64,000 nt of DNA. Source: Euphorbia lathyris (taxonomy: Eukaryota; Streptophyta; Magnoliopsida; Malpighiales; Euphorbiaceae). How positions within the stretch are numbered: the first letter of the stretch is position 1; each line of letters opens with the position of its first letter. The stretch is taken from contig NC_088917.1 of NCBI RefSeq assembly GCF_963576675.1, positions 32,208,501-32,272,500 of the forward strand, written 5' to 3'. The notes under the pieces are model-generated. The model searched no databases. It saw nothing but the letters and a program-made list of their open reading frames with translations, and was not told where the DNA came from. The position numbers were made by a program, and so were the translations under genes. Positions 1-64,000 of this stretch are shown here, piece after piece.

Positions 1-1681
1 CCTGTACCTTATCCGGCTAGGCTGATAAACAGGAAGCTTTAAGAACAAAATTCAAAAGTGCTGGACACCTTGAGGAAGTTGCATATCAACATTCCCTTCG
101 TGGAAGCACTTGCTCAGATGCCCACATATGCAAAGTTCTTAAAAGATATCTTGTCAAACAAGAAGAAGTTGGAAAACATCTCGATGATCCAACTAAACAG
201 GGACTGTTCTTCAATACTCCAGAACAAGCAGCAGCTTCCGAAAAAGCTGAAGGATCCAGGGAGTTTTTCTATTCCCTGTTCAATTGGCAAGTTAAATATT
301 GAAAATGCACTATGTGACCTAGGAGCTAACACAAACCTTATACCATATTCTGTGTATGCTAAGCTAGGACTAGGAGAACCACAACCAACCAGAATGTCCA
401 TTCAGTTGGCTCACAGGTCAGTATGTTACCCTAGGGGAGTAGTGGAAGATGTGTTGGTCAAAGTAGGAAAATTCATACTGCCTGTTGATTTCATCATAAT
501 GGATATAGATGAGGACCTGCATGTTCCTATTATCTTGGGTAGACCGTTCTTAGCAACGGGTAAAGCATTGATTGATGTATGAGAGGGACAACTATTTTTG
601 AGAATTAATGGGGAGGAAATCATTTTCAAAATGAATGAGGCTATGAGACGAGCTAACACTAGTGATGACACATGTTTTTTCTTAGATGATTTCCAAAGTC
701 TTTCTACTTCGCAGGAACAGGGACAGGACACTCTAGAGGCTCTCTTGGGAGAAGAAGTGAATTTATGTGAAGGAAGAGGATGTTCCATTGAAACCAATTT
801 GTCAATGCTCCCTCCTGATCCCACTGTCCCTACTCATCAAGAACCGCCTGAAATACCCACTGTGCCATTGACTAAACCCGAACTAAAACCTTTACCACCA
901 CACCTAGAGTATGTGTTTCTAGAACCACCTAGCAGAAGCCCGGTGATTATATCTTCAAAACTAACCCCTGATCAGAAAGCTCAACTCATGGAGGTATTAA
1001 GAAGAAACAGGGATGCTATTGCGTGGAAAATTGATGATATCAAGGGTATTAGTCCGGCAGTCTGCGTTCATAGAATTCTGATGGAGAAAGATCATAAGCC
1101 GTCTATCCATCCACAGCACAGACTGAACCCCCACATGAAGGAGGTTGTGCAGAAAGAAGTGATCAAACTGTTGGATGCATGAATCATTTATACCATCTCT
1201 GATAGTGTCTGGATGAGCCCTGTTCGTGTTGTGCCAAAGAAAGGAGGAACCACAGTGGTTCTCAATGAAAAAAAATGAGTTGGTTCCCACCAGAACAATA
1301 ACAGGATGGCGAGTGTGTGTTGACTACCGAAAGCTCAATGAGGCAACGAGGAAAGACCATTTCCCGTTACCCTTCATTGATCAGATGCTAGAATGTTTGG
1401 CAGGGTATGCATTTTATTGACGGGTATTCAGGGTACAATCAGATTGCTATCCATAGTGAGGATCAAGAGAAAACAACTTTCACCTGCCCCTACGAGACCT
1501 ATGCTTACAGACGGATGCCGTTCGGGTTATGCAATGCCCCAGCCACGTTTCAGAGATGCATGATGTCCATATTTCACGATATGGTGGAATGGACTGTGGA
1601 AATCTTCATGGACGATTTCTCCGTCTATGGAAACTCATTTGGAAGCTGTCTGAACAATCTGGAGGTTGTGCTAGTGCGATG
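1..1681 (+). pseudogene. Athila gag-pol fragment: gag end, aspartic protease, first part of reverse transcriptase
   Basis: The frame opens in the gag C-terminal region typical of Athila (residues resembling LHINIPFVEALAQMPTYAKF). A retropepsin-like protease follows, with active-site motif CDLGANTNLIP and the flap/C-terminal motif IILGRPFLATG. RT motifs then appear: VPKKGG, WRVCVDYRKLN, PFGLCNAPATFQRC and the catalytic FMDDFSVYG. The frame is broken by stops at about 40-42, 580-582 and 1180-1182, by a frameshift near 1265 and by a small deletion near 1410. It ends where the hAT element at 1682 interrupts the RT. Gag upstream and the 5' LTR are outside the window. Confidence 0.85.
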
Positions 1682-3521
1682 TAGGGGTGAACTCGAGTCG
1701 AACCGAGATCGAACAGGGGCAGGCTCAGCTCGGCTCGAGACATGTTGAGATCCAGCTCGGCTCGAGCTTGGCATTTTAGAGCTCGGCTCGAGCTCGATAT
1801 GGGTTCGGCTCGAGCTCGAAGCTCGTCGAGCGGTTCGATGAGCGGCTCGAGCTCGAAGCTCGTCAAGCAAAAAAACAAACCTGTCATGGTAGAGAGAGAG
1901 CCTTCTTCCTAGATCGACGGCAAGGAGAGAGAGCCGATATTGGTTGCCGGCAGCAGAGAGATAAAGCTGAGATTGGGTGGCTGTATGCAGTGGCGGACCC
2001 GGATGACCCGGGGCTAAAATATATCAGCAAAAAAAATTCAAAACGTCAAAAAAAAATTCGAAACGTCTTTTAGTTATGAATTTGTCCATTCTGAAAAGAC
2101 CAATATGCAAGTGATAGCAATTCAACTAACAGCAATTTCAATCCCAATTCAACTAAATACAAACAGTAATTAAACTAACATCAATTCAAATGACAGTAAT
2201 TTCAACTAATAGAAATTTCAATAGAAATTTCAATCCCAATCTATTCAATCCCAATTTCAATAGGAATTTGGTAAAAAAACTCCATCACTGAAAAGCTTCA
2301 CTGTAAGGAATGAAGGAGTCCTTACAAAATTGTAATAAGCAAGCATTCAATCAATCAAAGAGCAAGGTTAATATATTTCTAATCCATTCATACATATATA
2401 CATATCATTATTCTATCACTACTCTTCCTTTTTTTAAATCTCATTTCATCATATAAATCAACCAAAAACGCAGTAAAACCAAAAACGCAGCAAAGCCATC
2501 CAATAATTACAACCAAAAATCAAGCCAACACACAGTGAACAAACTCATAGGTGCATCTCAAACCAAACAAATATAGGCATCTCAACAAAGGCACAAAAAA
2601 GATAAGCGAAAATCACCTGCGTTTTGCGTTTTGCGTTTTGTGCAGTGCAGCGACTGAACTGAACGGTGGCCGGCGGTGGAGACTAGCAAGCAAGCAGCGA
2701 CTGACTGACTGGTGGCCGGCGGTGGAGACTGGCTGCTCCTCTCCTCTTGTCTTGTGCGATTCCCTTGAGTTGAGCCGACGGTGTGCGATATCGTCTACGT
2801 TCGTTGCTCTCCTCTTCTGAATTAGGGATTTAGGTATTAATTTAGTTGTTGTGATGTGCTGTGTTGTGCCTTTTAGTTCTGATTTATTTTCATTAAAATC
2901 AAAATGACGTCGTTTTGCTCATGACCAAAACGACGTCGTTTTGATATATAAAAAAAAAATTCCCCGGTCGGTTGCCGGGGCTAGAGCCCCACTCAACCCC
3001 CCTGGTTCCGCCCCTGGCTGTATGTATGTAGATAGAGAGAACGAGAACAGAGAAAATCGGAGTGGTGTGGGTGGCATGAGAAGAATACTGCTGTAGGTTA
3101 ATTAGGTTTATGAAATTTTTATTTATTGTTCAAAACGTTATTCATTTGGGCCAATAACATAGAGGAAAGATCTGCTTGGGCCTTAATCCAAGCTAATGGA
3201 CCCTAATTATAAATTGGGCCTCTCCTATTTAAACGTTTTTTTACTAATATAGATTACATGTGTTTTTATTTTTTTAGTGTAAATCAAAGAATAATTTTTT
3301 TACATTATAAATTCATTATTAAAATATATATAGTAGTTAAAAAATCAATCGAGCCCGCTCACGAGCTTTCGAGCCGAACCTAAGGAAACTCGGCTTGGCT
3401 CATGAATGTTTCGAGCCAATCCCGAACTCGAACCGAGCTCTATCCAGTCGAGCTTTGACCGAGCTTGGACCGAGCCGAGCTCGGACAATTTGCGAACCAC
3501 CCTAGCTCGCTTGCACCCCTA
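1682..3521. mobile_element. Non-autonomous hAT-type DNA transposon (outer)
   Basis: It is bounded by an 8-bp target duplication GTGCGATG (1674-1681 and 3522-3529). The termini are inverted: TAGGGGTGAACTCGAG on the left, and TAGGGGTGCAAGCGAGC on the complementary right end, which fits the hAT consensus (TAGGG-TG). Subterminal regions are full of CTCGGCTCGAGCTCG-type repeats, a common hAT design. Removing it plus one duplication restores the Athila RT frame. No transposase is visible, so it would have moved in trans. It contains the inner hAT element at 1988-3016. Confidence 0.85.
1988..3016. mobile_element. Non-autonomous hAT-type DNA transposon nested in the outer hAT
   Basis: It is flanked by an 8-bp direct repeat GCTGTATG (1980-1987 and 3017-3024). 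The ends are CAGTGGCGGACCC and, on the complementary right end, CAGGGGCGGAACC, a frequent plant hAT terminus. The interior is AT-rich with poly-A stretches, a small GC-rich patch at 2640-2810 containing two near-copies of GGTGGCCGGCGGTGGAGACT, and a perfect 16-bp palindrome AAAACGACGTCGTTTT at 2927-2942. No convincing coding sequence is present; the 89-codon ORF at 2551-2820 has no recognisable motif. Confidence 0.85.
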
Positions 3522-4380
3522 GTGCGATGTAGGGGGACCAATTTAGTACTAAACTGGGAGAAATGCCACTTCATGGTTACAGGTGGCATCGTTCTCGGGC
3601 ATCAAATCTCTGAAAAAGGAATGGAAGTGGACAAGGCCAAAGTGGAAGTAATCGAGAAACTAGGCATTCCAACTAGTGTCAAAGATGTGAGAAGTTTCCT
3701 TGGACACGCGGGGTTCTATCGAAGGTTTATAAAGGATTTCTCAAAGATCGTGTTACCCTTGTCAGCCTTGCTACATAAAGATGTGGACTTCTCATTTGAT
3801 ACAAGCTATCTCAAGGCATTTGAACTATTGAAGGGCAAGCTGATCAACTCACCCATACTGGCAGGACCCAACTGGGAACAGCCATTTAATATGATGTGTG
3901 ATGCTAGCGATACATGTGTAGGAGCTATTCTTGGGCAAAGGATTGAGAAGAAGTTCCGGCCTATCTATTATGCCAGCAAAATGTTAAACGAGGCGCAGCA
4001 GAACTACACCACTATAGAGAAGGAGCTTCTTGCAGTAGTATATGCTTTTGACAAATTTCGTCCCTACTTGGTTTTGTCAAAAGTCATTGTCTACACAGAC
4101 CATGCTGCATTACGCTACCTGTTTGCAAAGAAAGATGCGAAACCAAGGCTGATACAGTGGTTACTCTTACTCTAAGAATTTGATCTCGAGATCAAGGACA
4201 AGAAGGGAACTGAAAATGTAGCTGCTGATCATTTGTCCAGAATTTCTCATCCGAACAGCAAGGAACAACCAGAAATTGTAGAGATTTTTCCAGACGAGCG
4301 TCTGTACACTATACAGCCTGCTCCATGGTTTGCTGACATTGCTAATTTCCTTGCTAGTTCAATTAAACCTCATGACCTGT
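3522..4380 (+). pseudogene. Athila reverse transcriptase C-terminus and RNase H fragment
   Basis: It continues the RT frame after the outer hAT (residues [12 protein letters not shown], then [12 protein letters not shown] and [15 protein letters not shown]). A Ty3-type RNase H follows, with motifs [43 protein letters not shown] and AADHLSR. One in-frame stop interrupts it at about 4173-4175. The first copy of the Tat-A target duplication CCTGT is the last five bases (4376-4380). Coding resumes in the same frame at 43620. Confidence 0.88.
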
Positions 4381-6760
4381 TGTTAGACGAGGTGCCGCGG
4401 CCTAATCTCCCGGGCGGACCGGGGGGTGGACACCTCATGGCGACGTAAGCGGTGATTGGCGCCGAAAGCAACCAATCGTGGAATCAAGCTGCTCGGCAGG
4501 ACCGGAGCTCGGAGATATGGAAGAGTCGCCACCCACGAATGGGAAAATGGACACCGATCCCTTGCGGGAGACCATTGTGGGTTCGGGAAACTTAGGTACG
4601 AGCCGAGAAGGCTAGCTCCTTTCCAGAGAAAGGCTACTAGGCACCCCGACATCGCCCGGTTATGAACCACCGGCCTCCTACTCAACATGTTAGGCGATAA
4701 CGGACTAATCGTATATTTCTTTAAGTTTAAAATTCATTTGAAACCTTTTCTTTCTCGTTTTGAAAACCGTTTTGAGCATATATTATTGAAAAGTCATTTT
4801 AGTAAAGAATCACCCATTTACATCAGTTCAATATACATAGGAAAGAGAGGGGGAGAAGGAAGAATTGATTTATTTGTAACGTGATTTATGCTTCGTGTCA
4901 CATACTAATTCTATACTAATTCACTTCCCCAAAACGAGTTTATTTACATGGTTCGTACCTTAATCGCCGTTGGAACGATTTAGGTACGTTTCAAAACCCC
5001 ATTTAATGATGTTCACTCGAATCGCCGTTGGAACGACTCGGGCGTTGAAAATGTTGGGATAAAAGCCTTTGATAAGAAAACGTGGTTAAACATACAAGTC
5101 AATTTTATTTTGTACAAATCCTTTAAGAAAACGATTCAAAACTTCATTATTTACAATGAAAACGATTTTAATTACAAGGTTCGCTTAATCCGTCGTTGGA
5201 ACGGACTAAGGTTTTAAAACGTGATGTTTTGGAAATGATCTAAAGATGTCAAGAAAATATTATTTGCACTTTGAGAACCTCTAGAAAAGCTTTTAGTTTA
5301 AATAATCAAATTGAAAACTCTTTTTGGTGATTTATTTCCCCCTTTTGACTCAATGGACTCTTTACTTGTCATAATTACAACAATAAACATATTAAATCAA
5401 AATTCACTCCAAATAAAGCCCATTTGAAATATGGACCCATAAATGTCCAAAGAATAAAGAAAATAATATAGACATATTATATACATTTTAGCCAAAAAAC
5501 CCATGAAATATTTATAGAGAAAATAAGGATAAGTGAAAAGATACTATGTAATAAACATATAAGAAATGATAATAAAAATACTAAATATAATACATTTTTA
5601 CTTTAAACATGTGAAAATAATAGATAAAGCTCCTAAATAAGAAAATAACATTTATCCCCAAAATAGTTTCACCTAATAATAACTAGTATAACCCGAATAG
5701 CCCAAAAACTATATATATATATATATATATATAATGTAGTTTAAATATCAAAATAAAACCCATTATCCACAAAATATCTACTAATTAATTACTTCCAAAA
5801 CACTCAAGTAAATAACATTCTAAAATAAAATCCATTATCATTTAAATGAAGGAAAAAGAAAATATATATATATATGTATACTTATATTAGATTAAATCAA
5901 AAAATGATATATAAATATCCTAAATAACTATATGTACCAACTATCCAAAAATAGTTTGAAAACATTTATTACATAAATATACATATATGTACAAAGGATT
6001 AAAAGCTTAAAAGTTGAGAAAGATGGACCAAAACAGCATTTTTTTACATTCCAGCAGATTTACCGACGGAAAATCCGTCGGTAATCAGCAATTAGTGACA
6101 GAAAACGCAAATTACAGCAACACTCCAATTATTTCCAGATTTATTCAAAAGCTTTAAATTAAGTCTAATTCAATCGTTTTGGATTTCCGAACTACCAAAA
6201 ATGGATTATAGTCAATAACGGAAGTTCCTAAAACGACGTTTTTATTTTAAAACGTTATTTGGAAATTTCTTTTTTAAGAAACTTATAATTACAACGTCTT
6301 TTAATACCCGAACTACCTTTTTATAGGATCACGGTTCGTATTGGGATATCAAAATGAGGTCTTTATTTTAAAACAAAACCAAATTTTATTCAACACGAGA
6401 CGAAAATTAAATAAATACGCAAAATTAAATAAAACGTGGTAAATAAATAAATAGCTAAATAAATAAAATTATAACATAAAAATAAATAAAGGAAAAGAAA
6501 TAAATTAAATAAAATAAAACGAGTCTAGTCCTCGGATAATACCTTAAGTTCGGTATTGACGATTGAAGTCGGTTGATTCCACGAATCGTGCTTTCCCGAT
6601 ATTTTTTTGTGTTTTTAGTAAAATCTTAACTTTTAGGAAATTCAGAATTTTTAGGAAAAAAATGTTTTTTCCCAAAAAAAAGTCACTTCTCTCTCTAAAA
6701 TGTTATAGTGAGAAATTCCTCTCCCCAAAAATCCTCCTTAAAATGCATGGGGATCCGTGC

Positions 6761-6768
6761 CTTTTATA
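6761..6768 (-). promoter_or_regulatory. TATA box of the Tat-A 3' LTR
   Basis: The minus strand reads TATAAAAG followed by GCACGGATCCCC. It lies just downstream of the palindrome array, as expected for the U3/R boundary. The same element occurs in the other three Tat LTRs. Confidence 0.7.
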
Positions 6769-6785
6769 GGCATTGGATCCCCGGA

Positions 6786-6985
6786 AGGAATGGGCGACGC
6801 CCGAGCAAGATCGGGCGTCGCCCAAAAGGGTTGGGCGGCCGCCCAAGCCATGTTGGGCGGCCGCCCAACCTCCGTTGGGCTATCGCCCGCCGCCCAACAT
6901 TTGTTGGGCGATCGCCCAACAAATGTTGGGCGCTCGCCCAACGGCTGCCGGGCGCGCTCGCCCGACGCCTGTCGGGGTGCGTCTC
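6786..6985. repeat. Array of short GC-rich palindromes in the Tat-A 3' LTR (about 8 units)
   Basis: Successive units fit GTTGGGCG-NN-CGCCCAAC, an 8-bp arm, 2-bp centre and 8-bp arm, with centres GC, AT or CT. The outermost unit towards the TATA box is a variant GGGCGACGCCC. The array is immediately upstream (element sense, minus strand) of the TATA box at 6761-6768. Short ORFs through it on both strands are by-products of the repeat. Confidence 0.85.
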
Positions 6986-7352
6986 GCGCCGTCGGGCGTA
7001 CACGCACCGTGACTGTCGAGCGCACGCTCCGCGCCGCCGGGCTCGTGCGTCCAACGGACGTCGAGCGCGTGCCACTCGCAGTCGGACGTGTGCGTCCAGC
7101 GGACGTCGAGCGCGCGCCCCGTGCTGCCGGGCGGGCGTCCGACCATCGTTGGACGCGCGTCGGCTGCCGCTAGGCGCTCGCACCGCGCCGCTGAGCACTC
7201 GTGAGCCGCCCAATCGACGACCGCGACCCATTGCAACTTCTCCTTCCTTATTATATATTATATATTTTTTGTTTTTAAAACTTTCGGAATCAACCGTTTC
7301 AACCATCTTGTTTACAGGTTTTCATCACAGGTCCTTCGACTCGGTGTCTACA

Positions 7353-7380
7353 GTTGCCCCTACTTTCCTATTTTGACAGT
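7353..7380 (-). other. Tat-A polypurine tract and adjoining 3' UTR
   Basis: The minus strand reads AAAGTAGGGGCAAC directly against the LTR start TGTAGACACC. The identical motif precedes the Tat-B 3' LTR at 30903-30917. It is the expected primer for plus-strand synthesis. Confidence 0.75.
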
Positions 7381-7584
7381 GATGTGTATGTTTTGAAAAC
7401 GTTTTTTGCTAACGCAACACATGCAATGTAAAACATATAAAAGTAAAAGACACGTAAAGAGTAGGAAGAAGAATACCTGACCTTCGCGCTGCGCGTTCCG
7501 GTGTCGTTCTCCGATTCTTTCCAACCTCGCCTCTGAATCGGCCGTCGGTGGATGTTCTTCTCTCGGAATCTAGCGTACATTGAC

Positions 7585-8040
7585 TGTGGGTAGAACGGCT
7601 CAAAAGCAACTTGGTCTACGAGCGCGGGAATGATGGCTCAAAAGCGAACCTAGCCTACGACAATGGGTAAAATGGCTCAATAGCAACCCCGGCCTACGAC
7701 CGTGGGTGGAAATGGCTCAAAAGCGACCTTAGTCTACGACTGTGGGTAAAATGGCTCAAAAGCTACCCCGGTTCACGACCGGGGTAAAATGGCTCAAAAG
7801 CGACCCTGGTCCACGATCGCGGGTAAAATGGCTCAAAGGCGACCCCTGTTCGCGACCGGGGTAAGAATGGCTCAAAAGCAACCCTGGTCCACGACCGCGG
7901 GTAAAATGGCTCAAAAGCGACCCTAGTCTACGATAATGGGTAAGATGGCTCAACAGCAACCTCGGTCTACGACCGTGGGTGAAAATGGCTCAAAAGCGAC
8001 CCTAGTCTACGACTGTGGGTAAAATGGCTCAAAAGCAGAG
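7585..8040. repeat. 39-bp tandem array of Tat-A, upstream of the antisense gene
   Basis: There are about 11 units of 39 bp, each built around AATGGCTCAAAAGC and a variable ACGA-GGGT part. Units align base for base with the Tat-B arrays at 29800-30720. The array ends about 340 bases upstream of the TATA box of the antisense PMD gene, so it could act on that promoter. Confidence 0.8.
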
Positions 8041-8380
8041 ATTCTGAATTAACACACTGTTGTCTGTATTTTCTTACTAGAGCTAGTGTCTTGGATGTTT
8101 GAATGGTTCAATAGGAACGTATTTTAGTCTGGAATGATATAGACTAACGATTATTTTTCTGTTGACTGTCATCTGTATTTTGACTGGTACCACTGTTCTG
8201 TAAAAATTAGCTGTCATCTGGAGTTCATATCTTGACAGTATTGGCCACTGTCTGGGAGAAGCGCAGGCTGAAACGGACTACAAATCGGAGGTCTGTGCAC
8301 CTGGTAATTAATTATTTACTTTTTACCTTTATGTCACATCGTACCTTTTTCAGTATTTACGGGAATGCCATTCCCTCTTC

Positions 8381-8390
8381 CTATATAAGG
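8381..8390 (+). promoter_or_regulatory. TATA box of the Tat-A antisense PMD gene
   Basis: CTATATAAGG lies about 75-85 bases before the start codon at 8466. A pyrimidine-rich CTCTCTTCTCTCTC leader lies between them. The same arrangement is conserved in Tat-B (29441-29450 and ATG at 29364), which supports a real internal promoter. Confidence 0.72.
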
Positions 8391-8465
8391 TGGTGGGGTT
8401 TCATTTCAACCCCACACCTTCTCTCTTCTCTCTCTCTCTAGATTTTGATTTGGATTATTCTCGGT

Positions 8466-11400
8466 ATGGATTTGGATGAATACGATGGCACGAAAGGCAT
8501 GGAGGAGGTTTATGTGAACCTTGCTAGAGTGGACCCTTTCCACGACCCTATGACGCATCTGAGCCGGACACGCTGCAACGAGGTAAGTACTTTCTCACTT
8601 TTTCGTTATTTGATTCAAATTCTAGGCTTTAGTATCCCTATCCGAACATGATTTGCATGCTAATCTTTAGATCGCCTTAGAGGACTTTAGTTAGAAAACG
8701 TGAACTTCTTTACTTACGAGTAACACTTGTTTATTTTTGTGTAAGAATGTGCGCTATATGCATGTGAATAGTAAAACTACGGATTTATGCATGCTAACAG
8801 TAAAAATAACGTGAATAGTAAAAACGTGAATAGTAAAAACTTAACTAATGCACGTGAATAGTAAAAACTTTAACTAATGCATGTGAATAGTAAAAACTTA
8901 ACTAATGCACGTGAATAGTAAAAACCTTAACTAGTGCCCGTGAATAGTAAAAACTTTAGCTAATGCACGTGAATAGTAAAAACTTTAGCTAATGCACGTG
9001 AATAGTAAAAACTTTAGCTAATGCACGTGAATAGTAAAAACTTAACTAATGCACCTTGTCAATGCGGACGAGAGTGGATTAAAGAATAAAGAATTAACTA
9101 AATCCTACATAAACGACCCTAAAGGAGAGATTTTACAGAAAATTGGTCCAAATTGACCAGATGTCTCTAGGTTAGATTCTGACCGGAAGAATAACTAGTC
9201 TTAACGTGTTTTATCAAATGCAAGCTTAGGGACCATATTTAAACTTTCATGTCTTGTTCTTTCTAGTTCCTCGAGATTTCCGGGACCACGGCCGAGATCC
9301 ACGTGTGGTATTCTATGTTAGGAGCCGCGACGAGAGCCCGTGTGCGTGAGTTGGGCTTTGAGCCCTTTATTTCAGCGCTGACCTGCACCAATGGGGTGTG
9401 CGATCGCTTTGGCCTGCGGGCCCTATGCAAGAGGTGGGTTGATTCGACCCATACCTTCCACCTTTCTTTCGGGGAGATGACCATCTCGCCCCGAGATTTC
9501 TCTTTGCTGACAGGGCTGCGGGGGAGTAGCACTCCAGTTCCCTTCTGCTTTGACATGATACGTCCGCGGGTCGACCGCGCTAGGCTAGCCGCTTTGATTG
9601 GGCCAGGAGTTTACCCAGGTGCCAAATCCTCTCTAGCGAAGTTCATTTCTACCGCGAGCCTCTTGAGTCGCAGAGATTTTTGTGAGACGGATGACGCTGA
9701 CTTGGCTGTCCGTAGCTTCCTAGTGTACACTTTGAGTGAGACAATTTTCCGCACCAAGAGCGGGAAGGTACATGCTGGTCTTATTCAGGCTTTTAGCGAT
9801 TTGGATGCGGCGGCGTCTTATGATTGGGCGGGAGCGGGCTTAGCCTTCCTATATAAGTTTTTGGATTTGACTTACCGGAAGCGCAAGGACTTCGGAGGTT
9901 ACACTTTCGCTCTTCTGGTATGTGTGCACCCTGGACCTGTCCTTTCTACCTTCTTCACGCTTTCCGTTCGTAACCTTTGTTTTTATAAGCAGGTTTGGGC
10001 GTACGAGAGGCAGATTCTTCCTAGCAAGTCTCGGCGCCGGTCACGAGTACCGAGGCTCCCACTCATGACTCGGTGGAGAGAGTTCGATTTAGGCACAGAG
10101 AAGAGACGGACAGTGGTGCGGCTCTTAGACTGGATTGACTCGCGGACTTTGGGATAGGTAAATATCTCCTAGTCGTGCTAGATTCTTGTTTGATCGGATC
10201 TGACTTTTTCTTTGTGTTTTTAGATCAAGTTTAGGTGGGACGACCTTGGCTTCGGTCCTGACTATGCGTACGTGACTTTCATCCAGAAGCAGCAGTGCGT
10301 GCTCACCGGCCCTTGCGTGCGGGCCTGGTATTTGGGCGACCGGGGCATCACCGGGATTAGGGCCTCGCACTGGTCACCAGGTGAGATCCCTGTCTCCATG
10401 TTCGCGGTGCGGACCATGCCCTTATCGGTCATCCGTCAGGACTTGACCCGTCGATTCGTTGGTAGGGAGGTGTGGATTCACACCGGGGGTCGTGCTGCTT
10501 ACTTATCGACCTTGTTGAGCATGAGGGATGCCCCAGCGGTAGCGATGGAGGTGGACCCTGTGGCAGACATGTTTTCGCGGGAAGCCGTCGTGGCGGTCTT
10601 TAGTCAGGAGGAGGTCCCGGTGAGTGGTTCGGCCTATTTATCTTTATTCATGATATGGTTAGCGGTATTTATTGTGTTTCGATTTGCAGGAGGGATCCTG
10701 GAGGAGTGCTCATTTGTCAGACTTCTTTGACGGCGCTCGAGCTCAGACCTCTGCGAGCGAGCCACCTTACTATGTCGGCGAGTCCTCCAGTGCTGCCCGA
10801 CCGGAGAGATCCTCCTTGGGTGTGCCCGTCCCGGACTTCGGGAGAGATTTCGTGACCCTTTGTTATGATGAGTCCGGAGTGGCCTACGCCGGTGTCGAGA
10901 TGGCTCCTCCCGTCTTCACATCGAGGGTACCGTTTGACCCCTCCGACGCCTCCAAGACCACGAGAGAGACTTGTACTAATTACGTGGGGCTGTCCGGTTA
11001 CCTCAGAGACTGCTTCAGCTTGCACTGTGCTGACCACCTGGTATGTATCCTTGCTTTATTTTAGTGTAGTGGAATGCATGCATGTATGTATGATTTCTGT
11101 TCCTGCCTATGTTGCTTTTTTTTCATCTGTTTTTCTTTTTTTGTTCTTTTTTTTAGAGCGATCTTCACACCCATGAGCGGAGACGGAGTGAGTCGGTGAG
11201 GGAGGCTGATGCCAGGGTTGGCCAGGTGTACCAGGAGCGGAACGACCACTGGTCAGGGGTGATGCGGAGAGAGACTACTGGACGTCTTGTCGTTGAGGAG
11301 AGGGCGCGTGATGAGACCACTGGACGCCTCGCTGCTGAGGAGAGGGTGCGTGTTGAGACCACTGGATGCCTTGCTGCTGAGGAGAGAGCACGAGTTACCG

Positions 11401-11495
11401 AGGAGAGACTCCGAGTTACCGAGGAGACCTTATCTGCGGAGCGGGCGTCGCATTTGAGGGATTTTGAGGACTACTGGGATTTCCCTCCTTATTAG
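8466..11495 (+). pseudogene. Antisense accessory gene of Tat-A: six-exon plant-mobile-domain (PMD, MAIN-like) protein, one nonsense mutation
   Basis: Exons are 8466-8582, 9267-9917, 9993-10157, 10224-10619, 10690-11040 and 11157-11495. All introns are GT-AG and phase 0, giving 672 codons plus stop. Exon 2 shows the PMD signature (RWVDSTHTFHLSFGEMTIS, then LLTGL), YDWAGAGLAFLYKFLD and GGYTFALL, joined by splicing to VWAYER in exon 3, as in MAIN/MAIL proteins. Exon 6 encodes repeated EERAR-type segments, probably a coiled coil, and ends WDFPPY. The gene runs opposite to the retrotransposon and converges on pol. A TAG at 10155-10157 replaces the CAG present in Tat-B, cutting the product to about 310 residues. 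PMD proteins such as MAIN and MAIL1 act in transposon silencing in Arabidopsis; a role here is inference. Confidence 0.8.
8770..9053. repeat. Tandem repeat with CACGTG motifs in intron 1 of the Tat-A antisense gene
   Basis: About nine imperfect units of about 30 bp read GTGAATAGTAAAAACTTTA followed by GCTAATGCAC. Several junctions create CACGTG, the G-box core. The same repeat occupies the same intron in Tat-B (28725-29040). Confidence 0.8.
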
Positions 11496-11957
11496 GCTTG
11501 TCATGTATGACTTTGTAGTTTTTTTTTTATTAGGATTACCCCGATGTATAGCTGATGTATAGGGAGTGGGGCGGATAGTATATAGGCTTTTTATCGTAAA
11601 AAGGTGAGAAATGTATAACTCATGATTCGTATTACCATGCATTTAGTAGATTATGATGATTCCAATCATTCTCTTCAAATATATTCATGCCTTTATTTAT
11701 TTACAAACAACAGAAATACTTAGCCTCTTATACATTGTTTTTGTAATTGCTCAAGTTATAACTACTGTTACCAGGACCTGCCTTTCGGTTTTCGGATCCC
11801 GGTGATTTTTCGTCTCTCCTTTTACTATCCCGGAATTTTTAAATGAGTGCCCTTTCGGGTTTTCACCCATTGGGATATCCCTGATTGTTGCATAGGCCGC
11901 CCTTTGCGGGTTTTCAACCTATCAGAAATTTTCTTTATATTCTTTTTTTTCTTTTTT
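11496..11957. other. Tail-to-tail spacer between the Tat-A antisense gene and pol
   Basis: These 462 bases separate the stop codons of two convergent genes. The stretch holds T-rich runs and several GGGTTTTCA-type repeats, matching 25786-26283 of Tat-B. No ORF or RNA gene is recognisable. Confidence 0.6.
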
Positions 11958-14410
11958 TTACGAAAAGTATTTCTTGAGCCTATCCAGATTGGTAGGTTCG
12001 GAGAACTCCATGCCGTCCATGGTGGTAAGCTTCACCGCGCCTTTGCTCAGGATTTTCTTCACGAAGAATGGTCCTTCCCAGTTAGGTTTAAACTTGCCTC
12101 TGGGGTCGGTGTGCGTCACTCGGATCTGTTTCAGCATCAAGTCTCCCTCTTTGATAGGGCTGGCCTTGACCTTTTTGTTGAAGGCTCGGGCCATCCTTCT
12201 CTGATATAGCTGCACATGGTAAAGGGCTTCCATCCTTTTCTCGTCAACCAAAGCCAACTGCTCATATCGCTTCTTAACCCATTCCGTCTCGGGAATCTCT
12301 GCTTCCACTGCGATTCTCAACGATCGCTTTTCGATCTCAATCGGGAGGACTGCTTCTGTTCCGTATACCAAGGAGAATGGCGTTGCCCCAGTTGAGGTTC
12401 TAACTGTCGTGCGATAAGCCCATAACGCGAGTGGGAGCTGCTCATGCCAATTCCGATGTGATTCCACCGTTTTTATGAGAATTCTCTTAAGGTTCTTATT
12501 AGCTGCTTCTACTGCCCCATTAGCTTGTGGACGGTACGGAGAAGACCTGTGATGTTCAATGCCATATTCTCGGAAGAGACTTCTTACTTCCCCCTGAAAC
12601 TGGACCCCATTATCCGTAATCATGTGATGAGGCACTCCGAACCTGGTGATCAAGTGTTTCTCAATGAACTTTCTCATCTGCTTGGATCCCAATTTGCTAA
12701 ACGACTCTGCCTCTACCCATTTGGTGAGGTAATCGATGGCGACTGCAATAAACTTGTGCCCATTTGAAGCATTAGGCCTTACCTCCCCAATGATGTCAAT
12801 GCCCCAGGTCGCAAATGGCCAAATAGGTGCTAACACATGTAATTCCATGGTTGGAAGGTGACTACAATCTCCGTGGATTTGACAATCGTGGCATTTCTTT
12901 GCATATTCATTACAATCTCTTTCCATAGTGAGCCAATAGAAGCCTTGCCTGATGATTTTCTTTGCTAACGCCGCTCCTCCCATGTGGGCCCCGCAAATTC
13001 CTGAGTGTACCGATTCCATTGCCTCGCGGGCTTCTCCCGCATCCAAGCACCTTAGTTGTAATCCATCGATGTGCCTTTTGTAAAGCAAGTCGTTGTGGAT
13101 GACGAACTGCTAAGCTAACCTCCTAATCACGGCCTGATCCCTAAGTTCCGATTCCGCCGGGTATGTTCCACTCTTCATGAAGTTTACGATATCGAAATAC
13201 CACGGCTTTTCATCTGCCCCTAATAGCATCACGTCTTTGTAGCATGGTTTGTGAGATCTCCTCAATACCAACGGCTTCGAGGTAAGGTTTCGGGGATTAT
13301 CCCAAACTGACACCAAAGTGGCCAAAGCATCCGCTGCCTGGTTCTGTGCTCGAGGGATATGATGAAAACGACATTCCTGGAATCTTTGTGCCAAACCATC
13401 TAGCTGGTCTAGGTATGGACGTAGACTTTCTTCCTTCACTTCCCAGTTTCCTTGTGCTTGTTCGATGATCAGCTTTGAGTCGCCCCAAATTTCAACATAT
13501 GATGCCCTTAGTGCTGCTAGTGATTCCAACCCATAGATGCATGCTTCGTATTCGGCCATATTGTTGGTGAGAGGGAAGGATAACTTCTTTGCCATTGGGA
13601 TTCTTTCTCCTTCCGGTGAGGTAAGTAGTACTCCTACTCCGGCTCCATTCGAATTAACTGCTCCATCGAAGAACATTTTCCACGGTATAACTTCTATTGC
13701 GTTCAAGTGTTCATCGGGGAAATCATAGCTTATCTCTTCCTCTTCTGTATTCAGAGGTTGGTTGGCCAAAAACTCTGCCACGGCCCTCCCTTTGATAACC
13801 TTCTTCGTTACATATTCAATGTCAAACTCGGATAAAAGTAGTAACCATCGGGCTAGTTTCCCTGTCAAAGACGGAGTTCGGTACAGATACTTCACGGGGT
13901 CCATCCGAGAAATAATGATCACTTTATATGATTGAAAATAGTGCCGTAGTTTCTTTGTTAGCCATACTACTGCCACGCATGTCTTTTCGATCATGTTGTT
14001 CCTGAGCTCGTACTCCAAGAACTTCTTACTCAGATAATACACCGCGTGCTCCACACCGGTGTCTCCCTCTTGGGCCAGCATTGCCCCAATAGATCGCTCT
14101 TCGATCGCTACGTAGCGGAGAAGCGGTTTTCCTAGTTTAGGCGGTCTCAGCACTGGCGGATTAGACAAGTAATTCCGGACGCTCTCCAAAGCTTGCTGAC
14201 ATTTATCATTCCAGATTGTGGGTTGGTCCTTCCTTAATAACTTAAAGATTGGCTCGCAGATAGCGGTGAGTCTCGCTATGAACCGACTGATATACTGAAC
14301 CTGCCCCAGAAACCCTCTCACTTCTTTCTCATTCTTTGGTGCTGGCATTTCTCGTATGGCCTTCACTTTGTCGGGATCTACCTCAATTCCCTTGTTTCCG
14401 ATTATATAGC
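11958..14410 (-). pseudogene. Tat-A pol 3' part: end of RT, degenerate RNase H, second RNase H, integrase
   Basis: The frame runs from 14410 (residues IGNKGIEVDPDKVKAI, RT thumb) to a stop at 11958. The first RNase H has lost the usual catalytic YTDAS-like start (LRYVAIEERSIGAML). The second RNase H keeps all expected acidic positions: MFFDGAV, NMAEYEA, IWGDSKL and QAADALA. The integrase shows CHDCQIHG of the zinc motif, WGIDIIGE, MITDNGVQF and GAVEAANKN (D, D, E). One in-frame TAG at 13110-13112 separates the RNase H part from the integrase. The piece is cut off from the rest of pol (33682 onward) by Tat-B. It is about 95% identical by eye to the Tat-B integrase. Confidence 0.9.
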
Positions 14411-14821
14411 TGTAGACACCGAGTCGGAGGACCTGTGATGAAAACCTGAAAACAAGACGGTCGAAGCGATTGATTCCGGAAGTTTTGAAAAATATATAAA
14501 GAATAATAAGCGGAGGAAAATTAACGGCACGACGCGGGCGCGCAACGGCATCCCGCACGCGGACGACGATGGTCAAACGCCCGCTCGACGGCTCGAGACG
14601 TGCGCGCGGCGTCCGTCGGATGCACTGCGAGTGGCACGCTCTCGATGTCCGAGCAATGCCTGGGACCGCTGGCGGTGCGCGCCCTCGTGGGCTGTTGAGC
14701 GCACGTGCCTGGCAGCGTGGGGCGCGCGTTCGGCGGCCGCGACGTGCGAGCGTCTGGCTGTGTGGAACGCGCGCTCGGCGACCACGGAGTGCACGCGTCC
14801 GACAGCGCGGGGCATGCCTCG

Positions 14822-15060
14822 AGGGTCGCCCAACGCGTCGGGCGGACGCCCGACGAGGATTGGGCGCGGGCGCCCAACCTCGCGTTGGGCGCTCGCCCAA
14901 CGCCGTTGGGCGATCGCCCAACATTGTTGGGCGGCCGTCCAACTCATGTTGGGCGGCCGCCCAACAAGGTTGGGCGGTAGCCCAACACTAGGTTGGGCGG
15001 CCGCCCAACCACAATGGGCGACGCCCAAATTTTTTTGGGCGTCGCCCATTGTTCCGGGAT
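14822..15060. repeat. Array of GC-rich palindromes in the Tat-B 5' LTR (about 9-10 units)
   Basis: Units fit GTTGGGCG-NN-CGCCCAAC with centres GC, AT and CT, plus the variant GGGCGACGCCC repeated at the promoter-proximal end. The array stops about 10 bases before the TATA box region. Confidence 0.85.
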
Positions 15061-15069
15061 CCGCTTCCC

Positions 15070-15077
15070 TATATAAG
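15070..15077 (+). promoter_or_regulatory. TATA box of the Tat-B 5' LTR
   Basis: TATATAAG is followed by GGCACGGATCCC. Transcription should start about 25-35 bases further on, defining the start of R. Confidence 0.75.
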
Positions 15078-15777
15078 GGCACGGATCCCAAGGTGAAAGA
15101 GGAGGGCTTTTTTGGAAGAGGGAGGCTTTTAGGAGGGGATTTTTGGATAAACTTTCTCACTCTAAACATTTTTAGAGAGAGAGTGAATTTTTTGAGAAAA
15201 ATATTTTTTTTCTCAAAAATTCCAAATTTCCTAAGTTCAATTTTTTACTAAATTTTCATTAAAAAACGGGAGCTCGCGGTTCGTGGAATCAATCGGCTTC
15301 GACTGTCAGATACCGAATTAAAGGTATTATCCGAGGACTAGACTCTTTATTTTTCTCTCCTTCTATTTATTTTTTTATGCTATAGTTCTTATTCCTTTAG
15401 TTATTTATTTATTTTGTCACGTTTTATTTAGTTAGCGTATTTATTTAATTTTCGTTTCGTGTTAAATAAAATTCGGTTTTGTTTTAAAATAAAAACCTCG
15501 TTTTGGATATCCCAATATGAACCGTGATCCGATAAAAAGGTAGTTCGGGTATCGAAAATGTTGTAATTATAAGTTTTCTTTTTTAATTTAAAAGAGGTTT
15601 CCAAATAACGTTTTAAAATAAAAACATCGTTTTAGGAACTTCCGTTTTCGACTATGATCCATCTTTGGTAGTTCGGAAGTCCAAAACGATTGAATTAGAT
15701 TTAATTTAAAGCTTTTGAATAAATCTGGAAAATATTGGAGTGCTGCTGTAATTTGTCAATTCTGTCACTAAATGCTG

Positions 15778-15804
15778 TTTACCGACGGATTTTCCGTCGG
15801 TAAA
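15778..15804 (+). other. Perfect hairpin in the transcribed part of the Tat-B LTR
   Basis: Arms TTTACCGACGGA and TCCGTCGGTAAA are separated by TTT. The 3' LTR copy is near 32010; Tat-A carries a near-perfect version at about 6060-6083 and a mutated one at about 42262. Confidence 0.8.
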
Positions 15805-15988
15805 TCTGCCAATATGTAAAAAATGTCATTTCGGTCCCTTTTTCTTAACTTTTAGACTTTTAATCCTTAGTATATATATATATATATAATTATGTGATGT
15901 ATGTTTTCCAAATTATTTTAGAACTTTAGTACATATATTTATTTTAGAATATTTGTATATCTTCTTTTATCCCATTTTACAATATAAG

Positions 15989-16067
<79 letters not shown>

Positions 16068-16661
16068 TTACTTTGTGTTAATTTAGGCTACGTTTTAAAT
16101 GTTAATTATTTGGTATTTTTGGGAAATAATTAATATATATTAGTATATGATATTTTTAGTATTTAATGTGTATATATATAGTTTTGGGAATAGTTGAGTT
16201 ATTTTAATGATTATTGAGTGTAAATCATTTTTTATAAATATTATTTTCTTAGTTATAAGATTCATTTACTACTTTCACATTTTCAAAGTATAAGTATATA
16301 GTACTTATTATTTTCATATACATATAGTTCATTTTGTATTAGCTTTTATTCTCATATCCTATTTTTGATTTTAAATGTATATATGTATGCATAAATTACT
16401 TCCTTTATTCTTTTTTGCCTAATCTTATGCCCATATTTCAAGTGGGCTTTGTTTGAGTATTGATGGTGGTTTAAATGGGTTGTTAACATAATTAAAATAA
16501 TTAGACAGTCCATTAAATAAGTGGGTAAAATAAATCACAAAAAGAGAGTTTTTCAATTAAATTATTTAAACTAATGAGTTTTTTTGTAGATTTCTAAGGT
16601 AAATAAATAGGGTCATTCTTGTTAATATTTCAAATCATCTTCAAAACACCACGTTTTAAAA

Positions 16662-16919
16662 CCTTAATCCGTTCCGAAGGCGGATTAAAGGATCATTGTA
16701 ATTAAAATCGTTTTCGTTGTAAACAAGGAGTTTTGAATCGTTTTCTTAAATGATTTGTACAAAGTAAAATAGACTTGTATGCTTAGCCATGTTTTCTCAT
16801 TAAAGGTTTTTATCTCAAACGTTTTCAAATACTCGAGTCGTTCCAACGGCGATTCGAGTGAACTTCATCAAACGGGGTTTTAAAACGCACCCTAATCGTT
16901 CCAACGGCGATTAAGGTGC
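16662..16919 (+). other. Three consecutive hairpins with a shared 9-nt loop in the Tat-B U5/leader
   Basis: H1 (16662-16691) has arms CCTTAATCCG and CGGATTAAAGG around TTCCGAAGG. H2 (16831-16859) has arms ACTCGAGTCG and CGATTCGAGT around TTCCAACGG. H3 (16887-16919) has arms GCACCCTAATCG and CGATTAAGGTGC around TTCCAACGG. The stems differ in sequence while the loop is kept. Tat-A has the corresponding trio at about 41124-41380 and 4950-5215. Confidence 0.75.
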
Positions 16920-17486
16920 GAACCATGTAAATAAATCCGTTTTGGGGAAATAAGTTAGTGTAGAATAAACACACGACATAATATTTAATACGGTTGTAAA
17001 TAAATCACTTCTTTTCCCCCCCTCTCTGTGTATGTATAAACATAAATGGGTGATTCTTTACTGATGTGGCTTTTCAATAATATATGCTCAAAATGGTTTC
17101 TAAAAAGAGAAAGAAAAGGGTTTCAAATGAATTTTAAACTTAAAGAAGTATACGATTAGTCCTTTATCGCCTAACATGCTGAGTAGGAGGCCGGTGGTTC
17201 ATAACCGGGCGATGTCGGGGTGCCTAGTAGCCTTTCTCCGAAAAGGAGCTAGCCTTCTCGGCTCGTACCTAAGTTTCCCGAACCCACACCGGTCTCCCGC
17301 AAGGGATCGGTGTTCATTTTCCCATTCGTGGGTGGCGACTCTTCCATATCTCCGAGCTCCGGTCCTGCCGAGCAGCTTGATTCCACGATTGGTTGCTTTC
17401 GACGCCAATCACCGCTTACGTCGCCATGAGGTTGTCCACCCCCCGGTCTGCCCGGGAGATTAGGCCACGGCACCTCGTCTAACAAG

Positions 17487-17504
17487 TGGCGACTCTGCTG
17501 GGGA
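17487..17504 (+). other. Tat-B primer binding site
   Basis: TGGCGACTCTGCTGGGGA lies two bases after the 5' LTR end. Related Tat/Ogre elements use a tRNA-Arg primer with a site of this kind; the tRNA assignment was not checked. The identical 18-mer occurs in Tat-A. Confidence 0.85.
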
Positions 17505-19423
17505 AGCGAGAAATTTGATTCCAGAAGGCGTGTATTAAGCCCTTAACGGGGACGGATCGTTTTACTTCTTTTCGTATGCACTCATATGCATTATTGCAAA
17601 CCCTTTGGGTAATTTCCGCGAAACCTCTAGCGAGAGTCCATTCGTCGCTCGAAAGAGGCTAGCGTAAGTTCCCCCTTATAGTAAGGCGCCAGAGGGTCCC
17701 CATCCATTCGTTAGGGGCGAATCTGTGCGGTCCTGTGAGGTCCCGCGGTCAGCCGTGTCAGCATATAGTAGCATTAGAAGTTTCCATAGGATTACCCGTT
17801 ACTATTTTTGATGTGATAAATGAATCAGTTCGTGTTTTCAAACCGCCATGATACGTGTCTAATCCTAAGTTATGTAAAGAAAATGAGATGATGCGTTAAT
17901 ATATACTCATGAATCGACATACTAATTACCCTAAAACATCAAAACGATTTGAACTAAAGACGACTTAGTCATCTCATATGAATGAACATGTGCGACCCGC
18001 CTTGTCCCTTTCGGTGTCCCGATGAAGGCACGTGTTCAGGAAATACGCTATGACGTAAGCACGTATTAGTATGAATCGGTTCGGTGTTAAGGATAGTTAT
18101 ATTTCGATACAAAAGACTACATTAACGGTAGCCGTTATTCACGTTCTTTAGATAAATTGGGATAAAACGAGATCACGACGAAACGAAAACGAAGAACATT
18201 TCTGTTTCGAACGACCTTGTTGTAACGTGAAAAGTTTCGCACAAGTAGCCCGTCCCTTCCGAATAAAAGACGAGCTTTTACGTTATGCCTTGTGTCATTC
18301 TTAAGAGAAATGGACGTGTCCGCAAAAGGTGACTAAGAAAATAAAAAGACAAAAATGAACTAAACGACCAAAATCATTCCAAATCTACGATATATGTTAA
18401 TCCCGCGAGTAGTTAAAGAAAATAAACCAATGCCGTTGAATACGTGCCTCGAACGAGAGTATACTCCGTTTAAAATCTCGAAGCCGAATTAAGCCAAACC
18501 ATATAATTGCGCCATATGGACGAGACTGCGGGTTTTGACTAACGACTCGATCATTTCGACCGTTACCAAAACTGCAAGAAATATGGCCCGATATACGTGT
18601 TTGCTTAAATTCGCGCCTAAAGGAAAGAAAACGGTGATATCCTCGCTTCGAACAAACACGCGATTCAACGAAACGTTGATTTTCTATAACCACACTGAGA
18701 TGATATATCCCGTGGATTGGGAGGAACAAAGAGTTGTAATTAGCCGAAAGATTATCGTGCGCTCAAAATAAGACTCGCCATCTTTTCACGTAGCAAAATG
18801 AGCAAACGAATCCTCGACGCTAAGAACAAACACGTTAGGCGATGAGTCCGTTCCCTAAAATAAAATCCAAAAGTGATTCCATCACTAAATAAACACGTGG
18901 TTACGTCTCTCGATAGATCCAAAAGATCCCGTTGTAATCCAAAATCGAGACACGAACCCACGCGAACAAAAGGGAACGAATCATTGATAATAACGAACGA
19001 TTGGACTAGAAGAATAACTCGTACCACGTCTAAAAACTGAGATGCGCTCAAAGGGAGTCAAAACCCGAATTAATGCGTCTCGCGAAAGGACAAAAGACGA
19101 GTTATTCCGAAAGGACAATCCGCTTGGTCGATTTCTTAGTCACCGAACGTGGATACGTCAAAACGAACTGTATTGTCTGATGGATGATTTAATTTCCCGC
19201 AATAATCGACGGCATCACGCGTCCCCTGGACCGCAATGTGAGCCAAAAACCAAAATCCTAGGAAAGAGACCTGGACCAACGAGTGTGTGGAGGAATAAGG
19301 GTGGAAGAGAGATGTTGTGATACGTGTAAATAGAACTAACGTTTGTTCTTCTTATCTTATAATCGCAAATAAATAAACGCACACACCACGAATCATGCAT
19401 ATAAAAATCATGCATACATACTA
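17505..19423 (+). other. Tat-B leader region between PBS and gag
   Basis: This is about 1.9 kb without a recognised domain. It matches the Tat-A leader (38625-40530) along its length. Two short sense ORFs (18535-18771, 78 codons; 19042-19320) are seen; the first has the same start and stop in Tat-A. A long structured leader with packaging signals is normal for such elements, and no function can be assigned to the ORFs. Confidence 0.6.
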
Positions 19424-21456
19424 ATGGATACCGTTCGCGCAGACGTCATCATTAAGCGATTGTGGTTTCGCGAGAGTAATCGGCTTGTCAGACAGTTTGA
19501 TCAGCAGCGAGTAGACAGTTCCAAATCAGTAATTGTGGCTTCTGAATCATCTTCATCCGAGTATACTCAGTCTTCCGTCAGTATGTCTGCAACCAACGAG
19601 AAGGTGGCTGAATTGGAGAATTCTGTGAACAATATCAATGATCAGCTGGCCGCAATCTTGGCCCAGCTAGCTGAGTTAGCACTGAAGGACAACAAGAGTG
19701 GTAGTAAATGTGCTGAGAATGAGGTAAACGATGGCCCTCGCTTTGGGAATGAGGAGGATTATCAGGATTATGTCCGAAAACAGTTAGAGAAGGAGAAAGC
19801 TAAGGAAGAGGAGTGGAGGCAACACATCACACAGGAAGTGCAGGACTTGCGTGGGGGAAGCTCCGGAAATCAGGACTTCTATAACTTGAAGAATTGTTTG
19901 TCGGCAACAGCTCTGCCTCTGAAATTTCGTCTCCCCGACATGAAAAAGTTCGATGGAACTGGAGATCCCACCGCTCACATGAATCAGTATGTTGCGGTAA
20001 TGAAGCACACGATCCTGACTGAGGATCAAGTCCTGGGGCTGTTTAACACCTACCTAGAGGGGGCTGCCCTCACATGGTTCCATGCATTGCCTATGGTGAC
20101 AAAGAAGGATTGGAAGGAATTAGCGAAGTCGTTCATCGCTCAGTATAGCTTTAACACCATGCTGGAAGTCACTTTGAAAGAGTTAGAGAGCACTAAGCAG
20201 CAGACAGGGGAATCCCTTTCAGATTTCGTGAAAAGATGGAGGGCTAAGGCCGCGGTCATGAAACAGAAGCCGCTTGAGCAGGATCAGATCCGAATGGTGG
20301 TTGGCAACACGTTGCCGTATATTAAGAATGAGTTGAGATATATGCCGTTCATAGATTTCAATCAGATGTATAGTTGTGCCTTGACTGTCGAAGGAGATGG
20401 GGAGCCGAAGAAAGCTTATACTAAGTGGAAGAAGTCTGGATATAGTGCCGGAGGGCCTAGCGCGAGTACAGAATCTGCGGCAGTGAAAGTGGTTGATCTT
20501 AATGCCATCGAAAAAAGGCGGTTCGCCAAGTTCGATCAGACATACGCAAAAGTTTTCGAACGGTTGCAGAAAAAGGGGTTGTTGAAAGCCCTCACTCATT
20601 ATAACAAGGCACCACCCGCTCCGCGATTCAGGCTAGAGGGTATTGTGAGTTCCACAGCAGTTATGGACATACGATTGAGAATTGTGAGAGGCTGAAACAC
20701 GAAATCCAAGATTTGATTGAGGAGAAGAAGATAGATGATCCTTCGTCAGCGAACCCTTCCGTTAGGCGCAATCCATTGCCTAATCATAGGGTGAGTATGA
20801 TCGGGATCGGTCTGACAGAAAGTGTAGTGATGGAACCCTTCGGGGAGGACAAGGAGGAGTTGTTGGACTCCGATGAGAAGAATAATGTGGGAAATGGTTT
20901 GTATGTGTCGGCTTTGGAAGAGGAGCCAACGGAAGGAGTGATGGATGATAGAACTGAAACTGAGGAGACCGAGGAAGTCTCATCTCGGAGGATCATGCCT
21001 GTGTTGAAATTGTTTAGTGGGGTAGAAGACCCCGAAGCTCATTTGTATGGATACGTGTGTGCTATGTTTGGAGAGCCATACAAAGTGGAAGAAGTCGCTC
21101 CATGGTTCCATCTTTCGCTGGTGGGCGAACCTCTGAAGTGGTTTCAATCATTACCTGACGCGACTAAGCATGATTGGTCACTGATGTCAAGCTTGTTTTT
21201 GATGAAGTATCGAAGAGACAAAATACGGGCAGGGGAATATAGCGCAATGCAAATTGGGCCTATCAAACGTCCGTTTCCGACTGTCAACAAGTATAATAAA
21301 GGGAAGGACCCCATGGAGCACTTGCATGTTTATCTGTCGGCTATGAGTCCTCTAGGTTTCAAAGAGGAGGAGATCACGAGCTTGTTTTGCAACTCATTGG
21401 CAGGAGATTCACTAGTGTGGTACATGTCTCTTCCAATGCACGTTAAAGCAGATTAG
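19424..21456 (+). pseudogene. Tat-B gag: capsid-like module 1, zinc knuckle region, capsid-like modules 2 and 3
   Basis: ATG at 19424 opens MDTVRADVIIKRLW. Capsid-like module 1 starts at MKKFDGTGDPTAHMNQ (about 19938) and contains AALTWFHALP, KKDWKELAKSFIAQY and SDFVKRWRAKA. A one-base deletion near 20620, relative to Tat-A, shifts the frame just before the CX2HX4HX4C knuckle. Module 2 (LKLFSGVEDPEAHLYGY, EPLKWFQSLP) and module 3 (VNKYNKGKDPMEHLHVY, SLVWYMSLP) follow in the second frame. A TAG at 21454-21456 (TGG in Tat-A) ends this part. Gag builds the particle; the repeated modules are described separately as a finding. Confidence 0.85.
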
Positions 21457-21462
21457 GCAAAA

Positions 21463-24400
21463 ATGACTAAGAGATTCATCAAGAAATACGCCGCACGGGA
21501 ATGTCCAGAGGAAATGCCTGCATTACCCGAAGATGAGACACCTGAAGCAGTAATAGCCATGTCTAAGTATAAGGGAGATGAGAACCCCATTGATCACATA
21601 AACCGTTTCCGTGCCTACATGTTTGACGCGGGACTCTACCGAAGTGAGTTAGTCCATCATTTTCCAAAGACACTCATAGGAGAAGCTTTGGTGTGGCACC
21701 GAATGCTCGCGGCAAAGACAAAAGGAGACTGGGGATCCCTCATGGAGGCCTTTGTGCAGAGGTATGAGAGGTACATTCCGTGGACAGGGTCGTTGGAAGA
21801 TTTAGAAAGAATCAGGCAATTCCCTGAGGAACCATTTGTGGATTACGCTAGAAGATGGAGGTTCAAGTATGCCTCGTGTCGGGTCACCTTGAGTGATCAA
21901 GAGCAACTCATGTGCATCCGGAAGGGTGCTATTCCACTCGTGGCTAGAAGAATGAATGGAGTGTTCCTCAAGGACTATGAAGAACTGATAGGCTGGGCTC
22001 GGTATGGATCGTCAGACCCTTCCTACATAAATCCGAATGTCCCTCACATAATGGATCTGATGGTCGTGGACGTTTGGGGAAGTTCCTCCGACGAGGAAGG
22101 TATCAATCAGAGAGTTCCGATCAACATCTGGGATGAGTCTGATGATGAGTCGGAAGTGGCTGTTAGCGCCGAAGGAAAGATTGTGCCAGGATTCGAAATC
22201 TTCAATGATGTTGCCGACTGGGGCAAAGGAAAGGCGAGCTGCTTTGTCGAGGAGATCATGATGTTGGATTTAAATGCCGAGGAGCAGGTCATCACCATCG
22301 AAGCGACTGCGGGAGCGGTGGACGAGCCCAGTACCTCCAAGGTTCATGAGGAGCCCGAGAACCCTGATGATGAAAATTGTATTACTGCTTTGTTTGAATC
22401 AGATGATGTAATCACCCATGCTATCAATGAAATGAATTCTGATTTTGCTTACTTGCTTGATGTCGATCATGATCATTCCATGCATTCTCATTCATATAAC
22501 ATGCCTACATTTGAAATCAATACGATAGAAATGTCAACTTTCAATCTTGGTACGGATGAAAATCCTAAATTTATACAAATTGCTCAAGAACTAACTATTG
22601 AAGAGAGAAAAGAATTTGAGAGAATAATTAAAAAATACGAAATTGTATTCGCTTGGACATACGAAGACATGCCTGGAATTGATCAATCAATCGTAACTCA
22701 CCGTATTCCAACATATCCCGAGGCGAGGCCCGTAAAGCAGAAGCTCCGACGTATGAGACCCGAATGGGCAGATAAGATCAGAGAGGAGGTGAAGAAGCAG
22801 TTAGAAGCAGGATTCATCGAAGTGATCGACTATCCCCCTTGGGTCGCAAATGTAGTGCCCATCGCAAAGAAGGACGGCAAAGTGAGGATGTGCGTGGATT
22901 ACAGAGATCTTAACAAGGCATGCCCCAAGGATGAGTTCGCATTGCCTCATATCGATGTATTGATCGACAGTGCAGCGTCAAGCGTCTTACACACGAATGT
23001 GGATGGTTTCATGGGCTACATGCAAGTTCAGATGGCCGAAAAGCACAAAGCGAAAACCTCGTTCACAACTGAGTGGGGGACATACTGCTACAGGGTAATG
23101 TCGTTTGGTTTGAAGAATGCCGGGGCAACTTACCAGCGAATGGCTACAGCGCTGTTCCATGATATGATACACAAGGAGGTGGAAGTTTATGTGGATGACA
23201 TGATGGTCAAATCAGAGACAAGAGAAGGGCATTTTGCCGCGCTCGAGAAGTTTTTGGCCCGAATTGCAGAATTCAAGCTAAGGTTAAACCCGAAGAAGTG
23301 CTTTTTCGGCGTCTCGTCGGGGAAAATCTTAGGCTATGTAATCGGAAATAAGGGAATTGAGGTGGATCCCGATAAAGTGAAGGCTATAAAGGAAATGCCG
23401 GCGCCGAGAAATGAGAAGGAAGTGAGAGGGTTTCTGGGGCAGGTTCAGTATATCAGTCGGTTCATAGCGAGACTCACCACAATCTGCGAGCCAATCTTTA
23501 AGTTATTAAGGAAAGACCAACCCACTATTTGGAATGATAAATGTCAGCAAGCGTTGGAGAGCATCCGGAGCTATTTGTCTAATCCGCCAGTGCTGAGACC
23601 GCCTAAACTAGGAAAGCCGCTTCTCCTCTATGTAGCAATTGAGGAGCGATCTATTGGGGCAATGTTGGCTCAAGAGGGAGACACCGGTGTGGAGCACGCG
23701 GTGTATTATTTGAGTAAGAAGTTCCTGGAGTACGAGCTCAAGTACAACATGATCGAAAAGACATGTGTGGCAGTGGTGTGGTTGACAAAGAAACTGCCGC
23801 ACTATTTCCAATCGTATAAAGTGATCATTATTTCTCGGATGGACCCCGTGAAGTATCTATACCGAACTCCATCCTTGATGGGGAAGTTAGCCAGATGGTT
23901 GTTGCTTTTATCCGAGTTTGACATTGAATATGTGACGAAGAAGGTTATCCAAGGAAGGGCCGTGGTAGAGTTTCTAGCTAACCAACCCCTGAATGCAGAA
24001 GAGGAAGAAGTAAGCTATGATTTCCCCGATGAGCACTTGAACGCAATCGAAGTTATACCATGGAAAATGTTCTTCGACGGAGCAGTTAATTCGAATGGAG
24101 CTGGAGTAGGAGTACTACTTACCTCGCCGGAAGGAGAAAGGATCCCGATGGCCAAGAAGTTATCCTTCCCTCTCACTAATAATATGGCCGAATATGAAGC
24201 GTGCATTTATGGTTTAGAGTCATTAGCGGCACTGGGAGCATCATATGTCGAAATTTGGGGTGATTCCAAGTTGATCATCGAACAGGCACAAGGAAACTGG
24301 GAAGTGAGAGAAGAAAGGCTACATCCATATCTAGATCAACTAGAAGGGTTGGCACAAAGATTCAAGGAATGTCGTTTCTATCATATTCCTCGAGCACAGA

Positions 24401-25785
24401 ACCAGGCGGCGGATGCCTTGGCTACTTTGGTGTCAGTTTGGGACAACCCCCGGAACCTTGCTTCGAAGCCGTTGGTACTGAGAAGATCTCACAAACCATG
24501 TTACGAGGACGTGATGCTGTTAGGGACAGATGAAAAACCATGGTATGTCGATATCGTGAACTTCATGAAAGATGGGACATATCCGGCAGAGTCAGAACCT
24601 AGGGATCAAGCTGTGATTAGAAGGCTAGCTCGTCAGTTCGTCATCCACAACGACTTGCTTTACAAAAGGCACGTTGATGGATTACAACTCAGATGCTTGA
24701 ATACGGGAGAGGCCCGCGAGGCAATGGAATCAGTACATTCGGGAATTTGTGGAGCCCATATGGGAGGAGCAGTACTAGCTAAGAAAATTATCAGACAAGG
24801 CTTCTATTGGCTCACCATGGAAAAAGATTGTAACGAGTATGCAAAGAAATGTCACGATTGTCAAATCCACGGCGATTGCAGTCATCTTCCGGCCATGGAA
24901 CTACATGTGCTAGCACCTATTTGGCCATTCGCTGCCTGGGGCATTGACATCATCGGCGAAGTAAGGCCTAATGCTTCAAATGGACATAAGTTTATTGCAG
25001 TCGCCATCGATTATTTCACCAAATGGGTAGAAGCAGAGTCGTTTAGCAAACTGGGATCCAAGCAGATGAGAAAGTTCATTGAAAAACACTTGATCACCAG
25101 GTTCGGAGTGCCTCATCACATGATCACGGATAACGGAGTCCAGTTTCAGGGGGAAGTAAGGAATCTTTTCCGAGAATATGGCATTGAACATCACAGGTCT
25201 TCTCCATACCGTCCACAGGCTAATGGGGCAGTAGAAGCAGCTAACAAGAACATTAAAAGGATCCTCGTAAAGACGGTGGAATCACATCGGAACTGGCATG
25301 AGCACCTCCCACTCGTGTTGTGGGCTTATCGCACGACAATTAGAACCTCAACTGGGGCAACGCCATTCTCTTTGGTGTACGGAACAGAAGCAGTCTTACC
25401 GATTGAGATTGAAAAGCGGTCATTGAGAATCGCAGTAGAAGCAGAAATTCCCGAGGTGGAATGGGTGAAGAGGCGATGTGAGCAGTTGGCTTTAGTGGAT
25501 GAGAAAAGGATGGAAGCCCTTTACCATGTACAGTTATATCAAAGAAGGATGGCTCGGGCTTTCAATAAAAAAGTCAAGACCAGTCCTATCAAAGAAGGAG
25601 ATTTGGTGCTGAAACAGATTCGTGTGACGCACACCGACCCTAGGGGCAAGTTTAGGCCTAACTGGGAAGGACCATTCGTCGTGAAGAAGATACTAAGCAA
25701 AGGAGCGGTGAAGTTAACCACAATGGACGGCATGGAATTCTCCGAACCTACCAATCTGGATAGGCTTAAGAAATACTTTTCGTAA
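21463..25785 (+). CDS. Tat-B long polyprotein ORF: capsid-like module 4, RT, degenerate RNase H, second RNase H, integrase; protease missing
   Basis: A 1440-codon open frame. Residues 1-200 are capsid-like module 4 (PIDHINRFRAYMFDAG, EALVWHRML, EEPFVDYARRWRFKY). RT follows with RMCVDYRDLNKACPK, SFGLKNAGATYQRM and catalytic YVDDMMV at about 23188-23208. Next come a degenerate RNase H (LLYVAIEERSIGAML), an intact second RNase H (MFFDGAV, MAEYEA, GDSKL, QAADALA) and an integrase (CHDCQIHG, WGIDIIGE, ITDNGVQF, GAVEAANKN), ending LKKYFS. Compared with Tat-A, about 1.0 kb carrying the protease and G-patch-like region is missing in frame at about 22165. The first ATG is only the next one after the stop at 21454; the native start was 19424. 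Confidence 0.9.
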   Translation: MTKRFIKKYAARECPEEMPALPEDETPEAVIAMSKYKGDENPIDHINRFRAYMFDAGLYRSELVHHFPKTLIGEALVWHRMLAAKTKGDWGSLMEAFVQRYERYIPWTGSLEDLERIRQFPEEPFVDYARRWRFKYASCRVTLSDQEQLMCIRKGAIPLVARRMNGVFLKDYEELIGWARYGSSDPSYINPNVPHIMDLMVVDVWGSSSDEEGINQRVPINIWDESDDESEVAVSAEGKIVPGFEIFNDVADWGKGKASCFVEEIMMLDLNAEEQVITIEATAGAVDEPSTSKVHEEPENPDDENCITALFESDDVITHAINEMNSDFAYLLDVDHDHSMHSHSYNMPTFEINTIEMSTFNLGTDENPKFIQIAQELTIEERKEFERIIKKYEIVFAWTYEDMPGIDQSIVTHRIPTYPEARPVKQKLRRMRPEWADKIREEVKKQLEAGFIEVIDYPPWVANVVPIAKKDGKVRMCVDYRDLNKACPKDEFALPHIDVLIDSAASSVLHTNVDGFMGYMQVQMAEKHKAKTSFTTEWGTYCYRVMSFGLKNAGATYQRMATALFHDMIHKEVEVYVDDMMVKSETREGHFAALEKFLARIAEFKLRLNPKKCFFGVSSGKILGYVIGNKGIEVDPDKVKAIKEMPAPRNEKEVRGFLGQVQYISRFIARLTTICEPIFKLLRKDQPTIWNDKCQQALESIRSYLSNPPVLRPPKLGKPLLLYVAIEERSIGAMLAQEGDTGVEHAVYYLSKKFLEYELKYNMIEKTCVAVVWLTKKLPHYFQSYKVIIISRMDPVKYLYRTPSLMGKLARWLLLLSEFDIEYVTKKVIQGRAVVEFLANQPLNAEEEEVSYDFPDEHLNAIEVIPWKMFFDGAVNSNGAGVGVLLTSPEGERIPMAKKLSFPLTNNMAEYEACIYGLESLAALGASYVEIWGDSKLIIEQAQGNWEVREERLHPYLDQLEGLAQRFKECRFYHIPRAQNQAADALATLVSVWDNPRNLASKPLVLRRSHKPCYEDVMLLGTDEKPWYVDIVNFMKDGTYPAESEPRDQAVIRRLARQFVIHNDLLYKRHVDGLQLRCLNTGEAREAMESVHSGICGAHMGGAVLAKKIIRQGFYWLTMEKDCNEYAKKCHDCQIHGDCSHLPAMELHVLAPIWPFAAWGIDIIGEVRPNASNGHKFIAVAIDYFTKWVEAESFSKLGSKQMRKFIEKHLITRFGVPHHMITDNGVQFQGEVRNLFREYGIEHHRSSPYRPQANGAVEAANKNIKRILVKTVESHRNWHEHLPLVLWAYRTTIRTSTGATPFSLVYGTEAVLPIEIEKRSLRIAVEAEIPEVEWVKRRCEQLALVDEKRMEALYHVQLYQRRMARAFNKKVKTSPIKEGDLVLKQIRVTHTDPRGKFRPNWEGPFVVKKILSKGAVKLTTMDGMEFSEPTNLDRLKKYFS

Positions 25786-26283
25786 AAAAAAAAAAAAGAA
25801 AAAAAAAAGAAAAATTCCCGATAGTTTGAAAACCCGCAAAGGGCGACCTATGCAACAATAAGGGAAATCCCAATGGGTGAAAACCCGAAAGGGCACTCAT
25901 TTAAAAATTCCGGGATAGTAAAAGGAGAGGAGAAAAATCGTCGGGATCCGAAAACCGAAAGGCGGGTCCTGGTAACAATAGTTATAACTTGAGGAATTAC
26001 AAAAACAATGTATAAGAGACTAAGTATTTCTGTTGTTTGTAAATAAATAAAGGCATGAATATATTTGACGAGAATGATTGGAATCATTATAATCTACCGA
26101 ATGCATGGTAATATGAATCACAGGTTATACATTTCCTATCCTACTTTTCACAAAAAGCCTACCTACTATCCACCCCACTCCCTATACATCAGCTATACAT
26201 CGGAGAAACCCTAATAAAAGCTACAAAGCAACAATGAAAGCTACAAAGCAACAATGAAAGCTACAAAGCAATACATAAGGAGC
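25786..26283. other. Tail-to-tail spacer between Tat-B pol and the antisense gene
   Basis: It starts with an A-rich run, then GGGTGAAAACCCG-type sequences also present in Tat-A. A 19-bp unit AAAGCTACAAAGCAACAAT is repeated near 26217-26260. No gene is seen. Confidence 0.6.
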
Positions 26284-29200
26284 CTAATACGGAGGGAAGT
26301 CCCAATAGTTCTCAAAATCTCTCAGGTGAGATGCCCGCTCCGCAGATAGTGCCTCCTCGGCAGCACGCGCTCTCTCATCAGAAACTCGCTCTCTCTCATC
26401 AGAAACCCGTGCTCTCTCATCAGCAGCTCGTGCTCTCTCCTCTGCAGCAAGGCGTCTGATCGACTCATCACGCGCCCTCTCCTCGACGGCAAGGCGACCC
26501 TCAGTCTCCCGTCGCATCATCCCCGACCAGTGGTCATTCCTCTCTTGATACACATGACCAACTCGGGCATCAGCTTCCCGCACTAGCTCGCTCTGTCTCC
26601 GCTCGTGGGCATGCAGATCACTCTACAGAAAAAAAAAACAGATAAAAGGCAGCATAGGCAAAAGCATAAATCATACATACATGCATACATTTCACTACAC
26701 TAAAGTACAGTAATGATACATACCAGGTGATCGGTGCAGCGCAAGCTGAGGCGGTCTCGAAAATAACCAGATAGCCCCACGTAATCCGTACAGGTCTCTC
26801 TCGTGGTCAAAGAAGCGTCAGAGGGATCAAACGGGATCCTCGAGGAGAAGATAGGAGGGACCGCCTCAAATCCCGCGTAAGGGGCCCCGGACTCATCATA
26901 GCGGATCGTAGCATAATCCCTCCCATAGTCTGGTATAGGCACACCTATGGACGACCTCTCCGGTCAAGCTGCACTGGAGGACTCGTCGACAAAATATGGC
27001 TGCTCGCACACCGGTGTTTGAGCCCGAGTACCGTCGAAAAAATCAGATAGGTGGGCACTCCGCCAGGATCCCTCCTGCAAAAAAAGCAAAAAAAAAAAAC
27101 ACGATAAAACCTCCGAGCATATCATGAATAAAATGAAAAGAGGGCGGAATCACTTACCGGAACCTCCGCCTGACCTAAGACGGCCTCGACCGCCTCTCTC
27201 GAAAACACGTCCGCCACCGGATCTACCTCCATCGCTGCTGCCGGGGCATCCCTCGCGCTCAATAAAGTGGATAAATAAGGCTCGCGGCCCCCGACGTGAA
27301 TCCAGACCACTCTACCGACAAAATGATGGGTCAGATCTCGACGAATGGTCGACAAGGGCAGAGTCTGCACAGCAAACATGGAAACGGGAATCTCCCCCGG
27401 CGTCCAGTGAACATCACTCACTCCGGTGATGCCTCGATCTCCCAAATACCACGCCCGCACACAAGGGCCGGTGAGCACGCACTGCTGCTCCTGGATCATC
27501 GATGTGTATGAATACTCGGGACCAAAGTCAAGATCGTCCCACCTGAACTTAATCTAAAAAAATATGCACAAAGAAAAGGGTCAGAAAGACTCAAGCCAAA
27601 GTCTAGCGAGCCTAAGCGAAATCTACCTGTGTGAGGACTAATGAGTCAATCCGATCTAGGAGCCATGGCACTGTCCGCCTCCTCTCAGCGCTCAGATCGA
27701 AATCTCTCCATCGAACCATAAAAGGTGGCCTCTGTGCTCTCAATCGAGGTCGAGATCGACTGGGAAGGATGCGTCTCTCGTACGCCCACACCTGCGGTAT
27801 AAACAAGGACTAGGAGTGTGAGAAAGAAAAAAAAACAAAGATGGGCGAATCGAGAAGGCGTCACGTACCAGCAGAGCAAAGGTGTAACCACCGAAATCCT
27901 TGCGCTTCCGGCAAGTCAGGTCCAGAAACTTATAGAGAAAAGCTAAGCCTGCCCCCGCCCAATCATAGGAAGCTGCGGCATCTAAATCACTAAGGGCCTG
28001 GATGAGACCCGCATGTACCTTTCCGCCCTTCGCGCGGAAAATCGTCTCACTCAGAGCATATACAAGGAAGCTACGAACCGCCAGATCAGTAGCATCAGTC
28101 TCACAGAAGTCCCGTCTACTCAAGAGGCTAGCAGTCGAAATAAACTTCGCCGGGGTAGATTTGGTGCATAGAGGAACTCCTGGTCCTATCAAGGCGGCAA
28201 GCCTAGCAGGGTCGACCCGCGGTCGCATCATGCCATAATGGAAAGGGACGGGAGTGTTGCTCCCTCGTAATCCGGTCAATAATGAAAAATCTCAGGGCGA
28301 GATGGTCATCTCCCCGAAGGAAAGGTGGAAGGTGTGGGTCGAGTCAACCCACCGCTCACACAGGGCCCGTAGGCCAAAGGGATCACACACCCCGTTGGTG
28401 CGGGGCAGCGCTGCAATGAAGGGTCCGAAGCCCAACTCCTGCACGCGGGCTCTCGCCGCGGCGCTCAGCCTATCATACCATGAAAGAACCTCGGCAGTGG
28501 TCCCGGAAATCTCGATGAGCTAAAGAGGAACAAGATAAGAAAGTTCAAATACAACTCCTAAGGCAAGCGAGTGATAAGAACGCGTTAAAACTAGGTATTC
28601 GTTCATCCGGTCAATTAGGGCCAATTTTCTGTAAAAATCTCTCCCGTAGGATCATTTATGTAAGGTTTAGTCAATTCTTCTATCCACACTCGCCTACAGG
28701 TGACGAGGAGCGTAGATTAGGTTTTACTATTCACATACGTTCACGTGCATTAGTTAAATTTTTACTATTCACGTTTTCACTATTCACGTGCACTATTCAC
28801 GTTTTCACTATTCACGTTTCTTACTATTCACGTGCATTAGCTAAGTTTTTACTATTCACATATATTCACGTGCACTATTCACGTTTCTTACTATTCACGT
28901 GCATTAGCTAAGTTTTTACTATTCACGTTTCTTACTATTCACGTGCATTAGCTAAGTTTTTACTATTCACGTGCACTATTCACGTTTTTACTATTCACGT
29001 GCACTATTCACGTTTTTACTATTCACATCGTTTTTACTGTTAGCATGCATAAATTCGTAGTGTCATTATTCACATGCATATAACGCGCATTCTCACAAAA
29101 ATAAACAGGTGTTACGTGTAAATAAAGGAATTCACGTTTTCTAGCTAAAGTCCTCTAAGGCAGTCTAAGGGTTAGCATGCAAATCATGTTCGTATAGGAA

Positions 29201-29364
29201 TACTAAAGCCTAGAGTTCGAGTCAAATAAAAGTGAGAAACCACTTACCTCGTTGCAGCGTGTCCTGCTCAAGTGTGTCGTAGGGTCGTGGAAGGTATCCA
29301 CTCTATCCAAGTTTACGTAAACCTCGTCCATGCCTCTGGTGCCATCCCATTCATCTAACTCCAT
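26284..29364 (-). pseudogene. Antisense accessory gene of Tat-B: six-exon PMD (MAIN-like) protein, two nonsense mutations
   Basis: Exons on the minus strand are 29364-29248, 28519-27869, 27791-27627, 27553-27158, 27074-26724 and 26622-26284. Lengths are 117, 651, 165, 396, 351 and 339 bp, exactly those of Tat-A; all introns are GT-AG and phase 0. It begins MELDEWDGTRGM and ends WDFPPY. PMD motifs in exon 2 are RWVDSTHTFHLSFGEMTIS and LLTGL, followed by GGYTFALL joined to VWAYER. TGA codons at 28292-28294 (exon 2) and 26964-26966 (exon 5) replace CGA of Tat-A. Exon 5 is only about three quarters identical to Tat-A at the protein level, far below the ~95% of the integrase. The unusual strand, own TATA box and introns argue for a captured host gene; its function is inferred only. 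Confidence 0.8.
28725..29040. repeat. Tandem repeat with CACGTG motifs in intron 1 of the Tat-B antisense gene
   Basis: Imperfect units contain TTACTATTCACGTGCATTAG or CACGTGCACTATTCACG. At least eight CACGTG cores are present. The repeat matches intron 1 of the Tat-A gene in inverse orientation on the page but the same gene sense. Confidence 0.8.
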
Positions 29365-29440
29365 CCCGAGAATAATCCAAATTGAAATCTAGCGAGAGAA
29401 AGAGGAGAGAGAAGGTGTGGGGTTGAAATGAAACCCCACC

Positions 29441-29450
29441 ACCTTATATA
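29441..29450 (-). promoter_or_regulatory. TATA box of the Tat-B antisense PMD gene
   Basis: The minus strand reads CCTATATAAG about 80 bases upstream of ATG 29364. Flanking sequence (GGTGGTGGGGTTTCATTTCA) is conserved in Tat-A at 8388-8407. Confidence 0.72.
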
Positions 29451-29789
29451 GGAAAAGGGAATGACATTCCCGTAAATAGTGAAAAAAGTACGATTTGACA
29501 TAAAGGTAAAAAGTGAATAATTAATTACCAGGTGCACAGACCTCCGATTTGCAGTCCGTTTCAGCCTGCGTTTCTCCCAGACAGTGACCAACATTGTCAA
29601 AATATCAACTCCAAACAACAGTCAATTTTTACAGAACAATGACACCAGTCAAGATACAGATGACAGTCAACAGAAAAATAATCATTAGTCTATATTATTT
29701 CCGACTAAGACATGTGCCCATCGAATCTTCGAGATAATAACTCCAGTGAGAAAATACAGACGACAGTGTGATAAGAAAATCCAAGAGGC

Positions 29790-30725
29790 AGCCCCCGCTT
29801 TTTAGCAATTTGACTCACGGTTGCAGACCGAAGTTGCTTTTTAGCCATTTGACTCACGGTTGCAGACCGGAGTTGCTTTTTAGCCATTTGACTCACGGTC
29901 GCAGACCGGAGTTGCTCTTTAGCCATTTGACTCACGGTTGCAGACCGGAGTTGCTTTTTAGCCATTTGACTCACGGTCGCAGACCGGAGTTGCTCTTTAG
30001 CCATTTGACTCTCGGTCGCGGACCGAAGTTGCTTTTGAGCCATTTGACTCTCGGTCGCAGACCGAAGTTGCTTTTTAGCCATTTGACTCTCGGTCGCAGA
30101 CCGAAGTTGCTTTTGAGCCATTTGACTCTTGGTCGCAGACCGGAGTTGCTTTTTAGCCATCTGACTCGTGGTCGCTGACCGGAGTTGCTTTTTAGCCATC
30201 TTCCCCGCAATCTTGAAATAGGGTAGCTGTTTAGCCATTATCCCCGCAATCTTGAAATAGGGTAGCTGTTTAGTCATTATCCCCGCAATCTTGAAATAGG
30301 GTAGCTGTTTAGCCATTATCCCCGCAATCTTGAAATAGGGTAGCTGTTTAGCCATTATCCCCGCAATCTTGAAATAGGGTAGCTGTTTAGCCATTATCCC
30401 CGCAATCTTGAAATAGGGTAGCTGTTTAGCCATTATCCCCGTGATCTTGAAATAGGGTAGCTGTTTAGCCATTATCCCCGTGATCTTGAAATAGGGTAGC
30501 TGTTTAGCCATTATCCCCGTAATCTTGAAATAGGGTAGCTGTTTAGCCATTATCCCCGCAATCTTGAAATAGGGTAGCTGTTTAGCCATTATCCCTGCAA
30601 TCTTGAAATAGGGTAGCTGTTTAGCCATTATCCCCGCAATCTTGAAATAGGGTAGCTGTTTAGCCATTATCCCCGCAGTCACAAATAGGGTAGCTGTTTA
30701 GCCATTATCCCCGCAGTCGTGAATT
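29790..30725. repeat. Two adjoining 39-bp tandem arrays of Tat-B
   Basis: The first array (about 29800-30195, 10 units) has units containing TTTTTAGCCATTTGACTC and GCAGACCGGAGTTGC. The second (about 30197-30725, 13 units) has units containing GTTTAGCCATTATCCCCGC and ATCTTGAAATAGGGTAGCT. Both periods are 39 bp and the minus strand of both contains AATGGCTAAA. As 39 is a multiple of three, an artefactual 325-codon frame runs through both. They lie upstream of the antisense-gene promoter and before the PPT. Confidence 0.85.
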
Positions 30726-30902
30726 AGGGTGCAGCCCGAAGCAGAGTCTGAAGAGGTCAGAGAACAACGCCGGAGCGCGCAGCGCAAAGGTCAGGTATGT
30801 TCCCTCCTACTCGTTACGTGTCTTTTACTTTTATATGTTTTACATTGCATGTGTACGTTAGCAAAAAATGTTTTCGAAACACACACATCACTGTCAAAAT
30901 AG

Positions 30903-30917
30903 AAAAGTAGGGGCAAC
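30903..30917 (+). other. Tat-B polypurine tract
   Basis: AAAAGTAGGGGCAAC abuts the 3' LTR start at 30918 and equals the Tat-A tract. Confidence 0.75.
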
Positions 30918-32211
30918 TGTAGACACCGAGTCGGAGGACCTGTGACGAAAACCTGAAAACAAGACGGTCGAAGCGATTGATTCCGGAAGTTTTGAAAAAT
31001 ATATAAAGAATCATAAGCGGAGGAAAATTAACGGCACGGCGCGGGCGCGCAACGGCATCCCGCACGCGGACGACGATGGTCGAACGCCCGCTCGACGGCT
31101 CGAGACGTGCGCGCGGCGTCCGTCGGACGCACCGCGAGTGGCACGCTCTCGACGTCCGAGCAATGCCTGGGACCGCTGGCGGTGCGCGCCCTCATGGGCC
31201 GTTGAGCGCACATGCCTGGCAGCGTGGGGCGCGCGTTCGGCGGCCGTGACGTGCGAGCGTCTGGCTGCGCGAAATGCGCGCTCGGCGACCACGGAGTGCA
31301 CGCGTCCGACAGCGCGGGGCACGCCCCGAGGGTCGCCGAGCGGGCGCCCAACCTCGCGTTGGGCGCTCGCCCAACGCCGTTGGGCGATCGCCCAACATTG
31401 TTGGGCGGCGCCCAACTATTGTTGGGCGGCCGCCCAACCACAATGGGCGACGCCCAAATTTTTTTGGGCGTCCCCCATTGTTCCGGGATCCGCTTCCCTA
31501 TATAAGGGCACGGATCCCAAGGTGAAAGAGGAGGGCTTTTTTGGAAGAGGGAGGCTTTTAGGAGGGGATTTTTGGATAAACTTTCTCACTCTAAACATTT
31601 TTAGAGAGAGAGTGAATTTTTTGAGAAAAATATTTTTTTTCTCAAAAATTCCAAATTTCCTAAGTTCAATTTTTTACTAAATTTTTATTAAAAAACGGGA
31701 GCTCGCGGTTCGTGGAATCAATCGGCTTCGACTGTCAGATACCGAATTAAAGGTATTATCCGAGGACTAGACTCTTTATTTTTCTCTCCTTCTATTTAAT
31801 TATAAGTTTTCTTTTTTAATTTAAAAGAGGTTTCCAAATAACGTTTTAAAATAAAAACATCGTTTTAGGAACTTCCGTTTTCGACTATGATCCATCTTTG
31901 GTAGTTCGGAAGTCCAAAACGATTGAATTAGATTTAATTTAAAGCTTTTGAATAAATCTGGAAAATATTGGAGTGCTGCTGTAATTTGTCAATTCTGTAA
32001 CTAAATGCTGTTTACCGACGGATTTTCCGTCGGTAAATCTGCCAAAATGTAAAAAATGTCATTTCGGTCCCTTTTTCTGAACTTTTAGACTTTTAATACC
32101 TTAGTATATATATATATAATTATGTGATGTATGTTTTCCAAATTATTTTAGAACTTTAGTACATATATTTATTTTAGAATATTTGTATATCTTCTTTTAT
32201 CCCATTTTACA

Positions 32212-32255
<44 letters not shown>

Positions 32256-33676
32256 TTACTTTGTGTTAATTTAGGCTACGTTTTAAATGTTAATTATTTG
32301 GTATTTTTGGAAAATAATTAATATATATTAGTATATGATATTTTTAGTATTTAATGTGTATATATATAGTTTTGGGAATAGTTGAGTTATTTTAATGATT
32401 ATTGAGTGTAAATCATTTTTTATAAATATTATTTTCTTAGTTATAAGATTCATTTACTACTTTCACATTTTCAAAGTATAAGTATATAGTACTTATTATT
32501 TTCATATACATATAGTTCATTTTGTATTAGCTTTTATTCTCATATCCTATTTTTGATTTTAAATGTATATATGTATGCATAAATTACTTCCTTTATTCTT
32601 TTGGGCCTAATCTTATGCCCATATTTCAAGTGGGCTTTGTTTGAGTATTGATGGTGGTTTAAATGGGTTGTTAACATAATTAAAACAATTAGAGAGTCCA
32701 TTAAATAAGTGGGTAAAATAAATCACAAAAAGAGAGTTTTTCAATTAAATTATTTAAACTAATGAGTTTTTTTGTAGATTTCTAAGGTAAATAAATAGGG
32801 TCATTCTTGTTAATATTTCAAATCATCTTCAAAACACCACGTTTTAAAACCTTAATCCGTTCTGAAGGCGGATTAAAGGATCATTGTAATTAAAATCGTT
32901 TTCGTTGTAAATAAGGAGTTTTGAATCGTTTTCTTAAATGATTTGTACAAAGTAAAATAGACTTGTATGCTTAGCCATGTTTTCTCATTAAAGGTTTTTA
33001 TCTCAAACGTTTTCAAATACTCGAGTCGTTCCAACGGCGATTCGAGTGAACTTCATCAAACGGGGTTTTAAAACACACCCTAATCGTTCCAACGGTGATT
33101 AAGGTGCGAACCATGTAAATAAATCCGTTTTGGGGAAATAAGTTAGTGTAGAATAAACACACGACATAATATTTAATACGGTTGTAAATAAATCACTTCT
33201 TTCCCCCCCCCCCCTCTCTGTGTATGTATAAACATAAATGGGTGATTCTTTACTGATGTGGCTTTTCAATAATATATGCTCAAAATGGTTTCTAAAAAGA
33301 GAAAGAAAAGGGTTTCAAATGAATTTTAAACTTAAAGAAGTATACGATTAGTCCGTTATCGCCTAACATGCTGAGTAGGAGGCCGGTGGTTCATAACCGG
33401 GCGATGTCGGGGTGCCTAGTAGCCTTTCTCCGGAAAGGAGCTAGCCTTCTCGGCTCGTACCTAAGTTTCCCGAACCCACACCGGTCTCCCGTAAGGGATC
33501 GGTGTTCATTTTCCCATTCGTGGGTGGCGACTCTTCCATATCTCCGAGCTCCGGTCCTGCCGAGCAGCTTGATTCCACGATTGGTTGCTTTCGGCGCCAA
33601 TCACCGCTTACGTCGCCATGAGGTTGTCCACCCCCCGGTCCGCCCGGGAGATTAGGCCGCGGCACCTCGTCTAACA
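30918..33676 (+). repeat. Tat-B 3' LTR
   Basis: This 2759-bp LTR pairs with 14411-17484. It has about five palindromes (31340-31475) before the TATA box at about 31499-31506, and lacks about 200 bp present in the 5' LTR at about 15366-15563. The three same-loop hairpins are kept near 32854-33108 with a few substitutions. It ends CTCGTCTAACA and is followed by the second ATAGC duplication. Confidence 0.95.
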
Positions 33677-33681
33677 ATAGC

Positions 33682-34369
33682 CTAAGATTTTCCCCGATGA
33701 AACGCCGAAGAAGCACTTCTTCGGGTTTAACCTTAGTTTGAATTCTGCAATTCGGGCCAAAAACTTCTCGAGTGCAGCAAAATGCCCCTCTCTCATCTCT
33801 GATTTGACCATCATGTCATCCACATAAACTTCTACCTCCTTGTGTATCATATCATGGAAAAGTGCTGTAGCCATTCGCTGGTAAGTTGCCCCGGCATTTT
33901 TCAAACCAAACAGCATCACCCTGTAACAGTATGTTCCCCACTCAGTTGTGAATGAGGTTTTTGCTTTGTGCTTTTCGGCCATCTGAACTTGCATGTAGCC
34001 CATGAAACCATCTACATTCGTTTGTAAGACACTTGATGCTGCGCTGTCGATCAACATGTCAATATGAGGTAATGCGAATTCATCCTTGGGGCACGCCTTG
34101 TTAAGATCTCTATAATCGACGCACATTCTTACTTTGCCATCCTTCTTTGCGATGGGCACCACATTTGCGACCCAAGGGGGATAGTCGATTACTTCGATGA
34201 ACCATGCTTCTAACTGCTTCTTCACTTCCTCTCTGATCTTATCTGCCCATTCTAGTCTCATGCGTCGGAGCTTCTGTTTTACGGGCCTCGCCTCAGGATA
34301 TGTTGGAATGCGGTGAGTTACGATTGATTGATCAATTCCTGGCATGTCTTCGTATGTCCAAGCAAACAC
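33682..34369 (-). pseudogene. Tat-A reverse transcriptase (N-terminal and palm part)
   Basis: The frame carries TYEDMPGIDQSIVTHRIP, RMCVDYRDLNKACPK, LFGLKNAGATYQRM and catalytic YVDDMMVKSE, and stops at the Tat-B insertion after KILGY. It belongs to the polyprotein at 34332-38624 but is shifted by one base: an A-run near 34379-34386 (minus strand) has one extra base relative to Tat-B. The remaining RT, RNase H and integrase are at 11958-14410. Confidence 0.9.
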
Positions 34370-37300
34370 TATTTCGTATTTTTTTTATTATTCTCTTAAA
34401 TTCTTTCCTCTCTTCAATAGTTAATTCTTGAGCAATTTGTATAAGTTTAGGATTTTCATCCATGCCAAGATTGAAAGTTGACATTTCTATTGCATTGATT
34501 TCAAATGTAGGCATGTTATATGAATGAGAATGCATGGAATGATCACGATCAACATCAAGCAAGTAAGCAAAATCAGAATTCATTTCATTGATAGTATTGG
34601 CGAGTACATCATCTGATTCAAATAAAGCCATAATACAATTTTCATCATCGAGGTCCTCGGGTTTCTTATGAGCTTTGGAGGTACTAGGCTCATTCACCGC
34701 TCCTGCAGTTGCTTCAATAGTGATGACTTGCTCCTCGGCATTCAAGTCTAACATCATAATCTCCTCGACAAAGCAGCTTGCCTTTCCCTTGCCCCAGTCA
34801 GTCACATCATTGAAGATCTCGAACCCTGGCAGAATCTTCCCTTCGGTGCTAGTCCACGACTCAGGGGTCCCTGAATAAACCTTTACATGCCCTTCATTCA
34901 CGAAATACTTCCTTAGGCCCACTTTTCCTTCACTACTTGCGTTGGACGGACCTCCCTGTTCATATCCTAAACCCCTCCGGGTTTTCTGACTTTTGAAGTC
35001 CGGAAATTCTGGCAGCCCTTGATGGTGTGCTCCCAAACCCATACCAGGGATGAAGCCTCCCTTCATCATTTTCACCACATCGGTGGTCATGCTAGACTCG
35101 TAGATCCCAGAAACTTGGAATCCGGAGAACAGTTGAGGCTCAATTCCCAATGCTGCCACCGAGCTCAATTTCTCTGCTCTGATCGTCACTATCTCCTCCC
35201 CGAAGGGAAACTTGATCATTCGATGGAGCGTGGAGGGCACACCTCCCAACTTGTGGAACCAAGGGCGTCCCAACAATACAGCAAAGGTTACCGGGATATC
35301 CAGCACCGTGAATTCAGTTTCTTCCTCATGCGGCCCCACTTTCAACTTGGCCTTAAAGACTCCTTCAATATGCCTACGGCTATCATCATAAGCCCTAATC
35401 ACAGTTTTCGAGGCTGTCAAGTCTCCTCTTTCCACTCCCAACTTAGACAAGAGTTTCAACGGGCAGACATTAATAGCCGATCCATCATCGACCATCACAC
35501 AGCTAGTCTTCTTCCCATTGATTTCCGCTCGGATGTACAAAGGCTTATTGTGAGCCTTCCCTTCTTCTGGGAGATCCTCGTCGGTAAACGTGATTTCAGT
35601 TTTCTTTCGAGCCATGATTGCCCCTACTAGTGCTGCCGGTTCGGTATCGGTAGAAATAACCAAATTCTGCAGCTCTTTCATCAGGTTTTCATGGTGGTAC
35701 TTGGAATGGCATAAAACTTCCCAAACTGTGGACTTAGCTTGTGTCTTCTTCAACTGCTCAAGAACTTGGTCATCGGGCTTAGGAGCCGACCCTTCCCCCA
35801 TCTCAGTCTCAACCATAGGTTCCTTTCCCTCGGCCACTCGTCCTGACCTTGTCATGACGGCGATTTCTGGCTCATCATCCGATTCATCCCAAATATTGAT
35901 AGGAATCCTCCGATTAGCATCTTCCTCGTCCGAGGAACTTTCCCAAATATCCACAATCATTAAATCCATAACGTGAGGAACGTTCGGATTCAAATAAAAA
36001 GGATCCGCTGATCCATACAAAGCCCAACCTATCAGATCATTGTAATCTCGGAGGGACACTCTGCTCATCCTTCTAGCTGCCAACGGAATAGCTCCTCTCT
36101 GTATGCACATAAGCTGCAGCTTATCACTCATTGTTTCGTGACACTGCTCATACCGGTGCCTCCACCTCCTAGCATAATCCACGAATGGTTCCTCGGGGAA
36201 TTTCCTGATCCTATCCAGATCTTCCAGGGATCCCGTCCATGGAACATACATCTCATATCTCGCCATAAAAGCACTCCTAAGCGGTATCCAATGACCCATT
36301 TCCTCCTCTGATAGGCCTTGGTGCCACAACAAGGCTTCTCCCATTAAAGTTTCCGGGAAATGTTCATGTAATTCACATTGCGGGAATCCGGCGTCGTATA
36401 TATGGTTGCGGAATAACCTCGCATGCTCAACAGGATCCTGGTATCCACCATACCTAGGCATTGCCAACACTGCCTCGGGCGTTTCATAAGAGGGGGAGTC
36501 CGGGGTTTGATCCGCCAACATCCATACCGTATACTCTTTGATAAACCTCTTCGTCATTGCCGCCCAATCGGTCTTAACATACATCGGAAGTGACATATAC
36601 CACATCAACGGCTCACCCATCAATGAATTACAGAACAAGCTGGTGATCTCTTCTTCCTTAAAACCCAAGGGCGCCATGGCCGACAAGTAGAAATGAAGGT
36701 GTTCAATCGGATCTTTGTTGCCATTATACTTACTGACCCTCGGTAGCGGACGCTTGATAGGTCCGATCTGCATCGCAAAGCGCTCTACAGTCCTGTCCTC
36801 AGCTCTTTGATACTTTTCTAGAAATAGATCTGACAATTGATCCCAATCATACTTGCAAGAGTCGGGTAATGAGTGAAACCACCCCAAAGGCTCGCCTATC
36901 AGCGAATGGTGGAACCACTGAGCAATCTCATCCACCCCGAAGGATTCAACAAACATATCGCGCATATATTCACGCAAGTGCACCTCGGGATTTCCCCCTC
37001 CACTAAACAGACCCAAATTAGGCACAATAGTTCGAGACGACCCTTTTCCGGTCTCTTCGGCACTATCTTCATCATACGGTGCTCCACCATCCAATCCCTC
37101 TCCCATTGGTTCATCCTCTTGTTCCTCGCCAAGGAAGGACACATATAGACCATTTCCTACATTGTTCCTTTCGTCGGAATCCAGCAACTCCTCTACGTTC
37201 TCCTCGAAGGATTCCATCACTACGCATTCTGTCAAACCAACTCTGATCATGCTCACCCTATGATTAGGCAATGGATTACGCCTAGTGGAAGGGTTGGCTG

Positions 37301-38624
37301 ACGAAGGATCAGCTATCTTTTTCTCCTCGATTAAATCTTGGATTTCGTGTTTCAGCCTCTCACAATTCTCAATTGTATGCCCATAACTGCTGTGGAACTC
37401 ACAATACCCTCTAGCCTGTATCTGCGGAGTAGGTGGAGCTTTATTATAAGGGGTAAGGGCTTTCAACAATCCCTTTTTCTGCAAACGTTCAAAAACTTTT
37501 GTGTAAGTCTGATCAAACTTGGCGAACCGCCTCTTTTCGATAGCATTAAGATCAAGCACTTTTACTGCAGCAGAGTCTGTACTCGCACTTGGCCCTCTGG
37601 CACTATATCCAGACTTCGTCCACTTGGTATATGCTTTCTTCGGCTCTCCATCCCCCTCAACGGTCAAGGCACCGCTATACATCTGATTGAAATCGGTAAA
37701 AGGCATATACCGCAACTCATTCTTAATATACGGCAATGTGTTACCGACTACCATTCGGATCTGATCCTGCTCAAGTGGCTTTTGTTTCATAACCGCGGCC
37801 TTGGCCCTCCATCTCCTTACAAAATCGGAAAATGACTCCCCAGTCTGCTGCTTAGTACTCTCTAGCTCTTTCAAAGTGACCTCAAGCATGGTATTGAAGC
37901 TATACTGAGCGATGAATGACTTCGCTAATTCCTTCCAATCCCTCTTCGTTACCATCGGCAATGCATGAAACCATGTGAGGGCAGCCCCCTCTAGGTAAGT
38001 GTTAAACAGTCCCAGGACTTGATCCTCAGTCAGGATCGTGTGCTTCATTACAGCGACATACTGATTCATATGGGCAGTGGGATCCCCAGTTCCATCGAAC
38101 TTTTTCATGTCAGGGAGCCGGAATTTCAAAGGCAAAGCCGTTGCCGATAAACAATTCTTCAAGTTATAAAAGTCCTGACTCCCGGAACTTCCCCCACGTA
38201 GATCCTGCACCTCCTGCGTGATGTGTTGTTTCCACTCCTCTTCCTTAGCTTTCTCTTTCTCAAGCTGTTTTCGAATATAATCCTGATAATCATCCTCGTT
38301 CCCAAAGCGAGGGCCATCGTTCACCTCATTCTCAGCGTGTTTACTGCCACTTTTGTCATCTCTCATGGCCAGCTTAGCTAACTGGGCCGCTATCACCGCT
38401 AATTGCTCATTAATGTTGTTCACAGAGTTTTCCAATCCGGCCACTTTTTCGTCGGTCGCAGACATACTGGCTGAAAACTGAGTATACTCGGACGAAGATG
38501 ATTCAGAAGCCACAACTGCCGATTCAGAACTGTCAATCTGTAATTGGTCAAACTGCCTAACTAGCCGACTGCTCTCTCGGTACCATAATCGCTTAATGAT
38601 GACGTCTGCGCGAACGGTATCCAT
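34332..38624 (-). CDS. Tat-A gag-protease polyprotein with four capsid-like modules, zinc knuckle, protease and G-patch-like segment
   Basis: A 1430-codon open frame starting MDTVRADVIIKRLW. Approximate order: coiled-coil-prone N-terminus; capsid-like module 1 (171-320); zinc knuckle CEFHSSYGHTIENC (about 407-420); module 2 from LGLFSGGGNPEVHL (about 535); module 3 from VSKYNGNKDPIEHL (about 628); module 4 from MPRYGGYQDPVEHA (720-875); aspartic protease with MVDDGSAINV (about 1042) and LLGRPWF (about 1115); glycine-rich GFIPGMGLGAHHQGL and RRGLGYEQ (1188-1223), resembling a G-patch. It runs into the wrong frame at its end because of one extra base, so RT is out of frame. The start is chosen because Tat-B begins identically. 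Confidence 0.9.
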   Translation of the reverse strand: MDTVRADVIIKRLWYRESSRLVRQFDQLQIDSSESAVVASESSSSEYTQFSASMSATDEKVAGLENSVNNINEQLAVIAAQLAKLAMRDDKSGSKHAENEVNDGPRFGNEDDYQDYIRKQLEKEKAKEEEWKQHITQEVQDLRGGSSGSQDFYNLKNCLSATALPLKFRLPDMKKFDGTGDPTAHMNQYVAVMKHTILTEDQVLGLFNTYLEGAALTWFHALPMVTKRDWKELAKSFIAQYSFNTMLEVTLKELESTKQQTGESFSDFVRRWRAKAAVMKQKPLEQDQIRMVVGNTLPYIKNELRYMPFTDFNQMYSGALTVEGDGEPKKAYTKWTKSGYSARGPSASTDSAAVKVLDLNAIEKRRFAKFDQTYTKVFERLQKKGLLKALTPYNKAPPTPQIQARGYCEFHSSYGHTIENCERLKHEIQDLIEEKKIADPSSANPSTRRNPLPNHRVSMIRVGLTECVVMESFEENVEELLDSDERNNVGNGLYVSFLGEEQEDEPMGEGLDGGAPYDEDSAEETGKGSSRTIVPNLGLFSGGGNPEVHLREYMRDMFVESFGVDEIAQWFHHSLIGEPLGWFHSLPDSCKYDWDQLSDLFLEKYQRAEDRTVERFAMQIGPIKRPLPRVSKYNGNKDPIEHLHFYLSAMAPLGFKEEEITSLFCNSLMGEPLMWYMSLPMYVKTDWAAMTKRFIKEYTVWMLADQTPDSPSYETPEAVLAMPRYGGYQDPVEHARLFRNHIYDAGFPQCELHEHFPETLMGEALLWHQGLSEEEMGHWIPLRSAFMARYEMYVPWTGSLEDLDRIRKFPEEPFVDYARRWRHRYEQCHETMSDKLQLMCIQRGAIPLAARRMSRVSLRDYNDLIGWALYGSADPFYLNPNVPHVMDLMIVDIWESSSDEEDANRRIPINIWDESDDEPEIAVMTRSGRVAEGKEPMVETEMGEGSAPKPDDQVLEQLKKTQAKSTVWEVLCHSKYHHENLMKELQNLVISTDTEPAALVGAIMARKKTEITFTDEDLPEEGKAHNKPLYIRAEINGKKTSCVMVDDGSAINVCPLKLLSKLGVERGDLTASKTVIRAYDDSRRHIEGVFKAKLKVGPHEEETEFTVLDIPVTFAVLLGRPWFHKLGGVPSTLHRMIKFPFGEEIVTIRAEKLSSVAALGIEPQLFSGFQVSGIYESSMTTDVVKMMKGGFIPGMGLGAHHQGLPEFPDFKSQKTRRGLGYEQGGPSNASSEGKVGLRKYFVNEGHVKVYSGTPESWTSTEGKILPGFEIFNDVTDWGKGKASCFVEEIMMLDLNAEEQVITIEATAGAVNEPSTSKAHKKPEDLDDENCIMALFESDDVLANTINEMNSDFAYLLDVDRDHSMHSHSYNMPTFEINAIEMSTFNLGMDENPKLIQIAQELTIEERKEFKRIIKKIRNSVCLDIRRHARN

Positions 38625-40530
38625 TAGTATGTATGCATGATTCGTGGTGTGTGCGTTTATTTATTTACGGATATATAAGATAAGAAGAACAAACGTTAGT
38701 CTAATTACACGTATCACAACATCTCTCTTCCACCCTTATTCCTCCACACACTCGATGGTCCAAGTCTCTTTCCTAGGATTTTGGTTTGGGGCTCACATTG
38801 CGGTCCAGGGGACGCGTGATGCCATCGATTATTGCGGAAAAATAAATCATTCACCATACAACACAGTTCGTTTTTGACGCATCAGCGTTTAGTGACTAAG
38901 AAATCGACCAAGTTGGATTGTCCTTTCGGAATAACTCGTCTTTCGTCCTTTCGTGAGACGCATTACTTTGGGTTTTGACTCCCTTTGAGCGCATCTCAGT
39001 TTTTAGACGTGGTACGAGTTATTCTTCTAGTCCAATCGTTCGTTATTGTCAATGACTCGTTCCCTTTTGTTCGCGCGGGTTCGTGTCTCGATTTTTGGAT
39101 TACAACGGGATCTTTTGGATCTATCGAGAGACGTAACCACGTGTTTATTTAGTGATGGAATCACTTTTGGATTTTATTTTAGGGAACGGACTCATCGCGT
39201 AACGCGTTTGTTCTTAGCGTCGAGGATCCGTATGCTCATTTTAGCTACGTGAAAAGACGGCGAGTCTTATTTTGAGCGCACGGTAATCTTTCGGCTAGCA
39301 ACAGTTCGTTGTTCTTCCCAATCCATGGGATATATCATCTTAGTGTGGTTATAGAAAATCAACGTTTCGTTGAATCGCATGCTTATTCGAAGCGAGGATA
39401 TCACCGTTCTCTTTCCTTTAGGCACGAATTTAAGCAAACACGTAGATCGGGCCATATTTCTTGCAGTTTTGGTAACGGTCGAAATGATCGAGTCGTTAGT
39501 CAAAACCCACAGTCTCGTCCATATGACGCAATTATATGGTTTAGCTTAATTCGGCTTCGTGATTTTAAACGGAGTATACACTCGTTCGAGGCACGTATTC
39601 AACGGCATTGGTTTATTTTCTTTAACTACTCTCGGTATTGACATATCGTAGATTCGGAATGATTTTGGTCGTTTAGTTCATTTTTTGCTTTTCTTTTCTT
39701 AGTCACTTCTGCGGACACGTCCATTTCTCTTAAGAACGACACGGGGCATAACGTAAAAGCTCGTCTTTTATTCGGAAGGGACGGGCTACGTGCGCGAAAC
39801 TTTTCACGTTATGACAGGGTCGTTCGAAACAGAAATGTTCTTCGTTTTCGTTTCGTTATGATCTCGTTTTATCCCAATTTATTTAAAGAATGTGAATAAC
39901 GGCTACTGTTAATATAGTCTTTTGTATCGAAATGTAACTATCCTTAACACCAAACCGACGCATACTAATACGTGCTTACGTCGTAACGCATTTCCTGAAC
40001 ATGTGCCTTCGTCGAGACACAGAAAGGGACAAGGCGGGCCGCACATGTTCATTCATACGAGATGACTAAGTCGTCTTTAGTTTAAATCGTTTCGATGTTT
40101 TAGGGTAATTAGTATGTCGACTCAAGAGTATATATTAACGCATCATTTCATTTTCTTTACATACTTTGGGATTTAGACACGTATCATGGCGATTTGAAAA
40201 CACGAACTGATTCATTTATCATGCCAAAAATAGTAACGGGTAATCCTATGGCAACTTCTAAGGCTACTATATGCTGACACGGCTGATCGCGGGACCTCAC
40301 AGGACCGCACAAATTCGCCCCTAACGAATGGATGGGGACCCTTTGGCGCCTTACTGTAAGGGGGAACTTACACTAGCCTCTTTCGGGCGACGAATGGACT
40401 CTCGCTAGAGGTTTCGCGGAAATTACCCAAAAGGTTTGCAATAATGCACATGAATGCATACGAAAAGAAATAATACGATCCGTCCCCGTTAAGGGCTTAA
40501 TACACGCCTTCCGGAATCAAATTTCTCGCT
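38625..40530 (-). other. Tat-A leader region
   Basis: About 1.9 kb between PBS and gag. A 78-codon sense ORF (39267-39503, start MTNDSIISTVTKTARNMA) matches the Tat-B leader ORF end to end with about ten amino-acid changes. No domain is recognised. A 110-codon frame on the other strand (39309-39641) is also kept in both copies, so openness here may only reflect recent common origin. Confidence 0.55.
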
Positions 40531-40548
40531 TCCCCAGCAGAGTCGCCA
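40531..40548 (-). other. Tat-A primer binding site
   Basis: The minus strand reads TGGCGACTCTGCTGGGGA two bases after the 5' LTR. It is identical to Tat-B. Confidence 0.85.
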
Positions 40549-41876
40549 CTTGTTAGACGAGGTGCCGCGGCCTAATCTCCTGGGCAGACCGGGGGGTGGA
40601 CACCTCATGGCGACGTAAGCGGTGATTGGTGCCGAAAGTAACCAATCGTGGAATCAAGCTGCTCGGCAGGACCGGAGCTCGGAGATATGGAAGAGTCGCC
40701 ACCCACGAATAGGAAAATGAACACCGATCCCTTGCGGGAGACCGGTGTGGGTTTGGGAAACTTAGGTACGAGCCGAGAAGGCTAGTTCCTTTCCGGAGAA
40801 AGGCTACTAGGCACCCCGACATCGCCCGGTTATGAACCACCGGCCTCCTACTCAGCATGTTAGGCGATAACGGACTAATCGTATATTTCTTTAAGTTTAA
40901 AATTCATTTGAAACCTTTTCTTTCTCGTTTTGAAAACCGTTTTGAGAATACATTATTGAAAAGCCATTTTAGTAAAGAATCACCCATTTACATCAGTTCA
41001 ATATACATAGGAAAGAGAGGGGGAGAAGGAAGAATTGATTTATTTGTAACGTGATTTATGCTTCGTGTCACATACTAATTCTATACTAATTCACTTCCCC
41101 AAAACGAGATTATTTACATGGTTCGTACCTTAATCGCCGTTGGAACGATTTAGGTACGTTTCAAAACCCCGTTTAATGATGTTCACTCGAATCGCCGTTG
41201 GAACGACTCGGGCACTGAAAATGTTGGGATAAAAGCCTTTGATAAGAAAACGTGGTTAAACATACAAGTCAATTTTATTTTGTACAAATCCTTTAAGAAA
41301 ACGATTCAAAACTTCATTATTTACAATGAAAACGATTTTAATTACAAGGTTCGCTTAATCCGTCGTTGGAACGGACTAAGGTTTTAAAACGTGATGTTTT
41401 GGAAATGATCTAAAGATGTCAAGAAAATATTATTTGCACTTCGAGAACCTCTAGAAAAGCTTTTAGTTTAAATAATCAAATTGAAAACTCTTTTTGGTGA
41501 TTTATTTCCCCCTTTTGACTCAATGGACTCTTTACTTGTCATAATTACAACAATAAACATATTAAATCAAAATTCACTCCAAATAAAGCCCATTTGAAAT
41601 ATGGACCCATAAATGTCCAAAGAATAAAGAAAATAATATAGACATATTATATACATTTTAGCCAAAAAACCCATGAAATATTTATAGAGAAAATAAGGAT
41701 AAGTGAAAAGATACTATGTAATAAACATATAAGAAATGATAATAAAAATACTAAATATAATACATTTTTACTTTAAACATGTGAAAATAATAGATAAAAC
41801 TCCTAAATAAGAAAATAACATTTATCCCCAAAATAGTTTCACCTAATAATAACTAGTATAACCCGAATAGCCCAAA

Positions 41877-41937
<61 letters not shown>

Positions 41938-42961
41938 GTAGTTTAAATATCAAAATAAAACCCATTATCCACAAAATATCTACTAATTAATTACTTCCAA
42001 AACACCCAAGTAAATAACATTCTAAAATAAAATCCATTATCATTTAAATGAAGGAAAAAGAAAATATATATATACGTATACTTATATTAGATTAAATCAA
42101 AAAATGATATATAAATATCCTAAATAACTATATGTACCAACTATCCAAAAATAGTTTGAAAACATTTATTACATAAATATACATATATGTACAAAGGATT
42201 AAAAGCTTAAAATTTGAGAAAGAGGGACCAAAACAGCATTTTTTTACATTCCAGCAGATTTACTGACGGAAAATTCGTCGGTAATCAGCAATTAGTGACA
42301 GAAAACGCAAATTACAGCAGCACTCCAATTATTTCCAGATTTATTCAAAAGCTTTAAATTAAGTCTAATTCAATCGTTTTGGATTTCCGAACTACCAAAA
42401 ATGGATCATAGTCAATAACGGAAGTTCCTAAAACGACGTTTTTATTTTCAAACGTTATTTGGAAATTTCTTTTTTAAGAAACTTATAATTACAACGTCTT
42501 TTAATACCCGAACTACCTTTTTATCGGATCACGGTTCGTATTGGGATATCAAAACGAGGTTTTTATTTTAAAACAAAACCAAATTTTATTCAACACGAGA
42601 CGAAAATTAAATAAATACGCAAAATTAAATAAAACGTGGTAAATAAATAAATAGCTAAATAAATAAAATTATAACATAAAAATAAATAAAGAAAAAGAAA
42701 TAAATAAAATAAAATAAAACGAGTCTAGTCCTCGGATAATACCTTAAGTTCGGTATTGACGATTGAAGTCGGTTGATTCCACGAATCGTGCTTTCCCGGT
42801 ATTTTTTTGTGTTTTTAGTAAAATCTTAACTTTTAGGAAATTCGAAATTTTTAGGAAAAAAAATGTTTTTTCCCAAAAAAAAGTCACTTCTCTCTCTAAA
42901 ATGTTAGAGTGAGAAATTCCTCTCCCCAAAAATCCTCCTTAAAATGCATGGGGATCCGTGC

Positions 42962-42969
42962 CTTTTATA
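42962..42969 (-). promoter_or_regulatory. TATA box of the Tat-A 5' LTR
   Basis: The minus strand reads TATAAAAG followed by GCACGGATCCCC, directly after the palindrome array. Confidence 0.72.
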
Positions 42970-42982
42970 GGCATTGGATCCC

Positions 42983-43235
42983 CGGAAGGAATGGGCGACG
43001 CCCGAGCAAGATCGGGCGTCGCCCAAAAGGATTGGGCGGCCGCCCAAGCCATGTTGGGCGGCCGCCCAACCTCTGTTGGGCTGTTGGGCGATCGCCCAAC
43101 AATAGTTGGGCGGCCGCCCAACATTTGTTGGGCGATCGCCCAACTATTGTTGGGCGCTCGCCCAACGATCGTTGGGCGTTCGCCCAACGTCGTTGGGCGC
43201 TCGCCCAACGGCTGCCGGGCGCGCTCGCCCGACGC
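42983..43235. repeat. Array of GC-rich palindromes in the Tat-A 5' LTR (about 11 units)
   Basis: Same unit as in the other LTRs (GTTGGGCG-NN-CGCCCAAC). It has about three more units than the 3' LTR of the same element, with centres GC, AT, CT and TT. Confidence 0.85.
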
Positions 43236-43619
43236 CTGTCGGGGCGCGTCTCGCACCGTCGGGCGCACACACACCGTGGCTGTCGAGCGCGCGCTCCGCG
43301 CCACCGGGCTCGTGTGTCCAACAGACGTCGAGCGCGCGCCACTCGCAGTAGGACGTGTGCGTCCAGCGGAGGTCGAGCGCGCGCCCCGTGCTGCCGGGCG
43401 GGCGTCCGACCATCGTTGGACGCGCGTCGGCAGCCGCTAGGCGCTCGCACCGCGCCGCTGAGCACTCGTGAGCCGCCCAATCGACGACCGTGACCCATTG
43501 CAAGTTCTCCTTCCTTATTATAAATTATATATTTTTTGTTTTTAAAATTTCCGGAATCAACCGTTTCAACCGTCTTGTTTACAGGTTTTCGTCACAGGTC
43601 CTCCGACTCGGTGTCTACA

Positions 43620-44857
43620 CCTGTCCACTAACCAAAGGAAGAAGTTCTATGCAGAAATCAAATATTATTTTTAGGAGGAACCCTATCTTTTCAGGTTGTG
43701 CGACGATCAGATCATTCGCAGGTGCATCACTCAAGAGGAAGGACGGGTTATTTTAAGCCATTGTCACGATAGAGAAGCAGGAGGACATCATAGCGCGAGC
43801 AGAACTGCAGCCAAAGTGCTTCAATCAGGTTTTTTCTGGCCAACCATTTTCAAAGATGCCAATGTATTTGTACGCACTTGTAATGAGTGCCAATGAACAT
43901 GCAATATTTCAGCTCGAAATGCCATGCCCCTCAATAACATTGTTGTTTGTGAAATATTTGATATATGGGGGCATAGACTTCATGGGACCATTCCCTACGT
44001 CTTTTGGGCATAAATACATCTTAGTTGCAGTCGACTATGTGAGCAAGTGGGTTGAAGCATTTGCTAGTCCCACCAATGACGCCTGTGTGGTTGTGAAATT
44101 CCTAAAAAGGCTTTTTGCCCGATTCGGTGTCCCACGAGCGATCATTAGTGATCAAGGAACCCACTTTTGCAATGCTCAATTTGAAAAGCTGATGGGCAAG
44201 CTTGGAGTCTCTCATAGAATTGCCACGCCTTACCACCCACAAACTAGTGGACAGGTGGAGATTTCAAATCGTGAAATAAAAAGAATTTTGGAAAAAACTG
44301 TTGGCAATTCTAGGAAAGACTGGGCAAACAAGCTTGACGATGCTTTATGGGCGTATAGAACTGCATATAAGACACCCATTGGAATGTCCCCATTTAGATT
44401 GTTGTATGGAAAGTCCTGTCATCTTCCAGTAGAGATGGAGCATAGAGCCTTTTGGGCTTTAACTTTCTTGAATTTTGAGATACAGGCGGTGGGCGAACAA
44501 AGAAGATTGCAACTCTGTGACATGGAAGAATTCAGGCTGTTTTCATATGAAAACGCGGTGAATTATAAGGAGAAGACCAAGAAATGGCACGACAGAAAAA
44601 TCCAGGAGAAAGCCTTTCAAGAAGGACAGAGGGTCCTTTTGTACAATTCAAGGCTCAGACTGTTCCCTGGAAAGCTGAAATCAAGGTGGTCAGGACCGTA
44701 TACGGTGAACAAAGTGTTCGGTCACGGGGCTGTCGAAATTGACAATGAGGGTCATGAACCTTTCAAGGTGAACGGGCAAAGGTTAAAACCTTATCTCGAA
44801 AATGATCATAAAAGGAAGATTGACACTGTCCACTTCCAGGACCCCCCGAGCCAATAG
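43620..44857 (+). pseudogene. Athila integrase
   Basis: It resumes the Athila frame after the Tat-A insertion (the first five bases are the second CCTGT copy). Zinc-binding region: [13 protein letters not shown] and RTCNECQ. The catalytic core has [18 protein letters not shown] and [10 protein letters not shown] (D, D, E), then [13 protein letters not shown] and a C-terminal domain with SRWSGPYTV. Damage: a TGA at 43894-43896 and an extra G in the G-run near 43965. The later 333-codon frame (43856-44857) is otherwise open. The integrase would insert the cDNA copy in the nucleus. Confidence 0.9.
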
Positions 44858-45516
44858 AATCAAGAAGGGTGTCCACTGCAAACACCAATTGTAGCACAAG
44901 TAACCTTGCACTTTCATACTTTATTTTATAGTTTTGACAAATTTTAGAGTAGCATTACTTAGTCTAGTTAAGATTAATTCTGTGTCATATGAGGGTCCAT
45001 AATTAATCCATTTGATTTGAACGAGCAAAGATGTAAAACTTTCACCCTTCCATATGGGTAAAGTTTTAACTTTTTACTTGTTTGAAAAAGTAGATTGGAA
45101 TGATATTTTGGGGAGAAGTCCATTGGTAATATGAAGTGAACATATGGCAAATAAAGAGAACATCAAATCGATCTGTTCGTTTGGTACTTATTATACTCTA
45201 CTGTTGCACCTCTCTCGGTAAAACCAAAGTAGGTAGGGTATAGTAAATTCAAACTCAAAAAGTAACCGTTTGCTGCCCCAAGCGTCTTTTCGACTGGACG
45301 CGGCTGTTGCTACAAGCACATATACAGGTGGCGCTCATGGAAACGTCGTCATAATGACGGTTCTGGCAACAGGTCGTTTCACTCGTCTTTCTACTTAAAG
45401 GATTGTCCGTATTGCGGACCCTAGTTCAAAAATTATTCTACAGTCTCTTTCACACCATCCCCCATATTGTGTTTGATAATTATCTTTGGGTGTCCCTATT
45501 TAGTCGCTATCGCAGG
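44858..45516. other. Athila spacer between integrase and 3' gene
   Basis: AT-rich, about 660 bases, with no recognisable gene or repeat. Such a spacer is usual in Athila and may hold splice signals for the downstream ORF. Confidence 0.5.
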
Positions 45517-46842
45517 ATGAGGACTCGAGGTTCAGGGAAACAAGTTAAAGTTGAAGGCACAAAGAAAGACAAAGCGAAGGGCAAGATGGTGGGCACAAGC
45601 ACAGTCGCTTTTGTACCTGACGAGAAACTGGTAAAAAAACTGTCTCAATTTAAGGATGCCGCTGTGCAACAATACTATGATGATTTGGCTTAGCTCGAAT
45701 TTGGGCCGGTAAGAACTATATGCTGGGATACGCTGAAAAAGCTTAAGCTTGCGGAACGTGTAAAGAAACCCATGGAAGCGGGCCATTTTGGCTGCTTCTT
45801 TGAGATGAAGGAACCATCGTACAAGGAACTCACTTTGGAGTTTCTAGCCACTTTTAAACATGATCCTGATATCACCGACCCAGATGAAGAAGGAAAGTTC
45901 AGTTTCCGGATGATGACCCATACCCAACGGCCATCCTTGAACACATTTAATAACCTCCTCAGCGCTGCAGATGACGATGACTTGGAGTCTAATGGGTACA
46001 AAGGGGCTTTCACCAAAACCCTAGACGAGTTTGACCCAACGACTTTCTGGCGCTCAATCTCTGGCCAGCCAAGTTACGACGGTAGTGCATCCAAAGCATC
46101 GGGTATTGAGGACTACGCCATCCAGTACTTACATAAACTGGTTTCCGGCACCATTTTCGAGCGCGAGAACCAGGCCACTATCCCTCACGCAGACCTTACG
46201 GCTCTTTAGAGTATGGTGTAGGGGCGCAGGATGAACCTTGGCTTTTGGTTCGGTGAGTACATTAGCGCTTTTGGAAGGAAAAACTCGTCGGGCATATGTT
46301 GTGGCAGCATTGTGACTCGAATAGCAGAGGCCATAGGGGTATTCAAGCCAGAAGACAAGAACCGGCTCACAGTGGTCAACTACCCGGACCAAATCGATTT
46401 GAAAAGCCTTCAAAGCATGCTATTCGGGAGGATGGTGAATGGGAAGTGGGTCTGGATGTCCGATTTTGTGGAGGCCAAGAGGGTTGAAAGTCGAAAGAGG
46501 AAAAATGAGCCTACTATATCGGTGTCATCTGAGTCTGAGCAAATCGAGCAAACCAAGGATCTTGGCTTTTACCAGAAATGTGCAAAGCTCTCCAATGAAG
46601 ACATCCTTTCTAAGATCTTTGCTCTGGAACATCAAAATGTCGTGCAACAAGGCGAGATTGACCTGCTCAAACACCTTTGTGTGGAAGAACATGGGAAGGA
46701 GAGTCCATCTGGTGCCTCAATCAAGAGTCCGGTAAGAGCTAAAACTGAAACAACTGCCAATGCCGCTGCCTCCTCGAAAGGGGATGGCAATAATCCTGCT
46801 GCGGATAGAGAGGTTGATTCCTCTCTCTCCCCGACCGTCTGA
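45517..46842 (+). pseudogene. Athila 3' gene, ATHILA ORF-1 family-like
   Basis: One frame from MRTRGSGKQVKVEGTKKD to SSLSPTV, interrupted by TAG codons at 45691-45693, 46207-46209 and 46219-46221. Recognisable parts are MKEPSYKELTLEFLATFK and GRRMNLGFWFGEYISAF, which resemble the plant ATHILA ORF-1 family. The N-terminus is basic and the C-terminus rich in Ser, Ala and Lys. The function of this family is unknown; it sits where some Athila elements carry an env-like ORF, but no signal peptide or membrane segment is visible here. Confidence 0.75.
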
Positions 46843-48450
46843 TCATTCAATTTGTCGCTATCCAAGCATCTGGTAACACTTATACCCCTTCTTTGCATTT
46901 GTTTACACTCGACTTTTATCATGATTATGCTGTTTTTCTTATGCTTTTGTTAATAATAACATTGAGGACAATGTTCCGTTCTAATTTGGGGGTGGGACAT
47001 TACAATATTTGTGTGCATAAACATGATAAAGGTTTGAACAGGTTGTTAGTGTAGTATAATTTTCTGAATAACAAGTTATCCCCCTGTGATTTTTGGCATG
47101 TACAAATGGAAATCTTTAACTGTCCTCAGTAAATATTCCTTGTTTATGTTCATTTTCTTGTAAACATTCTAGTGTTGCGATTATTTAGTCTCTGTAGTAA
47201 TCGCTAAACAGATTGCACTTGTTATGATTGAGATGTGTGGTGATAGCCTTATGTTAATCTTAAATTCCCGAGTCTTGAAGTTCCAAAAATTTTGAAGTTC
47301 TAAATCAACTTTCACGAGAGGGACCTTTTGCCTAAATGCATGAAATCCCAAAATAGTGAGAACTTGAGCCTGCAATTGCATTGATTCTTTAAAGAGTGGG
47401 CCAGTACTTACCATCTTTAGGGAGAATTTGCTTTGGTATGCCCTATAGAAATGGAAATTTTTTTGACAAACCTAGAATGATAAAGGCATTAGGCACCTAA
47501 CTCAACCATGTAAAAGACTTAACCCGTGCATTGCACTCATACAGTAGGATGAACCATTTGAGCCTTATCCTTGTTTTTTTTAACTTATCCTGTGAATAAC
47601 CATAATCCCTTCACTTTGAGCGTAAAAAGCTGAGAATCTACCTCATGCAAGCGGTGCTAGTTGAAAATATAAATTGGCTGAGGAAACTCGAGCGCATACT
47701 AAAATGAAATAGTGAATAAAAGAAAATGAATGAGAGGAAAAAGAAAAATCTGTAAAGAACCTCTTCATTTATGGCAACCTACCACGATGTGTGCCCAAAT
47801 CATTGGAAGTGGTTGTTTAGTGGTAGGAGTTAATAAAAGAGTGGGGAAGTCAATTGTTAAAACAAGCTGTGCAAAGTTGTATGTGAGAAATAAAGGATTG
47901 GTGTAAAGTGCATGAGGATAGAACTCTTACACACAAAAGCCATTCACTCCCACACCTGAACCTTAACCTTGCTCTACAACCATTAAAAGACCTTTGGACT
48001 CTATTTGGAAAATTTTGATCCATAGAAATAAGACCAAGAAACAAACTCACACCCTACTAGTGTATTTACTGAGCTGAGGAGTGAACTTGCATTCCCTTCC
48101 TCATGGCGAAAAGAGCCATACGAGAGTGAGTGAAACATCCATTCCTTAGTGAGGCATGACAGGCAAACTGGTTGTTCATTTTGAAAGTTGAGGTCTAACT
48201 TTAAGTTTTGAGGAATTTCTTGAGTAAGGTTACATGATCAAACACTGGCATAACTTCATTAAATATCGTGATTTGCGTTTTTCTGTTGATATTTTCCGAG
48301 AACAAATGATCTATTATAAATCCCTTCCTCTCCGTGATCTCCTCAAACCCTTCTTCCGTATTCTTTCATTCCTAACTCTTTCCCTATGGTTAACTTGTTT
48401 TCTATCTGTTGTTTACTTGAGTACAAGCAAAGATTCAATTTGGGGGTATT
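46843..48450. other. Athila 3' untranslated spacer with internal purine-rich motif and terminal PPT
   Basis: The motif GAGGACAATGTTCCG followed by AATTTGGGGGTGGGAC (46964-46997) is characteristic of Athila-type elements. A second AATTTGGGGGTA at about 48437-48447 directly precedes the LTR and is the likely functional PPT. The 1.4 kb between has no gene. Confidence 0.7.
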
Positions 48451-49712
48451 TGTTAGGCATGAATTTGACTACAATTTAACATGTTATTTATAATGAATTA
48501 AGGGTGTTTTTAGGGTTAAATTACGAGAAAGAAGGTCTTATAAGTGTTTTTGTGCAGATGAGGAAAGATTAAGTCGAACAGACTGTAAGCAGCCTGTTTC
48601 GCGCATACCATGAGGAGATGGGCAACCTTCGAACCAACGGTCTAACGCCGGTATTTCTGATGACGGATAGTGACAGGACAGACAGCAGGAGCGGTAGGTA
48701 GGAAAGGCAGATAAGGGCAGACAAAAGTAGCATGATGACAAGAAAGTTCGACCCTTGAGTGTTCAAGGGTCAAAAGGATCTTAACCACTTCTAGCATTCT
48801 AGGATTTATGAACAATTTGGTTGGTTTTTGTAATATTTTCTCGGATATTTTCAATACCGTTTTGACCTTTTCTTTTCCCTTAAATAGACGTAGTGGGGGA
48901 AGGAAAATGGGATCTCTGGATGAACTAAATATACAGACGTTTTGGTAGAGAGAGAGAGAGAGCTCTTAAGAAAGATAGAAACTCCATTGATGGAGCTCTA
49001 TAACTGTGAAGCAGACTGTTCACTCGGCAGTATGAGTGAGTAGTCGTTTTGAACGGGTTAGGCCAGTTAGGGCCTGTTATGTAAGTCTTCTATTTTCTTA
49101 TTTATGAATGAATGTTGATATATTATGTTGTGTTTGCGAAAGTTATCACTTCATTGATGTATGCATGTATGTTAGTGTTAGATGAATGATAGGGAACTGC
49201 TTTCATCTTCACGTAACTATTTCTCAAATGTCCAAACCCCGAAGCAGAAATGTTAGGGGGTTGTATCAAGGGTTTTCTTAATAGAAATGTTGTTTTGATC
49301 GTCATGCAAGAAAGAGCCAACTTTAGGGACGCTTAAGGTTGTAGTACATCTTAGAATCTTAATAACACACGAGAGTTGACTTAAGTGAGCATTAAAGCAG
49401 AGACATTGACTTCACTTTACGTCATTCATGAATAAATAGGATGTTTAGAGACTGAAAGTAACATGTTCTGATGTGGCCTAGCCTGTTCTACCTTTTATCA
49501 TTATCAAGCATTCTTTTTCACAAGTTGAATCATTTACTTTGTTACCAATTCACAATATCTCTCAATATAAAGAATTCACACACCACGAACACCCTGTTCT
49601 GCAAGGTTTTTCTTGTAAAATTTGGTCATCAATCCCTGTGGAGATGATACTCTATTTATCACTTTATTACTTGTATCTAGTGCACTTGCTAAAGTCTGTT
49701 CAGAGCACAACA
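48451..49712 (+). repeat. Athila 3' LTR (about 1.26 kb)
   Basis: It begins TGTTAGGCATGAATTTG after the PPT and ends at about CAGAGCACAACA, after which copia-like coding sequence on the other strand starts. Without the 5' LTR and target duplication in the window, the 3' boundary is approximate. A TTAAATAGACG stretch near 48880 is a candidate TATA region. Confidence 0.7.
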
Positions 49713-50650
49713 CCCTCTATGGAAAAAACCAACGGTAAGAAGGCGATTAGTAAGCAGGTCCTGAAATAAGCAAACAGTAGAGAGAAACTTAATCGCCAAT
49801 TTGGAATCATGTATTAATCTCCCAACAGATAACAGATTATGTGTAAAAGTGGAATGTGAAGAACATTATGAAGTGTAAAATTAGGTCCAAATATTAACTG
49901 AACCAATAGGTTCAATAATTCAAAACCTAAGTAGCTCTCGTATCAATAATCCAAAAAGGAAAATCAGAGATAAACATTGATGAAGTGAAAGAGCTAGTAT
50001 TAGTGAATCTATTAAAAACAGAAGGACAGTAAGGAATAGAATTACCTGCAAAACCTGAGAAAATAGAAAGAGGTGTAAGGGATGAAAAGTGACCATCATC
50101 ACCATAGTTCATTTTGGCTTTGCTTTTCATAACCTTACGAACTTCATTTTGAACAAGTTGTGTAAAACCATGAGGCATGGTAAAATTGGCAAAATTATGA
50201 TTTTCCTTATTTTCCTGAACTTCTGAATCTGAAAAATCCATAGGTGTTTCAGTGGGATAAGAAACATAGTTAGCCCTGGGTTTAGAAGATTTTTCTTCTT
50301 CTTCTTGAATTCCTGAAACAAGTTCAGGTAACCATAAAGTTTGAAGTCAGTATCCATTTCATGGTCGAGTTTATTACAATGAGTGCAAAACCGATCAACT
50401 TTGTTATTTTAATCTCGTTTATGTCCTCGAGTAGAAGTTGAAGATGTGAGAATAGCAGACTTGTTACTAGAAGTATGAGCAACAATCTCCAACTAAGAAA
50501 CATCATAATACACCTCCTTTTGTTTTTCAACATTTTGAATCATGGAATGTGTTTTGTGTATGCTACGCAATGGATCCAAATGCAGAATTTGATGTCTCAC
50601 ACATGAATACTCATCATGAAGACCCGTAAGGAACTGTGTATTTCCATACG
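49713..50650 (-). pseudogene. Ty1/copia gag-protease remnant that hosted the Athila insertion
   Basis: On the minus strand, in broken frames: gag of the UBN2 type (QFLTGLHDEYSCVRHQILHL, then a MIQNVEKQKE helix), a zinc-knuckle remnant (FCTHCNKLDHEMDT then FKLYGY), and a protease start WIIDTRAT, which resembles the copia WIxDSGAT motif with a G to R change. A further stretch FTLHNVLHIPLL near 49830-49870 resembles the protease C-terminus. It is cut at 49712 by the Athila LTR, so the copia element is older. Confidence 0.7.
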
Positions 50651-51510
50651 CGGGGCGTATACCACACATCCAAAGGCGTATCGCTTCAGAGACTCCTTTA
50701 CGCGGGGCGTGTCTTCCTATACGCCACGCGTAAAGCGCATCAACAAGGTGTTCCAAGATCAGAAGCACAAACACGCAGGGCGGCCTTCTCTTACGCAGGA
50801 CGTACCTTCCTACGCGGGACGTGACACCAAAGGCGCCACGCGTAGATACCATCAACGAAACCCACAAGGTTCAAGACCTCCAACAAGCAGGGCGTGCCCA
50901 GACATACGCGGGGCGTGCTATCTCTCTCGGCAGCAGTTGGAAGCAGTCAACAGCAGTTAGTGGAAGTTGAAGAAGTTAAGTTAGTTGGTGATGTGGCAAG
51001 TTAGTGGGGAGTTAGTTGATAGATAATTACCAAAATACCACTAGATAATTACCAAAACGCCACTCTAAAAAACTATAAATAGACCCCTTCCCCTTCATAA
51101 AAAATCACTCAATCCAACACAACAAAAACCCCTTCCTAAGGTCCCTTTCAATGCTCTCTAGTTCTTAGTTTTAAGTTCTTAGTTCTTAAGTTCTTTTGTT
51201 CTTAGTTCTTCAAGTTCTTCAAGTTCTTCCTTTCGTTCTTCGTTTTTCTTAGCTTCGATTCCTCTTTTATCTCTTCTTTAGTTCCAATTAAAGTTCCAAT
51301 AGCCTCTTTCCAAGTTTTTCTAAATTCAATTTAGTATTCCAAGTCTTTAATTTGCTCAACTCCTAGCTAGAGCTCTGTTTTCAAATCGATTTTCCAGATT
51401 CGTCCAATTACTTTCAAAGCCCGATTGCGTCTATTTAAATTCATTTTTTGCTTTCAATCCCTTCGACAAAGTTGTTCCTGACGTCTTGAAGTTCAATCTA
51501 GTATATTTAT
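50640..51510 (+). repeat. LTR-like insertion with CGCGGGGCGT repeats and a TATA box
   Basis: It interrupts the copia gag. Its first 300 bases hold about nine imperfect copies of TACGCGGGGCGTG on either strand. A promoter-like CTATAAATAGACCCCTTCC lies at about 51070-51088, followed by a T/C-rich stretch with repeated TTCTTAGTTCTT. The layout resembles a solo LTR or small LTR element, but ends and target duplication were not found. Confidence 0.4.
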
Positions 51511-51653
51511 TTGTCGCTATTGATGTCAGCTATAGTTGTGGGATTTCCTTGATTGAACAACATATTTAGACATCTGCTTATGAAGGTACATCAGGTAGCA
51601 GAGGCAAAGAGCACATCTTCTTTATATCATCATCTAAGATATCAGGGGTAATA

Positions 51654-51878
51654 TGGACATATGGATAAGAATAGAGAGTAGAGAGAAGACTTGAATAAAC
51701 CATGTTCTTATTACTTGAGTTTGTTTACATCTTCAACTTACATAAGATAACTATTTATAGTACATGCGAATTGTAACCGTTTGAAACCTAATAAATGAAA
51801 ACTTACATAACTCTTAATAACTCCCAATTCATAACTAGTACTGAAATCTAATATTAAAGTCCTAACTTATGTGCAACA
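51654..51878 (-). repeat. Possible copia-type LTR
   Basis: The minus strand starts TGTTGCACATAAG, has ACTATAAATAG near its middle, and ends near TATGTCCA, followed within about 10 bases by TGATATCTTAG, a decayed match to the iMet primer site. It interrupts copia gag (51879 onward). Boundaries are uncertain. Confidence 0.45.
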
Positions 51879-52000
51879 CAAAGACTTCTCTAGATAAAAT
51901 CGTTAATTTCTCGTTTCAGTTGATAATTGAGAGGTCCGTTAGAGCCTCCAAATCGTTGTTCAAACTCCTTCCAAAGAGCTCTATATAAACACAAAACCAT
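51879..52000 (-). pseudogene. Ty1/copia gag fragment (UBN2 type)
   Basis: The minus strand reads ALWKEFEQRFGGSNGPLNYQ, then LKREINDF, a stop and SLC-V, close to the copia gag consensus (ERFGxSNGPxxYQLxRE). It is probably the N-terminal neighbour of the gag piece at 50500-50650, from which it is separated by insertions and a loss of about 80 codons. Confidence 0.65.
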
Positions 52001-52004
52001 CCAC

Positions 52005-52138
52005 AATCGAGCTGCTAAACAAGCTGAGCTCGAACAGCAAATTGAGCTCGAACTAAGCTCGAAGCTCGGCTCCAACTCGATAAGAATCCGCTAAGCCGAG
52101 CTCGAGCAGGCCAAAGCTCGGCTCGTTTACAGCCCTAT
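52005..52138. mobile_element. Truncated hAT element end
   Basis: Repeated GAGCTCGG/CGAGCTC subterminal motifs lead to a terminus whose complement is TAGGGCTGTAAACGAGCC, a plant hAT end like that of the element at 1682. No matching left end or 8-bp duplication was found. Confidence 0.6.
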
Positions 52139-52347
52139 GGACATGTATATATTCATTTATTTTTGAAGGTCGTCTCTAGACGTGTATATATTCATTCATT
52201 TCTTGAAGACCGTCTCCAGACATTTATATATTCACTTATTTCTCGAAGGTCGTCTCCGGATGTTTATATATTCATTTATTGCTCGAAGACCATCCCTTGA
52301 CGTATATATATTCATCTACTCATCGAAGATCGTCCCTCGACGTGTAT
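52139..52347. repeat. Tandem array, 5 units of about 40 bp
   Basis: The unit contains TATATATTCATTTATTTCT, then CGAAGGTCGTCTCCAGACGT. It directly follows the hAT end and adjoins a second, unrelated array. Confidence 0.8.
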
Positions 52348-53125
52348 AAAATCAACAATCTCATATTGTTTCAATTGAATTTAACAATCGCATATTGTTA
52401 CAATCAAAATCAACAATCTCATATTGTTTCGATTGAATTTAACAATCTCATATTGTTACACACAAAATCAACAATCTCATATTGTTTCGATTGAATTTAA
52501 CAATCAACAATCTCATATTATTTCGATTGAATTTAACAATCTCATATTATTACACACAAAATCAACAATCTCATATTGTTTCGATTGAATTTAACAATCT
52601 CATATTGTTACACACAAAATCAACAATCTCATATTGTTTCGATTGAATTTAACAATCTCATATTGTTACACACAAAATCAATGATCTCATATTGTTTCGA
52701 TTGAATTTAACAATCTCATATTGTTACACACAAAATCAACAATCTCATATTGTTTCGATTGAATTTAACAATCTCATATTGTTACACACAAAATCAATGA
52801 TCTCATATTGTTTCGATTGAATTTAACAATCTCATTTTGTTACACACAAAATCAAGAATCTCATATTGTTTCAATTGAATTTAACAATCTCATATTGTTT
52901 CGATTGAATTTAACAATCTCATATTGTTACACACAAAATCAAGAATCTCATATTGTTTCAATTGAATTTAACAATCTCATATTGTTTCGATTGAATTTAA
53001 CAATCTCATATTGTTACACACAAAATCAAAAATCTCATATTGTTTCGATTGAATTTAACAATCGCATATTGTTACACTCAAAATCAACAATCCCATATTG
53101 TTCCGATTGAATTTAACAAACTCAT
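52348..53125. repeat. Tandem array, about 13 units of 58 bp
   Basis: Each unit has two copies of AACAATCTCATATTGTT separated by TCGATTGAATTT and ACACACAAAATC. Shorter variants lack one half. A 100-codon ORF through it is a by-product. Confidence 0.9.
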
Positions 53126-53465
53126 AAGTCATCTCAAGCGACGCTATTATTGTTTTAAAAGTCATCCCAAACGATACCATTATTATTAATAAACCGTCCC
53201 AATCGACGCCATTATTATTCACAAGACATCACAAGAGACACAATTAATATTCACAAGCCGTCCCAAGTGCCAATTATTACTTTTAAAGTCGTCCTAAGCG
53301 ACGCCTTTCTTATCCATAAGTCGTCCCAAGCGACGCCATTATTATTTTAAAGTTGTTCCAAGCGACGCCATTATTATTCATAAGTCGTCTCAAGCGATAC
53401 ATTTTATTATTTACAAGTCGACCCAAGCGATGCAATTTTCATTCATGAACCATCCCAAACGACTC
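53126..53465. repeat. Tandem array, about 10 units of 30-38 bp
   Basis: The consensus contains AAGTCGTCCCAAGCGACGCC followed by ATTATTATT. Each unit has short inverted arms GTCG and CGAC. Unit length is variable. Confidence 0.8.
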
Positions 53466-53684
53466 AATTACGTTCATTACCACTCCTAGAATGTTTTGAA
53501 CCTCGCATAAATACTCGAAAGACCCCGAATTGATGAGGAATGTGTATCAAAGGCAGTCCACTAGGCCCAAACCAATCAAACCCAATACAAGCAAGGCGCT
53601 CTAAGCCCATAAGCCCACCACATTCACTATAAATACCCCTACAAAGGGAATGTATGGCTCTCTCTCTCCACACTACTTTATCTC
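53466..53684 (+). repeat. LTR-like promoter segment split by the chromovirus-like element (left part)
   Basis: ACTATAAATACCCC at about 53628-53641 is followed by TCTCTCTCTCCACACTAC. The sequence continues after the insertion at 59362 with ACTAACTTTAGCATCGGAAT and GTACACCGGGGGCC, a motif common in the R/U5 of several plant LTR elements. It may be an old LTR whose U3 includes the three arrays at 52139-53465. Confidence 0.45.
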
Positions 53685-54195
53685 TGATGCGGACATCCTA
53701 CCTGGACTCAGTAATAACACGCGCCTTGGCGGATCTCATCTCGGCGTATCCACAGAGGTTGTATCTAAGAGGGTGGATCCCCTGGACACGCAAGCGGGGC
53801 GGATCTAGGCGTACGCCATGAGGTGTACCAACAACTACACTGGGCGGATCTCAAGATTACTTCCTGCCGAAGGAATTCACCAACAACCTCTGACGCCCCG
53901 TACCTGCACCTCTGTACCTGTTGTCTAGGCGCATTACCTATTTTACCCTTTTATTGTTAACCATATTGTAACCCTAATAGGGATAGCCCATGTCCTTCTA
54001 TTTATCTTTTGGAGGTTGTATTTAAACCCTCATTTTGTAAGGATAGGGCAACTTTTATCAATCAACTATCATTTCTCTTTGAGATTAAGGTTTATACCTT
54101 TGTTATCGGGATTCACTCCTTCTAGTCTAGCTAGAGAAGAAGATCTTTGTTGGTTTACGATTAAAACCTCCATTTATCGCTTTCAATCTGTATCA
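53685..54195 (+). repeat. 5' LTR of the chromovirus-like element
   Basis: It starts TGATGCGGACATCC and ends CAATCTGTATCA. Matches 58846-59356. Confidence 0.95.
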
Positions 54196-54197
54196 GT

Positions 54198-54209
54198 TGG
54201 TATCAGAGC
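54198..54209 (+). other. Primer binding site (initiator Met tRNA)
   Basis: TGGTATCAGAGC lies two bases after the LTR, the standard iMet complement of many plant LTR elements. Confidence 0.9.
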
Positions 54210-54242
54210 CAATCGTTTCCTGACCCGAAACTTCTTTTGGCA

Positions 54243-57200
54243 ATGGTTCAACCCCGACAACCGCAAGATTCCATGGAAACCAGTGACCGGAGATATGAGG
54301 AGCTGAGAGAGCACCTCGCGGAACAAATCCAGGCCAGCCTTGAGCGGCAGAAACAAAATGACCAACGATTCCAGGAGCTAACCGCTTCCCTGGAAAACCT
54401 CAGATTGGAGATTCGTGCAGTGGTCAGGCCAGCCGCCGGGGAGTCCGACCAGAGGAGGGAAGGAGTCCTTGAACCACGACCCCAAAGGCAACCCACGCCA
54501 CCTCGACTGCCATTGACAAATATCCAACTTCCACAAATGGGTCCTAGGGATCCTGAGGTAAGAAGACCCAACTTTGTCCTTATGCATAACGCTGATAGCG
54601 ATAGTGATGATTTTGAGGATCTTGGGAATAATGGTGCCTTTAGAAATATGAGGGATGTTGGTCTTGATAACAGGCGTGTGGGTATGGCTAGGGCAGAACC
54701 AGACCTAGGAAACTTTGATAGAGATGACGCCTTTAAGCTAAAAATAGATTTACCATCTTTTGGTGGCGAGCTGGATATAGAGGGATTCTTAGATTGGTTA
54801 TCGGAAGTTGAACGTTTCTTTGAGTATGCTGGGATTCCTGATGAGAGGAAAGTAAGGCTGGTGGCGTATCGCCTGAAGGGTGGCGCATCAGTTTGGTGGG
54901 ATCAGATGAGGGAAGAAAGAAGAAGAGGGGGCAGAGATCCGATTAGATCTTGGCTACGGATGAAGGCGATGCTGAGGGAGCGGTTCTTACCGCCGGACTA
55001 CGAACAGTATATCTACAGCTCCTACAGAGGATGCTCTCAAGGGACCCGAAGTGTCCATGAGTATACTTCTGAGTTCTTAAGGCTTTCGGCGAGAGCCAAC
55101 CTGTCTGAAACTGAAAGCCAAAAGACCTACAGGTATCTAGAAGGGTTGAGATACAATATCCATGATCGTATTGGCACACAGATGGTGGTTAGAGTACAAG
55201 ATGCTAGGAATTTAGCCCTCAAGGCTGAGTCCCAACTGACCGGGAGATCCAGGAGATCCGCCACTACTGAGTATATGCCTGGAGGAAGAGATAACGTGAA
55301 GTCTTACGACAAAGGCAAGCAGGTGGCGAGTGCCAGTGGGGCCAAGGTTAACAGTGTGGGAAAGGGATCCGTTGGAGATACTAGACCATACAAAGAAGCA
55401 CCTATACCACCCAAGAGCAACAATCCGTATGCAAGGCCAGCACCTTTCAAATGTTTTTGGTGCAATGAGCCAGGACATAGATCCAATGAGTGTCCTAGAA
55501 GGAAGAGCGCCAACATGGTGGAGAGGTACGAAGATGACTATGACGACGAGGATGAAGTATTTTGTGAACCCTTGGGAGAAGATGATGAGGTGGCGGGTGA
55601 AGAGAGGTACGCCATTCATGTGGTACGGCGTTTGTTAGTCTCCAGCCGAATAGAGGGCGATCAAAGGCACCGACTATTCAGAACCCGCTGTCTTGTGAAG
55701 GGCGGGCGATGTAATGTGATAATAGATAGTGGGAGCCAAGAGAACATTATGAGTAGCAGCGCCGTTCAGAAGTTCGGGTTGTTGGTAGAGGCGCACCCTG
55801 ATCCCTACAGGGTGGGATGGATCAAGAACGTGGGCGAGTTGAGGGTGACCCAGAGATGCAAGGTACCGATTGAGATTGGTAACTATCATGATGAAGTCTG
55901 TTGTGATGTGGTCGATATGGACGCATGCCACCTATTGTTGGGCCGACCCTGGCAGTTTGATAACAACGCCACCCACGCCGGAAGAGAGAACACTTACAGA
56001 TTTGTGAAGAATGGGGTGAAGTTTGTCCTTACACCAATGGTGAGAGAGCCAAAGGCCGACGAGAAGTCTACCTTGGTAGTCTGTCCTACACACAAATCGT
56101 TTGTCAGTGAATGTGAAGAGAGCCAAATGGTATACGTGGTAATGGTTAAGGCGAATCACGAATCCGCCCAAAGGGACGAAAGGGAAATGCCGAGTGAAGT
56201 GACCCGCCTACTTGGCGAGTATCAAGATCTGTTCCCCGATGAACTGCCGAGTGGGTTACCACCTTTGAGGGACATCCAACATCATATCGATCTTGTGCCC
56301 GGGGCTAGTTTACCAAGCCTCCCACATTATCTAATGAGCCCAAAGGAGAATGATGTCATGAGACAAAAAGTGGAGGAACTCATCGAGATGGGATACGTTA
56401 GGGAGAGTATGAGTCCTTGCGCTGTTCCAGCTTTACTTACACCGAAGAAGGATGGGTCTTGGCGGATGTGTGTTGACAGTAGGGCTATTAACAAGATCAC
56501 CATCAAGTATAAGTTCCCGATTCCAAGGTTGGAGGACATGTTGGACCAACTTGGCGGATCTCGAGTCTTCTCCAAGATTGATCTCAGGAGTGGGTATCAT
56601 CAGATACGAATCCGATCTGGGGATGAGTGGAAGACTGCCTTCAAGACAAGAGATGGATTGTATGAATGGTTAGTTATGCCCTTTGGGATGACCAACGCCC
56701 CTAGTACTTTTATGAGACTGATGAATCAGGTGCTTCGCCCAGTAATTGGGAAGTTCGTAGTTGTGTATTTCGACGACATTTTGATCCACAGCCAGACCTT
56801 GGCGGAACATGAAGAGCACTTGCAGACCGTGTTTGACCTGTTAAGGAAACACCAACTATACGCCAACACCAAGAAGTGTGACTTTGTCATGGAGAGCTTA
56901 GTTTTCCTTGGATTCGTGGTCAGTGGGAATGGAATCCAAGTTGATGGGGAGAAGGTAAGAGCCATCCGAGAATGGCCTACCCCGAGGAACGTGGGGGATA
57001 TCAGGAGTTTTCATGGGCTAGCAACGTTCTATCGCTGATTCATTAAGAACTTCAGTTCCATAGTGGCCCCGTTGACAGAATGTTTGAAGAAAGGAAAGGG
57101 GTTCGAGTGGGCGGACGCCCAAGAAGAGAGCTTCGCCTTGATCAAGGAAAAGCTGAGTACAGCGCCAGTGCTGGCGTATCCCGATTTTGACAAATTGTTT

Positions 57201-58836
57201 GAAGTTGAGTGTGATGCCAGTGGAATTGGGATTGGTGGTGTCTTGATGCAAGAAAAGAGGCCCATTGCCTACTTCAGTGAGAAGCTCTGTGAGGCACGGC
57301 AAAGGTGGGCAACGTATGATCAAGAGTTTTATGCTGTAGTGAGGGCATTGAAAGTATGGGAACATTACTTGGTGGGAAAAGAGTTCATCCTCTACACTGA
57401 CCATCAAGCTCTCAAATACCTGGGAAGTCAGAAGCAACTTCGAAGCGCCATGCACGCCCGGTGGTCCGCCTTCATAAATAAGTTCCCCTATAAGCTTATC
57501 CATAAGGCGGGAAAACAGAACATAGTGGCGGACGCTTTGAGTCGGAGGATTGCACTAATAAAAACAGTCAATCTGGAGACCGATTGTTTCGAACACATCA
57601 GAGGAGAGTACCCGGCGGATCCTGACTTTGGAAGTATCTGGGAGAAGTGCCAGCGCCAACCTGGGGATGGGGCGTATCACTTAATGGATGAGTATCTAAT
57701 GAGGGGCAACCAACTTTGTTTACCCTGCACTTCTATCCGCGAGAAGGTGGTCCGAGATCTACATGGCGGATCCCTGGGGGGCATTTTGGGCGAGACAAGA
57801 CATATGCAGCAGTGAGTTCCCGTTATTTCTGGCCCAAAATGAGAAGAGATGTGGCGTACCTGGTAGAACGATGCTATATCTGCCAGACCGCCAAGGGACA
57901 CGCTACAAATGCTGGCTTACAGCTGCCATTGCCTGTACCAGAAACCATATGGGAGGATCTGTCCATGGATTTTGTCCTAGGGTTACCCAGAACTCAGAGA
58001 GGCATGGATTCCATCTTCGTGGTTGTTGACCGGTTTTCGAAAATGGCACACTTCATACCATGCCGTAAGACTAACGACGCCTCAGCGACTGCCAAGCTAT
58101 TCTTCAAAGAGGTTGTCAGATTACATGGTGTACCAAAGAGCATTGTCTCAGACCGTGACACAAAGTTCCTGAGTCACTTCTGGCGGACCTTGTGGGCTCT
58201 TTTTGATACTTCTCTGAAGTTTAGTATCACCGCCCACCCTCCGACAGACGGACAGACAGAAGTGGTCAATCGGACTCTGGGAAACTTACTGCGCAGCAAA
58301 TGTAAGGATAAGCCCAGGATGTGGGACGTGGTTTTAGCACAAGCTGAGTTCGCCTACAATGGATCTGTACACTCGGGAACTGGGAAGTCACCCTTTGAGG
58401 TGGTATACACTAAGACCCCGAATCACGTCCTTGATATAGCCCATTTTCCCAAAGGAAACGTGACTGCAAACTAACTAGCCAAAGACTATGTCCAGATGCA
58501 CCGAGAGGTGAAGGAGACTCTTGAGGAGAGAAACCAGAAACTAAAGGCTAAGGCGGATGAGCACCGTAGGGACCTACAGTTCGAAGTGGGAGATGAGGTT
58601 ATGGTACACTTGGGAAAAGAGAGACTCGCCAACGCCACAAGCAGCAAGCTTCGACCGAGAAAGTACGGGCCATATAAGATCACCAAGAAGGTCAATGCCA
58701 ATGCCTATCACATAGCTTTGCCAAATTGGCTTGGTAAAGTCTCACCGACGTTCAATGTTCGTGACCTTAGCCCGTGGAAGTCAGATGGCCCTTTGGAGAA
58801 CAACACCGACAAGCCAGTGCTGAATTCTTTTAAATA
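54243..58836 (+). pseudogene. Chromovirus-like gag-pol polyprotein, lightly damaged
   Basis: ATG 54243 opens MVQPRQPQDSMETSDRRYEE. Gag capsid (SFGGELDIEGFLDWLSEVER), zinc knuckle CFWCNEPGHRSNEC (about 55452), protease IIDSGSQENIM (about 55722) with LLGRPWQ, RT with RMCVDSRAINKIT, PFGMTNAPSTFMRL and YFDDILIHS (about 56764), RNase H (VECDASGIGIGGVL, TDHQALKYL, VADALSRR), and integrase ([39 protein letters not shown]). Damage is slight: a TGA at 57036-57038, a frameshift at the six-G run 57776-57781 and a TAA at 58472-58474. The C-terminus ends NVRDLSPWKSD plus a short tail with no chromodomain-like motif. Confidence 0.9.
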
Positions 58837-58845
58837 AGGAGAGAA

Positions 58846-59356
58846 TGATGCGGACATCCTAACTGGACTCAGTAATAACACGCGCCTTGGCGGATCTCAT
58901 CTCGGCGTATCCACAGAGGTTGTATCTAAGAGGGCGGATCCCCTGGACACGCGAGCGGGGCGGATCTAGGCGTACGCCATGAGGTGTACCAACAACTACA
59001 CTGGGCGGATCTCAAGATTACTTCCTGCCGAAGGAATTCACCAACAACCTCTGACGCCCCGTACCTGCACCTCTGCACCTGTTGTCTAGGCGCATTACCT
59101 ATTTTACCCTTTTATTGTTAACCATATTGTAACCCTAATAGGGATAGCCCCTGTCCTTCTATTTATCTTTTGGAGGTTGTATTTAAACCCTCATTTTGTA
59201 AGGATAGGGCAACTTTTATCAATCAACTATCATTTCTCTTTGAGATTAAGGTTTATACCTTTGTTATCGGGATTCAATCCTTCTAGTCTAGCTAGAGAAG
59301 AAGATCTTTGTTGGTTTACGATTAAAACCTCCATTTATAGCTTTCAATCTGTATCA
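58846..59356 (+). repeat. 3' LTR of the chromovirus-like element
   Basis: 511 bp, the same length as the 5' LTR, preceded by the PPT and followed by ATCTC. Confidence 0.95.
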
Positions 59357-59361
59357 ATCTC

Positions 59362-59510
59362 TCTACTTCTATACTCCTACTAACTTTAGCATCGGAATGT
59401 ACACCGGGGGCCTCCCCCAACGCAGGTCCGGCGACCGGAACGGCAGCAACCTCACTTCATATACCCGATTGACTCTGAAGATCCAACATCCACATTAGTA
59501 ACAAACACCG
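59362..59510 (+). repeat. LTR-like segment, right part
   Basis: It continues 53684 after the insertion. It includes AGCATCGGAATGTACACCGG, GGTCCGGCGACCGGAAC and a possible LTR tail near ATTAGTAACA. Identity as an LTR is a suggestion only. Confidence 0.4.
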
Positions 59511-60012
59511 TTAGTGCATATTAATTTCTTGTATATTGGACAGATCCAATATAGTTGAAAGAAAATAACCGAAGTTATCTTGTTTAGGAATATCTTTGAA
59601 CCGTATGCCTCAATAAAGAACAGAATTTCTGCTCTATAAGTTGTCAAAAATTTATGATTGGTAGCCGAGCCAGCCTTGGACTACCCGTGTACAAATATAG
59701 CGCCCCTATGTAATGCATCTATTTGCAGATGTTTGAGCTACATATTAACATTATCAGCTATAGAACTTCACAAAATTGGCCTTTTACTTACTTGAAAACA
59801 GAGTTTCAATTCAATGTAGATACAAGAAAACTAACATTTCATCTCTGATAAGCTTGACTTCCAATCCATGGGAATTACACATATGCATAAGGGCCTTTCC
59901 CAAGAATTGGCTAATAACTACACATGCATGAATAAAATGAACTAAAAACAACAGAATGCAAAGGGGGGAGAAGGTAAGATGAGAAGAATACAAAATGCAA
60001 TGGAAGGAAGGT
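59511..60012. other. Downstream flank of the peroxiredoxin Q gene
   Basis: AT-rich, with no other gene. It should contain the 3' UTR and poly(A) site of the minus-strand gene; no single poly(A) signal stands out. Confidence 0.5.
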
Positions 60013-61859
60013 TCAAAGACTTTGAAGTAATTTGAGGGTTTCATCGATATGCTTTTCGGGTTGAAACTGGTTGTTGTAGACGAGTTGAACAACACCTTTC
60101 TTGTCAAGAACATATGTCTGTCTCCCAGGTAATGCTCCAAAAAGATCAGACGGAACGCCCCATTCTTTTCTTATTTTGTTTCCTTCATCACTCAGCAATG
60201 TAAATGGAAGTCTGTACTTCTTTGCAAATGCCTACAATCATTTATTGTTTTTCTGTCAATACGATTTTTAGAGACGACCCGTTTGACACTATTATCTTTT
60301 TTTTTTTTGTTGCTTCTCTTTTTCCCCTCTTATGCTATAAACAAGGATATGTTCAGGCCAAAATTAATGAGATATTTATATATGTGATAACTAGTTATAG
60401 CTAAGTTGGTACATAGGTCATCCTTCAAAAATGTGATAATAATTGAAATAAACAAGATCAAAGAAAAGAAAATACCTTGTGGGATGATGAATCATCACCA
60501 CTGATTCCAACAACTTCAGCTCCTGCTTTTTTGAACTTTTCATAAGAATCTCTGAAAGCACAGGCCTGCAAAAAATTATCCTTCTAAGTATCCGAATTAC
60601 TTTCAAACATGCCTTATTGCCTTTCAAGGCTCAACTCATTTTCTTTTGCATAGATAATATGCGGTTAATTGCATCAATGGTCAGTGAAGTTAATTTCAAA
60701 AAATTCACCTAATTTTATTTTGTTTCAATAAAATTATTGAACTTTATTTTTTTTCACTAAAGTCATTCCGGCCGTTTCCGGCAGAAAAAAATCACCTAAT
60801 TGTTCACATGAAAATCACTTTTAAAATGATTGAGTTTTACGTATAAAATGGCAGTTAGATGACAACAAAAAAAAGTAAAAATTATATTTATTATTTACTT
60901 GACTGTTGAAACTGTCACGTGACAGACATAATTGTTAAAGGTGCGCCTTAAGCAAGGCTCAAGGTAGTGAGCCTTAATTCCCATCCGCATAGGCTCTCGC
61001 CTTGTGCACCTTGCCTGGGTTTCATAGGCTCTCATCAAGGCACGCTTCAGTAACATTTAGTGTCTTGACTAGGAGTTTTTTTTAACAATTGATTAATCTC
61101 AAACCACTGTTCTAATTTAAGTAAACTTAATTTTAACCTTTGATCTAATCTAAATAAAAGTGTAAAACAAAACAAAAATATGAAGAGACGTAAATTATAA
61201 AAGAGGGGATTAAGAGACGTAATAGAATCCAGTCTCCAAGTGTTAAGGCTAAACGAAACGGAAAAAGGAAAAACAACTCCTCGTGTGAGAGATAGGACAT
61301 ATATGTCACTTATAGATATGGAGGAGGATGAATACGAAGAGAACGAAATTGGAGATGAAAATGATAGTGGAGACTTTGGAGAGGACGATATTAATCTTGA
61401 GGAGGAGTTTGACGATGATTATTAGTTCTTTTAGTTCTTTTTTATTGACAATGAATGCTTATTAGTTTATTAGCATTAATTAGGCACTTAAGTTAAATAT
61501 ATGTCTGTATGAACTTAATTTGGTGTTTTTAACATATTAAGTTAAATATATTATTAGTTCTTTTTTATTGACAATGAATGCTTATTAGTTTATTAGCATT
61601 AATTAGGCACTTAAGTTAAATATATGTCTGTATGAACTTAATTTGGTGTTTTTAACATTTAATATTATGTTTTTATGCAGTTTTGTCTTGTTTTAGATAG
61701 TTATAAGTCTGTTTTTGTTAGTGTGAAATATTGATGTGTAGATTTTGTATATATTATTTTTATTGTCTGTGCCTCATGTTCATCAGGCAGGCACGTGCCT
61801 AGATTCCAGGAACCTTTAGCGCCTTAGTACGTTCTACGCCTTTAACAACGATGGTGGCA

Positions 61860-61931
<72 letters not shown>

Positions 61932-62752
61932 CTGATATATATGCAGCTGTCATGTCACTGTTAGAGTGATTTTTTTCTGAATGGATTGGTTAGAATGAAA
62001 TAAAAAGCAAAGTGTAATAATTTTATAGAAACAAAATGAAATTCATTCCTAAACTAAAACCAAGCATAAAAGATCAATAATGCAATTTACACATTTCTCT
62101 TGATTTTGGCCTCGAACTTCTCTAAGTAAATTGCACATTCAATTTCATTTTCTTTCGATAAAATCACTAAACTCATAACATTTGATTTCATGAAAGCATT
62201 TCAACCAATTGCACTAAACTTGACAAAAAAAAATTGAAAACATTGTGGTTATTCATGTTTATTACCAACAATCTTTCTCTTGTATATATTATTATACTAC
62301 CCTTAAATTAAATGGAATTCTAGTGGGAGAATAACCTGTTTAGTGCAGCCAGGGGTCTCATCAGCAGGATAGAAATAGACGACAACAGGCTTCCCTTTGA
62401 ACTTATTAAGACTCACAGCTTTCCCATCTTGATCTTTCAATGTGAAAGAAGGTGGAGCCTGCCCTTTATTCACCTGAACGGAAACCAAAAAAAGAAATCA
62501 GAAACAATTAACCATCAAAATTTAGGGCAAAAAAAATCAGATAAGGACCAAATGTACCTTAGCAGAAATGTTAAACTTGAAAGAAGAAGAAGGAAGGACT
62601 GAGAGAGAAGAGGAATTAGAAAGGTTGAGGCCATGAAATTGAGAGTGTGATGAATTGGGGAGAAAAGAGAGGTTTTGGGAATGTTGGGTTTGGGGTTTTT
62701 GGGAACGGATTAGAGCGGGAAGAAAATGGTTAGATAGAGAGATGGATGCCAT
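60013..62752 (-). CDS. PRXQ: Peroxiredoxin Q, chloroplastic (intact, four coding exons)
   Basis: Exons on the minus strand are 62752-62558, 62473-62336, 60565-60476 and 60231-60013 (65, 46, 30 and 72 codons plus stop; 213 residues). All junctions are GT-AG and phase 0. Residues 1 to about 64 are Ser/Asn-rich without acidic residues, as in a chloroplast transit peptide. The thioredoxin-fold domain follows: [17 protein letters not shown] with the peroxidatic Cys at about 108, and ACAFRD with the resolving Cys at about 113, the five-residue spacing of PrxQ/BCP enzymes. It ends with [20 protein letters not shown] and a final KLLQSL helix. The enzyme reduces peroxides at the thylakoid using thioredoxin. 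Length matches the plant family (about 215) and no lesion is seen. Intron 2 is 1770 bp because of transposon sequence. Confidence 0.95.
60935..61850. mobile_element. Decayed DNA transposon with GTTAAAGG termini inside intron 2
   Basis: Left TTGTTAAAGGTGCGCC and right (complement) TTGTTAAAGGCGTAG are inverted, each next to AGGCACG/AAGGCTC repeats. An open frame at 61240-61425 has a strongly acidic C-terminus ([18 protein letters not shown]), similar to the tail of some hAT transposases. A direct duplication of about 105 bases with period 122 lies at 61434-61658. Confidence 0.45.
61863..61928. repeat. (AT)n microsatellite in intron 2
   Basis: An uninterrupted AT dinucleotide run of about 33 units, between the transposon fragment and the right inverted repeat. 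Confidence 0.95.
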
Positions 62753-63029
62753 ATTTTGAGAATAAAAATGGTTAATGTTGCATAGTTTAGTTTAGAGAGG
62801 AAGATAAGGAAGAAGATGAATGGATTGGCTGGCTTTTGGCGTGGAGGATTGCTGACCCCATCATTCATTCCCCCTCTCTGTTTTTTTCTTTTTATCTTTA
62901 AATTTTTTAAGCTTTCTTTCTTTTAAGAGAAAATAATTAATTTTCTCGATATTCCTGAAATAGTAACACCAAACAAAATTACTCAATACATTGTTTCGGT
63001 CGATTTTTTTAAAATTCAAATTTGTGCCT
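62753..63029 (-). promoter_or_regulatory. Upstream region of PRXQ
   Basis: About 280 bases before the next repeat. The minus strand is CT-rich near the ATG. No clear TATA box; this fits many plastid-protein genes but is weak evidence. Confidence 0.35.
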
Positions 63030-63324
63030 ACGGGGTGTTTGGGTGCTCCTTTTCATGCTCCTGTTTGTATTTTCAGTTCGAAATGGAGAGTTTTAGGTGT
63101 TTGGTTAGTGACATTCTTGTTTGCCTTTTACATTTGAAAAGCAGCATTAGGTGTTTGGTTAACAGCCTTTTACAAAAGCAGAGAATCTCTGTTTTTTGGA
63201 AAAGCAGTTTTTTCCATCAGCAAACAGCAAATCGTAACAGCAACTAGTAACAACAAACAACAACAGCAGCAAACCATAACAACAAACAGCAACAGAAAAC
63301 AGTAGTTAAAATAAACGGGCCCTA
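63030..63324. mobile_element. MITE-like repeat
   Basis: It starts ACGGGGTGTTTGGGTGC and ends with the complement of TAGGGCCCGTTTATTTT. Inside are repeated TTTGGTTAG, AAAAGCAG and CAACAGCAGC stretches of a common plant MITE style. The inverted ends are imperfect. Confidence 0.35.
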
Positions 63325-63599
63325 CGTTTCCAATTATGGATGATTTTTTTTGAAAAAAAAAAGATTGGTTACCAAGGAAGGGTAAGCGGAGAACATCCCA
63401 GCTATCAGATCCGTCCCTGAGCATGGATAGGAGGAGCGTCTGTCCAGGGCCCAATGATGAGGGAGGAGCCAAATATAGTAGTAGAATTTTAATTTTACTC
63501 AAATTAAAAAAAAGATACATAATTATGGGTAAGTTACAGATTAGTAATGATTAGACTAACTATTTACAACTATCTGATATTCTAAAAAGAATTTCTTAA

Positions 63600-63924
63600 A
63601 ATATCAAGTACATAAAAACTAAAATTGGTTTAGCAATGTCAGCATTTGAATTTCTTGAGTTTGTCAAAACAACATATTGTTATCCTAATATTTCAGATGT
63701 TTTTCGAATCCTCTTAAATATGTTAGTGACCGTTGCATTTGCTGAAAAGAAGTTTTTTGAAGTTAAAATTATTGAAAAGTTATTTGAGATCATTAATGTC
63801 ACAGGAAAATTTAAATGGTCTAAGCTTTTTATGTATTGAGAGAAGTATGTTAGGACATATTGATGTAGACAATATTATTAGTGATTTTGCATTTAAAAAT
63901 GCTCGTAGATATTGTTTTGTATGA
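63600..63924 (+). pseudogene. hAT transposase C-terminal remnant (dimerisation region)
   Basis: Two overlapping frames (63636-63839 and 63733-63924) together show FRILLNMLVTVAFAEK, then LKLLKSYLRSLMSQENLNGL and DNIISDFAFKNARR, as at the end of TTF-type hAT transposases (PVTVAxxERSFSKLKLIKxYLRS). The frame changes around 63745-63760. Only the C-terminal part is recognisable. Confidence 0.7.
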
Positions 63925-64000
63925 GAAACTGGGTAATTAAAGTGATATAAAATGTTTTTTCCATATGATCTTTTTTATTAGATCGTTTGTTAAGTGTAAT

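What the first reader, a model, noticed from the sequence alone, without database searches (positions are those of the whole stretch)
8381..11495. A spliced host-like gene carried antisense by a retrotransposon, with exon lengths conserved to the base in two diverged copies
Tat-A (8466-11495) and Tat-B (29364-26284) carry a gene opposite to their own transcription. I read six exons in each, with lengths 117, 651, 165, 396, 351 and 339 bp, all introns GT-AG and phase 0. The five introns are 684/728, 75/77, 66/73, 70/83 and 116/101 bp, so indels are confined to introns, and both have a TATA box about 80 bp before the ATG. Introns on this strand would be removed if the gene were copied through its own mRNA, but survive in genomic RNA of the element, so the antisense layout lets a retrotransposon carry an intron-containing gene. 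Extra ORFs in Tat elements are known; this conserved multi-intron architecture is what I would check first.
Basis: partly seen in the sequence, partly recalled or inferred. Interest (0 to 1): 0.88.

Follow-up and report, generated by a model that had tools for sequence, protein, structure and literature searches.

The report
Intron-rich gene riding backwards in retrotransposon
A very abundant plant jumping element copied through RNA carries, on its opposite strand, a six-exon protein gene whose introns outlast the copying, which makes a little-understood kind of accessory gene directly testable.

Summary
Two nested Ty3/gypsy Tat-type elements (Tat-B inside Tat-A) carry, antisense to gag-pol between integrase and 3' LTR, a six-exon gene with exactly the stated exon lengths, coding for a plant mobile domain protein (PF10536). 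Of 39 further copies fetched, 38 were measurable: exons 1-5 keep their length in 33-38 of 38; introns hold 105 distinct indels in 1011 bp, exons 1-5 hold 14 in 1680 bp. Exon 6 is not constant (255, 297 or 339 bp, 42-bp steps). dN/dS is 0.11 between Tat-A and Tat-B and falls from 0.55 to 0.17 with distance among copies. The intron-4/exon-5 border pattern occurs at 1,482 places in the genome, the joined exon-4/exon-5 pattern at none. Both window copies have in-frame stops. PMD genes in gypsy elements are already published; I did not find this multi-intron antisense architecture in the papers searched. 'Host-like capture' is only partly supported: it is an old, element-resident gene. Splicing rests on annotation of relatives; function is inferred.

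The parts
4381..43619 (-). Tat-A, Ty3/gypsy Tat-type (Ogre-like) element, interrupted by Tat-B; 5-bp target duplication at 4376-4380 and 43620-43624
   Evidence: LTR pair about 4380-7352 / 40550-43619, K2P 0.022; flanks read
14411..33676 (+). Tat-B, related element nested in the pol gene of Tat-A; 5-bp target duplication at 14406-14410 and 33677-33681
   Evidence: LTR pair about 14410-17485 / 30917-33677, K2P 0.017; flanks read
8466..8582 (+). PMD gene of Tat-A, exon 1
   Evidence: 117 bp in 38 of 38 copies
8583..9266 (+). intron 1 of Tat-A copy, with 9 near-copies of a 15-base motif found in the window only in the two introns 1
9267..9917 (+). exon 2, most of the PMD domain
9918..9992 (+). 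intron 2
9993..10157 (+). exon 3; in-frame stop as last codon in this copy
10158..10223 (+). intron 3
10224..10619 (+). exon 4
10620..10689 (+). intron 4
   Evidence: acceptor border pattern at 1,482 places in the genome
10690..11040 (+). exon 5
11041..11156 (+). intron 5
11157..11495 (+). exon 6, Arg/Glu-rich repeat (possibly coiled coil), varies in 42-bp steps between copies
8304..8441 (+). inferred 5'-UTR intron (contains the TATA box at 8381-8390)
   Evidence: residues before the start Met in P0001 read from sequence just upstream of 8304 and continue at 8442; P0004 and P0008 use a donor a few bases further upstream and the same acceptor (junctions placed by eye); donor and acceptor in 39 and 40 of 40 copies
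29248..29364 (-). PMD gene of Tat-B, exon 1
27869..28519 (-). Tat-B exon 2 (one in-frame stop)
27627..27791 (-). Tat-B exon 3
27158..27553 (-). Tat-B exon 4
26724..27074 (-). Tat-B exon 5 (one in-frame stop)
26284..26622 (-). Tat-B exon 6
21457..25785 (+). Tat-B pol frame: RT, RNase H, second RNase H (RVT_3), integrase
11958..14410 (-). Tat-A RNase H to integrase, opposite strand to its PMD gene

Best explanation
An element-encoded accessory gene of the plant mobile domain (PMD) family, fixed antisense between integrase and the 3' LTR of a Tat/Ogre-type LTR retrotransposon. It is transcribed from a promoter on the minus strand, spliced (five coding introns plus a 5'-UTR intron, with alternative forms) and translated. 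Because only the sense genomic RNA is reverse transcribed, the gene's introns, which are not introns on that strand, pass unchanged through retrotransposition; the spliced antisense mRNA is not used as template. The lineage is kept coding by purifying selection between insertions, and each inserted copy then decays neutrally. Modules (LTR, gag, PMD gene) have been exchanged between element lineages by recombination. Shown: architecture, selection, presence of the introns in two retrotransposed elements and in the fetched copies, no spliced copy across intron 4, antisense layout in all copies tested. Inferred: transcription and splicing (from protein records of relatives), recombination as cause of the mosaic. 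Most likely function (my estimate 0.35): a nuclear factor that interferes with the host silencing in which the genic PMD proteins MAIN and MAIL1 act.
For: Exon/intron reading; PF10536 in both; dN/dS 0.11, 95% interval 0.08-0.14, 669 codons; in 40 copies median dN/dS 0.55, 0.35, 0.19, 0.17 over 780 pairs binned by dS; distinct indels 14 in 1680 bp of exons 1-5, 4 in 339 of exon 6, 105 in 1011 of introns, 38 copies; coding-intron splice dinucleotides intact in 38-40 of 40 copies at each site; integrase on the opposite strand in 20 of 20 copies tested, of 39; joined exon 4/5 pattern at 0 places in 1.02 Gb against 1,482 for the intron-4 acceptor pattern, and 47 of 47 held copies carry the donor and 45 the acceptor pattern; E. 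lathyris proteins with the same junctions, one lacking exactly residues 40-256 = exon 2; both window elements have LTR pairs and 5-bp target duplications, so both genes arrived by retrotransposition with introns inside.
Against: No RNA reads could be examined; the isoform records may be partly ab initio. Both window copies have stops, and only 7 of 39 fetched copies have no stop and no frame-shifting indel. Exon 6 varies, and decayed copies carry indels in other exons too. Some relatives depart: P0001 lacks 4 residues in exon 3 and 4 in exon 5, P0002 lacks stretches in exons 4 and 6. Only intron 4 was tested genome-wide for a spliced copy; the test for junction 2 did not complete. Copies were found through the gene, so elements without it were not counted. 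Function is unsupported by structure: the model was useless (mean pLDDT 32.6).
Confidence: 0.82

Rival explanations
1. Recent capture of an intron-containing host gene (MAIN/MAIL-like) by the element, carried as a passenger.
For: Introns and a TATA box look host-like; one relative is named 'protein MAINTENANCE OF MERISTEMS-like'.
Against: More than a thousand border sites in the genome; same orientation beside integrase in 20 of 20 tested; selection maintained across divergent copies; PMD is reported in 57% of Ogre elements and clades PMD-A1/A2 are reported as exclusively gypsy-encoded.
Confidence: 0.06
2. Two independent captures or replacements of the PMD gene in Tat-A and Tat-B, rather than one ancestral gene plus recombination.
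For: PMD is several-fold more diverged than pol and leader: fourfold-site transversions 45/245 against 16/298 in RNase H-integrase; intron transversions 69/958 against 28/1882 in the leader.
Against: Upstream and 3' flanks are shared at 0.88 identity and the gene sits at the same place; gag and LTR show a similar excess; within the family the gene is itself a mosaic (pairwise distances of exons 4-6 correlate 0.81-0.88 with each other, 0.04-0.27 with exons 2-3).
Confidence: 0.08
3. The antisense transcript works as RNA (dsRNA, phased siRNA trigger or decoy), and the reading frame is incidental.
For: Antisense transcripts can yield siRNAs (review PMC7264820, parts 1-2 of 3 read); PMD genes are large phasiRNA sources in tea (175 PHAS loci, PMC10673657, passages).
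Against: Codon-position pattern, dN/dS 0.11 and length-preserving exons need selection on protein. Both roles could coexist.
Confidence: 0.1
4. Annotation artefact: a run of ORF pieces that happens to be joinable.
For: No reads seen here; ORF scans see only pieces (longest stop-free stretch on the gene strand 296 codons in A, 183 in B).
Against: Splice dinucleotides 38-40 of 40, no codon pattern in introns, protein records with identical junctions.
Confidence: 0.02

Closest known systems
PMD-carrying Ogre/gypsy elements; clades PMD-A1 and PMD-A2 (PMC5418596, PMC6317226, PMC9289625; passages read)
   Same: PF10536 protein coded by a Tat-clade gypsy element; reported as a most prominent extra domain (57% of Ogre elements) and as exclusively gypsy-encoded clades
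   Different: The passages read give no exon-intron structure or strand for the PMD gene (PMC5418596: no occurrence of antisense, orientation or exon in the main text). PMC6317226 predicted extra ORFs as uninterrupted stretches of at least 250 codons, which would see only part of Tat-A's gene and nothing of the broken Tat-B gene
Antisense aORF-3R genes: Grande gene23, RIRE2, Retand TRP28 (PMC7264820, parts 1-2 of 3; PMC11963269, parts 1-2 of 5 and term search)
   Same: Antisense between pol and 3' LTR, own promoter in Grande, tandem repeats in that region in about half of the Retand elements
   Different: Different protein domain (TRP28 in Retand); found as single ORFs of at least 600 bp; 'intron' does not occur in the main text of PMC11963269; the 2020 review asks that spliced antisense transcripts be looked for
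Genic PMD proteins MAIN, MAIL1-3 (PMC5418596 and PMC7156037, passages; PMC9899485, listing and a term search without hits)
   Same: PMD domain
   Different: Host genes, MAIN and MAIL1 acting in silencing, not element-borne; no sequence comparison with them was made here
Ogre gag-pol intron (reported in PMC6317226, passages)
   Same: Splicing in the same clade
   Different: That intron is on the sense strand and is removed from only part of the transcripts; here the introns are antisense

Membership tests
Plant mobile domain (PF10536) | profile match above the gathering score | tested here: met
   88.8 and 91.0 bits against 34.9
Tat clade of Ty3/gypsy | second RNase H (aRH) besides RH | tested here: met
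   RT_RNaseH at 719-821 and RVT_3 at 873-990 of the pol frame; that RVT_3 stands for aRH is my reading
Ogre or Retand subclade | aRH between RH and integrase (criterion read in PMC6317226) | tested here: met
   RVT_3 873-990 precedes Integrase_H2C2 1085-1137 and rve 1157-1253
Ogre subclade | primer binding site complementary to tRNA-Arg | not testable with these tools
   Sequence after the 5' LTR read; no plant tRNA-Arg sequence at hand
Ogre subclade | position in an RT tree | not tested
   no reference RT set fetched
[quoted passage not shown]
   place and strand met in the window and beside integrase in 20 of 20 copies; copies were found by the gene, so the share of elements lacking it is unknown
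PMD-A1/A2 clade | tree position among plant PMDs | not testable with these tools
   protein searches, each scoring about 8,000 candidates, returned E. lathyris relatives plus one Rhodiola and one Paspalum protein
MAIN/MAIL genic PMD | gene outside transposable elements | tested here: not met
   lies within LTR pairs with target duplications

The most novel reading that the evidence does not exclude
The introns are not relics but part of how the element works: an antisense multi-intron gene lets an RNA-copied element keep a fully 'gene-like' transcription unit (TATA box, 5'-UTR intron, repeat-bearing first intron, alternative splicing) that host silencing treats as a normal spliced gene, and whose PMD product counters the MAIN/MAIL silencing pathway. 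Retention of introns in more than a thousand copies would then be selected, not merely tolerated.
Probability: 0.2. Interest if true: 0.82.

Novelty: new variant of a known kind. Interest (0 to 1): 0.58.

Why it matters
The papers that I read describe antisense extra genes in plant retrotransposons as functionally unexplained, and the surveys among them found such genes as single ORFs. Here one such gene is a conserved six-exon gene, with selection and intron retention measurable over many copies. It shows how ORF-length surveys can miss or truncate such genes, gives a natural counterpart of the retrotransposition-intron reporter, and offers exact junctions at which transcription, splicing and a role against host silencing can be tested.

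Tried and rejected
Structure: AlphaFold2 of P0001 with 7 sequences gave mean pLDDT 32.6; no fold search was made with it. Solved structures: no match up to E=1 for the 256-residue N-terminal part. Relatives in viral contigs and genome contigs: none confirmed. Three protein searches reached E. lathyris proteins plus one of Rhodiola and one of Paspalum, so no plant-wide tree. Intron divergence against synonymous divergence was not used as a test of intron constraint, because third positions are richer in C/G and introns need gapped alignment; taken at face value introns 1, 4 and 5 (K2P 0.19-0.26) are less diverged than synonymous sites (dS 1.16), which I leave unexplained. Ages from LTR divergence (K2P 0.022 and 0.017) would be roughly 0.6-1.6 million years with recalled plant rates of 0.7-1.3e-8; only the order (Tat-B younger) is used. 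Some counts were recomputed from the proportions.

Dropped before counts: L033 from the length and indel counts (its exons 5-6 are hardly alignable; identity 0.55 and 0.38) and; it is included, with 19 distinct indels in exons 1-5, 8 in exon 6 and 107 in introns when counted. The 39 fetched copies are the 39 best matches besides the window's own among 40 scored of 2009 candidates, so a biased, Tat-A-like sample. The 8 copies were picked by hand, spread along the listed places (100 shown, two contigs, of 1,482).

In one search the script's search for both ends of intron 4 succeeded in only 9 of 47 copies because of a strict expression; all 9 would have met the joined pattern.
Full report
What is there. 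The window is G000:C8:32208501-32272500 of a 1.02-Gb genome. Two contig lengths of that genome (81,185,342 and 96,320,253) equal those given for the E. lathyris proteins P0006/P0007 and P0004; three others differ slightly from those given for P0001-P0003, as between versions of one assembly. I take the host to be Euphorbia lathyris. Two related LTR elements are nested: Tat-B (14411-33676, + strand) sits in the pol gene of Tat-A (4381-43619, - strand). Both have LTR pairs of about 3 kb and perfect 5-bp target duplications. LTR pairs differ by K2P 0.022 (A) and 0.017 (B), in agreement with B being the later insertion. The pol frame of Tat-B has RT, RNase H, a second RNase H and integrase in that order, the arrangement given for Ogre and Retand elements within the Tat clade in PMC6317226 (passages read).

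The gene. The product is a plant mobile domain (PMD, PF10536) protein, 88.8 and 91.0 bits against a cut-off of 34.9, with an Arg/Glu-rich C-terminal repeat. Mismatches between the two copies pile up at third codon positions in exons (exon 3 alone not significant, p=0.11) and show no such pattern in the five introns or the two gene flanks; the element's leader, a further control, gave a marginal p of 0.042. Aligned piece by piece there are no gaps in 2019 exon bases and 23 gap openings in 958 aligned intron bases. dN/dS over 669 codons is 0.11 (0.08-0.14).

The two copies are broken. Tat-A has one in-frame stop, Tat-B two.

I fetched 39 further copies, the best matches to Tat-A exon 2. Without one truncated copy (L033), exon 1 has 117 bp in 38 of 38, exon 2 651 in 35, exon 3 165 in 35, exon 4 396 in 35, exon 5 351 in 33. 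Exon 6 is 255 bp in 28, 297 in 6, 339 in 1 and other in 3: the main lengths are 42 bp, 14 codons of the repeat, apart. Distinct indels: 14 in 1680 bp of exons 1-5, 4 in 339 bp of exon 6, 105 in 1011 bp of introns (38 in 327 without intron 1); introns 3 and 4, with one each, are nearly as constant as exons in this group. Splice dinucleotides of the five coding introns are intact in 38-40 of 40 copies at each site; start codon in 40 of 40. Median pairwise dN/dS falls from 0.55 (dS below 0.05, 199 pairs) through 0.35 (263) and 0.19 (191) to 0.17 (dS 0.2-0.4, 127 pairs): close pairs carry mostly post-insertion decay, distant ones show the selection between insertions. Seven of 39 copies have neither stop nor frame-shifting indel. 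Eight more copies, spread along a list of pattern matches, are closer to Tat-B (exon 2 identity 0.85-0.98 to B, 0.79-0.82 to A); exons 3 and 5 have 165 and 351 bp in 8 of 8; exon 4 396 in 4 and off by one base in 4; exon 2 651 in 3; exon 6 339 in 5 and 318 in 3; of the 8 splice dinucleotides examined (introns 2-5), 6 are intact in 8 of 8 and 2 in 7 of 8.

Introns through retrotransposition. If spliced mRNA of this gene were used as template, joined exons would be found. The pattern across the exon 4/5 junction occurs nowhere in 1.02 Gb at up to two mismatches (one match to the reversed control pattern), while the intron-4/exon-5 border occurs at 1,482 places (781 + 701; control 1). These are places, not verified genes. 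All 47 held copies carry the donor and 45 the acceptor pattern. The same test for junction 2 did not complete by the machine. In 20 of 20 copies examined, integrase lies some hundred bases downstream on the opposite strand.

Is it spliced? I saw no reads. Indirect evidence: E. lathyris proteins in public records have the same junctions. P0003 and P0007 align without any indel over residues 171-672 and 56-479; P0008, named isoform X6, lacks exactly residues 40-256, that is exon 2; P0004, isoform X2, has 15 extra residues exactly at the exon 2/3 junction, which read like the beginning of intron 2. Against: P0001 lacks 4 residues in exon 3 and 4 in exon 5; P0002 lacks stretches in exons 4 and 6; P0005 and P0006 differ in exon 6. 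That NCBI isoforms usually rest on RNA data is recalled. In P0001 the residues before the start Met read from sequence just upstream of position 8304 and jump to 8442; P0004 and P0008 use a donor a few bases further upstream and the same acceptor (junctions placed by eye). This implies a 5'-UTR intron (8304-8441 in Tat-A) that contains the TATA box; its donor and acceptor are conserved in 39 and 40 of 40 copies, the TATA box exactly in 36. Either two starts exist or the TATA box is not the only promoter.

A mosaic history. Tat-A and Tat-B are 0.94 identical in the leader and 0.90-0.92 in RT and RNase H-integrase, 0.88 in the flanks of the PMD gene, but 0.67-0.83 in PMD exons, 0.55-0.83 in its introns and 0.80 in the LTR; gag is also more diverged in synonymous sites (0.78 against 0.40-0.51 in RT and integrase, 1.16 in PMD). 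Like with like, fourfold-site transversions are 45/245 in PMD against 16/298 in RNase H-integrase (p=2e-6), and intron transversions 69/958 against 28/1882 in the non-coding leader (p=2e-14). Within the gene, pairwise distances of exons 4-6 correlate with each other (0.81-0.88) and poorly with exons 2-3 (0.04-0.27; the choice of copies by exon 2 narrows that range). Exchange of modules between element lineages is the simplest reading (inference).

What is known. PMD in gypsy elements is established: 57% of Ogre elements (PMC6317226, passages); clades PMD-A1 and A2 exclusively gypsy-encoded, with host MAIN and MAIL1 acting in silencing (PMC5418596, passages); PMD the most frequent extra domain of gypsy consensuses in one survey (PMC9289625, passages). 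[quoted passage not shown] PMC11963269, parts 1 and 2 of 5 plus term search). I found no description of a conserved multi-exon antisense gene of this kind in searches, from whose listings I opened ten papers, mostly for passages only; the library lacks most subscription papers, and Steinbauerova et al. 2011 I know only as cited.

Mechanism and verdict. Shown: an old, element-resident, selected, intron-bearing antisense gene, with no spliced copy found across intron 4. Inferred: minus-strand transcription and splicing. The reason that introns survive follows from the retrotransposition cycle: only the sense RNA is reverse transcribed. Function is open; that the host PMD proteins MAIN and MAIL1 silence elements makes interference with that pathway the best guess (0.35), as the authors of PMC5418596 speculate for MULE-captured PMDs. 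Novelty: a new variant of a known kind.

Noticed in passing
34335-38660 (-): The gag-protease frame of Tat-A has three separate Retrotrans_gag (PF03732) matches in a row and a G-patch domain; Tat-B has gag in 19373-20692 and again at residues 68-157 of 21457-25782. A multiplied capsid domain in one element would be unusual (my impression).
   Followed up: partly
8583-9266 and 28520-29247: Intron 1 of both PMD genes holds nine near-copies of a 15-base motif (GTGAATAGTAAAAAC) absent from the rest of the window.
   Followed up: no
7353-8046 and 29791-30916: 39-bp tandem array between the PMD gene and the 3' LTR in both elements.
   Followed up: no
Tat-B 22163/22164 against Tat-A 34852-35856: Tat-A has about 1 kb between gag and RT that Tat-B lacks.
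   Followed up: no
43757-46206: Integrase core and ATHILA ORF-1 (PF03078) matches next to Tat-A: another, Athila-like element.
   Followed up: no
53685-59356: Short element with 98.6% identical 511-bp ends and gag-RT frames.
   Followed up: no
52234-53255: 29-bp tandem repeat array.
   Followed up: no
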